Origin: Hyphomicrobium facile
Lineage (GTDB): Bacteria; Pseudomonadota; Alphaproteobacteria; Rhizobiales; Hyphomicrobiaceae
Length of the DNA stretch: 64,000 nucleotides
Assembly: GCF_900116175.1 (NCBI RefSeq)
Contig: NZ_FPCH01000002.1
Coordinates: forward strand, 558,001-622,000
Direction of reading: 5' to 3'
Shown: positions 1 to 64,000 of the stretch, one piece after another
Position numbering within the stretch: the first letter of the stretch is position 1
Layout: each line of letters begins with the position of its first letter
Notes under the pieces: model-generated
Told to the model about the DNA's origin: nothing
What the model saw: only the letters and a program-made list of their open reading frames with translations
Database searches by the model: none
Translations under genes and position numbers: made by a program

Positions 1-708
1 CCATTCCCTGCCGTGACGATCAATTACAATCTGCGGCCTGGCGTCAGCATGGATACGAGTCTCCAAGGCATCGACGCCGCTCTCCAGGCTTTGCATATGC
101 CGGAGACAATTCACGGTGAACCCGCGGGCGATGCCAAGGCGTTCATCGAGCAGGCACGCCAACAGACGCTGCTGATCCTGGCGGCACTCGTTGCGATCTA
201 TATCGTGCTCGGCGTGCTCTACGAAAGTCTCGCGCATCCGCTGACGATCATCTCGACGCTGCCTTCGGCGGGACTCGGCGCGTTGCTCGCGTTGCAGATG
301 GCAAGCATGGACCTCTCCGTCATTGCGCTCATCGGCGTCATTTTGCTGATCGGCATCGTGAAGAAGAACGGCATCATGCTCGTCGATTTCGCGCTGAATG
401 CGGAACGTGAGCGCGGGCTCTCGCCGCACGCTGCGATCTACGATGCCTGTCTGCAGAGGTTCCGTCCTATCTTGATGACGACGCTGGCCGCGCTACTCGG
501 CGCTATTCCGCTCGCCGTTGCGGTGGGCCCAGGGTCGGAATTGCGCCGGCCGCTCGGTATCACGATTATTGGCGGGCTCGTCGTCTCTCAGGTCCTGACG
601 CTTTACACGACGCCGGTGATCTACCTGCTGCTCGAGAAGCTGAAGGCAAGATTTGCGCGCGACGGCGAGAAGAGTTCGCCGGCGGGCTCCACAGCCGAAA
701 GCGCCTAA
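1..708 (+). CDS. RND multidrug efflux permease, C-terminal part (partial)
   Basis: This is the C-terminal 235 residues of an inner-membrane RND proton/drug antiporter of the AcrB/MdtB/MdtC class. The frame is open from base 1 (it begins [11 protein letters not shown], as inside the porter domain), so the GTG at 13 is internal and the gene starts outside the window. What remains is the end of the last porter subdomain and about five membrane helices. They include the conserved [14 protein letters not shown] stretch and [16 protein letters not shown], both hallmark helices of the family. A short hydrophilic tail ends in TAESA. The pump could export the product of the neighbouring NRPS/PKS genes, but that is only suggested by position. 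Confidence 0.93.
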
Positions 709-976
709 TCGGCTGCTGCTACAGATCTCCAGCACTTCTTTCCGGCTATCCCAGATGGCGGATGCACGCCGGCACATTAGCCAAATCCTGTAATTCGGCC
801 GCACACAGATGGAATCGCTCTCGACACTGTCGCGATTGGTAAGATAGCGTTCTTTGCGTTTCCTTGCCGTTCAGGACTGGCGGATTTCTCGTCAGCCATG
901 GCGGCATCAGGAAGCGGGGCTCACTTTGAGCGTTGACGCCCTTCCTCGAGCGTCGCCCCAGTTGAGATCGAGCGGG

Positions 977-1753
977 ATGAACGATCACCCCGTAGAGATG
1001 TGCGCATTCGGAACGGCGGCGCCGCCGGTGGAAACACAAAAGCGGCGAGAGGCTTCCTGTTGGCGATTGCTCAACATCCTCAGCTCTTTTTTATTACCGG
1101 ACTGGCGCGAAGAGACTTTCGCGTCCGCCAACGACGTCGAAAAATTGTTTGGCTGCGTCGCGCGCCGGGATTCGTTCGACTGGTTTACCATCGCCCGTCA
1201 GCTCGGGCATCCGTCGGCTCGGCTCGCGGCGACCATTGCAGCGGAAATCCGCGCCCTCAGTGCCGCAATCAAAGACAGGGATCGGGACGCTTTTGCTGAT
1301 GCGCGGACGGTTCTTCTCGAACTCCCCACTCGCCGCTGTATCTATGCCTTTCTGAAGCGGAAAAAAATTGCGGACGAGCCGAAAGCCGGTTGGATTTTCA
1401 TGCTGGCCAATGCCGATCTGATCTCGGCCGGGATAACGACCCACACCGTCGAGCATCGGCTCGAGGAAATCAATCGGGCAACAGACGTAGAGAATACGTT
1501 CGGGATTTACCGTTGCTGGCGCGTTTCGGATCCGGTCCGCGCCGAAAACATCGTGATCGAAGCTCTCTCCAAAAGTGGATGCTTCCGGGCGCCAACTTCC
1601 GTCGCCGGAATGAAGTTGGACGCCGCCATTGACGAAAGTGGGCTCGAGATCAGGACGCTGAATGCCTTCGGCTCTTTGGAAGAGCGTCACCTCTGGGCAA
1701 TTTTCCCTCGTCATTTCGTTGGCGGATACCGCAAAGCGTCGAGCCGCCACTAG
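977..1753 (+). CDS. uncharacterised protein with GIY-YIG (T5orf172/MUG113)-like C-terminal domain
   Basis: A 258-residue protein of unknown role. I chose the ATG at 977 (MNDHPVEM), preceded by GAGCGGG; the frame is open further upstream to about 854 but that part looks non-coding. Residues 30-130 are mostly helical and unrecognised. Residues about 137-235 follow the outline of the GIY-YIG-related T5orf172/MUG113 domain: GWIFML (138-143) for the first strand, AGITT (151-155) where the family has K-I-G-x-T, then R161 in EHRLEEIN, a DP-x-RAE segment near residue 186, and E190. The two lysines of the second motif are missing, so nuclease activity is doubtful. Nothing in the neighbourhood (efflux pump upstream, acyltransferase downstream) explains it. 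Confidence 0.6.
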   Translation: MNDHPVEMCAFGTAAPPVETQKRREASCWRLLNILSSFLLPDWREETFASANDVEKLFGCVARRDSFDWFTIARQLGHPSARLAATIAAEIRALSAAIKDRDRDAFADARTVLLELPTRRCIYAFLKRKKIADEPKAGWIFMLANADLISAGITTHTVEHRLEEINRATDVENTFGIYRCWRVSDPVRAENIVIEALSKSGCFRAPTSVAGMKLDAAIDESGLEIRTLNAFGSLEERHLWAIFPRHFVGGYRKASSRH

Positions 1754-1880
1754 CTCCGCATTTCGGTTACATGGGCACGCCCTAAAGAGAGTTGGTAATG
1801 CCACTTTGTTGCAGCTTAACGCAGAGGAACGTATACTGCCTTTCTTGCCACATCAGCCACGGCATTCGCCGTGATTCACC

Positions 1881-1908
1881 TATAATTTCTAAATCTCGAT
1901 TTAGAAAT
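1881..1908 (+). promoter_or_regulatory. 24-bp palindrome overlapping a TATAAT box
   Basis: Bases 1885-1895 (ATTTCTAAATC) and 1898-1908 (GATTTAGAAAT) are perfect 11-bp inverted arms around a 2-base centre. A TATAAT sequence at 1881-1886 overlaps the left arm. The site is AT-rich in a GC-rich region and lies 41 to 68 bp before the possible starts of the acyltransferase gene. This is the layout expected of an operator for a dimeric repressor sitting on a -10 box. No good -35 is visible at 17 bp, and no regulator gene lies nearby. A terminator is unlikely because no T-run follows on either strand. Confidence 0.5.
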
Positions 1909-1948
1909 GGAATTACAACGATTTTCCGTTGGCTGAGAAAAGATTGCA

Positions 1949-3220
1949 GTGTTCAATTCCGACACCCCAAGTGCGATGTCTACGACCGGAATGATGATGA
2001 AATCAAAAGCAGGCATCGCAAATTCCGCACATTTTTGCGCCGAAGGCGATCCGCTGCTCAGCGTCGAGACGATAATTGACGACTCCGGCCTGCACGATTC
2101 GATTGCGCAGTGGGATTCGCTGCACGAGCGCATCTCGCCTCGCCTGCCGTTTACGACGCATTTATGGGTTTCCACCTGGTGGCGACATTACAAACGCAAC
2201 AACGTAAAGGCGAAAGATTTCCCTCGCCTTTTTCTATTGCGTAACGACAGCGGCGAGCTTGTCGCGGTTGCACCGATGGTTGTGACGCAACGGCCCGGCT
2301 ATGGGCCGCTGAGCTCGAAGGAGCTTCAGTTTTTTGGAGCGGACGCAAACGTTACGGAATTCCGCGGTCCCCTCTGTCTCCCCGAGCACACCCCAGCGGT
2401 CGTTCGCTCGATTTCTGATTTTCTGGACAACGCGAACGGAGCCGACTGGGTGCAGTGGCGCGGGCTGCGATTGCAACAGGCGTCGACGATGTTGCCCGCG
2501 AGAATCCGTCAAAAACCTTACCTAGACACGACGGTTCATATTCTCCATCTGACATCGACCTGGGAGCAGTTCAGAGCGAACCTATCCAGGAACATGAAGC
2601 AGGCCATTAGAAAGTGTTACAATTCCTTGGCCAGCGAAAAAATCACGCCTCAGCTCCGCATCATAAAGAAGCCTGAGGATGTACCATCAGCACTTGATCG
2701 ACTTTTTGCTCTTCATGCAGCGCGTGCCAATGCGGCCGCTTCGATCAAACATGCCAATGTCTTTGCTTCGCCTGTCAGCCGTTCCTTCATGCTTCAGTAC
2801 TGCACGGAACTCGCTCGGCGCGGGGCGCTGCGAATTTTTCAACTCGTGATAAACGACGAGGTCGTGGCAACCAGAATCGGCTTCAAATTCGGGGACGAAT
2901 TATATCTCTATTACTCCGGTTACGATCCCCGCTGGGGCCGCTACAGCGTAATGACGACGGTCGTCGTGGAAGCCGTTAAATGGGCGATCGACAACAAGTT
3001 GCGGATCGTGAACCTATCGACCGGAACCGATATTTCGAAAGCTCGCTGGGATCCGCACGTCATCTCCTATACGGGAGGCTTTTCAGTCCGCAAAGGCTAC
3101 AGGAGCCGAACCCTGTTCGATATGGTTTCCCGCTATCGGGAGCGATCGCTCCGAGCAATCATTACTGCGACTCTCGTAGCTCCCCAGCTTCAGGATAAAC
3201 TGGGGTTACTTGTCATATAA
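1949..3220 (+). CDS. GNAT-superfamily N-acyltransferase, CelD/BcsL-like
   Basis: This 423-residue protein looks like the two-lobed GNAT proteins of the CelD/BcsL (Acetyltransf_6, FemAB-related) group, which transfer acyl or aminoacyl groups and often occur beside polysaccharide genes. The family signature SRNMKQAIRK lies near residue 210, and the C-terminal lobe shows the GDELYLYYSGYDPRWGRYS pattern of the acceptor and acyl-CoA binding fold. There is no signal peptide, so it should be cytoplasmic. The first codon is GTG at 1949; ATG at 1976 or the ATG triplet at 1991 are equally possible because no clear ribosome binding site decides. It is convergent with the NRPS gene, 48 bp apart, and may act on the polysaccharide or on the metabolite. 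Confidence 0.8.
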   Translation: MFNSDTPSAMSTTGMMMKSKAGIANSAHFCAEGDPLLSVETIIDDSGLHDSIAQWDSLHERISPRLPFTTHLWVSTWWRHYKRNNVKAKDFPRLFLLRNDSGELVAVAPMVVTQRPGYGPLSSKELQFFGADANVTEFRGPLCLPEHTPAVVRSISDFLDNANGADWVQWRGLRLQQASTMLPARIRQKPYLDTTVHILHLTSTWEQFRANLSRNMKQAIRKCYNSLASEKITPQLRIIKKPEDVPSALDRLFALHAARANAAASIKHANVFASPVSRSFMLQYCTELARRGALRIFQLVINDEVVATRIGFKFGDELYLYYSGYDPRWGRYSVMTTVVVEAVKWAIDNKLRIVNLSTGTDISKARWDPHVISYTGGFSVRKGYRSRTLFDMVSRYRERSLRAIITATLVAPQLQDKLGLLVI

Positions 3221-3268
3221 TCGCTGAAGCCCCGCCCGTGCATGGAAGCGTGCCTGCGGATCGATCAA

Positions 3269-6200
3269 CTATCGAGCACGTGCTTCGCGCCGACGCTGCA
3301 TCAAGTCTCTGCGGAAACTGGCGCGGTTCTGTTCCGGGGCAACAGATGCCGCATCACGTTCGCGGTTTGCGAACGAAGCGGCCAAGCTTCGCAAAGTCGG
3401 GAACTGAAACAGGCGCACAAGCGACACTTTCGTACCCATGCGCGTGCGGATCTTCTCCACGACGCTGACCATCGTCAAAGAACTGGCGCCGAGGTCAAAG
3501 AAGTTGTCATCGAGCCCGACCTCAGCCAATCCCAAAACGTCCTGGAAGATGCTCGCTAGCTCGCGTTCCACGTCCGTCGCCGGCGCGACAAAGGCCGTCG
3601 CGGTCTCGTGGCGCGCGCGATCGGGCGCGGGCAGAGCTTGGCGATCGAGTTTACCGTTGGGAGTTAAAGGCAACGCATCGAGCAAGACAAATGCCGACGG
3701 CAGCATGTACTCCGGCAGCGCCTTGCGCAGATGCTGACGCAAGGCCGGCATGAGAGAATCTTCCCCTGCGGCCCGGAGCACAGGGCGATTGGCATACTGA
3801 GACCAATCCGGCGAAGCGCTATCATCGGTGTTGGCGACACCAATGACGCCCGTCTCAGTCGCGCGTGTCACTCCCGGCACGCGAGGACGATAGACTGCAT
3901 CGAAGAATTCGCGTCCGGCGGCTGACCACTCGATGGCCACATCGCCGTTTTCAGCGAGGGATCTCACGTCTTCGGGGTCGATGCCCTCGGTTTGCAGACG
4001 GCTGTCGGTGGCGTGACCGGCCAGAGAGCCCAATCTCGCCGAAGGTGGCAGCGCGTTGAGCGCGTCAAGTGCCGCTACCGCCGATGCCACGCGGGCATTC
4101 GGGATTCCGGTCACGCGAATGGGTGATTGTGCAGATCGCAAGATGTCGCCCAACGCTTCGATCGTGCATAGTTGCGGCGCCTGCACCGTCGTCGTTGCGA
4201 CGGGCGAAAGCGATATTCCACCTTGCTTACGGATGACGACGTCGTACCGGAAGCGCGTCATCTCGGTCTGCGCGCGCCCGGTCTTCAGTTCCACTTCGAC
4301 ACCTTCGACCGAGGGCATGAACTTCGGTAGTGCCTGAAACAGCTCTGGGTCCAGAACCAACTCCGCCTCGTCATCGACCCGCTTGCGCAGACGTGCGCGA
4401 AGCTCGTCAGCCTGCGTTTCCGGCGAGGCTTTGAGCAATTCGATCTCTGCCAGCATGACCTCAAGAAGGGCCCGGCTACGCACATCGCCCACGAAGATCG
4501 CCCCGCCCGGCGCCAGCTTTTCGACGCACTGCGTGAGAACATCGACGAAGTAATCGACGTTCGGAAAGTACTGCGCCACGGAATTTATGATGATCGTGTC
4601 GAACGGTCCGCCATCCATGGACGCGAGCGTGTTTGCCGCTCGCTGCTCGAGAACGACGTTGCCTAGCCCCTTCTGATCAGCCTCGTTTCTCACGCGGGCA
4701 AGTGCCGCCGCGGAGAGGTCAATGCCGTGGTAGCGATCGCAGTTGGGCGCAACGCGCAACAGGATCATGCCTGTTCCGCAGCCGATCTCGAGGATGCGTC
4801 GTGGCCGCAGATCCCGGACCCGCTCAACCGTCCGTTCGATCCAATCCTGCATCTCGGCGTCGGGGATTTGTTCGCCGGTGTAACTGCTCCGCCAGCCCAC
4901 TGTTTCAGAGACCGCGTCACCGGTACCGCGATACGTTTCGTCCCAGATCGTTTCCCAATGCGCCGTGCTCGGAGCGGCAGACGCGCGGCTCCCATTGGCT
5001 GCAGGCACGACATAGGCAATGAGGCGTTGCTCGCCGCTACCTTCGTCGGACCGCGAGACGACTGCGCTTTGTTTCACCGAGGGATGCCGGCTCAGCACCG
5101 ACTCGATCTCGCCGGGCTCAATCCTATGACCGCGAATCTTAACCTGCTGATCGAGCCGGCCGAGGTACTCAATCGTACCATTGTGGAGCCAGCGCCCGAG
5201 ATCGCCCGTGCGGTAGAGACGCTCATCGCCCCGGCCGAACGGATCGGGGACGAACCGCTCTTCGGTCAGTTCGGGCCGTCCGAGGTAGCCGCGCGCAACT
5301 CCTGCGCCACCGATGACGATTTCACCGGGCACGCCAATAGGCAGTGGACGCATGGATTGATCGACCACGTAGACACGGGTGTTCGCGATCGGCCCGCCAA
5401 TGGTGATCGGATCGCCGGCGCCGCCGACCTTGGCCGTCGTCGACCAGATGCAGGTTTCGGTTGGGCCGTACATATTATGGATCGGTCCCTGGTATCTGGA
5501 ACGCAATCGATCGATCAACACGCCCGGGAGCGCCTCCCCGCCCAGCAGCAGCATACGCAAATGCCCCAGCGCATTGAGTGAAGCATCGTCGGACGCCAGG
5601 ATGCTCGCAAGAGATGGCGTGGCCTGCAGGTGGGTCACGCTGTGGCGGGTGATTTGAGAGGGAATATCCTGGTTCAGCTCATCGTCGCCAGGATTGGCCA
5701 TCCGGCGCAATTCATCGAGGTTTGGAAGGTTGGCCAACACGTCTTCAGTCGAGATGCCGAAATCGATCAAGCAGGCGATTTCGTCGACGCCATAGGCCTT
5801 AAGCTTCTCGATCTTGGCGACGCAGGATGCCGGCGTACCAAATAGACCTGCCGTTTCGAAGTAGCGCGCGAAGGCGTGCTCCATGATGGCGTCGAGTTCT
5901 TCCGGCTGCAGATCCGACAAGGCCATACGAGGGTCGGAAGCGTCGCGGTCATCGCGCTTGGCAAAGGGCGTCAACTCCCACCGCATTTTCGCAACCAGGT
6001 CGGTGGACGTCTTGAGGTATTCAATGAAGGGGCCGCGAACCGTGCGACGCACTTCTTCTTCATCTGCACCGACGAAGGTGTGCAGCATCAGCGACACCGA
6101 CCCCCGACCCTCATGGCCCGCATCGGCCCAGGCCTTGCGATAGACGGCAACGTTTTCGATGAACTGCTCGGGCTTCATCACCAGCAGGTTCGTCAGCACG

Positions 6201-8935
6201 TTGGCGCCCATTCTCCCTGCGAGCGCAAACGTATCGGGGTGAGAACTGGCAGTTACCCATAATTTGGGTTCTTTCTGCACCGGCGGCGGGAAGGTCTTCA
6301 GCTGAACCGTCTGCCCATCGCCATCGATCGTCTCGACGGCCTCGCCGCGCCACAGCGCTTTGACAGTCTCGATACCGCGAGCAAAAAGCTCGCGCCGGTT
6401 TTTGTAGTTTTGAGGCTGCAAAGCGAAATCACGTACGTGCCAGCCGGAGGCGAAGCTCAGACCGACGCGGCCGTTGGACAGATTGTCCACTATCGACCAC
6501 TCTTCGGCGATACGAAATGGACTGTGCAACGGGAGCACGACGCTGCCGGCGCGGATGGCGACGCGCTTGGTGACGGCCGCGACTGCCGCACCCGTCACCG
6601 CAGGGTTCGGGTACAGACCGCCAAACGGATGGAAGTGACGTTCCGGCGTCCAGATAGCGGAAAAGCCATTCTCGTCAGCGAATTTTGCGCCCTCAAGCAA
6701 CAGACGGTATCTGCCGCTGGCTTTGCCCGCAGCATCGTCGGAGTCGGCTGCAAAATAGAACAAACTGAAGTCGATGGGTGTGGCGCTCGCTCGTTGCTGG
6801 GCTGCGCGTGCCTCGCGCTCAGCTTCTTTCTGGATCACCACCTTAAATCCGCGCGCCAGCGTCCAGAACAGCTCAAGCACCGATATGTCGAACGAGATGC
6901 TGGTTGTTGCGAGCCACACGCCGGGTGCCGTTCCGAGCGCTTCATCCATCCCGGTGAAGAAGCTCGTTACGTTACGGTGCTCCAGCATCACGCCTTTGGG
7001 GCGTCCTGTGGAGCCGGACGTGAAGATCACGTACGCCAGGTTGTTACCCGTCACCGCAACCCGCGGCCGCTCGCCATTTCCATTCTGACCGGTTGGGTCG
7101 GCGCAGATGACATTCAATCCCGCGGGCAATTTGGTGCGCAGGTCCGATGTCGTAACGACGATGCGCGCTTGCGTGTCTTCGAGAATGATCGCGAGGCGCT
7201 CGCTCGGGTATGCCGGGTCCATCGGCACATAGGCCGCGCCGGCTTTCAGAATGCCGAGCAGGCCAACCACCATCTCGATGGAACGCTCGATAAATATTCC
7301 GACCATCTGATCCGGCTTCACGCCTTGGGCGAGGATCTCGTGGGCCAGCTGATTGGCGCGCTTGTCCAACTCGCGGTAGGTGATCGCCCTGTCGCCATCA
7401 ACGAGCGCTACTACGTCGGGCGTGCGATCGGCCTGCGCCTCAAAGGCTTCGTGAATGCAGCCGGGGCCGGGCAACGGCTTTTCCGTCGCGTTCCAGGTCT
7501 CAAGCACCAACCGTGCATCTTGCGATGGGAGTCGCGGCAGGTTGACAATCTTCGCATCCGGATTGTCGGCGATCGCATCCAGCACCACCTGCAGCATGTC
7601 GCCGATCCTGTCGGCCGCCGATCGCGAGAAGCAACCGGTATCGTAAGACAGCTTGAACGTTATCTGAGGCCCGTCGTAGGCCATCACGTTGAATGCAAAG
7701 TTCGTCTGGTCGTGGAGCTTGAAATGCCGGTGTTGCCACTCGGGTCCAAACGACTTGAAGCGCGCGTCGTTGGTCTCTGCGTTGAAGACGACAATCGTGT
7801 CGAAGAGAGTCTGCGAGCGGGGCAGCTCGCTGTGGCGAAGCACATCCGGCAGGGGCGAATGCTCGAAGGCGCGCGTCTCCACCTGATTGCGCCGCAATTG
7901 CTGGCAGAATTCGAGCGCACTCAGATCACCGTCAAGCTTTACCCGCACGGGCAGAGTATTGATGAAAAGTCCGACGATCCGATCGGCGTCCTTGATGGAT
8001 GACCGGCGGCACGTCCGCGTAGCGCCAAAAGCCACATCGTCACGGCCGGAAAACGCCGAAAGCACGAGCGCCCAGGCCGCCTCTACGACGGTCGACGTTC
8101 GCAGCCCAGCCTTATCGCAGAGTGCGTGAAGTTTCGCGGTGTGCGCCGGAGACAGCGCAAACTCCAGCGTGGCGTGAGGTCCGGATGTGCGCGCCGGGCC
8201 ACCCGAAAGGCGTAATGCCTCCAAGTTGGTCGGCGTCTGAAACCCCGCGAGGGCCGTCCGCCAGAAGGTCTCGGCAGCATCAGCGCTCGACGCAAGATGC
8301 TCGCCGAGCCAGGCTATAAAATCGCGATACGGCGGCCGGTTTGAAAAGGACGGTTGGTCACCTCGCTTAAGGGTGGCGTACGTATCGAACACGTCCTGGA
8401 CAACAAACGCGAAGCAGGAGTCGAGGATCGCGTGGGAGTAGGTGAAAACGAGCTGGTGCCGGTCTGCGCCAAGGTGAAACAGAGTTACACGCCAGAGCGG
8501 CGCGACGTCCAAAGGCAGAGCCGTCAATCGATCTTCCGTCAGGAAGGCGCTGAGCGCCGCCACCTGATCATCAGACGATAATGCGGATAAATCCCGCACT
8601 ACTAACGGGACTTTAACCTCGCTTAAAACTTCCTGAATCGGGTTTCGCAAATCCTTCCAGCTGAAGCGGGTGCGCAGGATCGAATGCTGCGCGGCGACGA
8701 TGGCCCAGGCGCGCGCGAGAAGATTGGCGTCGATCGGCTCGTTGATCTCGACCTCAAGTTGCTCCACGTCAACGCCGGGAATTTGCGCCTCGAGGTGGTG
8801 GAACAGCATTCCCTGCTGGAGCGGGGAAAGAGGATATAAATCTTCAACCATGGTTCCAGCTTCCGATAACATGCGTGCAATTTCGAATTGTTGAATGAGC
8901 ACCTCGTCCTCCCGCTCAGAACCGGAGGACATCAT
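3269..8935 (-). CDS. one-module NRPS: C-A(LLM monooxygenase)(methyltransferase)-PCP
   Basis: A 1,888-residue synthetase. I start it at ATG 8935, just before SSGSERED; the frame is open to 9118, but the extra 61 residues look non-coding, and ATG 8851 (MVEDLYPLSPLQQ) is also possible. Order of parts: condensation domain (30-470) with SHAILDS at 167-173 in place of HHxxxDG, so H168 and D172 are kept; adenylation N-part with FTSGSTGRPKG (638-648) and FDISVLELF (682-690); an inserted luciferase-like FMN monooxygenase of the MupA/Atu3671 type (about 720-1055, TPERHFHPFGG); the rest of the A core with NMYGPTE (1154-1160) and the A8 motif (1260-1276); a SAM methyltransferase (LEIGCGTG at 1382-1389) between A8 and A9; then LPEYMLP, PNGKLDR and a carrier domain with Ser1819. 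There is no thioesterase or epimerase. Specificity residues read by eye, D-I-L-H-L-L-M-I-W, resemble glycine codes. It presumably hands its product to the divergent PKS. Confidence 0.93.
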   Translation of the reverse strand: MMSSGSEREDEVLIQQFEIARMLSEAGTMVEDLYPLSPLQQGMLFHHLEAQIPGVDVEQLEVEINEPIDANLLARAWAIVAAQHSILRTRFSWKDLRNPIQEVLSEVKVPLVVRDLSALSSDDQVAALSAFLTEDRLTALPLDVAPLWRVTLFHLGADRHQLVFTYSHAILDSCFAFVVQDVFDTYATLKRGDQPSFSNRPPYRDFIAWLGEHLASSADAAETFWRTALAGFQTPTNLEALRLSGGPARTSGPHATLEFALSPAHTAKLHALCDKAGLRTSTVVEAAWALVLSAFSGRDDVAFGATRTCRRSSIKDADRIVGLFINTLPVRVKLDGDLSALEFCQQLRRNQVETRAFEHSPLPDVLRHSELPRSQTLFDTIVVFNAETNDARFKSFGPEWQHRHFKLHDQTNFAFNVMAYDGPQITFKLSYDTGCFSRSAADRIGDMLQVVLDAIADNPDAKIVNLPRLPSQDARLVLETWNATEKPLPGPGCIHEAFEAQADRTPDVVALVDGDRAITYRELDKRANQLAHEILAQGVKPDQMVGIFIERSIEMVVGLLGILKAGAAYVPMDPAYPSERLAIILEDTQARIVVTTSDLRTKLPAGLNVICADPTGQNGNGERPRVAVTGNNLAYVIFTSGSTGRPKGVMLEHRNVTSFFTGMDEALGTAPGVWLATTSISFDISVLELFWTLARGFKVVIQKEAEREARAAQQRASATPIDFSLFYFAADSDDAAGKASGRYRLLLEGAKFADENGFSAIWTPERHFHPFGGLYPNPAVTGAAVAAVTKRVAIRAGSVVLPLHSPFRIAEEWSIVDNLSNGRVGLSFASGWHVRDFALQPQNYKNRRELFARGIETVKALWRGEAVETIDGDGQTVQLKTFPPPVQKEPKLWVTASSHPDTFALAGRMGANVLTNLLVMKPEQFIENVAVYRKAWADAGHEGRGSVSLMLHTFVGADEEEVRRTVRGPFIEYLKTSTDLVAKMRWELTPFAKRDDRDASDPRMALSDLQPEELDAIMEHAFARYFETAGLFGTPASCVAKIEKLKAYGVDEIACLIDFGISTEDVLANLPNLDELRRMANPGDDELNQDIPSQITRHSVTHLQATPSLASILASDDASLNALGHLRMLLLGGEALPGVLIDRLRSRYQGPIHNMYGPTETCIWSTTAKVGGAGDPITIGGPIANTRVYVVDQSMRPLPIGVPGEIVIGGAGVARGYLGRPELTEERFVPDPFGRGDERLYRTGDLGRWLHNGTIEYLGRLDQQVKIRGHRIEPGEIESVLSRHPSVKQSAVVSRSDEGSGEQRLIAYVVPAANGSRASAAPSTAHWETIWDETYRGTGDAVSETVGWRSSYTGEQIPDAEMQDWIERTVERVRDLRPRRILEIGCGTGMILLRVAPNCDRYHGIDLSAAALARVRNEADQKGLGNVVLEQRAANTLASMDGGPFDTIIINSVAQYFPNVDYFVDVLTQCVEKLAPGGAIFVGDVRSRALLEVMLAEIELLKASPETQADELRARLRKRVDDEAELVLDPELFQALPKFMPSVEGVEVELKTGRAQTEMTRFRYDVVIRKQGGISLSPVATTTVQAPQLCTIEALGDILRSAQSPIRVTGIPNARVASAVAALDALNALPPSARLGSLAGHATDSRLQTEGIDPEDVRSLAENGDVAIEWSAAGREFFDAVYRPRVPGVTRATETGVIGVANTDDSASPDWSQYANRPVLRAAGEDSLMPALRQHLRKALPEYMLPSAFVLLDALPLTPNGKLDRQALPAPDRARHETATAFVAPATDVERELASIFQDVLGLAEVGLDDNFFDLGASSLTMVSVVEKIRTRMGTKVSLVRLFQFPTLRSLAASFANRERDAASVAPEQNRASFRRDLMQRRREARAR

Positions 8936-9170
8936 GCGGATAATTTGTATCGAGACTTTACCGTTTAGGGTGTAGAACCCGCGGGTCCGCGTCCACTTAC
9001 AATGCCATCCATCCTTTACATTAATTTTAAGTCTACCCTGCCCTAATAAGTGCCAGGATTGATTAAAGACTGAAGCAGGTTCAGTTTGGCGCCCTTTTCC
9101 TTGCGCGGCTTCGCCCACATCGATTGGGAATTCGCTTTCGGGAAACGATTATGGGGTAAACGGAGGCCGC
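8936..9170. promoter_or_regulatory. shared divergent promoter region of the NRPS and PKS genes
   Basis: This is the 235-bp stretch between the two megasynthase starts. It contains an AT-rich block around 9016-9040 and a small ACCCGCGGGT palindrome near 8978-8990. A ribosome binding site GGAGG at 9162-9166 stands 4 bp before the PKS start. Both genes must be transcribed from here, so one regulator could control both. I could not identify confident -35/-10 pairs. Confidence 0.5.
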
Positions 9171-12100
9171 ATGACACAGGGGGATCGGACTATTAGCGAA
9201 GATAGTGCGATTGCTATCATTGGCCTCTCGGGCAGGTTCCCCGGCGCCTCCAATGTCGCCGCGTTCTGGAAAAACCTCCGGGAAGGCCGCGAGTCCATTC
9301 GCGTATTCACCGAAGAAGAACTGCTCGCCTCAGGCGCTTCGCTCGAAGTCGTTCGGGATCCGGCATACGTCAAAGCTTGCGGCTATCTGGACGGAATAGA
9401 CCAATTCGACGCTGCATTCTTCGGATTGTCGCCGCGCGATGCCGCGGTCTTTGATCCGCAGCACCGTTTCTTTCTGGAATGCTCTTGGGAAGCTTTCGAG
9501 GACGCGGGATACGTCGGCGAAAAAATCGACGGACGAGTCGGGATCTTTGCTGCCTCCGGCGCCAGCGAATATTTCACTTATAATCTCGTCACCAACCAAG
9601 AGGTTCTGGAAACGATCGGCGCATGGCTTTTGCGCCATACGGGCAACGACTCCAATTTCCTTGCCACACGTGTTTCGTACGAGTTGAACCTCAGCGGCCC
9701 GAGCATGAACGTGCAGACGGCCTGTTCGTCGTCGCTCGTCGCAGTGCATGTTGCATGTCAGAGCCTGCTCAATGGCGAATGCGATGTTGCGCTGGCCGGC
9801 GCTTCGACGATCTATCCCGAGCAAACCGGCTATCTCTATAGGCCGGGAGAGATCCTCTCGCCTGACGGCCATTGCCGTCCCTTCGACGCCGATGCCAGTG
9901 GAACCGTCATGGCTTCGGCGGCGGGTTGCGTCGTGCTGAAGCGGCTTGCCGACGCCGTCCGCGACGGGGATTGCATTCGTGCTGTGATACGGGCTTCTGC
10001 CATCAACAACGACGGTTCCGACAAGGTGGGTTACCTTGCGCCAAGCGTCAGCGGGCAGGCGCGGGTGATCTCCGAAGCCCTCGATCTGGCCGGTATCGAC
10101 CCGAGCGACGTATCCTACATCGAGGCCCATGGAACCGGCACGCTGATAGGCGATCCGATTGAGGTCGCAGCGCTTGTCGAGGCGTTTGGTCCGGAAGTGC
10201 CCAAGCAGTCCTGCGCCATCGGCTCGGTCAAATCCAATGTAGGGCACGCGGGAGAGGCCTCGGGCATTTGCGGCCTCATCAAGGTGATCTGCGCACTCGA
10301 GCACCGCGAACTTCCGGCAAGTCTTCACTACCAAAGGCCAAACCCGCAGGCCGATCTGTCGAATACGCCGTTCTTCGTCAATGCCGGCCTTCAGCCATGG
10401 GATGTCCGGTCCGGCAAGCGCCGGATCGCCGGCATCACGAGCCTCGGTGCCGGAGGTACCAACGCTCATCTCATTCTCGAAGAGGCACCGCCGCGAAGGC
10501 CAGCCATTGGCCGCGAAAACGAATCGCAGTTGCTGGTGCTCTCGGCGCGCAGCAACAAGGCGCTCGATGCGGCTTCCAAAAACCTCGCCGATCATCTGCG
10601 CACAGATCCCCATCAGCGGCTCGACGACGTCGCCTTCACGCTGATCAATGGACGCGAGACGTTCGAGCATCGCCGGGCGTTCGTCGCGACCAGCGCGGCT
10701 TCGGCTGCTGCGTTGCTCGATGAGAACGATGTGCGTCGTGTGTTCACGAGCAAGGCTGCACGCGAGCCTCATTCCACGGCATTTCTTTTCCCCGGCGGCG
10801 GGGCGCAATACTGTGGGATGGGCGCCGAACTCTACGAAAAGTTTCCTGAATATCGCAAAGCGATCGACGAATGCCTTGCGGTCGTCCAGCCGGAACTTGG
10901 TGTCGATCTGCGCTCGCTGATGTTCGCGCCGCCGAGCTGGGCTGAGATCTCAAACCTGCGGCTTGCCGCGCCGTCGCTCGCCTTGCCTGCTCTCTTCGCA
11001 ACGGAATATGCTCTGGCAAAACTGCTGGCATCGTGGGGCGTGACGCCTGCTGCCCTGATCGGCCATAGCGCCGGCGAGTATGCGGCGGCTTGCATCGCCG
11101 GCGTCCTTTCGATGCGCGATGCGATTTCGCTGGTCGCGATGCGCGGCAGGCTATTCGAAAAGCTGCCCCGTGGTGCGATGCTATCCATTCCGCTTCCCGA
11201 GGCGGAAGCGCGGGCATTCCTGTGCGATGAACTATCGATCGCCGCAGTCAATGGTCCGGCCCTGTGCGTCGCATCGGGTCCCGTTCGCGCGATCGCGAAC
11301 CTCGAGCAGAAGCTATCTGCTGCGGAGGTCGAGTATACGCGCGTCCACATCGATGTCGCTGCGCACTCGGCGATGCTTGCGCCGATCCTGCCGGAGTTCG
11401 AACGCTACTGCCGCAAGATTGCGTTCCAGAAGCCGCGGATCCCGTTCGTTTCCAACTTGACGGGAACGTGGATCACAGACGACGAAGCAACCGACCCAAC
11501 TTACTGGGTTCGCCATCTGCGCAGTACGGTGCGCTTCGACGAAGGCGCGGCAACGTTGTTGCAAACCCGTGGCATTGCGCTGATTGAGGTGGGTCCCGGA
11601 CGCACGCTTTCGAGCCTCTGCCGGCAGCAGCCGGTAAAGGCCGCGGTCGTCGCCAATACGTTGCGCCATCCTCAGGAGAGCGTGTCCGACGTCGGGTTCC
11701 TGCTGGAAGCTGTCGGTAAGGTCTGGGCCGCTGGCGGCGACATCGATCTCAGCCGGTTGGACCGCGGTTCCCGAAGCCGGGTGCCGCTCCCCACGTATCC
11801 CTTCGAACGTCAGCGGTATTGGATCGAAAAAGGTCATGCTCCCTCCGCTCAGCCGACGCTGAAACGTAGGAGCGATCTAACAACGTGGTTCTCTGCGCCA
11901 TCCTTCCATCGTTCTGTTCAGCCCAATCCGCTGTCGACGGAAGAGCTTGGAAAGCCATGGCTGATATTTACGGACGGCTCATCGTTGGCGAGCGCGCTCG
12001 TGACACGTCTTCGCCGGTCCGGCGCGACGGTGGCAACCGTGGAGCCCGCACCCCGCTTCGCCGTCCGTGGCGACCTGACCTTCGGCATCGATCCGTCGAA

Positions 12101-15100
12101 TGCTGAAGACTACGCGCGCCTCAAGGTTGAGTTGCGGCAGGAAAACGCGAGCCCTGCACACGTCGTGCACCTGTGGGCTTTGGCGCAGCGTCCATGGCGG
12201 CTCTTCAGTTCCCCACCCGACGCTGATCTTGCCGCGTGGGATCGCGACATCGTTCGCTACTACGACAGCCTGTTTCACTTATCGCAAGCGTTTGCCTTGG
12301 GCGGGGACAGCTTCCGGCTGACTGCAATCGGCACGGCGATAGAAGCGCTCGAAGGCGAGCACGAGGTGCATCCCGAAAAGGCGACATTGGCTGGCGTCTG
12401 CAGAGTCTTGCCGCGCGAAACGCCTGAGGCCTCCTGCTCTGTTGTGGATGTGGTCGTCCCTCAAGCCGGCTCGGACGCCGAAGCCCAACTGGCGGACCGG
12501 CTTCTGGCCGAGGTGCAAGGCGACAATCGCAGCCCCCTCGTCGTCCTTCGCAAGAACGGACGTTGGGTGCAACGTTTCGAACAACTGCCGCTTGATCCGG
12601 CGCCGACGCCGCGTGCCTGGCTGCGGGAGCGCGGCGTCTATCTCATCACGGGCGGACTCGGCGGCATTGGCCTAGAAGTCATGGAGCATCTGGCGCGGCA
12701 TGGGAAAGCTCGCCTCATAAGCGTCGGCCGCTCCGCGCTTCCCGAAGAATCGGCATGGGATTCCTGGCTGACAGACCACGGCGAGGATGACGATACCTCG
12801 CGCAAGATCAGAGGTGTCAGGAAGCTCCGTGCCATGGGAGCCGAGGTGATGCTGGCCGCGGCCGACGTCACGGATCGCAAAGCCATGGCTGGCGTGATTT
12901 CTGAGGCGCGACAGCGCTTCGGCCGGATCAATGGCGTCTTCCATAGTGCCGGCCTGCTGCAGGATCAGTTGATCGCGCTCAGGCCGCCGATTGCCCGCTC
13001 GCCGGTTCTCGATGTCAAGGCCAAGGGCGCGTTGGTGTTGCAATCGCTCTTCGGTGAAAGCGAATTAGATTTCCTGGTGCTGTTCTCGTCGGTCAGCTCC
13101 GTTCTCGGGCTGCCGGGACAGGTGGACTACACGGCCGCGAATGCTTTCCTCGACGCGCTCGCAAAAGCCCGCTCGGCACGCGGTTGCCGCACGCGCACCA
13201 TCAGCATCGACTGGAACGCATGGAAAGTCGGCATGCTTGCGACACTGGTTCGCGAGCCGCAACAGCATGGCGCTAAAGCTATTGCCCGCACGGGTCCGCC
13301 GCTCGGCGATTGTCTGAGCGACGACGCGGAACAGTCACGTTTCCGCTCAGTGCTGAGCCGCAAGACGCACTGGCTGCTCGGGGATCATGTCGTCAAGGGC
13401 GGCCAATCGGTGATGCCGGGCACAGGCTACCTGGAGCTTGCACGCGCGGCATTGGCGCATCGGTCCGAAGACAGACCGATCGAGATCCGCGATCTCACTT
13501 TCCTGCAACCGTTCACTGTCGGCGTTGACGAGACGCGTACGTTGAATGTCACGCTGAGCCGCGACGGCGATCATACCTTCACGGCGTTCGGCGATTCCAA
13601 GGAGCAACCTTTTGCGACGGCTCACGTCGCGTATTTCGACGCGCCGGCAACGCCCCAGGAATCAGTGGCGGCCATCCGCCAGCGTTGCCCCCGTTCCGCC
13701 GAGGTTCCGAACGGTCGACTTGTGCAGCACTTCATGGATTTTGGTCCACGTTGGGCCAACATCCAATCGATCCAATTCGGAGAGAACGAGGCGCTGATCC
13801 ACATCGCCTTGCCGGATGCCTACACTTCCGATCTCTCAGAAACTGCCCTGCACCCTGGTATGCTCGATATGGCAACGGGTGCAGCGCAGATGCTTATCCC
13901 GGGCTTCAACGCCCTCGAGGAATTCTACGTCCCGTTTTCATATGGCCGCGTTCTGGTGCGGCAGGGCCTTACCTCGAAGCTTTACAGCCACGTGAGATTG
14001 CGCTCTGCAGACGGCAAAAGCGCGATCTTCGATGCGACCTTGCTCGACGAGCATGGCAACGTGCTCGTCTCAGTCGAGCGCTACATCATGCGCCGCGCAC
14101 AGTCGTTCGCTACGACCGGCGTCGCGGCTTCAGACGCCGCCGCTTCGACCAAGCCGCGGGCCGCGGAGAGCGCCGCGGAAGGTTACCTGCGTGAGGGCAT
14201 GACGCCTTCAGAGGGACTGGAAGCGCTCGATCGCATTCTTGCCAACGACATTTCTCCCCAGGTCATCGCCTCAACGCTCGACGTCGAACTTTGGCTTTCG
14301 CGGCTGAATACCGGCGCTCATCGCGTATCTGCGGCGCAGACGACCACCGCCCAACCTGCGGCGGACGGTGCACGTATCGACGCCGATATCGTCGCGCCCC
14401 GCGACACGGTCGAGCGGGAGCTCGCAGCAATGTGGAAGGAGATGCTCGGCGTACCGCATATATCGATCACGGACGACTTCTTCGAACTCGGAGGTCAATC
14501 GCTGATCGCAGTCCGTCTCCTCAATCGGATTTGCAAGCATTACGCGGTCGAGTTGCCCCTATCCGTTCTGTTTCAGGCTCCGACGATTGCCGCGACGGCG
14601 GAACTGCTGCGCGGTCCTTTCAAACCGGACGAAGCAGAAGCTTCATCGCAGCCCGCCTTCGAGGACGTACCGCCAGCTACGGATTCTGCGACAAGCATCA
14701 AACCGTTGGAAGCGCCGGCCGGGGGTGGTGCTAGAACACAACCCGCGCCGAAGCGCTTCCAGTATCTGGTCAGCATCGCCAAAGGCGGAAACCGACCCGG
14801 CCTGTTCTGCGTCCATGGCGCCGGCGGCAACGTACTCAACTTCCGCGATATTTCCCGGGCGCTGCATAAGGAGCAGCCGTTCTTTGGTCTCCAGGCGCGC
14901 GGCATCGATGGCACCAACCCGCCGCACGCCTCCATACCGGAAATGGCTGCAGCCTATCTCGAGGAGATCCGTGCACAGCAACCGCACGGTCCCTATCTGC
15001 TGGCGGGCTATTCCGGCGGGGGCGTGGTCGCGTTCGAAATGGCGCGGCAGTTGACCGATCTCGGCGAGGACGTACCTCTCGTCGTCTTCTTCGATACCTA

Positions 15101-15626
15101 TCACCCGCAAATGCCCCTCCAGACCGTAGGCTTCGCCCGCAAGGTTTCGCGTTTGCGTAATGAAGGTCTCGGCTACCTCAGCGAGATCGTTTCGGTCAGA
15201 CTCGAATGGCTCCGGGAAGCACGTGAGCGCTGGCAGATCTCACGCTGTCTCCGGCAAAATAAGATTGTTCCGCTGCACCTGCGCAATCGTCATCTGACGG
15301 ATAATTTTGGGCAAGCCGCTTCGAAATACCACCCGCAGCCGTGGGCTGGCCGAGCGATCCTTTTCCGGGCGGCAACCGCGAACTACGTCTTCAGCGGCGG
15401 AGGACTCTGCTATGGCTGGGACAAAGTGATCATGGGCGGTGTTGAAACCGTGGTTATCCCCGGCAATCACGATACCCTTATGCTCGGAGCCAATTCGCAA
15501 GAGCTGATGGGGCACCTCAACAAGGCTCTCGAAAGTGCGCTTGTCCAGCCGGGTGATCAACAGAGCGCGGTTGCGATTTTCGGATTTGGCAGCAAAGCCG
15601 AGCTTTCCGATGTGCGCGCGATTTGA
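9171..15626 (+). CDS. one-module type I PKS: KS-AT-KR-DH-ACP-TE
   Basis: A 2,151-residue synthase starting at ATG 9171, with GGAGG 4 bp upstream. KS (10-440) has Cys185 in TACSSS, His320 in HGTGT and KSNVGH. AT (about 545-850) has Ser633 in GHSAGE; the substrate region reads VAAHS where malonyl enzymes have HAFHS, so malonyl-CoA is the likely but not certain extender. A long linker leads to KR with TGGLGGIG from 1160, Ser1307, Tyr1320 and the ANAF asparagine; HSAGLLQDQ keeps the second Asp of LDD, pointing to a B-type alcohol. DH follows KR: H1406 in HVVKGGQSVMP and D1566 in HPGMLD. ACP has Ser1777 in GGQSL. The thioesterase has Ser1948 in GYSGGG and His2100 in GNHDT. All catalytic residues are present, so one elongation, reduction, dehydration and release are expected. 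KR before DH is unusual. The upstream partner is presumably the divergent NRPS. Confidence 0.95.
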   Translation: MTQGDRTISEDSAIAIIGLSGRFPGASNVAAFWKNLREGRESIRVFTEEELLASGASLEVVRDPAYVKACGYLDGIDQFDAAFFGLSPRDAAVFDPQHRFFLECSWEAFEDAGYVGEKIDGRVGIFAASGASEYFTYNLVTNQEVLETIGAWLLRHTGNDSNFLATRVSYELNLSGPSMNVQTACSSSLVAVHVACQSLLNGECDVALAGASTIYPEQTGYLYRPGEILSPDGHCRPFDADASGTVMASAAGCVVLKRLADAVRDGDCIRAVIRASAINNDGSDKVGYLAPSVSGQARVISEALDLAGIDPSDVSYIEAHGTGTLIGDPIEVAALVEAFGPEVPKQSCAIGSVKSNVGHAGEASGICGLIKVICALEHRELPASLHYQRPNPQADLSNTPFFVNAGLQPWDVRSGKRRIAGITSLGAGGTNAHLILEEAPPRRPAIGRENESQLLVLSARSNKALDAASKNLADHLRTDPHQRLDDVAFTLINGRETFEHRRAFVATSAASAAALLDENDVRRVFTSKAAREPHSTAFLFPGGGAQYCGMGAELYEKFPEYRKAIDECLAVVQPELGVDLRSLMFAPPSWAEISNLRLAAPSLALPALFATEYALAKLLASWGVTPAALIGHSAGEYAAACIAGVLSMRDAISLVAMRGRLFEKLPRGAMLSIPLPEAEARAFLCDELSIAAVNGPALCVASGPVRAIANLEQKLSAAEVEYTRVHIDVAAHSAMLAPILPEFERYCRKIAFQKPRIPFVSNLTGTWITDDEATDPTYWVRHLRSTVRFDEGAATLLQTRGIALIEVGPGRTLSSLCRQQPVKAAVVANTLRHPQESVSDVGFLLEAVGKVWAAGGDIDLSRLDRGSRSRVPLPTYPFERQRYWIEKGHAPSAQPTLKRRSDLTTWFSAPSFHRSVQPNPLSTEELGKPWLIFTDGSSLASALVTRLRRSGATVATVEPAPRFAVRGDLTFGIDPSNAEDYARLKVELRQENASPAHVVHLWALAQRPWRLFSSPPDADLAAWDRDIVRYYDSLFHLSQAFALGGDSFRLTAIGTAIEALEGEHEVHPEKATLAGVCRVLPRETPEASCSVVDVVVPQAGSDAEAQLADRLLAEVQGDNRSPLVVLRKNGRWVQRFEQLPLDPAPTPRAWLRERGVYLITGGLGGIGLEVMEHLARHGKARLISVGRSALPEESAWDSWLTDHGEDDDTSRKIRGVRKLRAMGAEVMLAAADVTDRKAMAGVISEARQRFGRINGVFHSAGLLQDQLIALRPPIARSPVLDVKAKGALVLQSLFGESELDFLVLFSSVSSVLGLPGQVDYTAANAFLDALAKARSARGCRTRTISIDWNAWKVGMLATLVREPQQHGAKAIARTGPPLGDCLSDDAEQSRFRSVLSRKTHWLLGDHVVKGGQSVMPGTGYLELARAALAHRSEDRPIEIRDLTFLQPFTVGVDETRTLNVTLSRDGDHTFTAFGDSKEQPFATAHVAYFDAPATPQESVAAIRQRCPRSAEVPNGRLVQHFMDFGPRWANIQSIQFGENEALIHIALPDAYTSDLSETALHPGMLDMATGAAQMLIPGFNALEEFYVPFSYGRVLVRQGLTSKLYSHVRLRSADGKSAIFDATLLDEHGNVLVSVERYIMRRAQSFATTGVAASDAAASTKPRAAESAAEGYLREGMTPSEGLEALDRILANDISPQVIASTLDVELWLSRLNTGAHRVSAAQTTTAQPAADGARIDADIVAPRDTVERELAAMWKEMLGVPHISITDDFFELGGQSLIAVRLLNRICKHYAVELPLSVLFQAPTIAATAELLRGPFKPDEAEASSQPAFEDVPPATDSATSIKPLEAPAGGGARTQPAPKRFQYLVSIAKGGNRPGLFCVHGAGGNVLNFRDISRALHKEQPFFGLQARGIDGTNPPHASIPEMAAAYLEEIRAQQPHGPYLLAGYSGGGVVAFEMARQLTDLGEDVPLVVFFDTYHPQMPLQTVGFARKVSRLRNEGLGYLSEIVSVRLEWLREARERWQISRCLRQNKIVPLHLRNRHLTDNFGQAASKYHPQPWAGRAILFRAATANYVFSGGGLCYGWDKVIMGGVETVVIPGNHDTLMLGANSQELMGHLNKALESALVQPGDQQSAVAIFGFGSKAELSDVRAI

Positions 15627-15704
15627 GCGAGCTGACGCCGTAGCAGGTCAATGCCTTTCGCGCCGTCGCTCGCGCCACGCGGGAGCGGTGTTGCCTCGAT
15701 CGTC

Positions 15705-16844
15705 TTAGGGTGAAGCGAAAGGGTTCTCGGGATCCTGTGCGCCAGCGTAGTCGCGCCTGCACGAATTGGTGACAAGCTGACGCCTTACTGCCCGCAGTAC
15801 CGGCATGCCCGAGCCATGCAGAAAGGTTGCATAGGCCGGACAGACTTTCTCCTGCATCAGTTCCCGGCAGCCGGCCATGTCGCGCCCGGCGGCGGAATTG
15901 GCTCGCTCGCCGTATTGGACAGCATACTGCCAAGCCAGCGTCTGCATGTAGCGGCCCGTCTCCGGGGAGATTGACGCGGGAACAGCGGCGCCCTCGGGGC
16001 TCCGGCCAAAGAGAACCGCGTAGTGGACCAGCGCCAGATAGTAACGTCCGACATCGCTCAAATGCACGGTGTCGGAGAAAAGGAGGCGTACACGCGCACC
16101 GGGGGAAGTGGCCGCGATGCCCGGCACCTTGCCATCCCAAAGGGCCGCCGCCAATTCTGCCAAGGCGCCTGCTCCCGGCAACACGCGGACGCGCGGAACA
16201 TCGCCGCGCGCGGGCAAGTCGAGGTTCGCACGGCTCGCGATGCACTCCCACATCAACGAAACCGTCCGCTCGTAATTGATCCAGGGCCAGGGCGCGTCAG
16301 GGTCCACGTTGAGCCAGGTGTGATAAAGCAGAACCTCGCCATCGGGATTGCCGGCCAATAGCTGCTTTGCCATCTCGGTCAAATAGAACGCCGTACGCTC
16401 TTTGCGCGCGATAGCCGGAAGGTCGTGACGTTCCGTGACAACCAGCACGTCGTACTTCTCGCCGGGCGACAGGCGCCGGGGGGACCGCAGCTCCTCGGCG
16501 ACGTTCAAGCCTGCACCGTCCCGATTGTGGCCGGCGCTATACCCCGTCCACTCGGAGGCGGATGCCACCTCCCCTTTCGTCCGTTGGCGCAAAAGTGAGT
16601 AGCCGAGAACCTGCACCTCGAAATCCAAGCGGTTTCCGAGAGATCGCGCGATCTGCTCGACGGCCTCCGGAACACCGTCGCTGAGGCTGTGGCCCGAATA
16701 GAAGGCGCGCACGTGATCCTTGGGCGCCCATGCCTGCGTGCCGGGAGCGCCACGCGCCTCTTCGCTCATGGCCAAGCCTCCGTTGCCAGTGAAGATTATC
16801 AGGGCCGCTAGAACGACCAGCCAACCTCTACATGCCTGCCTCAC
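15705..16844 (-). CDS. exported SGNH-hydrolase-like protein
   Basis: A 379-residue protein with a clear N-terminal signal peptide (hydrophobic WLVVLAALIIFTG, cleavage probably after GLA near residue 25), so it should act in the periplasm or outside. YSGHSLSDG after residue 48 resembles the first SGNH block with its serine, and TVHLSDVGRYY near residue 270 resembles the last block with its histidine. The family includes esterases and acylhydrolases; the substrate is unknown. The start is GTG at 16844, sharing a GTGA overlap with the stop of the phosphopantetheinyl transferase gene, so the two are translated as one operon. A role in modifying the NRPS/PKS product, or an acylated polysaccharide, is a guess. 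Confidence 0.65.
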   Translation of the reverse strand: MRQACRGWLVVLAALIIFTGNGGLAMSEEARGAPGTQAWAPKDHVRAFYSGHSLSDGVPEAVEQIARSLGNRLDFEVQVLGYSLLRQRTKGEVASASEWTGYSAGHNRDGAGLNVAEELRSPRRLSPGEKYDVLVVTERHDLPAIARKERTAFYLTEMAKQLLAGNPDGEVLLYHTWLNVDPDAPWPWINYERTVSLMWECIASRANLDLPARGDVPRVRVLPGAGALAELAAALWDGKVPGIAATSPGARVRLLFSDTVHLSDVGRYYLALVHYAVLFGRSPEGAAVPASISPETGRYMQTLAWQYAVQYGERANSAAGRDMAGCRELMQEKVCPAYATFLHGSGMPVLRAVRRQLVTNSCRRDYAGAQDPENPFASP

Positions 16845-17509
16845 GACGCGGGCTCCGACGTCACGACGACCGCGCTTGCGATATAACCGTCTCTGATGGC
16901 GAAGCGTCCGATAAGTCTATCGTGCATCTGGAACCCTGGCACGGCCCTCTTATACGTCGCCGCAAATGTACCGGCTTGAGCGTCGACGTCGACTGCGAAA
17001 TCGGCGAACTCCAGCATTGCCCCGCTGAGAGGATACTGGCACTTGAAGGCCGCCTCCTTCATGCAGAAGATGAGGTGAGCTGCGACGCCCGGCGTCACAC
17101 CGCAAATGGCAGCCAGCGTCTCTCGTTCCGCCGAATTGCAAACCGAATCCCATAGATCAAACGCGAGCTCGTCTGCCGGCTCGAGGTCGATGCCGATTGC
17201 GACGAAGCCCTGGTCGCGTCGCGCTACGGCCGCAGCCGCCCACCCGCCGGTATGCGTAATGCTGCCGACAAGATCGACCGGCCAGACCGGCATTCGATCG
17301 TGCCCCCGGGGCAAGGCCGCGTCCGCGTATCCGAGGGCCGTCATGGCTTTGCGCGCGCAATTCCGGCCGATTGCAAATTCCAAACGGCGGCGCGGAACGG
17401 CACGGGCAACGACGAGCGCTTCGCCGGCCTGCAGGTCCGGAGGTTCACCCGTCAGCGGGGCTTCGGCGATCGCAATCCTGGGATCGAGCAACTCTGCGAA
17501 GTAATTCAC
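16841..17509 (-). CDS. 4'-phosphopantetheinyl transferase, EntD/Sfp type
   Basis: This enzyme moves the phosphopantetheine arm from CoA to the serine of carrier domains, here most likely Ser1819 of the NRPS and Ser1777 of the PKS. The family motifs are all visible: RRRLEFAIGRNCARKAM, PVDLVGSITHT, GIDLEP (magnesium-binding acidic residues) and FCMKEAAFKCQYP with the WxxKEA-like lysine and glutamate. I prefer the GTG at 17509, giving 222 residues (VNYFAELL, as EntD proteins usually begin); the frame stays open to a TTG at 17599. It is the first gene of a two-gene operon with the SGNH protein (4-bp overlap), and it follows a small open frame by 4 bp. Confidence 0.92.
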   Translation of the reverse strand: MNYFAELLDPRIAIAEAPLTGEPPDLQAGEALVVARAVPRRRLEFAIGRNCARKAMTALGYADAALPRGHDRMPVWPVDLVGSITHTGGWAAAAVARRDQGFVAIGIDLEPADELAFDLWDSVCNSAERETLAAICGVTPGVAAHLIFCMKEAAFKCQYPLSGAMLEFADFAVDVDAQAGTFAATYKRAVPGFQMHDRLIGRFAIRDGYIASAVVVTSEPAS

Positions 17510-17513
17510 GGCA

Positions 17514-17729
17514 TTAGTCCACACGACGCCCGGAGCGAGCCTCAAGTTCTTGGCGCCGTACCGCCGCGAGGTTGGCCACGGATGCGAGTTCAGCCGCAAC
17601 GCTGGTTACCTCCGGAAAGCGACGGCGATCGGTGGCAACTAAGTCGAGCGAATTGCTGGCTTTAAGATTGCGGTTCGCGTTTAGCACCACCTGCGAGTGC
17701 CCGGGCAAATTAAAGACGTTATCGTTCAC
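17514..17729 (-). CDS. possible small protein upstream of the phosphopantetheinyl transferase
   Basis: An open frame of 71 codons from GTG 17729 to TAA 17514, ending 4 bp before the preferred start of the transferase gene, an arrangement typical of translational coupling. The predicted peptide starts MNDNVFNLPGHSQ and has a helical, charged C-terminal half. I do not recognise it. There is no strong ribosome binding site, so it may be chance. Confidence 0.3.
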   Translation of the reverse strand: MNDNVFNLPGHSQVVLNANRNLKASNSLDLVATDRRRFPEVTSVAAELASVANLAAVRRQELEARSGRRVD

Positions 17730-18339
17730 GCCCGCATCAAAGCCCCCCCATTCACCCGTTTCAACGTACGCGCGATATTTCGCAACGACACAACGGATTC
17801 ATTCAAAACCACCGGCAGCGCCTATCGCCGGCGTAGGTGGTAATTCGTAATTTGCCAATTTTCTATCCCAATCCGCAATGCGCTTGGTCAGCTTTTGGCA
17901 GCGGGTTTTTCAGGCTTTTTTTTTTCAAATCACCAAGCCAAGCAATGAGTTAATAATTCGACTTTCGCTTTTCAGAGCCTGTGATCGTGAATCGAAGCGA
18001 ACGACGGATGTTTCCGCATCCGACGCCAGTAATCCCATTGTACTTACGAGACACTGTTCAATTGAGGTGACGGGTGGCGAACCGACAAAGCGCTCAGCTC
18101 ATATTCGAAAAGACGTCGAAAGAAAAACGACGAGCTATTCGGTTTGGCATCCGAGAGGGAGACCAATTGTCATAGTGCTTTAATCATAGCACCGACTAAT
18201 GCTTGCGAAATGCCTAACAAAGGCTAAATATCGTCCCCAAAAATAACAGCATTCCCCGACAATTGATCGAGCATCAATTTCCAAGAGAGCGCATCGAGCC
18301 TCCTTACGACTCTTCCGATGATGATCTAAGTTTTGTTGT
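17730..18339. other. 610-bp intergenic region between divergent genes
   Basis: No convincing gene lies here. The region is AT-rich from about 17850 to 18330 and has a run of ten T at about 17920-17930. Promoters for the phosphopantetheinyl transferase operon (minus) and the sugar transferase (plus) are expected here. It marks the border between the metabolite island and the polysaccharide locus. Confidence 0.6.
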
Positions 18340-19815
18340 GTGGCGGCGTATATGGCTAACACGAGTGTCCGCGTTGAGCTTGGCGCCCTTCCTCGCCGGC
18401 AACTTTCCCGGCTTCCGCGCGCTTGGGCTTCCAAGTTTTCGAAGCTCGATACGTGCGTTTCTGTGTTGGGAATCTTTGAAGCTGCTGCGGTCATCTTGGC
18501 GGCAGCTGCTGCCAAATTTCTCTACATCGATCTCTTCATCGGCCGACTGCAGCCGTGGTGGCCATATTTGGCGCCGGCTCCCCTATTGGCGACCACGCTT
18601 TATCTATTCTTGAAGCGGGCCGACCTCTACGACACGAGTTCTGTCAGCCAACCGGCCGTGCCATATGGCCGGATCTTCGGTGCGTTGGTGACTTCGTTCC
18701 TTCTTCTTCTCGGAATTTTGTACATTCTCAAGGTTGCGGATTGGTACTCGAGAGGGTGGTTTCTCACGTGGTTCGCCATCAGTGCATTGCTCTTGATCAC
18801 CGTACGGATCGTCGGAATGCATTATGTGCGCCGGATGGTGGCGCAGGGCAGAATTCGGCAGCGGATCGCAATGTTCGGCGATCCCGATTTCATTACCGCC
18901 ATGAAAGCCAGCGTCGAAATCGCCGGTCCCGCACCCGGGATCGAAGGAATTTATCTGGCGCCGACGAGCGCTCGTTGCGAGGACCTTCATTCCGATGGCG
19001 GGCTCGACGAGCTTAAGAACGCGATTGAGCGGAGAAGGTACGATACAATAATAATAGGTTTCCCGGCCGAACACATTCAGTCCATCAAAGCGGCCGTGAA
19101 CGATCTGGCGTCGTATTCCACGGAACTGCTTCTCTGCACGAAGCTGGAACGCGAACCACACATCATTCGCGGAGCACGACATATCGGAACGCTTCGGGCT
19201 GATATCGTCAATCTGGTGCCGTTGTCGGAAAGCAATCGCGTTCTCAAGGCGGCACTCGACTACATCTTGGCAGCGGTCGGCCTTTTCCTCTTGTCTCCCC
19301 TCTTCATTCTTATTGCGATCGCCATCAAACTCGATAGCCCGGGACCCGTGTTCTTCCGGCAGCGCCGATACGGTCAGAACAACCGCATTTTCCGGATATA
19401 CAAATTCCGAACGATGTTCGTCACCGAAGATGGGCAGCACATCAAGCAGGCGGAACGCAACGATCCGAGAGTTACCCGCATCGGATGGTTTCTGCGCCGC
19501 ACGAGCCTCGACGAGCTTCCGCAGCTGATCAACGTTTTGACTGGAGACATGTCGATCGTCGGGCCCCGTCCGCATGCCTTGGCTCACGATCAATTATTCG
19601 ATCAGCAGCTCGATCTATTTTCGCTTCGCCGTCGCGTTCGTCCGGGCTTGACGGGATGGGCGCAGGTTCATGGCTTTCGGGGAGAGACAAAGACGACCTT
19701 GGATATCAGCAAGCGCGTGGAACATGATCTCTATTACATCGATAATTGGACGATATGGCTCGACGTCGAGATCATGATCCGCACCATTTTCGTTCTTTTT
19801 CGCGGAGCGTTTTGA
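18340..19815 (+). CDS. undecaprenyl-phosphate hexose-1-phosphate transferase (initiating, WcaJ-like)
   Basis: This membrane enzyme starts polysaccharide repeat units by moving a sugar-1-phosphate, usually glucose or galactose, from UDP-sugar to undecaprenyl phosphate. The 491 residues match the polyisoprenylphosphate hexose-1-phosphotransferase layout: four N-terminal membrane helices, a CoA-binding-like middle domain (about 165-280), a helix near 305-325, then the catalytic domain with [31 protein letters not shown] and [11 protein letters not shown], ending [10 protein letters not shown]. The start is GTG 18340, with ATG 18352 as an alternative. It is the first gene of the exopolysaccharide locus and probably fixes the reducing-end sugar. 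Confidence 0.95.
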
Positions 19816-20062
19816 CTCCGTAATCGGCCCATCGCTAGCGAGCATCCGTTCCACGATCCAGCATCGAACGATGCGGCGAACCCGATCATCGGGCAAAGAC
19901 GGCCGTGCGATGCTGCTCGAAGGAAAATTGATCAAGTGTGCACCAGTGGATCCGAGTAGCGGATCACTCGCCCAAGAAATTCGGTCCTCTGTCGATGACA
20001 GCGGCCTTGGACTATGCCATGGACCAAGCTAGCCATTGTTCTTTGGGGGAGAAGCACAGCCG

Positions 20063-21142
20063 ATGCACCGCGTTGCTCTAGCAATCTTGCGGGGACCTCG
20101 AGCTAGACAGCCGCGCTTGGATGACCCCACTGGCGAGACAGCTCCACGCGGTCAAGTGTTTGACAACGCATTCTCTCCTGTTTGGGACGAAACGATCCTC
20201 GACAAGGCCCCATCGCCGGGAAAAGGACCGGAGTGGTGGCGCTTGGCATCGGAAATTCTGCGACGTGGCAGCGAGTATGATGCAGTCGTCACTTGGGGCG
20301 AGAGATTAACATTGGCCGTTGCAGCACAGCAGCGATTTGCGCGTAACCGAAAACGGCATATCGCCATGATGTACTACTTCGACAAGCCCAATATAAAATA
20401 TCCAATGAGGCTGTTCGGGAATACGCTACACGGCGTCGTGACGTGGACGACGGTGCAGCGGAAGGTCCTGATTGACGACCTGCACTTTCCGTCCGAGCGT
20501 GCCTACCTCGTCCGGCACTATGTGGATCAACTGTTTTACAGTCCCCGGCCGGCCAACGAGGACATGATCTGCGCGGTCGGCGCGGAAATGCGCGACTACC
20601 CGACGTTTATAGAGGCCGTCCGGGGCACGGATCTGCGCTGTCACATTGCAACGGACCACGTGCGTATCCCAGGCAAGGTTCGTCTGATCAATGATCGGCG
20701 CTTGCCGATCAGCGACATCGTTGCCCAAACGGACGCGCAAATCACTTCAGGCCGGATGTCTCTACCCGAACTCCGCAAACTCTATGCGCGGTCGAGATTT
20801 GTCGTCGTACCTCTGCTCCCGTCTGATAGCGACAATGGCGTGACGGTCATTCTCGAGGCAATGGCGATGGGGAAGCCCGTCATCTGTTCTCGGACACGCG
20901 GACAGGTTGACGTCATCCAGGATGGAGTAACGGGCCTCTATGTGCCGGTTGGCGACGCGGCGGCGTTGCGCGCGGCGATGCTAGCCCTCTGGAATGACCC
21001 GCAGCGTTGTCAGGAGATGGGGCGTCGGGCTCGAGCTTATATCGAAGCGCACCACACGCTGGAGATGTTTACGTCCGGCGTGAGATCGGCAGTCGAAGCG
21101 TCGCTCGACGGCCGCCCTGCACCCGATACATGGTGGAAATGA
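20063..21142 (+). CDS. glycosyltransferase, GT4/GT1-like
   Basis: A 359-residue GT-B glycosyltransferase. I chose ATG 20063 (MHRVALAIL) because GGGGGAG lies about 12 bp upstream; the frame is open to a TTG at 20036. The C-terminal half has the GT4 donor-site pattern: RFVVVPLLPSDSDNGVTVILEAMAMGKPV, with the glutamate expected to bind the nucleotide sugar. The N-terminal acceptor half is poorly conserved. It stands alone 247 bp after the initiating transferase and probably adds an early sugar of the repeat unit. Donor and acceptor cannot be read from the sequence. Confidence 0.85.
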   Translation: MHRVALAILRGPRARQPRLDDPTGETAPRGQVFDNAFSPVWDETILDKAPSPGKGPEWWRLASEILRRGSEYDAVVTWGERLTLAVAAQQRFARNRKRHIAMMYYFDKPNIKYPMRLFGNTLHGVVTWTTVQRKVLIDDLHFPSERAYLVRHYVDQLFYSPRPANEDMICAVGAEMRDYPTFIEAVRGTDLRCHIATDHVRIPGKVRLINDRRLPISDIVAQTDAQITSGRMSLPELRKLYARSRFVVVPLLPSDSDNGVTVILEAMAMGKPVICSRTRGQVDVIQDGVTGLYVPVGDAAALRAAMLALWNDPQRCQEMGRRARAYIEAHHTLEMFTSGVRSAVEASLDGRPAPDTWWK

Positions 21143-21186
21143 AGGCCACTCTCGATCGGCGACGAACACGTCACGTGAAGTCCATC

Positions 21187-22611
21187 CTACTTCAATTTTA
21201 CGCGCCACAAACCGGCGTTAAGGTTCGTCGAATAAAGAAAATGTCTGGTCGCATCTAGATGGAGTTCGGCGCCGCCGTTGCGCATCAGCGGGGAATCCAT
21301 GGCGCTGAATTCGGCCGACGGATCTTCCGCTGCAAAGAAATAAGGTCGATACGGAGCGGCGCCGGGGGAATAGGATGGATAGGCTCGGCTGATGTAGAGG
21401 GTCTTGCCGTCGCCGATCAGCCCCATAATCAAGTTGCCCGAATTTGGGAGCGTGGTCCAGTTGGCACCATCGGCGCTATGCATCACGCCATTGGCCGTTC
21501 CAAAGTAGAACTCCATGTCTTTGGATCGATAAAGCTGACCGACGCCGTGCGATATGGATGCGCCGAGAACCCGTTGCCAAGACGCGCCGCGATCGACGGA
21601 GCGCCATAGGCCATTACTTTCCGAACTAAAGATCCATGTTTTGGCATTGAGAACCTGAAACCTTGTGCCTTCCGAGCCTTGCCACGATGCATCGCCATCG
21701 CGCATCTTCCAGCTATCTCCGCCATCTGTGGTTTCGGCATAACAAACTTTCGGATGCGGCGGAGGACACTCAGCGTGCCATCCGACGAGCAAGTGGCGCG
21801 CGTCGTCCGGATCGATGGAAACAGCTCCGATGAACCCGCCATAAGGCGCTACGCTGGTGATATTGGGCGTCAATATTTGATCCCAATCGACGCCACCGTT
21901 TGTGGATTTGAACAAGCCGCTCTGACCGTACCCCTGATTAGTATAAATAACTTTAGGGTTGCTGGGATCGATGACCATGGTCCAGCTACGTCCGCTGCTC
22001 ATCGCTTCCGCGTTCCGCCCCGTGCTGATTTTCACCCAGCTCGCTCCGCAGTCGGTCGATTTGTAGATGCCACCCATCGCGCGACCGACATAGACCGTCG
22101 AAGGATCAGTCGGGTCTAGCGCCATCGCTTGCATGCCGAAAAAGTCACCTGTCGTCAGATCGACCTGGGACGGCGTAATATTTTTCCAGACACCGGTCTC
22201 GCTGCTGTTTGTGGCGCAGCCGGCTACCGGCTCTTGCACGACCAGCGCTGTACTCACCGGGTGCTCCGGGTCAGCTCGCGCAGTCGATACTATGTGGTAG
22301 GTGCCGCCCGTATTCGGCGCGGTGTAGACCCATTGCGGACCGGTATGTTGGGCGTCGGGATAGGTCGACGACAAGGCAATCGAACCACCCGCCGATCCCT
22401 CTTGCAAATGCCACGTGACCGTTTCGTCGGCCTTGCCGTTGACCTTCGCGGTCAGAAGAATTTTCTGTCCCGGCAAGACGACGGAGCTTGTCGCTTCGAC
22501 CTCGATCGCCACTGCGCCTTGCTCGGATCCGGCAGTTAGCTTCCGAGTCAAGACTGCGGCTACAGCCAATGCTGTGGCAATCAGCACGCACACAAATCTG
22601 GCATGTTTCAC
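21187..22611 (-). CDS. exported Asp-box (BNR/sortilin-like) beta-propeller protein, copy 1
   Basis: A 474-residue secreted or membrane-anchored protein. Residues 1-25 form a signal peptide or anchor (FVCVLIATALAVAAVL). Residues about 35-130 look like a bacterial Ig-like domain. From about 140 there is a beta-propeller with repeated Asp boxes S-x-D-x-G-x-x-W: KSTDCGASW, KSTNGGVDW, TTDGGDSW, RSVDRGASW. Such propellers occur in sialidase-fold and xyloglucanase (GH74)-like proteins, but no catalytic residues are evident. The start is GTG 22611. It is a clear paralogue of the lipoprotein at 55749 (both have VW-x-N-[IV]-T followed by a similar first blade), and each lies beside a UbiA plus small-flippase set. 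It is divergent from the GT-C-like gene. Confidence 0.85.
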   Translation of the reverse strand: MKHARFVCVLIATALAVAAVLTRKLTAGSEQGAVAIEVEATSSVVLPGQKILLTAKVNGKADETVTWHLQEGSAGGSIALSSTYPDAQHTGPQWVYTAPNTGGTYHIVSTARADPEHPVSTALVVQEPVAGCATNSSETGVWKNITPSQVDLTTGDFFGMQAMALDPTDPSTVYVGRAMGGIYKSTDCGASWVKISTGRNAEAMSSGRSWTMVIDPSNPKVIYTNQGYGQSGLFKSTNGGVDWDQILTPNITSVAPYGGFIGAVSIDPDDARHLLVGWHAECPPPHPKVCYAETTDGGDSWKMRDGDASWQGSEGTRFQVLNAKTWIFSSESNGLWRSVDRGASWQRVLGASISHGVGQLYRSKDMEFYFGTANGVMHSADGANWTTLPNSGNLIMGLIGDGKTLYISRAYPSYSPGAAPYRPYFFAAEDPSAEFSAMDSPLMRNGGAELHLDATRHFLYSTNLNAGLWRVKLK

Positions 22612-22952
22612 GGAACATATCTTTCAGGATTGAGGGACCTCGAACTTGATGCGCGCGACCGGCATTAAACTTGGCCGCTCTGTTAGTCAGCTCGTCAAAG
22701 ACCCTGATTACCAGAAAATATTGCGACTATTGCTGGGGTAATCCCCCCCCGATATGGTAGTCGACGGCTTATTGGCCCATTGCAAGTAATGGTTCCCCGA
22801 AAAGCCGCCTTGATAAATCACTTTCGTCCTCCCTACCGATAATGAGTAAATTTAACAGCGTTTATTGTCGGCGTTTGGGCTTTCCAAGCGAACGCTCAAC
22901 TCAAACATACGCATTCGCCTAACGACAGTGGCCAATTGGCATGAGGTGACAA
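22612..22952. other. 341-bp divergent intergenic region
   Basis: It separates the propeller gene (minus) and the polytopic membrane protein (plus), so promoters in both directions are expected. I see a weak inverted repeat GATTACC (22706-22712) / GGTAATC (22737-22743) and a run of eight C after it. A good ribosome binding site GAGGTG at 22943-22948 precedes the TTG start of the next gene. No gene is seen. Confidence 0.5.
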
Positions 22953-23972
22953 TTGCAATCCTCTACAAGAGCTGCATGCAGCATATCGACCGCGGTCCTC
23001 ATAGCGCTATTGGTAATACTTCAACTGTTCAGGACAAATATGTTGAGTGAGCCCCGCGTCACACTCGACATGTATCTCGATGGGGAGGCCCATCGTCCAT
23101 TCGCATATAGGGTTTTGGTTCCGACCGTAATCCGGGAGCTAGACAATATAACTCCATCCTTTGTCTCTTCGCAGCTCGATCAGATCGCAACAAAACTCGA
23201 GGCATCGACCAGCGTTGCCGCAGGGATCACAAATAAGAATCCTCGCGCAATCCTCTGGCTCGGCCTCATACTCACAGTCTCTTTGGTCGGTTATGTGGTG
23301 GCCGGGCATCGGCTCTATTCTGAACTGTTTCCCGGCAGCGCGTCGCTTGCGTGTCTCGGAACCCTACAGCTCGCGATTATAGTGCCGTTTCTCGGCCAAA
23401 AGCTCGGGCACGTCTACGATTTCACGGTTCTATTTTTCATGATGATGCTTTTGCTGGCGATGCGTCTCGGCAACCGGCCATTATACATTGCCGTTTTCGC
23501 ATTGGCTTGCTTGAACAAGGAAACAGCTATTCTCGCTGTGTTTGCGTACGGAGCCGTCTATTGGGGAAAGATTCCGTTTCGCCGATGGATATTCGATATT
23601 TCATGTCAATTGCTCGTATTCGCAATAACATATGGGATGGCCCGATGGATATTTCGGGATAATCCAGGTGCAGGCATGACACCATGGCTGTCCGATCAAC
23701 TTCCCTATTACCGCGACCATATTGGCAGATTTTTTGTATTCGCTGCACTTGGGGTTTGGCTTGTATTTCGCTTGCCGGAATGCCCGTCATTCCTGCGCCG
23801 GGCCGCGGTTGCGATGATCGCACCTCAAGTTGTCCTGGTGCTCCTCGGAGCGAAACCCGGGGAGGTTCGAAACCTGTACGAGATATTGCCCATCGTCAGC
23901 ATCGTCGTAATGCGAGACGTTGAGATCGCGATCTGTCGTTTAAGATATCGGCTTGATGCGGCGAAGTCATAG
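22953..23972 (+). CDS. polytopic membrane protein, possible GT-C glycosyltransferase
   Basis: A 339-residue protein with about eight hydrophobic helices, beginning with one at residues 9-27. A long periplasmic-type loop (30-95) contains RPFAYRVLVPTVIRE, a pattern seen in bacterial GT-C-like membrane proteins. LNKET in mid-protein is also common in that group. GT-C enzymes use polyprenyl-phosphate sugars on the outer face of the membrane, but I cannot name a family with confidence. The start is TTG 22953, supported by GAGGTG 4 bp upstream. It is convergent with an SMR protein and near a UbiA-type transferase, which would fit a lipid-linked sugar donor. Confidence 0.7.
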   Translation: MQSSTRAACSISTAVLIALLVILQLFRTNMLSEPRVTLDMYLDGEAHRPFAYRVLVPTVIRELDNITPSFVSSQLDQIATKLEASTSVAAGITNKNPRAILWLGLILTVSLVGYVVAGHRLYSELFPGSASLACLGTLQLAIIVPFLGQKLGHVYDFTVLFFMMMLLLAMRLGNRPLYIAVFALACLNKETAILAVFAYGAVYWGKIPFRRWIFDISCQLLVFAITYGMARWIFRDNPGAGMTPWLSDQLPYYRDHIGRFFVFAALGVWLVFRLPECPSFLRRAAVAMIAPQVVLVLLGAKPGEVRNLYEILPIVSIVVMRDVEIAICRLRYRLDAAKS

Positions 23973-24024
23973 CAGGGCCGCTTCCGCACTATTTCGAACT
24001 CGGCAACGTTACAGTTCGACCGAG

Positions 24025-24411
24025 CTACTTGCTCGCTCCGAGCAAGATCAGTCCGAGTAGGATGATGCCTATGGCAAGTAAGCGCGAACCCGATACCGCT
24101 TCACCGAGCAGGAACCAACCGCCTAGCGTCGTCAGTACGATCCCAAGCCCGACGAACGGATAAGCCAGCGATACAGGCGTTCGACTCAACACGACGAGCC
24201 AAGTTCCTGCGCTCAACCCAAACAGCAGAAGTCCCGCAACGATATAGGGCGACCAGATCAGGAGATTGAGCTTTTCCCAAGCGCTACTCGATTTGGTCAT
24301 TTCAGCTGCGAGCGATGTGTGCAGCATGCCGGCTCGTACGATGAGTTGGCTGCTGGCTGTCAAGCATACGCTCAGAATTATCGCCCCAAAGTTCCAAGCT
24401 TCTCCCTTCAT
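24025..24411 (-). CDS. SMR/EamA-type small membrane transporter (ArnE-like)
   Basis: 128 residues, four predicted membrane helices, of the small multidrug resistance or 4-amino-arabinose flippase-subunit (ArnE) kind. LSLAYPFVGLGIV-like packing (SLAYPFVGLGIVLTTLGGW) and GEAVSGSRLLAIGIILLGL are typical. An AAAGGTAG ribosome binding site precedes ATG 24411. It follows the UbiA-type gene by 80 bp on the same strand, so it may flip the polyprenyl-phosphate sugar that enzyme helps to make. A drug-export role cannot be excluded. Confidence 0.75.
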   Translation of the reverse strand: MKGEAWNFGAIILSVCLTASSQLIVRAGMLHTSLAAEMTKSSSAWEKLNLLIWSPYIVAGLLLFGLSAGTWLVVLSRTPVSLAYPFVGLGIVLTTLGGWFLLGEAVSGSRLLAIGIILLGLILLGASK

Positions 24412-24491
24412 TCGCGAAATCTACCTTTCGGTTAGGATGCACTTTCCGGTTGGAGCCCGTTATGGGCGGGCGACATATTCCTTATTGCAGC

Positions 24492-25424
24492 TTAACTGGC
24501 GCAAATCGCGTAATCGCAGGTCCATTTTGACGAAGCCAGAAGCAATATAACTGCGGTCACGAGGCATGTTATCCAACTTACCCGATCTTTGACGGCAAAC
24601 ACGATGGGATCGTCGTGAATGATCTTCCGCTGAGCCAGTGTAATTAAGCGGAACAGCCAAAAAATCATGATCGGGCATAACAAGTATAGAAACTTTGGAT
24701 GAGCGTAGAGTCCCGCCGCACTGCTCGATGACAGGTAAAGCGCGAAGACCGTGACGGCATTCATGCTGGATGCCGCCGCAAGCGCGGTGACGGTTCCGAC
24801 GTCAGAGGCGTAATAGCCCCTCGATGGGTAAGGATCTTTGCCCAAATGCGCATAGTCAACAAGTTCGATTGTTCTTTTTAGGAGTGCGAGGGAGGCAAAG
24901 ACAAAAATTGAAAAGTACAGGAGCCACTCGGAGATTGGGACAGCTATGGCCACAGCCCCGCCGATTACCCGGATGGTATATAGCATGGCGAGTAGGACGA
25001 CATCAGCAATGAGCTTTCTCTTTATGACGAACGTATATGCGGTCGTCATGACAAAATAGGCGGCGATAATTAGCGCGAAGAGTCCCGATATCGACAGCGC
25101 TATCCAAGCCGATGCGGTCAACAGAACCGGAATCGCGGCGAGTGCGTCGCGCACCTTAATCTTTCCGGCTGCGAGAGGCCGAAACTGCTTGGTTGGATGA
25201 GCGCGATCTGCCTGCAGATCCCACCAATCATTTAAAATGTACACAGCTGACGCGCACAACGAAAAGGCAGCGGCCGCCAAAAAGCTGCTTCTCAGAGCGT
25301 CGGCATTGAATTCATGAGCTGTGATCACCGGCACAAAGACAAGCAAGTTCTTGACGTACTGATACACGCGCAACTGCCTCAACCAGATGCGCAATTGTCT
25401 GCCAAGCTGGTGCGAAACCATCAT
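24492..25424 (-). CDS. UbiA-family polyprenyl-phosphate transferase (DPPR-synthase-like), copy 1
   Basis: A 310-residue integral membrane enzyme of the UbiA superfamily, closest in pattern to decaprenyl-phosphate phosphoribosyltransferase. It has the first Asp-rich motif NDWWDLQADRAHP followed by KQFRPLAAG, and the late motif DPIVFAVKDRVSW that is characteristic of the phosphoribosyltransferase branch. About nine helices are visible. The expected reaction is transfer of 5-phosphoribose from PRPP to polyprenyl phosphate, giving a lipid-linked pentose; this is inferred from family. It forms a probable operon with the SMR protein. A second, diverged copy is at 58041-59024. Confidence 0.88.
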   Translation of the reverse strand: MMVSHQLGRQLRIWLRQLRVYQYVKNLLVFVPVITAHEFNADALRSSFLAAAAFSLCASAVYILNDWWDLQADRAHPTKQFRPLAAGKIKVRDALAAIPVLLTASAWIALSISGLFALIIAAYFVMTTAYTFVIKRKLIADVVLLAMLYTIRVIGGAVAIAVPISEWLLYFSIFVFASLALLKRTIELVDYAHLGKDPYPSRGYYASDVGTVTALAAASSMNAVTVFALYLSSSSAAGLYAHPKFLYLLCPIMIFWLFRLITLAQRKIIHDDPIVFAVKDRVSWITCLVTAVILLLASSKWTCDYAICAS

Positions 25425-25822
25425 CTAGGGAAATGGTGACCGAGATTGTTATGCCCTGATGATACTACTTGAAGTCGCGCCCTAGGCAAATCTATCAGCG
25501 TACTGAGGTTAAGCGGGCTCGTAAACGTCGTTCTTAATATTTGCGCCAATCGGGGCGCGAGGCGGGATCTGCTGGGGAGATCGACGCGGTTGCCAGCCGA
25601 AATCTGGTGGCGAGATTGAGCCGAGTTTGCAAGTAATGATTTTGGGGTCTTCGCAATCTAAATGAGAAAAACGATAAGACTGCGAAAGGCGAACCTGACA
25701 CGACACCGCGTACCGTCGCGGCCGCCGAACGACTTCGATAAGACCGCTTAACTCTCCCTCGAATTAGAGATAGAGCCGGCGAATAACCAGATTCGATTTA
25801 GACATTGGGGAACAACGACCGA
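25425..25822. other. 398-bp intergenic region
   Basis: It lies between the end of the Wza-like gene and the start of the UbiA-type gene (both minus strand), so it should hold the promoter of the latter. A short GC-rich hairpin (GCGCC 25543-25547 with GGCGC 25554-25558) is visible. No convincing gene. Confidence 0.5.
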
Positions 25823-27184
25823 TCAGGGCGCTGCTGCTCCGCCGACGACCAGAGCGGTGGCTGGGCCACCACCCCCGAGAATTTGAGCGCTTGTCAGGAC
25901 AGTCGCGGCATTGCCGACGTAACCGGCTGCAGACGCACTCCAGAGGGTCATGTAATTAAGTGCCTTCCCGACCTCAACGGAATCCGCGTTGGCGACGTAG
26001 AGGATGTCCTTGTCCCGCATCTGGAACTTCTGGGCCATGAAGAAGGCCGACGGATCTCGGAAATTCACTCTGTAAACAGTTGGTATCAACTGTTGGTCGG
26101 GCGCGAACTTACTGAGGTTTACATCCAATTTCTCGAGCGTCTGACGTCGCTCTCCGCGGTAGACGAATATCTGCGATGGATTTGCGCGCTCGTCCAAGAG
26201 GCCGCCCGCCTTAGCAACCGCCTCGCTGAGTGCCAACCGCTCTTGACCAAACTGGAAGATGCCATCCAGTCCGGATACATCGCCTCCGCCGACTGTCGTC
26301 CCGCCCGTAGCATTTCCTAACGCGCCAAACGCTACGAACGTTCTTGGCCGTCGATGAACGTAAATAACGTCACCGGCGTTGACGAATATGTTTTCGCTCG
26401 GATTATCGATGATGCTCGATAGACGGACAGTTCCAATCCGATTTTTACGCTGTAGCGTTACTTCCAGGTCATATGGCGCAAGTTTGCCGCTACCTCCGGC
26501 TCCGGCTCCGCCTGCGCTACCTGCTTTCGAAATCATGTCCAATATGCGCTCGCCAGAGCCGGTCAGCTTAATTCTGCCTTGTCCAGCGTCGCCAATAACG
26601 ATCGCCGCATCCGAATTTTGCTCGGTTATATTGATAACGACCTGAGGCTCGATAGCGCGAGTGGCAAGCTTAGCCTCGATATCTCGCTGAATTTCGTACG
26701 ATGTTCGCCCGGCAGCTTTAACTTGGCCCGCGTAAGGGATCGAGATTGTCCCGTTGCCGGCGACTGTTTGGGGCGGGAGCGTTACGTAGTTGCCCACACG
26801 GCCTGTCGCATCCCCGGAAACAAAAAGGCCGCCTGCTGACGATTCAAAAATGGACGTCTGCACAACATCGCCTACCCCGACCCTAATCACAGGCACTGGG
26901 CCGCGCTGCGTACCAAATGTTCCGTGGAATGAATCCGGCGAAATTCCACTCAGGACACTTAGAACGGGCGGATTGAGATCGATGAGTGCGTAATTGAAAT
27001 CCACTGCGTCCCGGCTCGTGTAGACCAGGAGCGGGTCTCGGCCATTGGACAATGTTGTGGCTGCACCACTCTTGATGTCGCGATAGCTGGGTCCGACCAC
27101 GGGCAACTGGGTGCAACCGGACAACATGCCGACGATGGCAATTACCCCAACAGGCAGGATGATCCTCGGCCAGCTAATGATCAT
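25823..27184 (-). CDS. wza: outer-membrane polysaccharide export lipoprotein, Wza-like (OPX)
   Basis: This 453-residue lipoprotein should form the outer-membrane channel for the exopolysaccharide. The lipobox LSGC puts the acylated cysteine at position 24. A poly-export domain follows (around 95-185: RVGVGDVVQTSIFE, ISIPYAGQVKAAGRTSYEIQ), then SLBB-type domains with APYDLEVTLQR and a GDVIYVHRRPRTF motif, and late DKDILYVANADSVEV. The length is typical of alphaproteobacterial OPX proteins with extra C-terminal residues. It is downstream of the co-polymerase gene on the same strand, but 424 bp apart, so it may have its own promoter. Confidence 0.93.
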   Translation of the reverse strand: MIISWPRIILPVGVIAIVGMLSGCTQLPVVGPSYRDIKSGAATTLSNGRDPLLVYTSRDAVDFNYALIDLNPPVLSVLSGISPDSFHGTFGTQRGPVPVIRVGVGDVVQTSIFESSAGGLFVSGDATGRVGNYVTLPPQTVAGNGTISIPYAGQVKAAGRTSYEIQRDIEAKLATRAIEPQVVINITEQNSDAAIVIGDAGQGRIKLTGSGERILDMISKAGSAGGAGAGGSGKLAPYDLEVTLQRKNRIGTVRLSSIIDNPSENIFVNAGDVIYVHRRPRTFVAFGALGNATGGTTVGGGDVSGLDGIFQFGQERLALSEAVAKAGGLLDERANPSQIFVYRGERRQTLEKLDVNLSKFAPDQQLIPTVYRVNFRDPSAFFMAQKFQMRDKDILYVANADSVEVGKALNYMTLWSASAAGYVGNAATVLTSAQILGGGGPATALVVGGAAAP

Positions 27185-27608
27185 CGCCCCCTCTCGAACT
27201 TACCTATTGCGAACAAATACTAGAATGCGCGGCACGCAAGCCGGGCATAAGCTAGCCCCGATATAAATGATTCGACTACTGGGAATGCGGCTTTGACCGG
27301 ATTGCGGCCAAAGTGTTGCTCAGAGGCGTCACAAGCTTCGAGCGGGGCGGCCGCCATAGCTGACCGACGCACAACCAAGGCCGGTCAGCTATTGCTGAAT
27401 TGTATGTTTGTTTTCAATTCAGTACGGACGGATTTAAGATCCGATATTCCTTTGTAAAATCGCTACAACGCCGAGTGAGGCGTGGCGACTATGCTACCAC
27501 CATGCGTTAACCGGATGCGTGCCGATCATTGTTAACAGATTGTTAAGAGGCGATAGAGGCTTCGAATGGAGAATCTCAATTCACTGAACGATATTCAGTG
27601 ACGATTTC
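27185..27608. promoter_or_regulatory. wza upstream region with two inverted repeats
   Basis: This 424-bp gap has no recognisable gene. It holds an 8-bp perfect inverted repeat CTGAATTG (27395-27402) / CAATTCAG (27415-27422) with a 12-base loop. Just beyond the end of the co-polymerase gene is a 7-bp repeat CACTGAA (27582-27588) / TTCAGTG (27594-27600) with a 5-base loop. The first could be an operator or leader hairpin for wza. The second could be a weak transcription stop for the co-polymerase gene, although no T-run follows. Confidence 0.4.
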
Positions 27609-29789
27609 TCACTCTACGAAGTACTCCGCAATCCTCCGGCCTTTGTAGGATTCGATCGTACGCAGTGTGGCCGGGTCCGCCTTGTTGAGGATCATGCACG
27701 AAATACGATCGCGAATAACATCCGCTTCGGAGAGAGCTTCTTCGACAAGACTACGCTTCGTTTTTCCCCACTCGATGACGAAGATAAATTTATCGACCAG
27801 ATGCTCAATCATCTTGATGTCGACCACTGACACGATCGGTGCAATCTCGATGATGATGAAATCGTAATTCTCGCGGGCGACAGCTATCAGTTTCTGCATC
27901 TGGGCCGAACCCAGCAACTCGGCCACGTTCGGATTACGTTCGGAAAGCGCGCACGGCAACACGTCCACCCCCGATCGCTCTCGTTTGGAAATATACTTTT
28001 CCAATTGAGAAGGGTCGTCCAAAGCTTCCAATAGGCCTTGGCGTGCGTCCGGCGCCAACTCGGCTGTGAGGTTACGCCGGTGCAGGTCGCAATCGATAAT
28101 CAGCGTTTTGCATTTCGAATACGCACTCAAGAGAGATGCGAAATTATGGGCAACCGTCGTCTTGCCTTCATTCGCGACCGACGAAACGACACCGATTACC
28201 TTGTCGGCATTTGGACTCGGATAGGCTCGCATCGATGCCCGGACTTTGCGAATTGCCTCGGTATATCGCGAGTATGGCGCGTCGAGAACGTAATCGTCGA
28301 GACGCCCGCGTTTACGCATGTCGACTGTCGGAAGGATAACGCAATATGCGCCGGTATCCCGCGTCACCTGCTCGGGGGTGCGATACACACCAGCCGCCCA
28401 TTCGCGCCCTATGACCAATCCGATGCCCGACAAGAACCCGAACACGATACCGCCGCCCAGCACCAGCATTGACTTATTGGAGTCCTTGCGCAAGGGCGGA
28501 GCTCCCTTGGTAATGATATGGGCGTCCTCGGTGTCGGGGCGAGTTTGGTTCAACTCGTCGAACTTGCGCAGATCGGTATGATACAGAACTCGCAACGTGT
28601 GCGCGGTGAAATCGAGATCCCGGTACTTGGCCTGCGCCGCGCTATCCAACTTTTGCAAACGAGCACGAAGCTCTTCGCTGGGCGCAGCCGGTGCAAGGTC
28701 CTCTTCGATGTTATGATATTCGGCTCTTGGGTCGACTATCGACAATTCTTCGGTCCCGCTAACCCGCTCTGTTTCTGCGCGGATCGCTGCATTCAGGGCA
28801 TCCATTTGCTTGCGAAGCTTCGCAACCGCCATATGGTCCGGCCCGACGGCTTCGGCTATGTCGTTTGCCTTTCTCTCCAAGTCCACATACTCGGAACGCA
28901 GGCGTGAGATAAGTGGATTATCGACCGTCGCTACGCCCGTTAAATTGTTAGCTGCTTTGAATTCTTGCAGCGCCCGGTCCGCATTGATGGACTGCTGCTT
29001 CGTTTCCAGCAGCCGGTCCTCAAGAAATTGGTTGACCAGCTTGTTGGACGCAACTTTGCGCTCACCGGACTGCTCAATGTAGGTGGTCGCGATGGCGTTG
29101 GCTATTTTTGCGGCCTTCGTCGGATCTTCCGAACTGAAGCTGATGCTGATTACGTTATTGACGTCTCCCCGTTCGATCCTGAGCCGGCGGAGAAACGTTT
29201 CGGCAGCTGTCCTCTCAAGCAAGGTCTCCGGATCAAGTGGGGAGGCGGTCCTCCAACCGATCAGCCGCTTGAAGAAATTTTTCGCCTCGCCGATGGCGTA
29301 TGAAATGCACGGACCACCGAAACTCGTTGCACACGGATTTTCGTCGGCTTCGCCGGCGGCGGCGCGCAGGGCAGACCGGCCAACAAATTCCGGGTCTCGA
29401 GTCAAATTCAACGAGCGGATGACCGGTATAATAATACTATCTGATGACAGAACGTAGAACTGGCCCGCCATATCAACATCGTCGAGAGTCGGCTGATCCA
29501 GAATTTTGGTGGATTGCAAAAATCGATTCACGCTCCGGTCTACGAGAATACGAGCCGTGCTCGTGTAAAGCTGCGGCATGAACGCCACAAACGTAAGAGC
29601 CAACATCAGCCCGATGAGCGCTCCAGCTATGGGGAACAGCCAACCTCGTCTCAGTATCCAGCGAATATCTGAGAGGCCAAACGGACCGATGCTCGACTTA
29701 TGAGATTCCATCGGGATCGAAAAATTGTCGTCTGTTGCAAGCATGATGTCGGGTCTACCCTGGAAGCCCAGTGAATTGACTCGTGGCAT
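27609..29789 (-). CDS. polysaccharide co-polymerase / BY-kinase, ExoP/Wzc-like
   Basis: A 726-residue inner-membrane protein controlling chain length and export. It has a Wzz domain with a helix near residues 33-55 (FPIAGALIGLMLALTFVAF), a long periplasmic coiled-coil part (about 190-430), a second helix near 455, and a cytoplasmic ATPase-like domain. Walker A reads SSVANEGKTT and A' reads TLIIDCDLHRRN. Where the succinoglycan-type family has the Walker B aspartate (D-x-AP), this protein has IIIEIAPI with glutamate. The C-terminal tail is short with only two tyrosines (SYKGRR, EYFVE), where BY-kinases usually carry a cluster. Regulation by tyrosine phosphorylation may therefore be reduced. 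It sits directly upstream of the Wza-like gene, as in most such loci. Confidence 0.92.
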   Translation of the reverse strand: MPRVNSLGFQGRPDIMLATDDNFSIPMESHKSSIGPFGLSDIRWILRRGWLFPIAGALIGLMLALTFVAFMPQLYTSTARILVDRSVNRFLQSTKILDQPTLDDVDMAGQFYVLSSDSIIIPVIRSLNLTRDPEFVGRSALRAAAGEADENPCATSFGGPCISYAIGEAKNFFKRLIGWRTASPLDPETLLERTAAETFLRRLRIERGDVNNVISISFSSEDPTKAAKIANAIATTYIEQSGERKVASNKLVNQFLEDRLLETKQQSINADRALQEFKAANNLTGVATVDNPLISRLRSEYVDLERKANDIAEAVGPDHMAVAKLRKQMDALNAAIRAETERVSGTEELSIVDPRAEYHNIEEDLAPAAPSEELRARLQKLDSAAQAKYRDLDFTAHTLRVLYHTDLRKFDELNQTRPDTEDAHIITKGAPPLRKDSNKSMLVLGGGIVFGFLSGIGLVIGREWAAGVYRTPEQVTRDTGAYCVILPTVDMRKRGRLDDYVLDAPYSRYTEAIRKVRASMRAYPSPNADKVIGVVSSVANEGKTTVAHNFASLLSAYSKCKTLIIDCDLHRRNLTAELAPDARQGLLEALDDPSQLEKYISKRERSGVDVLPCALSERNPNVAELLGSAQMQKLIAVARENYDFIIIEIAPIVSVVDIKMIEHLVDKFIFVIEWGKTKRSLVEEALSEADVIRDRISCMILNKADPATLRTIESYKGRRIAEYFVE

Positions 29790-30103
29790 TAGCGATTAAA
29801 TCTCTATGTTTCTAGAATAACATGTAACAGTGGTTTACGTATAGAGCGGCAAATGCTCGAGCGGCCGCCCAAATAATTTCCTTCGAGTGTTTCGCCACAA
29901 TCCACGCCGCATCGTCTTCGGACGGCTTCGGAATCAGCAGGACGAAGACGGCAAAGTTTTGGAAGCATATTTTTAATGGTTTTGTGATCGCGGGCCGCCC
30001 AAGTGCGATCATGTGATTTGTGTACCGCGCATCCGCGTAGCGCCCGCTCAGCAACCCCACAATAGGTTGTCACCCTGATCTACGCGGTGCCTCGCCCCTA
30101 TGG
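29790..30103. other. 314-bp intergenic region
   Basis: It lies between the acyltransferase at 30104 and the co-polymerase start at 29789 (both minus strand). It probably contains the co-polymerase promoter in the AT-rich part at 29790-29850. Two overlapping open frames of about 82-89 codons exist on the minus strand, but neither has a recognisable protein or ribosome binding site. Confidence 0.45.
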
Positions 30104-30700
30104 CTAGGCCACTGATTTTATGACGCGTGCGGGCTGTCCGGCAGCAAAAGATCGAGGAGGGATATCGCGGGTGACCACACTTCCTGCGGCGATCACGCTA
30201 TTGGCTCCGATCGTTACGCCGCTGAGCACGATTACACGTGCGCCGAGCCACACGTTCTCCTCCAGCACGATCGGCGCGGAGCTTGGTCGAATCCACCGTT
30301 TGTGAGGGTCTACCTGATGGAAATCGTTGTCCATCATCAGCACCTCCATCCCGACCTTGCAATCGGGGCCGATGCTGACGAGCTTCGTAGCCAAGATTGA
30401 GCACCCATAATTCATGAATGTGCGCGCACCAATTTCGAGCCGGCCATCTGGCTCGGTGGTGAGTTGAATAGGAATGGCTCCGGAGATCAGGCTCACTCGC
30501 TGATCAATTATCAGACTGCCTTCGTTACGAATTACAGGTCGTCCCCACACGCGGACCCGCTCGCCAACCGAAGTGGCGTTACGCAGATGCCATCGGGCCC
30601 GCGCCAGCGAGAGTGCGTCATCCCAGAGTTGCGTGGCCGACTTCTTTTTTCCAATCGCTTTCCTCGCCTCGGGAAGGATGCGCTCCGGGAGAGGGGTCAT
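30104..30700 (-). CDS. hexapeptide-repeat acyltransferase (left-handed beta-helix)
   Basis: 198 residues from ATG 30700, chosen because AAGGAAG lies 7 bp upstream; the frame runs further to 30778 without support. The protein has the repeating hexapeptide pattern of trimeric O-acetyltransferases: NEGSLIIDQRVSLISGA, LEIGARTFMNYGCSI, VSIGPDCKVGMEVLMMDNDFH with the catalytic histidine, then ENVWLGARVIVLSGVTIG and SVVTRDIPPRSFAAGQPARVI. It probably acetylates a sugar of the repeat unit, or a nucleotide or lipid-linked precursor, in the cytoplasm. The substrate is unknown. Confidence 0.88.
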   Translation of the reverse strand: MTPLPERILPEARKAIGKKKSATQLWDDALSLARARWHLRNATSVGERVRVWGRPVIRNEGSLIIDQRVSLISGAIPIQLTTEPDGRLEIGARTFMNYGCSILATKLVSIGPDCKVGMEVLMMDNDFHQVDPHKRWIRPSSAPIVLEENVWLGARVIVLSGVTIGANSVIAAGSVVTRDIPPRSFAAGQPARVIKSVA

Positions 30701-30925
30701 ACATTCTTCCTTAGAGCGGAGGGATTGGCGGACATTTGGGCGGGCACTGCATCCCTCCGGCAAGCAAAGCCTACGCAAGATGTAGACGCCTGCACAATAT
30801 GCAGGAGTGTCTCAGTCAGCTTATTTTCAGCTCATCACAGACGACGTCAATCGGACCCTCACTTATCTCCCCTTCCCCGTTTTGCGTCAGGCAGAACACT
30901 ACAGAAAACGTCGCCGGCCTGCCGA

Positions 30926-32428
30926 TCAGCTTCGAGAACGGCGGAGCTTCAACCGCGCAAAAGTCGTCGTTGCCGTCCCGGCATAATTACGCAACCAGGT
31001 TAGCGCCATCTCTACGTCCTTCGTCGACATTAATCCTGTGACCAGGGCAACCAAGGGGAATGCCACTGCAAAGAGCGGGGCAAGGATCCAAAGCTCGATG
31101 TGCGAGACGGTCGAGAAAAGAATCGCGATTAGAATTGAAGCTCCGCATGAGCGCAAAAGCGTAATTGGTATAGTCCAACCGACCGAACCGCGCGGCAGAA
31201 AGGCGGCAAATGCAATCAACACCCCTATTTCTGCAACGCCTGCAGTAATGACCAGGGCAATCGCTCCGTTGCCATAATGCGCTTGAAAAAACGGGATGCT
31301 GATCCAGTTCAAAATAGCGCCGACTAAGATGGCGGTACCGGTCACATACGCGATTACCATGTTTCTTCCGACGACCGTGAGCGCAGTCCCCATCAAAAAT
31401 CCAAGAAACAGCAAGGGCAAGAAGAGAGCAGAGACTTTCAGAATCACGGCGGTCTGCTGGAAACGGTCGTATCCAAACATGATACCGACAATGTGATCGC
31501 TGAAGACATAGAGCGACGAGGAGGCGAAAGCGGCGGCGAGCAGCAACAGCTTTGCCATCGAACTCATCATCTTTTCGAATTCGGGAAGCGATAGCGACGC
31601 GCGGGACAGTTGAGGCAGCGAGGCTTGCGCCAGTATCAACGCCGGCGAAAGCACGATACCAAATATTGTGCGGGACGCGCCATACCAGCCGACGACCACC
31701 GGCTGGGCCAGAGCCGATAGCACCATCACCTCAACAAATGGCTGGAAATTAATTACTACCGAGAAAAGAAAAATCGGGAGTCCCGCCCTCGTCAGCTCTG
31801 AAACGATGGCTGAATTCGGTGGCCGAATTGTTATTCCGAGGCGCGCGGTGAAAAATATCGCCACCGCCACCATGCCGATGCCGCCGATAGCATTTGCAGC
31901 GATAACCTCCGCCACGCCTCCGCCGAGGAGAAGGGCTGCAAAAATCCCAGCAAGCGTCAACGCCTTTCCGACAACGGTCGCCACGGCGTCGAGATCCATT
32001 CGATCCGTTCCGCGGAAAACAAATCCGAACGCCAAATAAAGAGTGCTTGGCAAGCCGACCAGCATTCCCAAAACAATTAAAAAAACGATTCTGGAGTCAT
32101 ATCCCAATATCACTGCAATAATCGCAGCGATAACTGTGGCGCAAACCAATGCAAATGCACGCATTGATAATGCCGTTCCGAGCAACTCGGGTTGATCGGA
32201 GCGACCGCGAGCGACCTCCCTCACTACATAGTAGGTCTGGCCCCAATCCACCACGGTGCCCATAAATCCGGAAAAGGCGACGACAATATAGAGGACACCG
32301 AAATCCGAGGGCCCCAAGTACCGACTTGTGGCGACCGTACCCAAAATGCCGAGCACAGTAGTGGCAATTTGCGCTGCGCCCAGGTGCATAATATTTCTGA
32401 GCACGACGTTGGAGCTTCCGAGATTCAC
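30926..32428 (-). CDS. Wzx-like polysaccharide flippase
   Basis: A polytopic membrane protein (about 12-14 helices) of the oligosaccharide flippase (MOP/PST) superfamily, expected to move undecaprenyl-linked repeat units to the periplasm. The N-terminal core LGAAQIATTVLGILGTVATSRYLGP-like pattern, cut here to SRYLGPSDFGVLYI, is typical. I start it at GTG 32428 (VNLGSSNVV), preceded by GGAAGAGG, giving 500 residues. The frame stays open to 32692, but those 88 residues look non-coding. With the polymerase at 48835 it completes a Wzx/Wzy pathway. Confidence 0.9.
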   Translation of the reverse strand: MNLGSSNVVLRNIMHLGAAQIATTVLGILGTVATSRYLGPSDFGVLYIVVAFSGFMGTVVDWGQTYYVVREVARGRSDQPELLGTALSMRAFALVCATVIAAIIAVILGYDSRIVFLIVLGMLVGLPSTLYLAFGFVFRGTDRMDLDAVATVVGKALTLAGIFAALLLGGGVAEVIAANAIGGIGMVAVAIFFTARLGITIRPPNSAIVSELTRAGLPIFLFSVVINFQPFVEVMVLSALAQPVVVGWYGASRTIFGIVLSPALILAQASLPQLSRASLSLPEFEKMMSSMAKLLLLAAAFASSSLYVFSDHIVGIMFGYDRFQQTAVILKVSALFLPLLFLGFLMGTALTVVGRNMVIAYVTGTAILVGAILNWISIPFFQAHYGNGAIALVITAGVAEIGVLIAFAAFLPRGSVGWTIPITLLRSCGASILIAILFSTVSHIELWILAPLFAVAFPLVALVTGLMSTKDVEMALTWLRNYAGTATTTFARLKLRRSRS

Positions 32429-32984
32429 ACGCGGCCTCTTCCAATAAGGCAAACAAAATGCGGGCTTCGCGGCGAGTGCGCTACGGGCACCGGCGACCTG
32501 AGCAGTCCGTAATTTGCTGCGTGCGGATGATTTTCCGACGGCCTGCGTTGCCTGTGCATTCGATGGTCTCGATCTAAAGAGGATGCGCGGCAGGGCGGCT
32601 TGAAGCACAGGCGCCCACTGATCGGCTTCGGCTAAAATCCCATTCGCAGCACAGCTTACGAATTCGAGACTGCCCGCGCAATGCCCGCACAAGCGTCATC
32701 GCGCTGCCAAGAAGTCGCTTCCTGCTGCGAAAGCAGTATTCACACATTGCTCCATACAACGCGTATCTTAGCGGGGCTAACCGTGTTAGATGAGTGTTGT
32801 CGCTTATCTGCATTTGCCGTCTATAATAAACAGAGGTGTTGGGCTGAATTTCGATATTGGGCCCCGTTTCCGTCAAAGATACTCCCATGAACTGCCGGAA
32901 GAACTATTAACTCCGTTCACGACGACCATTCAAAATTGTCGCCGCAATGTCGTGCTGACTGCTAACGCAAAGAAGGTTCATTGA
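32429..32984. promoter_or_regulatory. 556-bp divergent intergenic region with candidate promoter
   Basis: It separates the flippase (minus) from the UDP-xylose synthase (plus). A TATAAT at 32823-32828 with TTGTCG at 32798-32803 (19-bp spacer, longer than ideal) could serve the plus-strand gene. The stretch is AT-rich near 32780-32960. No gene is convincing. Confidence 0.35.
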
Positions 32985-33932
32985 ATGTCGAAAAGGATAC
33001 TGGTGACGGGCGGCGCTGGCTTCCTGGGCTCTCATTTGACGGAGCAACTGCTGGAAGCAGGTCATGAAGTGTTGTGTGTAGACAATTTCTTTACGGGAAC
33101 ACGCGGCAACATAAAGCATTTGCTCGGGCACAAAAACTTCGAAGTTCTCCGCCACGACGTAACAATGCCCCTCTACGTAGAAGTCGATGAAATTTACAAT
33201 CTGGCTTGTCCTGCATCCCCCATTCACTATCAGCACGATCCCGTACAAACCACGAAGACCAGCGTTCATGGCGCGATCAACATGCTGGGCCTGGCAAAGC
33301 GGCTCAAGATAAAGATATTTCAGGCGTCGACTTCCGAGGTTTATGGCGATCCTTCCGTCCACCCGCAGCCGGAGGAATATTGGGGGCATGTCAATCCCGT
33401 AGGCGTGCGGTCGTGCTATGACGAAGGCAAGCGCTGCGCTGAAACCTTATTCTTCGATTATCACAGACAGCACGGGCTCAAGATCAAGGTTGCCCGGATC
33501 TTCAACACATACGGTCCGCGCATGCATCCGAACGACGGCCGGGTGGTTTCGAACTTCGTCGTTCAAGCTCTTCAAAATGCGGACATCACAATTTATGGCG
33601 ATGGACTGCAGACAAGGTCATTCTGCTACGTCGACGACCTCATCGACGGCTTCATCAAATTAATGGGCTCGAGTGATAGCGTGACCGGCCCGATAAACCT
33701 CGGCAATCCCGCCGAGTTTACAGTGCTTCAGCTCGCACAGAAGGTCATCGAAATCACGGGGTCGCGCTCCAAGCTTGTCTTCAAGCCAATTCCGCATGAC
33801 GACCCCAGACAGCGTCAGCCTGATATTGCAAAAGCGCGCGCGTTGCTGGGATGGGAGCCTAAAGTGCAGCTGACCGATGGCCTCGAGCGAATGATCAACT
33901 ATTTCGAGCAACACCTTAAACAATACGCATGA
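32985..33932 (+). CDS. uxs: UDP-glucuronate decarboxylase (UDP-xylose synthase)
   Basis: A 315-residue extended SDR enzyme converting UDP-glucuronic acid to UDP-xylose with NAD in the cytoplasm. It has the nucleotide site [10 protein letters not shown] (8-17), the catalytic YDEGK with Tyr145 and Lys149, and family-typical stretches [44 protein letters not shown] and [15 protein letters not shown]. The length fits soluble bacterial UXS. ATG 32985 is clear. It indicates that xylose, or a sugar made from it, is part of the polymer. No UDP-glucose dehydrogenase is in the window, so UDP-glucuronate must come from elsewhere. A glycosyltransferase follows on the same strand. Confidence 0.95.
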
Positions 33933-34021
33933 CGAATCGCGCTTGAGGCAGACGGAGTTCGCTGCGTGGCCCGCACCAGTTGTTTGACGATCCCTTGGCT
34001 CTTGCATCTGCGGCCGGCGCC

Positions 34022-35074
34022 ATGAACGATCGAACGATCGCATGCGTGATGGAGCAAACGCTCGGCAATATCACGCACTATCTCAATCTGCGACGCCACG
34101 AAGACGCGTTGGCAGGTTTCGCACCACGCTGGCTCCCGGTAGAGTACAGCGCTGGCCCGATTGCGCGGGTCCCATGGACCGTGACAGGTGGCTTGGCGGC
34201 TCGGCGGGCGCTCAAACCCCACCTAAAGGACGTGGACGGCGTTTTCATTCACACGACTACGTTGGCCTTGCTCAACGCCGACAACTTCCGACGCAAACCA
34301 ACGGTATTGTCTACGGACGGTACCCCTATGAACAAGCGCCACATGCGCGGAGACTACGGGCTCAAATCAGAGTCGAGTGCGCAAGAAAAAGGCAAGCGCC
34401 TGCTATATCGTCAACTCTTCGGCCAAGCGAGAGGGTTCGTCGGCTGGTCGAATTGGGCGAAGCAAAGCTTCGTCGAGGACTACGGCTGCCGTGATGAAGA
34501 CGTCGTCGTCATTCCGCCAGGCATAGACCTCGATCAGTTTGTAGTGCCGGAGCGCAAGAACGAGTTGCCGCGCATTCTCTTCGTCGGGGGCGATTTTGAG
34601 CGCAAAGGCGGCGATCTGTTGCTGAACGTGTTCCGCCGGGGGTTGCTTGGCAAGGCTGAACTCGATCTGGTCACTCGCAGCAATATAGCTCCCGAACGGG
34701 GCGTCCGCGTTTACAATGACGTGGCGCCGAATTCTGATGCGCTGCTTAAGCTCTACCGTGACGCAGACATATTCGTTCTGCCGACGCGAGCCGATTGCTT
34801 CTCGCTCGTCTGCATGGAGGCGCTCGCCTCCGGCCTGCCTGTCGTCACCACCAGGGTCGGGGGCATTCCCGACATGCTGGAGGAAGGAAAGACGGGACAC
34901 GTGCTCGATGTTGACGACGCCGATGCTCTGGCCGACGTTCTGACAGAGCTCGCCGAAAATCCGGGTAGGCGCCGCGAGATGGGATTGCTCGGCAGGCAAG
35001 CCGCGGAGACCCGCTTTGATGCTCGACAGAACGCGCGAGCATTGTTCGAGTTTGTCCGGTCGCGCTGCTGCTAG
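34022..35074 (+). CDS. glycosyltransferase, GT4 family
   Basis: A 350-residue GT-B enzyme, 89 bp after the UDP-xylose synthase and probably in its operon, so it may use UDP-xylose. ATG 34022 (MNDRTIACVMEQ) is preferred to upstream start codons. Typical features are RILFVGGDFERKGGDLLL at the start of the donor domain and DIFVLPTRADCFSLVCMEAL with the conserved E-x(7)-E region, followed by GLPVVTTRVGGIPDML. Membrane segments and a signal peptide are absent. Acceptor and linkage are unknown. Confidence 0.9.
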   Translation: MNDRTIACVMEQTLGNITHYLNLRRHEDALAGFAPRWLPVEYSAGPIARVPWTVTGGLAARRALKPHLKDVDGVFIHTTTLALLNADNFRRKPTVLSTDGTPMNKRHMRGDYGLKSESSAQEKGKRLLYRQLFGQARGFVGWSNWAKQSFVEDYGCRDEDVVVIPPGIDLDQFVVPERKNELPRILFVGGDFERKGGDLLLNVFRRGLLGKAELDLVTRSNIAPERGVRVYNDVAPNSDALLKLYRDADIFVLPTRADCFSLVCMEALASGLPVVTTRVGGIPDMLEEGKTGHVLDVDDADALADVLTELAENPGRRREMGLLGRQAAETRFDARQNARALFEFVRSRCC

Positions 35075-35123
35075 AAGCTGTTTCGTGCGGCCGTCGCACC
35101 ATGAAGGTGCCGCTCCTCCTCGT

Positions 35124-37160
35124 TCAGTTGGCGAATGGCGACAGGGCCAGGATGTATGCCGCCTGATAGGCGGTGCTCGGCTCGGTCACAGCCCACGAAT
35201 TTGCGGGCCAAGAATCATTGAACTGGAGGTAGGACTTGCTGGCGGGTTGATCCAAGGGCGGCGAGTACCCGCGACGGCACAGCGAAAAGGCAGCGGACAT
35301 GTAGCATTTGTAGCTCGGCGTTCCGGACGCAGAAAAGCAACACGGGTCGACCGAATAGGAGGGATTTGCCCCCCCGACGAGATAGCCCGGCGCCGGGCCC
35401 GGATTTATTCCGCTGACTCTCGACCAGCGGCGGGAGCTGTTGGAGAACCAGGCGTGGTACATCGTTGCCGCCGAATTCTCGGCACCCGCAGCCTTCATAT
35501 TCGTCAGGTAGACGAGCCCGAGCGGGTTCACGCCGTGGATGTAGTGAAGATATTCAGCCGCGGCGGATTTCGCGAGCGCCGCCACCTTCGGGTCGGGTGT
35601 GAAAGACGCGAGTAGTTCGTACAGTCTCGCCTGCGTTGCCTTGGATTGATTGCTACCCCAGGTAAAATCTTTCATCGGGGACCGGTACGGGTCCTTCTTG
35701 TCGATGACCATCGGCAACTGATCGGCGTTTTGCGTCATTCTGGTGACGAATTGCGAGATGATCGCCGATTTGACCACGTTGCTCGCATTCGGCAGTCGCG
35801 CGTAATGCAGCAAGACTTCCTGGCCGACGGCATCCCACTGCGATGGCCCCCATTGAGGCACGACGGAGGTGAAGTTTGCTTCCGCGAACTTTCCGTATTC
35901 CTCGTCGCCCGTGATTTCGAAGAGATAAACAGCGGCTTCAAACCGCGCGGCCAGACGATGGGCGTCATCCATTTCCTGTTGGCCGGATGCGAGACCCTGC
36001 GAACCGGGCTGCCTCGCGTTGTCGTTGTTGTAGTAGAGAACCTGCGGATTGGCCGTCGCCCAGGCCCATGCCGATTTTGCTCGCTTGGCGAGGTCCGCCG
36101 CATACGCTTGCAGTTCCGGTTCGGGGCGCGCCGAAAGCACTTTGGACGCGTAGGCGAATACGGCGGCTCCCATGAGGGTGGCGCTGGTGGTCGGCGGACC
36201 GTAAAAGCTCGGTCCCGTCGCCGCCGACGGTGGGCTCGCTTCAGACAGCGATTGAACGCAAAGCAAAGAACCATCGGCATTCTGCATGCGTACGAGCCAA
36301 TCCAGGCCCCACTTCGCTTCGTCGAGAATGTCGGGAATGCCGTTGCCCGATTCCGGAATTTTATAGTCGTCGCCGAATGCGCTCGGGTTTCCGTCGTAGG
36401 AGCGCAGCAGGGAGATAATGTTGCGCGCGGTCCAGCTCGTATATTTGTTGTAGTCACCGGCGTCGAACCATCCACCTCTGAGGTCCTTGACCAGAGACGC
36501 GTCATCCTTGGCGAGCCACGAATGGGTATAGGGATCTTGTCCGGGACCGAGATGGCTCGCCCGGTCGGCCCATGATGCGCCGGCCGTCTCCGCCGTCTTT
36601 TCCATGCCGGCGCGCTGGTAGAAGAACATCCGGACGGCATGCTTCATGACACGTTGAAAGACATGATCGTCGATGTCGAACTCGGCGGACCGCAACTGAC
36701 TCTCGACGTCAACGATCGCGTACGTTCCCGGCGTTTCGACGTCCGAAAAGTCGAACCACCAGACTTGATCGCCTGACCCGGCATCCGTCGCGCCGTTGTT
36801 CCACGGCGCCGGACTCCCACTTTTTACGATTTTGCCCGTGCTGCGTTCGACCACTTGGAATTCGCGGCCGGGCTTGAAAGATGCGTCTTTATCGTATCCC
36901 GCCTGGGGGTTTCTGATGACGGCAACCTTAAGGCTTTTCACCTGATAGCCGAACTGGTCAACGACGATTACGGGGATCGCGCCGTTGACGCCGAGCTTCA
37001 GTCCTTGGCTCCAGGACGTGTCGGTACTCGGCTTATCCGCCGATGTGGAGGTTGCAGACTGCGCATCCGTGGCCGAGGCTTCCCGGCTCGCTATGCTCCC
37101 AATCGAGATCCACAGCGCCAAACCGGAAAGCATCAACATTCTGGTCGATCTCGAAGTCAT
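35124..37160 (-). CDS. secreted glycoside hydrolase family 9 (endoglucanase-like)
   Basis: A 678-residue exported beta-glucanase-type enzyme. It has a signal peptide (residues 1-30, LMLSGLALWISIGS), an N-terminal Ig-like CelD-type domain (about 60-165, beginning AIPVIVVDQFGYQ), then the alpha/alpha barrel. GGWFDAGDYNKY gives the catalytic aspartates D233 and D236, and E660 in WAVTEPSTAYQAAY is the likely acid. YIHGVNPLGLVYL and PGYLVGGAN are also typical. GH9 enzymes cut beta-1,4-glucans, so the exported polymer may have a cellulose-like backbone that this enzyme trims or releases. The gene overlaps the preceding glycosyltransferase gene by 4 bp (ATGA), so the two are co-translated. Confidence 0.93.
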   Translation of the reverse strand: MTSRSTRMLMLSGLALWISIGSIASREASATDAQSATSTSADKPSTDTSWSQGLKLGVNGAIPVIVVDQFGYQVKSLKVAVIRNPQAGYDKDASFKPGREFQVVERSTGKIVKSGSPAPWNNGATDAGSGDQVWWFDFSDVETPGTYAIVDVESQLRSAEFDIDDHVFQRVMKHAVRMFFYQRAGMEKTAETAGASWADRASHLGPGQDPYTHSWLAKDDASLVKDLRGGWFDAGDYNKYTSWTARNIISLLRSYDGNPSAFGDDYKIPESGNGIPDILDEAKWGLDWLVRMQNADGSLLCVQSLSEASPPSAATGPSFYGPPTTSATLMGAAVFAYASKVLSARPEPELQAYAADLAKRAKSAWAWATANPQVLYYNNDNARQPGSQGLASGQQEMDDAHRLAARFEAAVYLFEITGDEEYGKFAEANFTSVVPQWGPSQWDAVGQEVLLHYARLPNASNVVKSAIISQFVTRMTQNADQLPMVIDKKDPYRSPMKDFTWGSNQSKATQARLYELLASFTPDPKVAALAKSAAAEYLHYIHGVNPLGLVYLTNMKAAGAENSAATMYHAWFSNSSRRWSRVSGINPGPAPGYLVGGANPSYSVDPCCFSASGTPSYKCYMSAAFSLCRRGYSPPLDQPASKSYLQFNDSWPANSWAVTEPSTAYQAAYILALSPFAN

Positions 37161-38416
37161 GAGCGCTTACCTCGCGAGCCGGCATTCAAGATTTGTCGAT
37201 AGAAACCTTCGAGCTTCCGGGCCGCGCTGTTCCAGGAGTAGCGCTGTACCGCAAGCTCCCTCGCGGACTTGCCGATGCGCGCCGCCAGGCCGGGATCATT
37301 CAGCAAGCGGCCGACAGCGTCCGCGAAGGCCTTCGGCTCATCCTCAATCAAAAGATCACGCCCGGACTCAGCTTCAATTCCTTCGGCGCCGAGTTCCGTC
37401 GAGACGATGGCCTTGCCCATCGCCATGCCTTCAACGATCTTGAGGCGCGTGCCGCCGCCCAGCCGGAGCGGCACGATGACCACCGCTGCCGACGCAAGGT
37501 GTGGCCGCAGGTCCGGTACGAATCCGGTGAATTCGATCCGGGGCCCGGCCAGCGCCTTGAGCTGCGGCGGAGGGTTGGCGCCGACGATTTTCAGGCGCGC
37601 ATTGGGATTGGCTTTGGCGATGTACGGCCAGATGTTCTCGACGAAATGCAACACGCCGTCGATATTGGGAACGTAGGAAAGAAGTCCGAAGAAAAGCAGT
37701 GTGCGGCCGTCCGACGGCGGGTCGCTCGGGCGCGGCTGGTAGTAGTCAACGTCAGCAGCGTTAGGAATGACTGCCGTGTTTGCGTCCGGAATCTCGGCGA
37801 GCACGCGCCGCTCATCTGCGGCGCTGCATAGGTAGACACCGTCGGCGTCGCGGTAGGTTCCAAGTTCCTCTCTTCGGAGCTTCCGCCAGTTGACCCCGGC
37901 GTAGAGGCGACGGATCAGGCTGCTGCCCGAACGCGCGTACTGTCTGGCCAGCTCGAAGTCGATGTTGTGCGAGTCCACGACGAGAGCGGGCAGCTTCTCG
38001 CCGGCCGGAGCCTGGCGCAGATTGCAATGGCCAAGAAATGAGAATTCGAGATTGACGATGTCAAACCGCTTTGTCCGCAGTGCTCGGTCAAGTGCGGACT
38101 GCAGGGCCGGGACCGTGGCCCGCAACCTCTCGAAACTTTGGGTAGAGACCAGCGACTGAAGCTGCTCTATTCGTTTGGTCGGGCCTTCGTGACTATGAGG
38201 GTTGGGAATAAGCGCCACCTCACGGCAATAGGCCTGCATGGCAGTGCGGCTTTCATTTGCGTCGAACTCATCGTCGACCAGCATCACTGCCGTAAGATCG
38301 TGGCGCTCAGCCAGTTGCGTCATCAGTCCATGTATCCGCGCTTGTGCACCAAAGCGCGGAGGACTGGCTGGCATCTGGGAGACGTAGAGAACGCTGAGGC
38401 GTTCTGGATTACTCAT
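37157..38416 (-). CDS. glycosyltransferase, GT4 family
   Basis: A 419-residue GT-B enzyme starting MSNPERLSVLYVSQMP. The pattern (RFGAQARIHGLMTQLA near the start, VDSHNIDFELARQYA, FFGLLSYVPNIDGVLHFVENI, VVIVPLRLGGGTRLKIVEGMAMG) is that of GT4 proteins found in exopolysaccharide and PEP-CTERM-associated loci. The stop overlaps the GH9 start by 4 bp, and a small open frame ends about 12 bp upstream, so it belongs to a tightly packed operon. Donor is unknown. Confidence 0.92.
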   Translation of the reverse strand: MSNPERLSVLYVSQMPASPPRFGAQARIHGLMTQLAERHDLTAVMLVDDEFDANESRTAMQAYCREVALIPNPHSHEGPTKRIEQLQSLVSTQSFERLRATVPALQSALDRALRTKRFDIVNLEFSFLGHCNLRQAPAGEKLPALVVDSHNIDFELARQYARSGSSLIRRLYAGVNWRKLRREELGTYRDADGVYLCSAADERRVLAEIPDANTAVIPNAADVDYYQPRPSDPPSDGRTLLFFGLLSYVPNIDGVLHFVENIWPYIAKANPNARLKIVGANPPPQLKALAGPRIEFTGFVPDLRPHLASAAVVIVPLRLGGGTRLKIVEGMAMGKAIVSTELGAEGIEAESGRDLLIEDEPKAFADAVGRLLNDPGLAARIGKSARELAVQRYSWNSAARKLEGFYRQILNAGSRGKRS

Positions 38417-38428
38417 CCGGATTCTCGG

Positions 38429-38629
38429 TCATACGATCTCGGCTGGAAGACTGTGCGCAACTGGCTCGTACAATAGAACGTCAATGTCTTTACGATGAGT
38501 GTCAATGAGGTTGCATGACAAACTTCCAGTTGCCCGAATAAAATCCGTAAATACGCTTAAATAGAACGCGGTTCGATATTCGCTATCATTCGCGAGCATG
38601 CCATTGCCCACAAAAGAGCGGACATTCAT
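38429..38629 (-). CDS. possible small protein between acyltransferase and glycosyltransferase
   Basis: 66 codons from ATG 38629 to TGA 38429. The start overlaps the stop of the acyltransferase gene by 4 bp (ATGA), and the stop lies 12 bp before the next glycosyltransferase start, so the space is used exactly as a coupled gene would use it. The peptide (MNVRSFVGNGMLAND...) is not recognised and has no clear membrane segment. The region is more AT-rich than its neighbours, so a remnant of a larger gene is possible. Confidence 0.35.
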   Translation of the reverse strand: MNVRSFVGNGMLANDSEYRTAFYLSVFTDFIRATGSLSCNLIDTHRKDIDVLLYEPVAHSLPAEIV

Positions 38630-39774
38630 CTAGCCCGCGACTCGGGAACGAGAGATGCCGGCGATGCGGTCTTCTTCATATCCGAATTCGCCCGTCTCTC
38701 GAGCTTGATGCGCTTGGCAAGCGCCAAACTCGGCCGCTCGATCAACCACCACATGCCCGCGGAAAACAGGATGCACCCCAGGATCACCACCACCCACCAG
38801 AAGGCCTCCGTTAAGGCCGAACGGCCCGTGAGGTCATAGCCGATGCGAAACAGGGCGCCGGAAACAGGATTATGGGTGAGGTATAGAGAGTAGGAGATGA
38901 GCCCCAGGAACTGCAACCAGCGCCAATTCAACCAACGATAAATTCCCCCCGTCGTGGTCGCATACCACAAGGCAACCGCTGTCAGCACGGAGGCCAACGT
39001 CACGTCGTCCATCCGCACGGCGGCGCTCAAAACGAGTATTGCGACGTAGGAAAAATAATAGACTGCCATCCGTGGGTATTGCCACGTCCAATAAGCCCCG
39101 GCGCCGAGCAGGAAGCAGTGCCATAGCGGAAGAAAGCTGCCGCGCCACGGCTCCCAAGTGACGATTCCGAGTGGCCACAGCAAACTGATCAGCGCAGCCA
39201 CCGCGATGCCCACGGCGGTCGCTCGCCCCTGCATGTTTAGAGCCGGATCATTGCGTGTCACGGCAAGAAGAAGGGCATATATCAGGTAGAACTGGACCTC
39301 TTGGCAAAGCGTCCAGAAGATTGGACCGATTTCACGGTATCCAAGCACCTCCTGCAAATAGAAGACGTGCGCAACGAGCTGCCCTATCGAAATCGACAGT
39401 GGCTCCTTGGCTTGAATGAAGTGCGCAGAGACGGCGGCCATAGCGATCGTCAGTGCGATCGCGAACCAGTACGGCGGATCCAACCGGACGGATCTGCGAA
39501 GCAAAAATCTGCCTACGAGAGGAAATGTGACGGCAACTCCGCGCAACGAATGCGCAATGACAAATCCGCTGAGGACGAAAAAGATTGCGATGCCGAGGTG
39601 ACCTCGGTGGATAGTCCATTCGACCCAAGCAGGAGCCGCCGCCATCAGCGATGTGAGTTGCTGACCTTCGTTGCAGTGAAAAAGAAAGACCGCGAGGGCG
39701 GCGACGCCCCGCAACCCGTCTATCATCGCAAAACGGACTTTGGCCGGTGCGCCGATTGAAATTGCTTTAGTCAT
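38626..39774 (-). CDS. membrane acyltransferase family 3 (OafA/ExoZ-like)
   Basis: A 382-residue protein with about ten helices, of the acyltransferase-3 family that O-acylates polysaccharide sugars using cytoplasmic acyl-CoA. The N-terminal motif reads IDGLRGVAALAVFLFH with the family histidine, then IAIFFVLSGFVIAHSL and RRSVRLDPPYWFAI with the conserved arginine region. I start it at ATG 39774 (MTKAISIG); the frame stays open to 39825. The C-terminal tail is basic and cytoplasmic. It probably acetylates (or succinylates) the exopolysaccharide. Confidence 0.9.
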   Translation of the reverse strand: MTKAISIGAPAKVRFAMIDGLRGVAALAVFLFHCNEGQQLTSLMAAAPAWVEWTIHRGHLGIAIFFVLSGFVIAHSLRGVAVTFPLVGRFLLRRSVRLDPPYWFAIALTIAMAAVSAHFIQAKEPLSISIGQLVAHVFYLQEVLGYREIGPIFWTLCQEVQFYLIYALLLAVTRNDPALNMQGRATAVGIAVAALISLLWPLGIVTWEPWRGSFLPLWHCFLLGAGAYWTWQYPRMAVYYFSYVAILVLSAAVRMDDVTLASVLTAVALWYATTTGGIYRWLNWRWLQFLGLISYSLYLTHNPVSGALFRIGYDLTGRSALTEAFWWVVVILGCILFSAGMWWLIERPSLALAKRIKLERRANSDMKKTASPASLVPESRAR

Positions 39775-40000
39775 GGGCCATGTGGCTGACACTATCCCTC
39801 GAATCCGACAGCCGTGGCGGGACAAGATGCACTCCTATTCTTCCTGTCACACAACGGGTATGGCCTTGTCCAGTTTTATGCTTGCCAGCGCTCGACATTT
39901 CATGGCGCTTTGCGTGACGGATATTTCGGAAAGGGATTCGGGCTCTGCTCATCTCGTCATGAGTGCGTCATAAGGCTCGCCCAACGCTGGCCGGCGGAAT

Positions 40001-40654
40001 TTACGCGACGATCAGTTTGCGCGCGAAAAATGCTTCTGCATAACGCTCAGCTGCTCGACACTCTAAGCCCCGCAATCGCGCAAGCCCCCGAAACGTCTCG
40101 TCGTCAAACCAGTGCTTGGAACGCTGCGTGCCGAAATGCTTCATGAGAAGTTCGATTTTGCGGGCCAAGACGCCCGCCTCGAGAGGAACGTAAAGGTTCG
40201 GCTGGCCTAGATCGCCGTCCCACTTCGGGATCTCGTACTCGAGGATCAGGTGGTCGCGAAATGTATTCCACGTGTGACGGCAGACCTCCCGATGATCCTG
40301 ATGTGCGTCGTCGCGCCGGTGCGTCAAAATCAGATCCGGACTGAAACGCGATTTCAGCGTTTCAAACATTTCCTTGATTTGCTCTCCCTGTGTAGGGAAG
40401 AACCCGTCCCTGAACGACATCACCTCGATGTTGCTGCCTGCCGCACCTTGCAGAAAAGACTCAGCCGATCCTCGTGCTTCGTCCGCCCGATCACCACTCG
40501 CGCTCAAGACGCACCAAATAATGTTCAGCCTGGCGCCTTCGGAAATCCATTGCAGCAGAGCGCCACCTGCGCCGATCTCGATGTCATCGGAATGCGCGCC
40601 AAGGCACAAAACGGGGAGCGGAGGCCCTGAGGCCGGCAGCTTGAGCGGAAGCAT
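40001..40654 (-). CDS. PIG-L family deacetylase
   Basis: A 217-residue zinc-dependent deacetylase of the LmbE/PIG-L family, which removes N-acetyl groups from sugars. The metal site shows as AHSDDIEIG (20-28, with S where most members have P) and the later HRRDDAHQDHREV with further ligands. It directly follows the cytidylyltransferase gene (8 bp apart), so it probably acts on a sugar made by that group of genes, for example an acetamido sugar. Confidence 0.88.
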   Translation of the reverse strand: MLPLKLPASGPPLPVLCLGAHSDDIEIGAGGALLQWISEGARLNIIWCVLSASGDRADEARGSAESFLQGAAGSNIEVMSFRDGFFPTQGEQIKEMFETLKSRFSPDLILTHRRDDAHQDHREVCRHTWNTFRDHLILEYEIPKWDGDLGQPNLYVPLEAGVLARKIELLMKHFGTQRSKHWFDDETFRGLARLRGLECRAAERYAEAFFARKLIVA

Positions 40655-40662
40655 CTGGTGTC

Positions 40663-41448
40663 CTACTCGGCGGCGTTCGATTGAATACGCCAGGGCATGC
40701 TACCCTTCTCGACCATCTCTTCAAGCACGCGCTTATCCTGCAGCGTGTCCATGGCCCGCCAGAAACCTTCATGCTTGAAAGCGATGAGCCGCCGCTCCGC
40801 AATCAAACGATTGAACGGCTCTAGAACCAATTCGTCCCCGTCTTGTATGTAGTCGAAGATCTTATTGGAAAATACGAAGTATCCGCCATTGATCCATATG
40901 TCGCTTTGCTGGTTCGACCGCATGCGGTTGACCAAGCCGTCGTCGCCGAATTCCGCAAGGTGAAAGTTGAACGGCGGGCGAACGGCCACGAACAATCCCA
41001 CGGCGCCACTTCTTTTCAAGCGATCGATCATTTCGGGGATCGGAGCGTCTGTCAGGCCGTCGCTGTAGTTTGCCAGAAAATATTCTTCGTTCTGAACGAG
41101 GTGCTTCACAGCCATCAAACGCTGCCCGATGTTGCGCCAAATCCCCGTGTCGACGAGTGAAATACGCCAGTCGGGCGGTCGGGGTCCGAGGACTTCGACT
41201 TTTTTTCCGAACTCCGAGATGATGCAGTCACTGTAAGCGGAGGGGTCGAAATCGCGAAAATATTCCCGGATAACGTTCGCCTTGTAACCGAGGCAAAGGA
41301 CGAAATCGCGATGCCCGAAATTGCTGTAGTACTGCATGATATGTAATAATATCGGCTGATGGCCGACCGGGATCATCGGCTTCGGAATCGCTTCCGAATA
41401 GTCGCGGATGCGCGTGCCGAGCCCGCCGCAGAAAAGAACGACTTTCAT
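40663..41448 (-). CDS. rfbF: glucose-1-phosphate cytidylyltransferase-like nucleotidyltransferase
   Basis: A 261-residue sugar-1-phosphate nucleotidyltransferase most like RfbF/DdhA, which makes CDP-glucose. It starts MKVVLFCGGLGTRIRDYSE, with IPKPMIPVGHQPILLHIM and the later YSDGLTD (metal site) and GFWRAMDTLQDK close to the C terminus, as in the RfbF family. It heads a small set with a PIG-L deacetylase downstream and an oxidoreductase, a 3,5-epimerase and an SDR upstream, all on the minus strand. Whether the base is CTP or another nucleotide cannot be settled by eye. Confidence 0.85.
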   Translation of the reverse strand: MKVVLFCGGLGTRIRDYSEAIPKPMIPVGHQPILLHIMQYYSNFGHRDFVLCLGYKANVIREYFRDFDPSAYSDCIISEFGKKVEVLGPRPPDWRISLVDTGIWRNIGQRLMAVKHLVQNEEYFLANYSDGLTDAPIPEMIDRLKRSGAVGLFVAVRPPFNFHLAEFGDDGLVNRMRSNQQSDIWINGGYFVFSNKIFDYIQDGDELVLEPFNRLIAERRLIAFKHEGFWRAMDTLQDKRVLEEMVEKGSMPWRIQSNAAE

Positions 41449-41523
41449 TCTTGCCGCCCGCTTTTCGTAAGCATCTTTAAGCCTTCGCCTTCGCCCAACG
41501 ATTTCACACCGGAACTAAATTCA

Positions 41524-42849
41524 TCAGGCCGCGATCTTGAGCCGATCATCCAACCAGGTCTCGCCGCGGAAATGGCGATACTGCTCAGCACGCAGCCTAT
41601 CCGCCAATCGATCCGGCGGCAGGATCACGTCATCGTAAGTCAGGACCTCATCCTTCTGGATGTCGCGTTTGAGCTTGCAGCCCTCGACCAGTCCTTCCGG
41701 CAGATATCTTCCACGGCTCATCTCATCGACATTCACCGCCTCGCCGTAGGTCATGTACATGCCGTAGCCGTCGAGCTCGGCGCCGGTTTTGAGATCCTGC
41801 TTCGCGACTGCGCAAACCTCGACCACGGGGCCAGCCAGAGGTGGCGCCAGTGAATCCCGGAAGAGAACAGCCCGAGCAATCGCATTCGGGACCTCGAAAT
41901 GCACGAGATGATAGGGAACGAAGAAGGAGTACAGCGGCCCCTCACCCATCTTGTAGAGGTTCAGATAGTGCTGCTGCTTGAGGTCAGTGTGCTCCGCCAG
42001 AACGTATACTTTCGTCAGAGGCGTCCCAACCACGTAGTCGATAATACCGCCGATCTCGCGGATCTCGTCGATGTCGTAGATCTTGCCGATCTGCATGATG
42101 TCGCCACGGTATTCGAGACCGCGCGACATCCCGCGGGACTTCACCTTGAAACCCGTCGCGTTGGCGACGATCGTCTGTTCAAAGCTGATTTTCGACCCGT
42201 CGGCGAAGCTCGTCACCATCGCCGCGTTTTGACCCCAACGCTCGGCGAAGCCTTTCTGCGTCGTCGGATTGCGATAGGGATCTTGAAGGCCTTTGACATT
42301 CCCGATAACGCGCGGGATCAAACCAAGTCCGACGACCCAACGATAGAGATTCATCTGGACGCCGGGCTCGTCACCGTCGCAGGCGGAAAGCACAACGTTG
42401 TATTTCTTGGCGTAGACCTGGAGGATCGGACCGATCGTTGCGTCGACCTCGGCGTTCATCAGCACGACGTCTTTGCCGTGCTTGAACGCTTCCAGAATGA
42501 CCCGGGCTCCAAACTCGACGGCGCCGGTCACCTCCACAATGACGTCGATATGAGGCGAACGAGCCAGCAGCATCGCATCTTCGGTTGCAGCCGGTATACC
42601 CGCCTCAATAGCCTCGTCGAGCTTTCGCTGTGTTTCGACGATCGCCGGGTTTTCGCGGCCGGAGTAGCGGAATACGTCGACGGCTCTGTTCACTTTGCGA
42701 TTGGAGATCGCGACGACACGCATAGCCGGGACGCTATTCGTAATCTGGTTGGTCAGCCCCTGACACATGAAGCCAGCGCCGACGATGCCGACGCGGATCG
42801 GGCGTCCTTCCGCTTGCCGCTGTTTCAGTGCAGTATCGATAAGATACAT
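41524..42849 (-). CDS. NAD(P)-dependent oxidoreductase with C-terminal SAF domain
   Basis: A 441-residue protein. The N terminus is a Rossmann fold (VGIVGAGFMCQGL at 20-32, then EVTGAVEFGARVILEAF), resembling homoserine dehydrogenase-type enzymes. The C terminus has a SAF domain (LPEGLVEGCKLKRDIQKDEVLTYDDV), as in proteins found near unusual sugar or amino-sugar pathways. The exact reaction is unknown to me; the context suggests a step in making a modified nucleotide sugar. The start is ATG 42849, 61 bp after the epimerase gene. Confidence 0.8.
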   Translation of the reverse strand: MYLIDTALKQRQAEGRPIRVGIVGAGFMCQGLTNQITNSVPAMRVVAISNRKVNRAVDVFRYSGRENPAIVETQRKLDEAIEAGIPAATEDAMLLARSPHIDVIVEVTGAVEFGARVILEAFKHGKDVVLMNAEVDATIGPILQVYAKKYNVVLSACDGDEPGVQMNLYRWVVGLGLIPRVIGNVKGLQDPYRNPTTQKGFAERWGQNAAMVTSFADGSKISFEQTIVANATGFKVKSRGMSRGLEYRGDIMQIGKIYDIDEIREIGGIIDYVVGTPLTKVYVLAEHTDLKQQHYLNLYKMGEGPLYSFFVPYHLVHFEVPNAIARAVLFRDSLAPPLAGPVVEVCAVAKQDLKTGAELDGYGMYMTYGEAVNVDEMSRGRYLPEGLVEGCKLKRDIQKDEVLTYDDVILPPDRLADRLRAEQYRHFRGETWLDDRLKIAA

Positions 42850-42910
42850 GTGACCTTTCCTCCATCGCCGCCGTCGACCGGCTGCGAACTCTCCGATCTC
42901 AGCGCCGAGG

Positions 42911-43477
42911 TCAGGCTACATTCATCCGCTTCTTTACAGTCGCCTCGACGTCGTCGAAGGCTGCGAATTTCCGATCCTTTTCCGAGATAACGCTGACTTC
43001 CAGCGGCCATGACAAGCCCAACCGCGGGTCATTGTACATCAACCCGGACTCGTTTTCCGGCGAATAAAATTCGCCGACTTGATAACTCGTATCCGTGTTG
43101 TCGCGTAGAACCTGGTAGCCGTGCGCAAAGCGCTCCGGAACATAGAGCGCACGCTGATTGTCATCGTTCAATTCCACGGCAATATGCTGGAGGAATGTGG
43201 GGCTTTCCGGCCGTAGATCGACGATGATATCGAGAATGGCACCTCTCGTCGCGCGAACGAGCTTTGTCTCCGCGGCAGGCGGAAACTGGAAGTGCATGCC
43301 GCGAAGCGTTCCCTTTTTGAGATTCGAGGCAATGTTGGCCTGCGCGATATCCGGCTTCAGGCCGTGGTTTTCAAATTCCTTCCGGCAGAACCCGCGCGCA
43401 AAAAAACCTCGCGAATCCTCACGGCGCTCCAGATCGATGATGAACGCGCCTTTGAGCTTAGTTTCCGTGAAGATCAT
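42911..43477 (-). CDS. dTDP-4-dehydrorhamnose 3,5-epimerase family protein (RmlC-like)
   Basis: A 188-residue cupin of the RmlC family: REDSRGFFARGFCRKEFE, the TLRGMHFQFPP signature with the base histidine, and PERFAHGYQVL with the second conserved histidine region. The substrate may be a 4-keto-6-deoxy sugar linked to CDP rather than dTDP, given the RfbF-like neighbour. A full dTDP-rhamnose set (RmlA, RmlB, RmlD) is absent. Confidence 0.9.
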   Translation of the reverse strand: MIFTETKLKGAFIIDLERREDSRGFFARGFCRKEFENHGLKPDIAQANIASNLKKGTLRGMHFQFPPAAETKLVRATRGAILDIIVDLRPESPTFLQHIAVELNDDNQRALYVPERFAHGYQVLRDNTDTSYQVGEFYSPENESGLMYNDPRLGLSWPLEVSVISEKDRKFAAFDDVEATVKKRMNVA

Positions 43478-43564
43478 CCGTAATTCCCTCGGATCGCGAC
43501 CGATAACCTGTTCCGAAAAGCGATGAACCGCCGTGCATTCCGGCCCCAGATCGCTCGTGCTGAT

Positions 43565-44617
43565 TTATTGCGCCAGAGCCGTGTTTGCGTTCACATGGCG
43601 AAGGTCTTGATTAATGATGCCGTCCGCCAAGAGCCGTCTAATATGCGCGATGCGCTGGTAGCGCGGCCCCTCGAACTCTTCGAGGGTCAGGCGAGATTCC
43701 TTGAACGCCTCGTAAACCTGTTGAGCTCCAGCCCGCGCCGTCCATTGCGGTTTGAAATCCGGCAGCGCGCGGGTGATTTTATCAAAGTTCACACGGTAGC
43801 AGCGCTTGTCGGGACCTGCATCGGCCGCATATTCGACGCGGCAGCCCGGCACCACCTCGGCGACGATGTTTGCGATCTCGCTGATCCTGTAGTTTTCGGA
43901 CGTGCTACCGACATTGAATGCTTGATTGAAGATCTTTTCTGCAGGTGCAGCCAGCGCGGCAACGAAGGCTCGCGAAATATCCTCTATATGCACGATCGGG
44001 CGCCAGGGTGTGCCATCCGACTTCAGGTAAATCAGTCCCTTTGTCACTGCCCAGGCAACGAGATTGTTGAGGACGATGTCGAAGCGCATTCTTGGCGAAA
44101 GTCCGTAGGCGGTGGCGGGGCGCAAGAACGTCGGGCAGAAATCGTCGCTCGCCAACTTCGAGATGTCGCGCTCGGACCAGACCTTCGATTCGCCATATGC
44201 CGTTACAGGATTGAGCGCAGCGGTCTCGTCAACGAAATCGTCGCCCGCCAATCCGTAATTGCTGCACGAAGAGGCCATGACAAAGCGGCCGACCCCTGCG
44301 TTCTTGGCAATCTGAGCAACGTGCACGCTGCCATGGTGATTGATGGCATACGTCGTATCGCGGTTGAGATCGCTCAACGGATCGTTGGAAAGGGCCGCAA
44401 GGTGAACGACGGCGTCGAATCCAACCAGGTTGCTCGGTTCAAGATCGCGGATGTCCTTTCGGATCGACGGAATATCGACGATCTTTCCACCGTCGGCGAA
44501 CGTACAGCGCTCATAAAGATCGCTGTCGCAACCCGTAACACTGTGTCCTGCAGCGAGCAGGGCCGGCGTCATCACTGTGCCGATATAGCCCTTATGGCCG
44601 GTCAAAAAGATTTTCAC
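43565..44617 (-). CDS. extended SDR NAD-dependent epimerase/dehydratase
   Basis: A 350-residue sugar-nucleotide enzyme. I prefer GTG 44617 ([13 protein letters not shown]) as start; the frame stays open to 44671. It has the glycine-rich site TGHKGYIG, the catalytic AYGESK (YxxxK) and [31 protein letters not shown] is typical of this SDR branch. It is the first enzyme of the sugar group that continues with the epimerase, SAF oxidoreductase and cytidylyltransferase. It may be the 4,6-dehydratase or the final reductase/epimerase of that pathway. Confidence 0.88.
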
Positions 44618-44727
44618 GTTATTACTCTGGTACACTGATCGATGTTTACAAATGTCGTACCGTCCAGCCATGCAAATAGAATGCCGCCTGACGCTCGCAA
44701 TAACAGCAGTAATGCCTTCCCGGGCCT

Positions 44728-45648
44728 TTACTCCCAGTTATAGATACCCTCCCGGGGCCGCGCCCGCGGAACCAGCGAGCCGGCAGCAACAAGCAGATCT
44801 TTCATTAAGCCTGGCGAGTAGCGCGCGACCCAGTGCACCATGCTCGCGCCGCAGCGCAGCTTCTCCCGCAACGGGATCGGCGCCGTCGCGATCGCGTTGC
44901 AGAAGCTGAACAGCTCGAGCCAGTTCGGGAACGAGACTTTGCCCTTGGCTTGCGGGTTGTACCAAGCCATCCGGTCCCGCCAATTCCCGACCCAGTTCTT
45001 CGGGTGGTAGCGCTTGTAGAACAGCGGCCGGTCGATGGACACGAAGGGCCCGCGGAACGCTAAGCGGCACAGGAACACCTTGTCGCCGTCGATGAAGTTC
45101 TCCATCGGCGGCACGCTGCGCAGAACGTCGCCGCGCATGACGCCATAGATGGCATCGCAATTGTGGTCGCGAAAAAGCAACTCGCGGAAGCGGCGCGACG
45201 GCGTGTCGGCCGTACCGCGCGTGGAGCGGTACCGTTTGTCTTCGACGCCTTCCTGGTCGATCACGATGGTGCCGGTGAAGGCGATGACGGCGTCTGGCCG
45301 CTGCTCTAGGACAGCAATACACTCTTCTATATGGGACGGCGCAACCGTGTCGTCGTGAGCCGAGAGCCGAATGTAGCGACCGCGAGAGAGCTGACAGGCG
45401 ATCTCCTGGTTGCGGGCCCCACCGACGTTGCGAGCGTTACGGTGATATCGGACGCGGGGGTCGGCGGCGGCGAACCTACGACAGATTTCCTCCGTCCGGT
45501 CCGTGGATGCGTTATCGGTGATAATCAGTTCAAAGTCGGTGAACGTCTGCGCGAGCAGCGACTCGATCGCCTCGGCCACGTAATTCTCACCGTTGTAGAC
45601 CGGCAGACAGATGCTGACGGTCGGCGCGGCCTCATCATATACGCTCAT
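44728..45648 (-). CDS. glycosyltransferase, GT2 family
   Basis: A 306-residue inverting GT-A enzyme. I start it at ATG 45648 ([16 protein letters not shown]), preceded by GGAAG; a longer frame to 45861 is not supported. It has [20 protein letters not shown] at the nucleotide site and [10 protein letters not shown], and [12 protein letters not shown] replaces the usual DxD with HDD. It overlaps the end of the cysteine-motif gene by 14 bp, so the two should be translated together. The acceptor is unknown. Confidence 0.92.
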
Positions 45649-46699
45649 CGCTTCCGCTCGCCTCCCATTGCGTTGCAGCCGCCTCACCGCCTGGGCATTT
45701 TGCCGGTGCCCCACGACCGTGTTTTGAATTCGGCACGCCCGGCGGGTCGACGCGCTCCAGCCATGCCTCTCGCCAATACGGGTAGATCTTCCTCGGGCAG
45801 AAGAAGCGCCCAGTGCTGCGCTTTCCCGAGCAGACAGCGTCCTCCAGCTTGATGCATTCATTGCGGAAGCGCAGCATGCGGCCGGTATGCTCTTCGATGA
45901 TTTGGGTGACTGTCCCCCGCACTTGCATCACTTGGTTGCAGAATGGAACCATCTCGATATCGAAATGTAGCCCGCGGTTGTTGCCCGTCGTCGTGAGCGT
46001 CGCCTCGATTGCCTCCTGTGACTTCACCCGCACCCATTCCCCGGGTTGCAAGTTCAGCGGCTCCGGCCGCGGCGGCGACTTCACGTTCGGCCCCTTGGGC
46101 CAGCGCAGGATCTTGAAGCGATGCATTGGCTGCATGTACGCCGCCCGCAACATAACCTCGACGAAGGTCAGTGGTCCGACGTTGCCCGAAAGAAGTTCGT
46201 TGAAGTAGGGACGTGGGTCGGTGTTCGATAGCGGCGCTGACGCTCTGTTGGCCTCGGTCACCTGGCACTTCCAGCGGACGTCGTCGCCTTCGCCCTCACC
46301 GGACGCCCTGACGTTCGGTTCAATGCGCGCCCGTAGTGCGGCGATGTCAGCAGCGTTCTGCGCGACGGCCGGAGCGCTGAGCTTGTCGACCTTCTTCAGC
46401 CACGCCTCTTTCCAGTAGATGCGGCACTCGGCCTGACAGCCGCCGTGAGCGGTCCCGTCGCAACGCAGGTCGTCGAGCAGCACGGTGTCGGTCATCCGCC
46501 GGCTCCGCAGCGTGCTGCCGATCGTATCGCAGATTTTGTCCGCCCGCGCCGAAACCGTGAAGCGTCGACCCAGGTAGGGTATCATTTCGGGCATGAAGGA
46601 CATCGCGCCGAGCGCCCCCTGCTCGTCGAGCGTGGCGAGTATTTCGCGGCTGCTGCGCACTTCGACGATGTCGCCTCTGTACAGACTTCCTTCTTGCAT
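45635..46699 (-). CDS. uncharacterised protein with a duplicated Cys-containing domain
   Basis: A 354-residue cytoplasmic protein of unknown function. ATG 46699 has GGAGG 7 bp upstream (46707-46711). It is built from two similar units of about 115 residues. Unit 1 starts GDIVEVRSSREILATL, passes FMPEMIPYLGRRFTV and CDGTAHGGCQAEC, and ends YWKEAWLKKV. Unit 2 starts GEWVRVKSQEAIEATL, passes FDIEMVPFCNQVMQV and VCSGKRSTGRFFCPRK, and ends YWREAWLERV. The cysteines could bind a metal, more likely in unit 1 (CDGxxHGGCxxxC). It is coupled to a GT2 gene (14-bp overlap), so a role in sugar modification or transferase support is possible. I know no functional description for it. Confidence 0.85.
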   Translation of the reverse strand: MQEGSLYRGDIVEVRSSREILATLDEQGALGAMSFMPEMIPYLGRRFTVSARADKICDTIGSTLRSRRMTDTVLLDDLRCDGTAHGGCQAECRIYWKEAWLKKVDKLSAPAVAQNAADIAALRARIEPNVRASGEGEGDDVRWKCQVTEANRASAPLSNTDPRPYFNELLSGNVGPLTFVEVMLRAAYMQPMHRFKILRWPKGPNVKSPPRPEPLNLQPGEWVRVKSQEAIEATLTTTGNNRGLHFDIEMVPFCNQVMQVRGTVTQIIEEHTGRMLRFRNECIKLEDAVCSGKRSTGRFFCPRKIYPYWREAWLERVDPPGVPNSKHGRGAPAKCPGGEAAATQWEASGSDERI

Positions 46700-47223
46700 G
46701 CCGTTGCCTCCTGACACCGTGGTCGATGATGACGGCCAGGAAAAATCAGGGCCGTCTACTCGACCTTTTAGGCGCCACTCCTCCCGGCTACCCAGGTCCG
46801 CATCGATGCGCCCAAGGCCGCGCAGCCGGAAGACTAGAGCTCGTCGTCGTCACGAGATTAATAGAAATTCGCCCCGAATTCGGCTGCTTATTTGTTATAA
46901 TCCGACGATACGGCGTGTGCGTTTTTGAGTAAAGCCCGCCCCCAGAATATTGGTAACCGCGCCCGTTTCCTTTCGGCGTCGAAAATCTGTAATGGCGGCA
47001 ATGCGTCATTTACATTTGCAGCATCATTCCGCGAATACGCCTTGAAACAAGGGTTTGCGCTGCACCACGCGCTGACCCACAAGGTCCCGCTGATGATTTG
47101 GCTCATTAGGCTTTCCAATGAGTTGTAGCGGACAGTGAATTATATACGCCACCTTTGGAATGCGCAGAGAAGATCTGCCTTAAATCAGTTTGCAAATGAC
47201 TCGATCGGGATGGCACCAGATAA
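46700..47223. other. 524-bp intergenic region
   Basis: It is AT-rich in 46850-47220. It probably contains the promoter of the cysteine-motif/GT2 pair (minus strand). Short open frames of up to about 80 codons exist in both directions, but none has a recognised protein or clear ribosome binding site. An eroded mobile-element fragment is possible but not shown. Confidence 0.45.
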
Positions 47224-48741
47224 CTATGCTCTTTCGACGACGAGGACCCAGTCGGCTGAACCGTCCGGATGGGCTTCCGGAAACGGGATTGGGCGGGTTT
47301 CCATTGCGGCTTCGGATTCAGAAATAAGGTAATATTTGCCGGTCGTTGGATCATACCAACTCAATTTCACGCTTATCGGCCCCGCAATCACAGTCGTATC
47401 GACCGTTACCGGACGCCCCGTCGGAAAGTAAGCAACCGCGGCGCGTTTCGAATATCCGGACGCGGCTTTCGTGTCGCCATCGCCAATGCCCAACTTGACG
47501 AAGTTGCCGTCATCGCGGCTCCAAGATGGATCGGCGACATACTTGTCGATCAAGGACCAAGCGTATTTGGCCTGAAGCTGCGGCGCTTCGTCGAGAATTT
47601 CGAGCCACCCCGCGCCACCATCGTAGATGCCGGCTGCACCAAACGGCCACCATTTTTCATGACCGAAATTGATCCCAATGCCGCCGCCCAGGAAAACCGA
47701 ATAATTTCTTTCTCGGTACTGCTGGTCTTTGTTGCCGCCATAGTGAGGCGAATTGACGTAAGGTGGTTCGATGTCAATGACCCCGTATTTGCCGGCTCCT
47801 GCTTCTCCATATACGGCATCGAACAATTCAACAGAATTGCTGCCGTAGTTGTACAGCGTGTTGGCGCTTGGCTTGAACCACTGGTAGCCACCCTCTCCGT
47901 CTTGCGAGACAATGAACTGTTGGTAGCCGGTCAATCCGCCATGCTGTTCCGCGATCTGCAAGCGGTGGTTTGAGCCTTCCCCATCCGCTATGCCGTGGAA
48001 TACCGCGTCAACTTGCCGACCCATCGGATCGCTCGCATACCATTCGAAATCGCCCATGACGTGCCAGACAATGTTGCGATACTTCGCGTATCGCAAAGCG
48101 AGCGTTTTGCCATAGTCGTAGGCTCCGGCTGAACCTGCACTGATCAATTCCGATGCCGTTCCGGTATCTTTAAAGCTAAGGAACATCGAAAACACGACGG
48201 TCATGTGCAGCCGCGTCGCTTCCTCGACGATCCAATCCATGGACGCCCAGGCCGGACCAAAAGACGATGCATATGGCGCGCCTAAAAAAAACTTCTGCCC
48301 TACATCGTTCACATAGCGGTCGCCGAAGGTGTTGTTCAAATGCACGCCGAACGGAGCCACGGTGACGGCGTTGAAACCGAGCGATTTCAATCGCTCCAAG
48401 GCGCTTGTAATCGCGGAGTTGGGGCATCTCTGCGCCAGCGCCCATGATGACATTGTCTTCAGCAGATAGACATTTCCGTTCTGGTCGACGAACCGGCGGC
48501 CGGATGCCTGAACTGGATAGGAGAAGGCCTTTGCATCTTCTTGGGAAGGCCGATGATCAGGTCTCGCGGCGGCCATCACTGGGCTGCATTCAACAGCAGA
48601 AAGTCGAAGGGCTATTCTAGATCCGAGGTTCATTACCCGAGTGGGTATGTTCGAGAGCAGCAACGAACACGCGGCAAAGGCGGCCAATAAAGCGATACAG
48701 TTTCGCTTATTTATCCAGCCACAACTAAGGCCGAGAGACAT
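47224..48741 (-). CDS. exported DUF4038/GH140-like putative glycoside hydrolase
   Basis: A 505-residue protein with an N-terminal hydrophobic segment (CIALLAAFAACSLLLS) acting as signal or anchor. The central TIM-barrel-like part shows GRRFVDQNGNVYLLKTMSSWA, LKSLGFNAVTVAPFGV, NIVWHVMGDFEW with a conserved acidic residue and VIDIEPPY, as in the DUF4038 family that includes GH140 apiosidases. The C-terminal part (from about 400) looks like the beta-sandwich that usually follows. The substrate is unknown; the neighbouring pathway makes UDP-xylose, so a pentose-containing side chain is plausible. The polymerase gene lies upstream on the same strand. Confidence 0.7.
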   Translation of the reverse strand: MSLGLSCGWINKRNCIALLAAFAACSLLLSNIPTRVMNLGSRIALRLSAVECSPVMAAARPDHRPSQEDAKAFSYPVQASGRRFVDQNGNVYLLKTMSSWALAQRCPNSAITSALERLKSLGFNAVTVAPFGVHLNNTFGDRYVNDVGQKFFLGAPYASSFGPAWASMDWIVEEATRLHMTVVFSMFLSFKDTGTASELISAGSAGAYDYGKTLALRYAKYRNIVWHVMGDFEWYASDPMGRQVDAVFHGIADGEGSNHRLQIAEQHGGLTGYQQFIVSQDGEGGYQWFKPSANTLYNYGSNSVELFDAVYGEAGAGKYGVIDIEPPYVNSPHYGGNKDQQYRERNYSVFLGGGIGINFGHEKWWPFGAAGIYDGGAGWLEILDEAPQLQAKYAWSLIDKYVADPSWSRDDGNFVKLGIGDGDTKAASGYSKRAAVAYFPTGRPVTVDTTVIAGPISVKLSWYDPTTGKYYLISESEAAMETRPIPFPEAHPDGSADWVLVVERA

Positions 48742-48834
48742 TTCTCTTTTCCCTCAACTATCAGCCGATCTTCCCACCCTCGTCCCGTCGCCGGACCGCT
48801 CAATCGCGAGCCCGGTGTTGAACCAATGGAATTG

Positions 48835-50343
48835 CTATAAGGGGCGTCCACGCCCCGCTGCTCCCCCAGGTATTAATTTCCGGGACATTATTCGTGCAGC
48901 TGCTCCTCCCGGAAGCGCACGCCTCCCAACATAGCCACTGGTTCGCGCCCGGCTGCCTCTGTTCTTCGCGAAAGGCGGCTCGCTAACTGCTGCCGGATAA
49001 CGTGTGGTCTCGGCGACGACTAGCACGAAGAGAAGCCACAGCGCCTCATTTGTTCCCAACCACACGGTTTCGATCAAATTCGTGATGATGACGTAGAATG
49101 CCAATGAAAGCAGTATCCAAGCACGAACCGGGTCTCGCCGCCTTACGCGATCCAATGCGAAAAGCGTGGCCAGAATGAAAATAATGAACAACGTATAGCC
49201 AATCCTTCCTGTCTCGACTTTCACGTCGAGATAGCCGGAATGACTGCCGATAATGTGCTTTACCCAATACGGGGCCTGCGCCACGCTCGGCGCATCAGGT
49301 CCCACTTGCCAAAAGGAGTGGAACCCCCACCCGAACCAAGGCCTTTGCAAATATTGGCCCTGCACAAAATCCCAGATCACGGTGCGGTTCGACAGAGTAG
49401 AATCGCCATAGAACATATAGGAAATGCGGCCCGTCAGGTCGCTATTGGCGACCATGGATGCAGCAAAGAATGCTGCCGGGATGGCGGCGAGCACAATGAG
49501 CAAGGAGATGCGTAGCTTGCTGCTAACAATGATCGCCAGTCCTGCGAGAACTGGAGCAACAAGCGCAAATGCCAGTGCACCCTTCGATTGGCTGGCGAAT
49601 ATCAGGTAGACGGATGCGGGTATCACGATGAAGGGAAGGCACCGCCGCCAACCCCGAAATAGCAATTCGTAAAAAGACAATAATATTGCGACCGAGGCAC
49701 ACTGTCCAAGCCCTTGCTTGAACGAGAAAAGACCGAAATACGCGAAAATACTCCCGTCCGCATTTAGCGCTGGAGCTTGGATTTGGACGGCAATGACATT
49801 GGCAAAAATCGCGAATGCGTACCACAGATATGCCGTTCGCACGGTGTCCGTTACCGGCGATACTTGGGCGAAAGGCAGAATTAATGGCAGAAGAACCATT
49901 ATCTGCAGGCAAACCCTGTTGAATGCTGCCTCCTGGCTATACGCCCAGGTGATGCTCGCCACGGCGAAGAGCATGAACGCAGCGAGAGCGACGATGGGAG
50001 GCGACGACCAGAGTCGCCTCATGTTCAATCGCGAGCGATTCACGATGGCGAGAGATAGCGTGGTCAATAGTAGGAGTAAGAGGAATATTCGGTTTTGCCA
50101 ATCAGCTGCAGGCAGTCCGCCACCGCCCCCCACTACTGTAACGCCCGGGACGCCTTTGAGACCGGTTTCAGTCGAGCCGATCGTGTCGGCCAGTGAATGA
50201 ATAACCAAGCACCAGCCGAGAAGGACGAAGGGTATGGATGCGAATATCCTGCTTGCCACCGTGGCGGGGATCGCGCGTCGCGAAGCTGTCACGCGATTTG
50301 CGCGCCCTGGCATTTTAGCTGCTCCCGACCAGCGGAGATTCAT
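48835..50343 (-). CDS. O-antigen polymerase/ligase-like membrane protein (Wzy-like)
   Basis: A 502-residue protein with about twelve helices and a large periplasmic loop (residues about 325-395). The loop includes SNRTVIWDFVQGQYLQRPWFGWGFHSF in part, with the arginine and tryptophan-rich R-x-x-x-W pattern of the Wzy_C/WaaL domain, and HSGYLDVKVETG further on. It should join repeat units in the periplasm. The start is ATG 50343, with 50313 as an alternative. The C-terminal tail is rich in R, G and A and may be disordered. Confidence 0.9.
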   Translation of the reverse strand: MNLRWSGAAKMPGRANRVTASRRAIPATVASRIFASIPFVLLGWCLVIHSLADTIGSTETGLKGVPGVTVVGGGGGLPAADWQNRIFLLLLLLTTLSLAIVNRSRLNMRRLWSSPPIVALAAFMLFAVASITWAYSQEAAFNRVCLQIMVLLPLILPFAQVSPVTDTVRTAYLWYAFAIFANVIAVQIQAPALNADGSIFAYFGLFSFKQGLGQCASVAILLSFYELLFRGWRRCLPFIVIPASVYLIFASQSKGALAFALVAPVLAGLAIIVSSKLRISLLIVLAAIPAAFFAASMVANSDLTGRISYMFYGDSTLSNRTVIWDFVQGQYLQRPWFGWGFHSFWQVGPDAPSVAQAPYWVKHIIGSHSGYLDVKVETGRIGYTLFIIFILATLFALDRVRRRDPVRAWILLSLAFYVIITNLIETVWLGTNEALWLLFVLVVAETTRYPAAVSEPPFAKNRGSRARTSGYVGRRALPGGAAARIMSRKLIPGGAAGRGRPL

Positions 50344-50617
50344 CCGTCAACTCTAATTTTCGCAGAGGCCCGTATAACGCGGTTATTTCCATAACAGCAT
50401 AAAATTCCGTTCCCACAAGCGGAGTGTCTCTTTGAATTCTAAGCCCAAAGTACGCGCCTCCGCACCCGACAAGGCGAAGACCGGCAGAGTAGCTCAATTC
50501 ATGAGGCGCCGACTCGTCCGGCCTCATCAAAGGTAAAGATAAACGGTCAACGCGCGCGATCGTGCGTGATGTTCATCTTCTTGTGCCCCCTATTCCGGCC
50601 ATTCGACAACCCGTAGC

Positions 50618-51622
50618 CTAGATCCATTCTTTTTGGAGATGGTGACAGAGTGCTTCGTATTCTCCCTCGTTCAGGCGCGGGGCCTGAACATAGCGCAGGT
50701 TTTCGCTAAGATGACGCTCGGTGTGCATTCCGAGCAAAGTTACGCCGACGCCGGGCGTCGCACGGCAAAACTGTAGGGCAGTTTCCAAAACCGGCCGGCC
50801 GAAGCTTTCACTGAGCCTGCGCAAGGTCAGGATACGTTGCCACTTGGGTGTAGCAGCCTCCAATTGCGCTTCGTTCAGACCATCCTTAAGGAGCCCGCCG
50901 CCAAAGCAACCACGTGCGATCACGCCCAGGCCGCGCGACTCCGCGGCTGCTAAAATGCCCTGATCCAGCGCCTCGAGGTCGAGAAGTCCGAATCCAAGCT
51001 GCAAAGAGCCAATTCCGGGAGCCGACAAGCAAAGCTCAGCTTGCTCGGCCGCCTCGACCGCGACCCCGTAAAAGCGAAGCTTTCCCTGTGACTTCAGCTT
51101 CTCGAGTGTTTCGAGTGCCTCACCGAAAGCATCGCTGTGCAAGAAAGCCGGCGGAGGACTGTGCAGCTGGTAGATATCAATATAGTCCGTTTGCAGACGT
51201 TTCAGGCTCGCCTCCAGGGCCGCCGTCAAATACGACGGCGAGAAGTCCTGCGACAGAGCTCCGGAAACAAGCGAGGGCAATTTCGATCGCTTCAAGCCCA
51301 GCGCATGCACGATCGGGCGGACCAAAGGTTTGATACGCTGCATTAGCTTGCGCTGAGCTGGAAGGCAGTATCCGCCCTTTGTTGCCAGGACGACCTGCTG
51401 CCGCCGGCCCCGGAAGGCTTTCCCGATCAGGGCTTCGCTTTCTCCCTGCGCGTACATGTCGGCGGTATCGTAGAATGTGATACCCGAATCCAATGACTCC
51501 GGGAGAACCTTCAGCGCTTCCTGGCCGCCGTTCTTATTTGCGAAAAACCCGCCGATCCGCGATCCGCCAAAGCCGATCTCGGAAACTTGCATACCGGTTT
51601 TGCCGAATTCATTGATCTTCAT
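50618..51622 (-). CDS. aldo/keto reductase
   Basis: A 334-residue NADPH-dependent reductase. It has GKTGMQVSEIGFGGSRIGG at the start, then DSGITFYDTADMYAQGESEALIG with Asp and the catalytic Tyr of the AKR tetrad, and TDYIDIYQLHSPP with the histidine. It begins 9 bp after the GMC-oxidoreductase gene and is the last gene of a four-gene operon (GT4, PhyH, GMC, AKR). The substrate may be a sugar or a carbonyl made by its neighbours. Confidence 0.92.
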   Translation of the reverse strand: MKINEFGKTGMQVSEIGFGGSRIGGFFANKNGGQEALKVLPESLDSGITFYDTADMYAQGESEALIGKAFRGRRQQVVLATKGGYCLPAQRKLMQRIKPLVRPIVHALGLKRSKLPSLVSGALSQDFSPSYLTAALEASLKRLQTDYIDIYQLHSPPPAFLHSDAFGEALETLEKLKSQGKLRFYGVAVEAAEQAELCLSAPGIGSLQLGFGLLDLEALDQGILAAAESRGLGVIARGCFGGGLLKDGLNEAQLEAATPKWQRILTLRRLSESFGRPVLETALQFCRATPGVGVTLLGMHTERHLSENLRYVQAPRLNEGEYEALCHHLQKEWI

Positions 51623-51631
51623 GCGATGAAA

Positions 51632-53110
51632 TCAGGTGTGCTTCAGATCGCGAGCGAGTCGCGTTGCCGCCCGCGCCGCAATCGCCATCACTGTCAGGGT
51701 TGGGTTCTTTTCAGCGGCCGTCGTGAAGCAAGCAGCATCGCAGACGAGCACATTCGGAGCGCGATAAACGCGATTCCAGGCATCCACGACGCCGTACTCC
51801 GGCTTTGCATGCATCCGGGCCGTTCCGCCATAGTGAGCGACGGTTCCCGGGAACAAAGTCGGGACGACATCTCCGATCGTTGCGCGGCAACCCGCCTCCT
51901 CCAACACCTTGAGGAGATGCTGGCGAGCACGCACGACATTGTCCACTTCGGCATCACTGTAGCGAATGCAAACATCGAGGACGGGAAGTCCGAATTCATC
52001 CTTCTTCGTTGCCGAGGGTTTCGCGACGCACGCCTCCGTCGGGATCATCGTCCCGATCATCTGTACGCCGACCGTCGTTCCAGTCTGACCGAAGCGGCTT
52101 CGAACACGATCACTGAGATTAGCCACCCCCAGTGTCCACGAGGTCGCCATGAGTGGCGGAGAGGTATCGTAGGGCAAGCGCGTCAGGTAAGCAGGAGGAG
52201 AGAGAAGCTTGCGGGGACGCTCCATCTCGAAGGCCCACCATTCACGCGGGTGATCGTGCAGGAAGCGTCCAAGTAATCCCTCCGAGTTTCCCAGCCCTTC
52301 CGGGAAGTCCTTGGAAACCGAGTTGTGTAAAAGCTTTGCCGTTCCGAGCGGACCGCACGCAACTATCACGGCTTCCGCTTCGATGCGTTTCGTCTCGCCC
52401 GTATGACGGTCGTGATAAAGCAGGCCGTCGACCTTCCCCTTTTCCGGAGACCACTCAAGAGACAAGGCGTGCGCGCCGATCACTAGCCGAAAATTCGACG
52501 ACTTGAGCAGAGGGGACACAATGTTGGTGAAGCTATTGAAGGCCGTTCCCCGGCGGACGAGCATCGTCGGCGGGCCGTCCGCGAGAGGATAGACCGTGAA
52601 GCCCTGGCCATGGCGGTTCGCCGCCCGTTCCACAACTTCCCAATCCTCCGGGATGCGGCGGTCATAAGCAGCATACCCGCCGGGCAGCTGAGGCTTATCC
52701 CGGCGATCGGCCGTGATGTCGAGCGATCGCTCGACCTTTTCGTAATAGGGCGCAAGATCCGTGTATGTGATTGGCCACCGATAGCGTTCGTGCAGCCTCT
52801 CACCTTCGGTGAAATCCTCCGCAGCAAAGCGCGGCACCGCGCCGGTCCAGCAATTGGAGAGCCCTCCCGGTGCCAGCTTCGCAAAGCACAAGGTTTGCGG
52901 ATCACCCGACACCGAATGGCCGGCCTCCTCCTGCAACGGGGGGGTACGACGGTAAAGATTCTTACCGCCCGACCGCACGAGCAGACCAGGCTCAAAGCGC
53001 GTGCCGGCCTCCAGCATCGTCACTGAGATTCCGGCTTCCACAAGTTCGCGGGCGGCCGCCGCGCCCGCCGGACCGCTGCCGACGACCACGACCTGTCGTT
53101 CATCCTGCAT
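51632..53110 (-). CDS. GMC-family FAD oxidoreductase
   Basis: A 492-residue flavoenzyme. It has a dinucleotide-binding site VVVVGSGPAGAAAARELVEAG near the N terminus (from residue 7), a middle substrate domain, and the C-terminal catalytic region with HYGGTARMH and AAEKNPTLTVMAIA, matching the His/Asn pair of GMC oxidoreductases. It has no signal peptide. GMC enzymes oxidise alcohols, including sugars. It is 9 bp from both the dioxygenase and the aldo/keto reductase genes, so the three probably act in sequence. Confidence 0.9.
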   Translation of the reverse strand: MQDERQVVVVGSGPAGAAAARELVEAGISVTMLEAGTRFEPGLLVRSGGKNLYRRTPPLQEEAGHSVSGDPQTLCFAKLAPGGLSNCWTGAVPRFAAEDFTEGERLHERYRWPITYTDLAPYYEKVERSLDITADRRDKPQLPGGYAAYDRRIPEDWEVVERAANRHGQGFTVYPLADGPPTMLVRRGTAFNSFTNIVSPLLKSSNFRLVIGAHALSLEWSPEKGKVDGLLYHDRHTGETKRIEAEAVIVACGPLGTAKLLHNSVSKDFPEGLGNSEGLLGRFLHDHPREWWAFEMERPRKLLSPPAYLTRLPYDTSPPLMATSWTLGVANLSDRVRSRFGQTGTTVGVQMIGTMIPTEACVAKPSATKKDEFGLPVLDVCIRYSDAEVDNVVRARQHLLKVLEEAGCRATIGDVVPTLFPGTVAHYGGTARMHAKPEYGVVDAWNRVYRAPNVLVCDAACFTTAAEKNPTLTVMAIAARAATRLARDLKHT

Positions 53111-53119
53111 GGCTTTTGC

Positions 53120-53953
53120 TTAGTACTCTTTGTCCACGAGCGAACGGGCAAAGCGCAGCGCAGAATAGGTTACGGGCACCTTTACGAACAACTCCTCGCG
53201 AATTCGTCCCGCTCTGGTCGGCTTGAACCAGTTCGGGAGGAATCGGATCTTCCCACCGTCGGCTGCAAACGGATCTTCGAGGTTGTTGCCGCCATCCTCC
53301 CAAGTCATGGCGAGCATCGGGCGCGGAACCGAGGTGTGGTTCGCTGTCCCGCGATGCCATACGTTCGAGGTTCGAACCAACACGTCGCCCCGCTTCAACG
53401 GAACGCGCACGGCGTTGCGTGCAACACGCTCCAGGACGAACTGGGTATACTTATAAAATCGCTTGTGCGTGCCCGGGATTGCCTCCATGGCGCCGTTCTC
53501 GATAGTCGAGTCGACGACCGCGACGTTGGCGATCATGAAGTCGCGCGTGAACGGACGGTCGAGGTGGTAATGCTGCGTGTGGCTGCCGGGCAGATTGAAG
53601 TTGCACCCCACATTCGGCATGCGAACAACCCTGGGATCGATCTCCTTGATCAGGTCTATGATGCCCTTATCTTGCAGTGTGTCGTAGACGAACCGCGCAC
53701 CTGCGCCAGGGAAGCAGTTGAGATGGCCGCTCTTGAGACCGCCTCCCGAAAACAGGGCGCCTGACTTCGATGCCGCGTCGAATTCCTGCTCGAGAGATTT
53801 GTGCAGTTCGGCCAGCCGCTCCGGCGAGACGACATTGCGAATGACAAAATAGCCGTCGCGAGCAAACGCCTGCTTCAGATCTTCTTTTTCAGCTGCGGTG
53901 AGTGGATTAGCTTTTTCACTTGCCGGGCGCGCACTGTCGTCAACTGTCAGCAT
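53120..53953 (-). CDS. phytanoyl-CoA dioxygenase (PhyH) family protein
   Basis: A 277-residue Fe(II)/2-oxoglutarate-dependent oxygenase. The metal triad is visible as H130-x-D132 (HYHLDRPF) and distal H200 (NVWHRG), with R211 (SVPRPM) as a likely 2-oxoglutarate anchor. A perfect GGAGGT (53959-53964) precedes ATG 53953 and lies inside the end of the upstream GT4 gene, which overlaps by 7 bp. In this context it may hydroxylate a sugar, lipid carrier or small substrate then oxidised by the GMC enzyme. The substrate is unknown. Confidence 0.9.
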   Translation of the reverse strand: MLTVDDSARPASEKANPLTAAEKEDLKQAFARDGYFVIRNVVSPERLAELHKSLEQEFDAASKSGALFSGGGLKSGHLNCFPGAGARFVYDTLQDKGIIDLIKEIDPRVVRMPNVGCNFNLPGSHTQHYHLDRPFTRDFMIANVAVVDSTIENGAMEAIPGTHKRFYKYTQFVLERVARNAVRVPLKRGDVLVRTSNVWHRGTANHTSVPRPMLAMTWEDGGNNLEDPFAADGGKIRFLPNWFKPTRAGRIREELFVKVPVTYSALRFARSLVDKEY

Positions 53954-55185
53954 CGTGGACCTCCATCAACTCCCAACGAATTCGGAATATTTCGTAATGC
54001 TTCGCCTCTGGAAGCAGCGACGATATTTTCGTAGCGCATCGCCACTTCGCGACATTGCTGGCGCGGCGAAAAACGCAGGCGGATCGTTTGCCGGGCGCGC
54101 TCTCCCAATCGCCGGCGGAGTTCGGGATCGCCCATCAACGTGGCAATTTCCCTCGCGACCGCCTCGGCATCGTGTTCCGGCACGAGCCGCCCGTCCACGC
54201 CATGCGTAATGATTTCGGGAACGCCTCCGGTGTCACAGGCTATGACCGGCTTTTGCATCGCCATCGCCTCGGCGATCGCCAGACCAAAGGGCTCGCCATA
54301 CGAAGGATGAACGAACAGATCGAACGCGCGAAGAAACGGCCGGACATCCTTCTGAAATCCGCCGAAATGAACGCGGTCCGCGATGCCACCCTCGCGCGCC
54401 ATCTTTTCGAAGTCGCGCCGGACGTCAGGCACATCGGAGCCGAGGATCATGATGTGCAGGTCGGGATGGGTTTCTCGCAGTCGCGCTACTGCGCCGATAA
54501 GCTCGAGCTGTCCCTTCCAGGGATTCATCCGCGCAGCAATGCCAAGGAGCGGTGCATTTTCAGGAATGCCGAACTCAGCGCAAATGGCCTCTGGGCTTTC
54601 AAGTTCTCTTTGCGGATCGAAGTGATCGGTATCGACCGCATTATAAATCGTATGGATCTTATTCAGATCCAATCCCATACGACCCAGTCCATTTCTTATG
54701 TAGTCTGAGATGGCGAATATCGCTTTGGCATTGCGCATTCCCCAAAGTGTCGGGCGCGTGTGATAATCGCCCAAGTGCGAATGCATATGTACGACAGACG
54801 CCGCCCCGGTCACACGCCCGAGCAGGCTCGCGTAACTGGCATCTCTCGGCCTGTCGGTGGCGTGAATGATTTGTATGCGGTTGCGCTTGATGAACGCGAC
54901 AGCCTTCGCCAATGACGCAGCGCTCGGTCCATAGGCAAACGCTTTGCCCAGCATATTTCTGCTCGCCAGCGCGCCGGCCGGCTTTCCGAGCGGCAGAAAC
55001 GCGCTCGAAACATGAGGCATTTCAGCGAAGCGAATTCGCATTTCGTCTGCATCCGCCGCCTCGCTGTTGGACAGAACAAAGACCTCAGCTTCGTCGGGAG
55101 CGAAGTTGGCCATGAGCATCAGATGCACAGCAACGTCCGCACCGCACTGATCGCGAGTATTTAAGAACAGCACACGGATTGGCAT
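53947..55185 (-). CDS. glycosyltransferase, GT4 family
   Basis: A 412-residue GT-B enzyme, first gene of the operon GT4-PhyH-GMC-AKR. Its features are VLFLNTRDQCGADVAVHLML at the N terminus, LLGIAARMNPWKGQLELIGAV at the donor domain, DVRPFLRAFDLFVHPSYGEPFGLAIAEAMA with the E-x(7)-E pair, and PVIACDTGGVPEII. It ends by overlapping PhyH by 7 bp. The donor is unknown; a nearby oxidised sugar is a fair guess. Confidence 0.93.
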   Translation of the reverse strand: MPIRVLFLNTRDQCGADVAVHLMLMANFAPDEAEVFVLSNSEAADADEMRIRFAEMPHVSSAFLPLGKPAGALASRNMLGKAFAYGPSAASLAKAVAFIKRNRIQIIHATDRPRDASYASLLGRVTGAASVVHMHSHLGDYHTRPTLWGMRNAKAIFAISDYIRNGLGRMGLDLNKIHTIYNAVDTDHFDPQRELESPEAICAEFGIPENAPLLGIAARMNPWKGQLELIGAVARLRETHPDLHIMILGSDVPDVRRDFEKMAREGGIADRVHFGGFQKDVRPFLRAFDLFVHPSYGEPFGLAIAEAMAMQKPVIACDTGGVPEIITHGVDGRLVPEHDAEAVAREIATLMGDPELRRRLGERARQTIRLRFSPRQQCREVAMRYENIVAASRGEALRNIPNSLGVDGGPRC

Positions 55186-55748
55186 ATACAGAGTCCGGCC
55201 GATCGATGAGTTTGGTTATTCCTATAAGACGTTTTCTTGACATTCCCTCAGCAGCAATGACGGTCTGCCTTGCGACTTCCCATCCGCCCGACGATAGCAA
55301 TCTTCCGACCCGCCGTCGCCCCAATTGCGTTGGAGATGGTTGTCGAATGTCTTGTAGGTTTTTGCAGACGGCGGCGGCGTCAGATCCGCCAAGTTGCCAA
55401 TCCAGCAGGCATCAGGCCACCAAATCCTATTCAGCGATACGCTCGCGAATCCAGTCGATGATTTGAAGTCTGATGATGGAACGAGAAATCCCGCTCCTTA
55501 TTCTTCCAAACGCTTTTGCGGATTTCCTCTCCTCGTCGGCAGTTAGCAGCAAAAAGAATGAAGAAATGACTGTAAGCCCAATTTGCGGCGCCAAAGCGCC
55601 ATTTCCTTCTGGAAAGTTAATTGCCCCAATGTCTGATCCTGGGCAGGGAATTCCAGTTTTTTAAGGGGCGGAGCCGGCAAGCGTCGCGGCATTACGGTGC
55701 GGTGAATAGCCGGTGCGATATGCAATGCCTAAAAGCAAAACCGGCGCG
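55186..55748. other. 563-bp intergenic region
   Basis: It separates two minus-strand operons and should hold the promoter of the GT4-PhyH operon near 55190-55300. A minus-strand frame of about 78 codons (55427 to about 55662) is open and protein-like but has no start codon. It may be a remnant of a gene. Other short frames look accidental. Confidence 0.4.
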
Positions 55749-56882
55749 TTACGGCTCGACGTAGCGCCATAGTCCCGCGGCCCACATCGAGCCGACGAAG
55801 ATGTTGTGCGTGCCGTCGGACGTGACCGCGACGCTGTTCGGGCCCCAGACGAGGCCCTCGGGCAGCGCCGTTTCCTTGGTCCAGGTGCCAGGATCGCCTG
55901 GCTGCGGTGCCATCTGCAGCTGTGGACCTCCCTCCTTGAGCCCACAGCTTGCACATGCCCAGCCCCACATGGCGTAGAGATTCTTCGCCGAGCCCCAAAC
56001 GATGGCGGCGTCACCACTGGCAACGCGCGTCCAGTTGGCGCCGAGATCGACGCTGCGATAGACGCCGTAGCCCGCGGACGGCCGCCAGCCACCGATGAGC
56101 AGCGTTCGGCCCGTCTGGTGGAGCTGTGAACCACCGTGCGGATGCGTCAAGCCTTCGATGCCCTTGGGCGTCGTCCAGGTCGCGCCGCCGTCACTGGTCA
56201 TAACGGCCGAGCCGCGGTCCTGCGGGATGGCGAACCAAGTCTTGCGTGTCGTCGCAGCGTCCCCCGTCTCGACGAAGAACGGGAACCACGATACGCCGCC
56301 CGTTGGCCAACCGGCGCCTGACACGAACCTCCATGTTTCGCCGCCGTCCGTCGACTCCGCGAGGCGGTCAGCTTCATGGAAACCCGTGATCAGGTGTGAC
56401 GGATCGTGGGGGTCGACGACGATCGAGTAGAAGCTTGGATCGTATTTTTCCGGCAGCGATCCCGTGAGCCCAAATGTCAGGCCGCCGTCGATCGACTTGA
56501 ACACTTTCTGATCGCCATGGACGTTCGCCATCCACAGCGTCGCGGGTGTCGTGCCCGCTACAGCCAGCACATGGCCAAGCGCCAGATACGGCGGGTTGGG
56601 CCGGCTGGGAAGCTGCGCCCAGGTCTTACCATAGTCCGTCGATTTCCAGATCGATCCATAGCCGCCGACGTAAAGATCGCTCGGCCGCGCGGGATCGACC
56701 ACGATGTTGCCCACACCGAAGCCGTCGGTCCCTGTGAACAGCGATGCCGGCATCTCCGGCGAAGTCACATTCTCCCAGACGCCGCGCGCGGTCTGCGACT
56801 TCCCCTGACACGCGGTGACCCCGAAACAAATGAAGAGAATTGCCAGCCGCTGGATCAGGCGAGCAAATCGGTAATTGGCCAT
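55749..56882 (-). CDS. Asp-box (BNR/sortilin-like) beta-propeller lipoprotein, copy 2
   Basis: 377 residues from ATG 56882, chosen because GGAGAG lies just upstream and because it places a lipobox (VTAC, Cys25) after a hydrophobic stretch. The mature protein is a beta-propeller with Asp boxes: KSTDYGKTW, KSIDGGLTF, ESTDGGETW, TSDGGATW, RSVDLGANW. It is a paralogue of the protein at 21187, without that copy's Ig-like domain. Members of this fold bind or cut glycans, but I see no catalytic set. It follows GtrA by 71 bp at the end of the operon GT39-UbiA-HAD-GtrA-BNR. A role in binding or accepting the glycan made by this operon is possible. Confidence 0.88.
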   Translation of the reverse strand: MANYRFARLIQRLAILFICFGVTACQGKSQTARGVWENVTSPEMPASLFTGTDGFGVGNIVVDPARPSDLYVGGYGSIWKSTDYGKTWAQLPSRPNPPYLALGHVLAVAGTTPATLWMANVHGDQKVFKSIDGGLTFGLTGSLPEKYDPSFYSIVVDPHDPSHLITGFHEADRLAESTDGGETWRFVSGAGWPTGGVSWFPFFVETGDAATTRKTWFAIPQDRGSAVMTSDGGATWTTPKGIEGLTHPHGGSQLHQTGRTLLIGGWRPSAGYGVYRSVDLGANWTRVASGDAAIVWGSAKNLYAMWGWACASCGLKEGGPQLQMAPQPGDPGTWTKETALPEGLVWGPNSVAVTSDGTHNIFVGSMWAAGLWRYVEP

Positions 56883-56953
56883 TTTGCTCTCCAAGAAGCG
56901 GACCATGAGTACGTGCTTCGATAGAACGTAGTTCTCGATCGTGACGAGAGCAA

Positions 56954-57346
56954 TCAAGGCGCCGGGCCTAAGCCTCGAGGCGGCGCTCTGAAAACCCAAA
57001 GCAGATTGATGAAAAAATTGATGACGAACGCGGTACCGATGCCGATCACTTTAGAGGGCATCGGCGCGATGCCGATCATCGTGGCGCAGATCACCGTAAC
57101 GCCGACGTTGATGGAAAGACCGGCGGCGGCGCCAAGCAGAAACTGCAGGAATCTGCCTCTGCTTGCGGCCTGCTCGAAGACAAACCGGCTCGTCAGGTGA
57201 TAATTGACGAACGCGGCGATGAGCCAGCCGAGGCTTGCGGCAATTGCGATCGGAAGTCCTGCATTCAGCAGAACGTGAAAACCGGAAACGTCGACGATGG
57301 CTGCGACCCCTCCGGTTCCGATATAGCGCACGAATTTGGAGATCAT
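56954..57346 (-). CDS. GtrA-family membrane protein
   Basis: 130 residues with four membrane helices, typical of GtrA proteins (FVRYIGTGGVAAIVDVSGFHVLL, then NYHLTSRFVFE, TAFVINFFINLLWVF). GtrA relatives are linked to moving or anchoring polyprenyl-phosphate sugars; the mycobacterial member Rv3789 sits in the arabinose-donor pathway. The start overlaps the HAD gene stop by 4 bp (ATGA). Confidence 0.92.
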   Translation of the reverse strand: MISKFVRYIGTGGVAAIVDVSGFHVLLNAGLPIAIAASLGWLIAAFVNYHLTSRFVFEQAASRGRFLQFLLGAAAGLSINVGVTVICATMIGIAPMPSKVIGIGTAFVINFFINLLWVFRAPPRGLGPAP

Positions 57347-58044
57347 CCCGACGGCCGATCGAAAAGAGGTGCGAACAGCGCATCCGAGTACGTCGAGAAG
57401 CGGAGCCAGCCGTCGAGCGGCCGGGCGGAACGGATAAGGGCCGTCGCTCCGGCGCGGCGTGCCGCTGCGCCATCTCTCTCGATCCGGTCGCCGATGAGGA
57501 TCGTCTCGGCGGGGCTTGCTCCAGCCGCTTTCATGAGCACTTCGAGGCCCCGAGGATGTGGTTTAAGGATTCCGACATTGGCATCGCCCGCCGCAACCAC
57601 GTGGTCAGCAGTAAGCTCCATCGCGCTCAGTTTGCTGATCGCAGGATAGTCCGAGAGGATCCCGATTGTCTTCCCCTTGAGATTCAATGCTGAGAACAAC
57701 TCGACAATGTTCGGATAGCGACAGGCGCGAATGTGTGCGAGGGGGCGCTTCTCTATCCACTCGGCGACGATGGCGCGGACCGTTTCCGGGGCGACCCCGT
57801 TCGCCTCCGCCGTACGAGCGACCAAGACGTCATCGAAGCCGTCGATTTCATCATCGCCTATGCTCTCACGAAGCCGGCGATACGCGTGAAGGACGCGCAA
57901 TGCCTTCAGGCTTCGCGTCTCAACCACGTTGCCAGCGATCTCGCGTAACATGCGCAAGCTCATAGCCCTCTGGTCGTATAAAGTTCCATCGACGTCGAAG
58001 GCGACGAGACGGATAGAACTCCAGTCGATCTTTGCGTCCATCAT
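57343..58044 (-). CDS. HAD-superfamily phosphatase
   Basis: 233 residues from ATG 58044, overlapping the UbiA stop as ATGA. The HAD motifs are clear: VAFDVDGTLYD (nucleophile Asp and general acid), ILSDYPA with the Ser, a lysine at LKPHPRG, and LIGDRIERD. Upstream residues of the longer open frame look non-coding. Placed between a phosphoribosyltransferase-like UbiA and GtrA, it is a good candidate for removing the 5-phosphate from a polyprenyl-phosphoryl-phosphoribose, a step otherwise done by a PAP2-type enzyme in mycobacteria. This is inferred from context. Confidence 0.88.
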   Translation of the reverse strand: MMDAKIDWSSIRLVAFDVDGTLYDQRAMSLRMLREIAGNVVETRSLKALRVLHAYRRLRESIGDDEIDGFDDVLVARTAEANGVAPETVRAIVAEWIEKRPLAHIRACRYPNIVELFSALNLKGKTIGILSDYPAISKLSAMELTADHVVAAGDANVGILKPHPRGLEVLMKAAGASPAETILIGDRIERDGAAARRAGATALIRSARPLDGWLRFSTYSDALFAPLFDRPSG

Positions 58045-59024
58045 TGCAGCGTGATGTAGCGCTGTTGGGCGAGTTCTTCGAGGAACGGGATGTCGACAAA
58101 GCTCGTGAATACGAACATTGCGACCAGGGCCAATACGATCGCAATCAGGCCGGACTCCCGGAAAAGCTTTTCGGGCTTTTGAGCCGACGATCCCGGCAGG
58201 GTCGACATGGAGAGATAGGTTGTGAACAGCAGCACGACGATCGGGACGATGAGCACGAATTCGATGCGGTACTTCACAAGGAAGACGGTCAGAAAGAAGA
58301 CCGAGAGCAACGAATAGGCGAAGCAAGAGGCGGTCAGCAATACTTCTGTATACTGAGCGAAGCTCGCACGATAGCGCACCAGGAGATTGACGCCGTGAGA
58401 CGCGACGATTTCGCGATACTCGGAGAGGCGTTTCGCGGCCATGAGGAAGGCACCGCCGAACCAATACGACAGGATGATCGATCCCGGAGGCAGCGACGTC
58501 GGATCGATGATCGCCCAACCGATCACGAGACGGATGGGATTGTTGATCGATTCCGAAATCACATCGAGGTAGGCTTTATCTTTGCTTCTGAAAGGAGCGA
58601 CATTGTAGACGATCCCCTGCAGAGCAAAGAGGCAAGCGACAAAGAACATGAGCTGGCTCGACAGCGCCGCGCAAGTGAGGCCGACCGTGACGAGGAGAGC
58701 CCATTCGACAGCGACGAGCTGGCCGCTCATGGCGCTTTGCACGGCCGAACGCTTCGACTTGTCCGGGTGGTGCTTGTCGAAATCGCGATCCAGCCACTCG
58801 TTGATGACGTAGTTGGCCGAGGCGATGCAGATCGCGGTCGCAAAACCGAGCACCAGGGACAGGAGAAGGTGATCTGTCCGGACTCCTCGCAGCAAGTACG
58901 CAAGAATGATGCCCGGCACGATGAAGATGTGCTTGGTGCTATGATCGAGCCGAGCGATCGCAAGGTATTCCCTGAAACCGGCCCGTTGCGGCGCGTCAAC
59001 CGGTGAGCTTTCCGACAAGATCAT
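58041..59024 (-). CDS. UbiA-family polyprenyl-phosphate transferase (DPPR-synthase-like), copy 2
   Basis: 327 residues from ATG 59024 (MILSESSPVDAPQRAG), with GGAAAG about 10 bp upstream. It has nine or so helices. The first Asp-rich motif reads NYVINEWLDRDFDKHHPDKSKR; compared with copy 1 the aspartates are shifted (INEWLDRDFD), but the His-Pro-x-Lys element is kept. The second motif region near SKDKAYLDVISESINNPIRL differs from copy 1's DPIVF-type motif, so the substrate may differ. It is followed by the HAD phosphatase (4-bp overlap) and preceded by a GT39-like enzyme. A lipid-linked pentose precursor is the likely product. Confidence 0.87.
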   Translation of the reverse strand: MILSESSPVDAPQRAGFREYLAIARLDHSTKHIFIVPGIILAYLLRGVRTDHLLLSLVLGFATAICIASANYVINEWLDRDFDKHHPDKSKRSAVQSAMSGQLVAVEWALLVTVGLTCAALSSQLMFFVACLFALQGIVYNVAPFRSKDKAYLDVISESINNPIRLVIGWAIIDPTSLPPGSIILSYWFGGAFLMAAKRLSEYREIVASHGVNLLVRYRASFAQYTEVLLTASCFAYSLLSVFFLTVFLVKYRIEFVLIVPIVVLLFTTYLSMSTLPGSSAQKPEKLFRESGLIAIVLALVAMFVFTSFVDIPFLEELAQQRYITLQ

Positions 59025-59079
59025 GGATTGACAACTTTCCTTTCGTGCGCCGCTGAAGCCGATGACTGCCGTCATCGCG

Positions 59080-60357
59080 TCAGGCCAACGCCTCGGATGA
59101 TCTAGGTCTTGAAGTGACAGTGCCTCGCCGGCTCAAGAGAGTGTCGACTCCGAACGCCGCCATAATCGTCAGCAACGGCAGTATCGGTACTGAATAGCGC
59201 CCCAAAGGTATCAACGTCGCCACGAACACGTTCATGACAACGATCGGAACCCAAAGCAGCCAGGCCGGCCGGCCTTCGCTGTGGGACCTCCGCCAACCGA
59301 TGAACGCAAGCAGCCAGCCGATGATGGCCAAAGCGGCGGGCACCAGCGAATTCGGCAAGGATGTCATCTCGTACCAGAACGTGAAAAGTCCGACGGAGAT
59401 CTTGCGGGCCGTGTCGAGGGGCTGGGTTGCAATCATATGCTTCACGACACGCTTGTTATTCTCCTCGTCGACAACCTCGTCGGCTTCCCATGTGGTTCCG
59501 GCGTCGCGGGCGATTTGCTCGAACCACGCGTTCGACTCGTTTTCGGCGTCGGTGAACGGAGGCTTTTGCAGCGTGGCGAACTCCATGCGCGTGAAGATGT
59601 AACCACGCAGGAAAGAGTCACTGAACCCCGGCGTCAGCAGAACAAACTTGCCCCCCGTAACTTGATAGTTCCGGTACGTCCAAGGTGCCAGAAGAAGCGC
59701 CATCGTCACAAAAATGGCGCCGACAGCCACGACTTCTTTCACCGAACGCCGCTTGATGGCGAATACCAAGCTGATGATGCCGAAGACGGCTACGAGGGGT
59801 AGAATCACCCCCTTCGTCAGCGTCCCGATCATGCCAACTGCACCGAGCAGGATACCGTTCACCACGGTTGGGTGTTCGTGAAAGCGAACGGATAGCCAGA
59901 CCATTAACACGCATAGGAACGTTACGAGCGTTTCCATATGCAGGTCTGCCACGTAGCGCAAAAGCATTGGATGCAGAGCGCAAATCAGGCCGGCCAGCAA
60001 TCCCGTTCGCGCGTTGTAGAGACGCTTGCCGAGCGAAAATGCGAGCAAGCACGTGCCCAGGTGCAGGAGACACTGCAGGAGCACGACCGTGAAATTGCTG
60101 CCGCCAAGCCGATAGACGACAGCGATGGCCTCCACGTAAAGCGAGGCGCCCCTGCGGGTCAATTTCGTGAACCCATGGTCGACAAGCGCGCGCGCGTATT
60201 CGCCATACTGATATGGGTCGCCAGCATTCGCGACAAAGGTTTGCAGGCGGAAGATGCCGAAGGCCATGGCCAGCGACGCAGCCAGCGCAACGACGGCAAT
60301 GATGAATGGGTAATTGGCGTACAGGGGCCGGGTGTTCGTCGTGGCTATCATATCCAT
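59080..60357 (-). CDS. ArnT/PMT-like glycosyltransferase, GT39/GT83 type (GT-C)
   Basis: A 425-residue polytopic membrane enzyme with about eleven helices. GDPYQYGEYARALVDHGF at the first periplasmic loop and YVADLHMETL carry the acidic residues typical of GT-C enzymes that use polyprenyl-phosphate sugars. NARTGLLAGLICALHP is also typical. I start it at ATG 60357; the frame is open to 60426. It is the first gene of the operon with UbiA, HAD and GtrA, so it probably transfers the sugar that they make, on the periplasmic face. Confidence 0.88.
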   Translation of the reverse strand: MDMIATTNTRPLYANYPFIIAVVALAASLAMAFGIFRLQTFVANAGDPYQYGEYARALVDHGFTKLTRRGASLYVEAIAVVYRLGGSNFTVVLLQCLLHLGTCLLAFSLGKRLYNARTGLLAGLICALHPMLLRYVADLHMETLVTFLCVLMVWLSVRFHEHPTVVNGILLGAVGMIGTLTKGVILPLVAVFGIISLVFAIKRRSVKEVVAVGAIFVTMALLLAPWTYRNYQVTGGKFVLLTPGFSDSFLRGYIFTRMEFATLQKPPFTDAENESNAWFEQIARDAGTTWEADEVVDEENNKRVVKHMIATQPLDTARKISVGLFTFWYEMTSLPNSLVPAALAIIGWLLAFIGWRRSHSEGRPAWLLWVPIVVMNVFVATLIPLGRYSVPILPLLTIMAAFGVDTLLSRRGTVTSRPRSSEALA

Positions 60358-60766
60358 TTCGATGTTTCGACGATGCGTATGACCTCTGATGTCCGATACG
60401 TTTCCGGATCCTAAGACATCCGCCAACTTAAGGTCCCTTTGTCACAAGAATGAAACGCTTGCTAAGCGGGGCATTCATGAGCAATGCCCGCGACGGCTGC
60501 CCGTTTCTCAGCTCCGTTGATTATATAGGCCACGCGCTAGGCTATCGCCCGAGCAAAAGTGCAATAGCGTAAATAATTGTTCAGATTCAAACCCAATCGG
60601 CTCATTGCCAAATGGCCAGTAAAAACGCGCAAATGACTGCTCGAATTCACGGGCGCAACATCATTTACTTTGGCGATAAGACACGCAGATCCGCGTGTAT
60701 AGACAATCGCCGCGGATCGCGCCGTTTACAATACGAGCGGACGACATGAGCGGAAGATGGGCAGAG
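60358..60766. other. 409-bp intergenic region
   Basis: It lies between two minus-strand genes and should carry the promoter of the GT39-UbiA-HAD-GtrA-BNR operon near 60430-60640, which is AT-rich. No gene is seen. Confidence 0.5.
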
Positions 60767-61978
60767 TCAGCTCCGATCGGTCCTGACCCAGGTTGTAGCT
60801 CGGCTTCCCGTCAAAATGCGGACGTACTGGATCAGCTTCGAGTAAACGTAAGGAATTATCGACAGCAACGATCTCGGCGGCAACGCATCGCGGCCGTAGC
60901 GGAACCAGGCAATCACGATGCTCAGTGTCAGGGCCGCAACGGCAATGCAACTGATGTAAAAAGGAACGGCTGATTGGCCCGATGCGGCTGCCGTTGCGGT
61001 GATCGCGAAAACCGCCGACACCAATAGAGCGAGAAGGAAAATGGGCGGCACGGCCAAGTCCAGGGCCATCGCCATCAATCGCAAATCACGGCGAGAAATT
61101 GCTGACCACAAAACGCGTGGAACGGTCGAGAAAATCAGCTCCCGGTGGCCCTGCTCCCAACGCTGCTGTTGCGTATTGCGTCCCTGTGACGACGCAGCGA
61201 AGTGGCTTGTTACAACGGCCGACGGACAAAATAGCGGTAAGTGGCCTTTTAATGCGAGGTCGAGCCCGAGCTTCAGATCCTCGGTCAACGCGCCGGTTGC
61301 GAGATTGGCCGAGTTCAACGCGCTCCACGGAAATGCCATGCCTGTGCCCACCAACTGACACGGCAGACCGAGGTTCGCGAGACCAAGTGGACGCACCCAG
61401 TTCTTCAAGCGCCACGTAAATTCCGATACTTGATCGTTGACGGATGAATCATCCGGCGCATGCATCAGATAAAGGGCTTGAATTGGCCGGCCGGTCGAGA
61501 CTGCACGTTCGGCCAGAATATCGACGACGCCCTTTTCCAGACGACAGTCTGCATCGACTACAATCACGACCTCGGGGGCTGCCGCTCCGAGATGGCGAAT
61601 TCCATAGTCAAGCGCGTGGCCTTTTCCGCGGTTTTTGTCGTCTTGACGTTCGATGACTTCAGCCCCTGCCGAACGAGCGACCGCAGCCGTATCATCCGAA
61701 CAATTGTCTGCGACGACCAGCAGGCGATTGCGCGGGCCGATCTCAGCCAAAATGTCAGTCAATGTCGGAAGAATGTTCGTTCCCTCATTGTGAGCGGGAA
61801 CGAGTACGGCCAGAGAAGGGCTAATGGAATTGGGTTTGCGCTCGGCATTTCTTCTCGGAATGGCCGCGAGAACTTCGGTCAGAAGAACAAGGACGGGAAT
61901 GCTTACGAGCAACGCAATCGCGCCTAAGGCTCCCGAAACCAACGCATTGGCGGCTACAGACATTTCGGGAAAAACCAT
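60767..61978 (-). CDS. membrane-bound GT2-family glycosyltransferase
   Basis: A 403-residue enzyme with an N-terminal helix (residues 10-35), a GT-A domain and two or three C-terminal helices. LAVLVPAHNEGTNILPTL, VVADNCSDDTAAVAR, VIVVDADCRLEKG (DxD) and QQQRWEQGH (QxxRW) are the motifs of processive or exopolysaccharide GT2 enzymes such as ExoO/CpsE types. The likely start is ATG 61978, next to a TTG. Its acceptor is unknown. It lies 69 bp after the WecG-like gene on the same strand. Confidence 0.9.
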   Translation of the reverse strand: MVFPEMSVAANALVSGALGAIALLVSIPVLVLLTEVLAAIPRRNAERKPNSISPSLAVLVPAHNEGTNILPTLTDILAEIGPRNRLLVVADNCSDDTAAVARSAGAEVIERQDDKNRGKGHALDYGIRHLGAAAPEVVIVVDADCRLEKGVVDILAERAVSTGRPIQALYLMHAPDDSSVNDQVSEFTWRLKNWVRPLGLANLGLPCQLVGTGMAFPWSALNSANLATGALTEDLKLGLDLALKGHLPLFCPSAVVTSHFAASSQGRNTQQQRWEQGHRELIFSTVPRVLWSAISRRDLRLMAMALDLAVPPIFLLALLVSAVFAITATAAASGQSAVPFYISCIAVAALTLSIVIAWFRYGRDALPPRSLLSIIPYVYSKLIQYVRILTGSRATTWVRTDRS

Positions 61979-62047
61979 CAAGCGCTATTCATTCACAAAG
62001 CCAGTGTACATATTATTTGCAAAGAGCCTAGAGCGAACGTTTCGCAA

Positions 62048-62800
62048 TCATGAGCGAAATCGCGGACTCATCATTTGCGCGACGACGAGGCCGAATATTT
62101 TCGGGCATTTAACCAGGTATCGCTTCGCGAGGCGCTTGGGATCCGATAACAGGCGATGCGCCCATTCGAGCCCCCAATGCTGAACCCATAACGGCGCCCT
62201 CTGCTGTTTCCCGGTGAGAAAATCGATCGAAGCACCGATGCAAAGAGCCACTCCCCTCGCCTCCGGATTCTTAAGGAGCCGGTACGCCAAAATCTCCTGT
62301 TGCGGCGATCCAATAGCCAAGAACGTGATGTTCGCGCCGACACCCAATATGAACGCGATGCACTTCTCCACCTCGGCGTCGGAGGCAATGAAGCCCATCG
62401 GCGGCGTGTACGAGGCAATTTCGAGGCCGGGAAAACGACGGCCGACAATGGCGCAGTCCGAAGCGCTCGGCCCGACAATTGCGATTTTCCGTCCAAGTTC
62501 GGATGCTCGCGCTAAAAGGCCGGCGGTCAGATCGCTGCCTGTTACGACATCGAGCTTCGCCCCGCACAATCTGGCCAATTTCCCGAGCACGCGGCTATCG
62601 CAATAGGTTCGCCATGCCGCGGCATATTTGGCCCTTAGTACTTCTCCCTGCTCGTGAATTTCGACGACATGCTGCACATTCGGCGTCACGACGTATATGA
62701 ACGGCGTTGCATTGGCGCCCAATATTTCTTCGATTGCGGTCTCGGTCGAACCACCGTCGAATTGGAGACCGAGAAAAGCCGCTCTGTTGGGCGCCGCCAT
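62048..62800 (-). CDS. WecG/TagA/CpsF-family glycosyltransferase
   Basis: 250 residues from ATG 62800, chosen because GGGGGAG lies 4 bp upstream. It has VVTPNVQHVVEI (family T-P-N), RTYCDSRVLGKLARL, VTGSDLTAGLL and FLAIGSPQQEILAYRL, followed by the C-terminal GASIDFLTGKQQRAPLWVQ and W-GLEWAHRLL. These enzymes transfer ManNAc-type or related sugars to a lipid-linked acceptor. It probably adds a sugar to the growing repeat unit. Confidence 0.93.
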   Translation of the reverse strand: MAAPNRAAFLGLQFDGGSTETAIEEILGANATPFIYVVTPNVQHVVEIHEQGEVLRAKYAAAWRTYCDSRVLGKLARLCGAKLDVVTGSDLTAGLLARASELGRKIAIVGPSASDCAIVGRRFPGLEIASYTPPMGFIASDAEVEKCIAFILGVGANITFLAIGSPQQEILAYRLLKNPEARGVALCIGASIDFLTGKQQRAPLWVQHWGLEWAHRLLSDPKRLAKRYLVKCPKIFGLVVAQMMSPRFRS

Positions 62801-63080
62801 ACGTCTCCCCCACACGACGAATCGGTTATTTCTTCGCCTTTTCCCGACAAATTAACAAGAAGAAGATGGCTTTAAAATTGGCGACTTGCGCGACAGGTTA
62901 ATTGGCCCCCGATGCCGGGCAATCCCGTTCGACATGAGGCTGCCGCAATAGAAGCGGCGTTTACGGAGCAAATGCCGGGCGGTTCGGATGTTTTTTGAGG
63001 GTTTATAGAGCGATCGCGCGCTATTTTCGTTTGGCGTCGCAACTCGGCGGATTGATCCGTGCCGGCGCGGCCATAAGATC

Positions 63081-64000
63081 TCAATTCAGCAAGCGCTGCA
63101 CATACGCGGCAATTGCCAGCGCCGACGTGAGCCCGGGGCTTTCGATACCGTAAAGTCCCACGAAGCCTGGAATTCCGTGTTGCTGTTCACCGTGGATCGC
63201 AAAGTCGGCGGGCGGCATGCCATTCGAATAAATCTTCGGGCGGATTCCGGTATACGCGGGGACGAGCGCGCCTTCGGGGAGCGCCGGCCAATACCGCTTT
63301 ATCTCTTTCGCGAAAATCTCGCGCCGCGCGTCCACGTCGACAAACGTGTAATCGATGTCGTCCTGCCAAAAGATGTCGGGCCCAAATCTTGCGCCGCCCG
63401 ATATATCGAGCGTCAAATGGATGCCAAGGGCATCGGGCGTCGGCATCGGATAAATGAGATGCTTGAAGGGCGCCCGCGCCGGCAGTGCGAAGTAATGGCC
63501 TTTTGCCGGATAGAGGCCCGGCACCACGTATTCGGACTTCGTGGGCTCGAGCATTCGTCCGACGCGTGTCGCGCTCAATCCCGCTGCATTGATGAGGCGA
63601 GCACAGGAGAGTTCCGAGACCTCGTTCGCCGATAGGATCGACAGCCGGAATTCGCCATCCGTCATCGCTTTTACGCCGACGACTTCGGAGTTGAAGGCGA
63701 TTTGGCCGCCGGCGTCGAGAAGGCGGGTTTCGAGCGCCGCCATGAAAAGGTGGCTATCGATTACTCCGGTCGACGGCGACAAGGTGGCGGCGACGCAGCG
63801 AATATCCGGTTCGAGCCGATGGGCTTCTGCTGCCGTCAATGGGGTGAGATCGTGGACACCGTTGCGGGCGGCCTTCACTTCGATGGCCGCGAGCTGTTCG
63901 ATCTCCGCTTCGCTCGTTGCGACGAGAAGCTTGCCGCAGCGATTGAACGGCACCTTGTAGTCTTCAGCGAATGCATAGAGGCGCTCGCGGCCCTCGACGC
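63081..64000 (-). CDS. FAD-dependent oxidoreductase, L-2-hydroxyglutarate oxidase (LhgO)-like (partial)
   Basis: The C-terminal 306 residues are in the window; the frame stays open to the edge (VEGRERLYAFAEDYKVP reads through), so the N-terminal FAD-binding motif is missing and the GTG at 63953 is internal. Features are RCGKLLVATS, PDIRCVAATLSPSTGVIDSH, CARLINAAGLSATRVGRM and the ending FVGLYGIESPGLTSALAIA, typical of the D-amino-acid-oxidase-fold family with LhgO-like activity. It oxidises L-2-hydroxyglutarate or a similar hydroxy acid. It is separate from the polysaccharide locus, 280 bp beyond the WecG-like gene. Confidence 0.88.
   Translation of the reverse strand, partial: VEGRERLYAFAEDYKVPFNRCGKLLVATSEAEIEQLAAIEVKAARNGVHDLTPLTAAEAHRLEPDIRCVAATLSPSTGVIDSHLFMAALETRLLDAGGQIAFNSEVVGVKAMTDGEFRLSILSANEVSELSCARLINAAGLSATRVGRMLEPTKSEYVVPGLYPAKGHYFALPARAPFKHLIYPMPTPDALGIHLTLDISGGARFGPDIFWQDDIDYTFVDVDARREIFAKEIKRYWPALPEGALVPAYTGIRPKIYSNGMPPADFAIHGEQQHGIPGFVGLYGIESPGLTSALAIAAYVQRLLN

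Follow-up and report, generated by a model that had tools for sequence, protein, structure and literature searches.

A predicted glycine adenylation domain carrying monooxygenase and methyltransferase inserts in a Hyphomicrobium NRPS

Introduction

One adenylation (A) domain of an NRPS in Hyphomicrobium facile is interrupted twice, by a luciferase-like monooxygenase (MOX) and by a SAM methyltransferase (MT), raising the question of whether so divided a domain can be a working enzyme and what it would make. The gene lies in a 64,000-nucleotide stretch of contig NZ_FPCH01000002.1, called the window throughout. A domains with both inserts are termed dual, and 'window type' denotes nine lineages: the genus, genome G346 and loci L065, L066, L067, L068, L069, L070 and L109. 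Features of the window are collected in Table 1.

Table 1. Features of the window around the double-inserted NRPS
Feature	Position	Residues	Strand	Basis or remark
GNAT-type (Acetyltransf_6) protein	1949..3220		+	adjoins NRPS in 4/5 genomes of the genus
NRPS gene, C-A(MOX)(MT)-T	3269..9118		-	ORF; probable translation start ~8851
Thiolation (carrier) domain (T)	3377..3562	1853-1914	-	PF00550
Motifs A9-A10	3641..3718	1801-1826	-	
Insert 2, SAM methyltransferase (MT) core, between A8 and A9	4199..4933	1396-1640	-	PF08242, 5WMM, motifs
A domain part 2, motifs A5-A8, code DILQLGMIW	4979..5683	1146-1380	-	
Insert 1, luciferase-like monooxygenase (MOX), between A4 and A5	5699..6778	781-1140	-	TIGR04020, 6KET, Foldseek
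A domain part 1, motifs A2-A4	6794..7453	556-775	-	
Condensation domain (C)	7517..8845	92-534	-	PF00668
PKS module KS-AT-KR-DH-T-TE, divergent from NRPS	9171..15626		+	domains; conserved partner
379-aa protein	15705..16844		-	signal-peptide-like start and SGNH-like motifs, by eye only
4'-phosphopantetheinyl transferase	16841..17599		-	
Surface polysaccharide genes	18340..45861		.	Bac_transf 18340, GT 20036, Wza-type 25823, Wzz/AAA 27609, Wzx-type 30926
Surface polysaccharide region, also	within 18340..45861			further GTs, acyltransferase 38626, epimerase/dehydratase genes

Architecture of the NRPS

The minus strand holds a single open frame across 3269-9118, along which residues are numbered here, and the plus-strand frame is interrupted by stops. 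Translation probably begins at ~8851 and not at 8935, since a Met there ('TM') is common to the four aligned same-genus orthologs and G346; all stops counted in these four orthologs lie upstream of that Met, their frames being open from residues 71-81 of the window ORF onward. A chance ORF or a frame error is rejected by orthologs with the same architecture and low dN/dS.

Pfam and NCBIfam profiles recover a C domain, a split A domain and a T domain, as expected for the single-module enzyme first proposed, and find no TE after T. The C domain motif SHAILDS retains the second His and the Asp of HHxxxDG in an alignment of six window-type C domains. The motifs follow one another as A2, A3, A4, MOX, A5-A8, MT and A9-A10, a single ordered set that places both inserts within one A domain; a pair of separate A domains is rejected, only one motif set being present. 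Motif positions and profiles thus confirm the central claim of the original prediction, a MOX after A4 and an MT between A8 and A9 of one A domain. The residue bounds given there agree once 61 is subtracted from the full-ORF numbers, except that the MOX ends nearer 1079 than the 1055 proposed. The NRPS is one intact single module, C-A-T, with a double-inserted A domain.

The split A domain bears the substrate code DILQLGMIW, and DILQ.G..W recurs in 118/118 A-MOX-A rows examined, 22 of them dual; these rows include duplicates, since L063, L064 and L027 among the dual rows repeat other loci and some MOX-only rows repeat a genome. We take the DILQLG.IW or DILQ.G..W code to denote glycine, suggesting that the domain activates glycine. 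This reading agrees with the parts of PMC11342130 and PMC10204066 consulted here, which place MOX domains in glycine A domains.

The two inserts

The MOX scores 484 bits against TIGR04020 (curated cut-off 244.45, model positions 1-341 covered), bearing out its assignment to the MupA/Atu3671 type. Its closest solved relative is the PuwE MOX domain (PDB 6KET; 355 bits, 46% identity), which the MOX part of our structure model matches in Foldseek with TMt 0.90 and 0.92. The motifs WTPERHFH.FGG and D(N/Q)(L/I)S.GR are present in 37/37 aligned rows and A(S/A)GW in 36/37, the exception, L068, ending in C. The MOX is a full-length TIGR04020 member, and FMN-dependent oxygenation is predicted from its fold and motifs.

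One position sets the window type apart. Asn replaces His in the LTH motif (LTNLL versus LTHLL) in 13/13 window-type rows, against 0/95 readable MOX-only rows (one more being unreadable), 0/5 corallorazine-like rows and 0/1 Hyalangium row. Since the window-type rows are related, this is one inherited change and not 13 events, and it is counted as one mark. PuwE also has Asn here (LTN).

The MT scores 59 bits against PF08242 and 169.6 bits against its nearest solved relative, the TioS A-MT-A protein (PDB 5WMM); the inserted segment extends beyond the MT core to ~3749. Both GxGxG and NSVxQYFP are intact in 15/15 aligned dual rows, GCGTG being replaced by GVGVG or GVGMG in four corallorazine-like rows. 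An MT between A8 and A9 with a SAM motif, a feature of TioS-type A-MT-A proteins, is found in the window NRPS. Judging by the title of its paper, TioS is reportedly a backbone N-methylating enzyme, and by analogy N-methylation is favoured.

A structure model of residues 556-1745, built from a 37-row alignment, has a mean pLDDT of 84 and a pTM of 0.50, so that the individual domains are well modelled and their relative placement is not. Searched as a whole, it finds 5WMM first by E-value. TioS likewise holds its MT inside the A domain but has no MOX, and the overlay is loose (TMt 0.57, rmsd 10.9), domain placement being different or uncertain. FMN and SAM contacts were judged by motifs and fold rather than from ligand-bound models. 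Profiles, motifs and model agree that both inserts are complete domains, which the original prediction had proposed as its check.

Both inserts are under purifying selection. Compared with five orthologs (four of the same genus, one of another family), the MOX has a dN/dS of 0.03-0.07 and the MT core one of 0.15-0.18; evolution is faster from the end of the MT core to A9, at 0.24-0.38 in the four unsaturated comparisons. The double-inserted NRPS is probably a working enzyme.

The PKS partner and neighboring genes

A PKS stands beside the dual NRPS in 7/9 window-type lineages. The gene is a complete KS-AT-KR-DH-T-TE module in five (the genus, G346, L065, L069 and L109), and in two (L067 and L070) its first part runs up to the contig end; no PKS occurs in the sequence available around the NRPS of L066 and L068. 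The window PKS has all the active-site motifs customary for its domains, and the DH proline is replaced in L069.

Similar pairings without the MT are common among the loci scanned. Among the best 80 of at least 541 relatives, 27 MOX-only loci have a PKS (KS-AT-KR-DH). In most of these pairs (24/27) the NRPS lies upstream of the PKS on the same strand, and in 3/27 downstream; the NRPS stop falls 3 bases ahead of the PKS frame opening in 8/24, gaps exceed 1 kb in three, and 6/27 give no TE match, one of these six being cut. Among dual loci, L069 and L109 have the NRPS and then the PKS, and L063, L064 and L065 are divergent. An order of NRPS then PKS supports glycine loading before C2 extension; as the window genes are divergent, their order of action rests on these relatives.

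The NRPSs of L069 and L109 begin with a formyltransferase domain that retains the INYHDSLLP motif, pointing to an N-capped first residue. Such a domain is found on the MOX protein in 38/80 loci, again among the best 80 of at least 541.

The conserved 379-aa protein beyond the PKS adjoins the NRPS-PKS pair in the genus and in G346. It matches no Pfam family above cut-off, and its structure model (pLDDT 43) is too poor to use, leaving the fold search uninformative. Related genes lie at L056:3081-4163 and near 16137 of L108; one relative (E 6e-18) comes from a Sandaracinaceae locus that also gave Bac_transf and Wza matches.

Relatives and evolutionary history

The same architecture is found in four other genomes of the genus (86-94% identity) and in one genome of another family of the order (65-68%). 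Within the family, 17/103 genomes match the window NRPS: five of the genus with the dual gene (the window's included), 11 that bear a MOX and in which no MT was seen (one, L022, cut by a contig end) and a further genome, G041, in which the match is limited to C and part of A. Sampling the order yields 13/397 matching genomes, which by match extent comprise three dual (G000, G054 and G346), nine MOX-only and one MT-only, and the phylum sample yields 23/398 (two dual, 14 MOX-only, seven MT-only). Viral contigs searched gave two partial matches only.

A wider genome scan covered the best 80 of at least 541 relatives, so that its counts are not frequencies. It holds 14 dual loci: nine of the window type (L063-L070 and L109), four corallorazine-like (L072, L073, L074 and L083) and L071, a long Hyalangium line; the nearest named record, L063, is Hyphomicrobium sp. 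isolate AWTP1-10. The double insert is present in three contexts and several phyla. Together with the 38 such pathways in PMC11342130, this weakens the view that both insertions in one A domain are rare. Dual A domains with corallorazine-like genes as neighbors come from Burkholderia glumae, Pseudomonas gingeri, Streptomyces aureus (contig cut), Kitasatospora and Serratia rubidaea. L055, L073 and L074 (Burkholderia glumae, Streptomyces aureus and Kitasatospora) represent hosts beyond the Serratia and Pseudomonas named in the portion of PMC11342130 used here.

In an A+MOX tree of 66 rows made by a quick method, 12 window-type rows, without L068, form one branch (SH-aLRT 97). This tree is compatible with a single origin of the dual state. 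The MT tree (31 rows) argues that double insertion arose more than once. It rejects one shared origin for the MTs of all dual A domains (AU p 0.003). The Hyalangium MT groups with other MTs of its own line (100/99), and the joining of window-type with corallorazine-like MTs is not rejected (p 0.118). L068 is hard to place: its MT is sister to that of an MT-only domain (92/90), yet its MOX carries the window-type Asn.

Comparison with known assembly lines

A single A domain holding both a MOX and an MT is not new, being in print for another pathway. According to the part of PMC11342130 (2024) drawn on here, corallorazine synthetase has an nMT in its A2 domain, and a MOx sits in the A2 domains of 38 related pathways, every one from Serratia or Pseudomonas. 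Corallorazine-like systems share with the window a MOX and an nMT in one glycine A domain, with the pieces in the same order, but consist of a two-module NRPS with thioester reductase accompanied by FAAL, acyl-CoA dehydrogenase and P450 genes; their MOX is a distant branch that keeps His where the window type has Asn. Queries from the B. glumae corallorazine-like system had no match in the window-type loci searched (the window itself not among them). As the window NRPS is a single module, membership of this system is rejected.

Other systems share one insert or the other. In myxothiazol and melithiazol, the MOX likewise interrupts a glycine A domain between a4 and a5, but the amide-forming module is followed by a TE, and the passage concerned mentions no MT (PMC10204066); a myxothiazol-type amide-releasing module is rejected for the window NRPS, which has no TE of its own after T. 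The SolF protein of solanimycin also has a flavin monooxygenase in a glycine A domain and keeps alpha-hydroxyglycine in the chain, but the monooxygenase lies between a8 and a9, and again no MT is mentioned in that passage (PMC10204066). The PuwE MOX sits between PKS and NRPS modules rather than in an A domain, with an acyl chain as its predicted substrate in the section consulted (PMC4219810). Pairs of FT-A-MOX-A-T and PKS genes (Atu3671-like) resemble the window in the two-gene pairing, the glycine-like code and the MOX insertion; they differ in having no MT and, in most, a formyltransferase domain in place of the C domain. ColG, as described in the part of PMC10127204 used here, has two tailoring domains in one A domain, but these are two MTs and no MOX.

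The window type is distinct by its PKS partner, its MOX Asn and its A+MOX branch. We found no description of the two-gene form, dual NRPS plus PKS, in the open-licence literature searched, itself weak evidence of absence.

Proposed chemistry

We propose, at roughly an even chance, that the dual NRPS opens a two-protein NRPS-PKS line making a C4 product derived from an N-acyl-N-methyl-alpha-hydroxyglycyl unit; the steps, their order and the capping group are inferred. The A domain would load glycine onto the carrier domain, the MT would methylate the glycine nitrogen with SAM, and the MOX, using reduced FMN and O2, would hydroxylate the alpha carbon. The C domain would cap the nitrogen, a role that may fall to the formyltransferase domain in L069 and L109. 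The KS of the neighboring PKS would then accept the N-acyl-N-methyl-alpha-hydroxyglycyl unit and add C2, KR and DH would leave a double bond, and the TE would release a 4-(N-acyl-N-methylamino)-4-hydroxybut-2-enoyl product as an acid, lactone or ester. The passages of PMC10204066 used here report or propose alpha-hydroxylation of glycine by the MOX of glycine A domains in the pathways of myxothiazol, melithiazol and solanimycin. Alpha-hydroxylation with N- or O-methylation of the carrier-bound amino acid, as originally predicted, remains the natural reading of both inserts, with N preferred over O on account of the TioS protein, to which the MT is closest among solved structures.

An MT makes sense if the product retains the nitrogen or if the nitrogen departs as an N-methyl amide; of the two, the PKS partner favors retention. 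Alpha-hydroxyglycine could nevertheless fall apart as in myxothiazol. By this analogy, the N-C(alpha) bond would break, the upstream chain would come off as an N-methyl amide, thereby accounting for the MT, and a glyoxylyl group would stay on the carrier, where the PKS may extend it. Such amide-forming cleavage is ascribed to the same kind of A4/A5 MOX in the glycine A domains of myxothiazol and melithiazol (PMC10204066 and PMC11342130, in part), but in solanimycin the carbinolamide is said to survive (same portion of PMC10204066). We regard cleavage as possible though doubtful, given that the NRPS lacks a TE and is usually partnered by a PKS module bearing KR and DH, and that no NRPS or PKS module is seen upstream in the cluster. 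The first two features likewise make a terminal amide the less likely outcome among the unusual amide, hydroxy or methoxy groups first envisaged.

Oxidation of the nitrogen by the MOX, with the MT acting on that oxygen to give an N-methoxy unit, appears distinctly unlikely. It would fit the frequent formyltransferase domain, since a formylated N-hydroxyglycine would bind metal, and the Atu3671 region, which we presume to be siderophore-related. Against it, the MT is nearest to a protein said to N-methylate the backbone, the MOX of glycine A domains is reported to hydroxylate carbon (PMC10204066, in part), and the predicted site of hydroxylation by PuwE is an acyl carbon (PMC4219810, in part). 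That one insert no longer works, leaving the enzyme to make only one of the two changes, is very unlikely: the faster stretch between MT core and A9 would suit it, but the low dN/dS of both MT core and MOX and the intact motifs of all 15 dual rows speak against it.

Surface polysaccharide context

Beyond its PKS partner, the window NRPS has a large set of surface polysaccharide genes as neighbors. A Sortilin-Vps10-type repeat protein (21187-22611) and a GH9 glycosyl hydrolase with CelD_N (35124-37160) are also encoded within this cluster. Comparable genes flank several relatives: an AAA_31 protein of the Wzz/kinase sort, two GTs, a sulfotransferase and a flippase in L069; a flippase between NRPS and PKS in L070; a GT near L109; a GT, an epimerase and an ABC transporter near L067; and, in G346, an acyltransferase, with Wza, GTs and a UDP-sugar dehydrogenase within ~30 kb. 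None were seen in the ORFs scanned of L065 and L068. This amounts to 6/8 informative window-type lineages, counted from hand-picked ORFs in unequal flanks, L066 being too short. No relevant report of assembly lines in polysaccharide clusters was found in the open-licence literature searched.

A like-for-like control scan, with 14 queries and one method for all loci, gave no clear excess over MOX-only relatives. Export or initiation genes or glycosyltransferases were found in 3/8 window-type lineages outside the query's genus versus 12/50 MOX-only single-module loci (Fisher p 0.41), and export or initiation genes alone in 2/8 versus 7/50 (p 0.60). Corallorazine-like and Hyalangium loci together gave 0/6. 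For export and initiation genes, multi-modular loci (0/18) and single-module MOX-only loci (7/51) did not differ significantly (p 0.18). Any polysaccharide link would thus belong to the whole MOX single-module family and not to the double insert, and it is a lead only. In unrelated bacteria, the MOX-only single-module NRPSs of L096, L098, L108, L111, L112, L120 and L131 stand near polysaccharide export or initiating sugar transferase genes, and several of these loci also have a PKS partner.

A bolder reading is that a two-gene cassette, spread horizontally, builds a four-carbon amino-acyl group, N-methylated and alpha-hydroxylated, for attachment to a surface polysaccharide, the dual A domain being a glycan-decorating rather than a secreted-peptide enzyme. 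We consider this unlikely, having lowered its probability because the like-for-like scan gave no clear excess.

Implications

In a single-module protein small enough for in vitro tests, the locus offers a natural and compact A domain, possibly able to load, methylate and oxidize one amino acid, and the class of product can be predicted from the PKS partner. Should the polysaccharide context hold, this would be a case of assembly-line chemistry acting on surface glycans.
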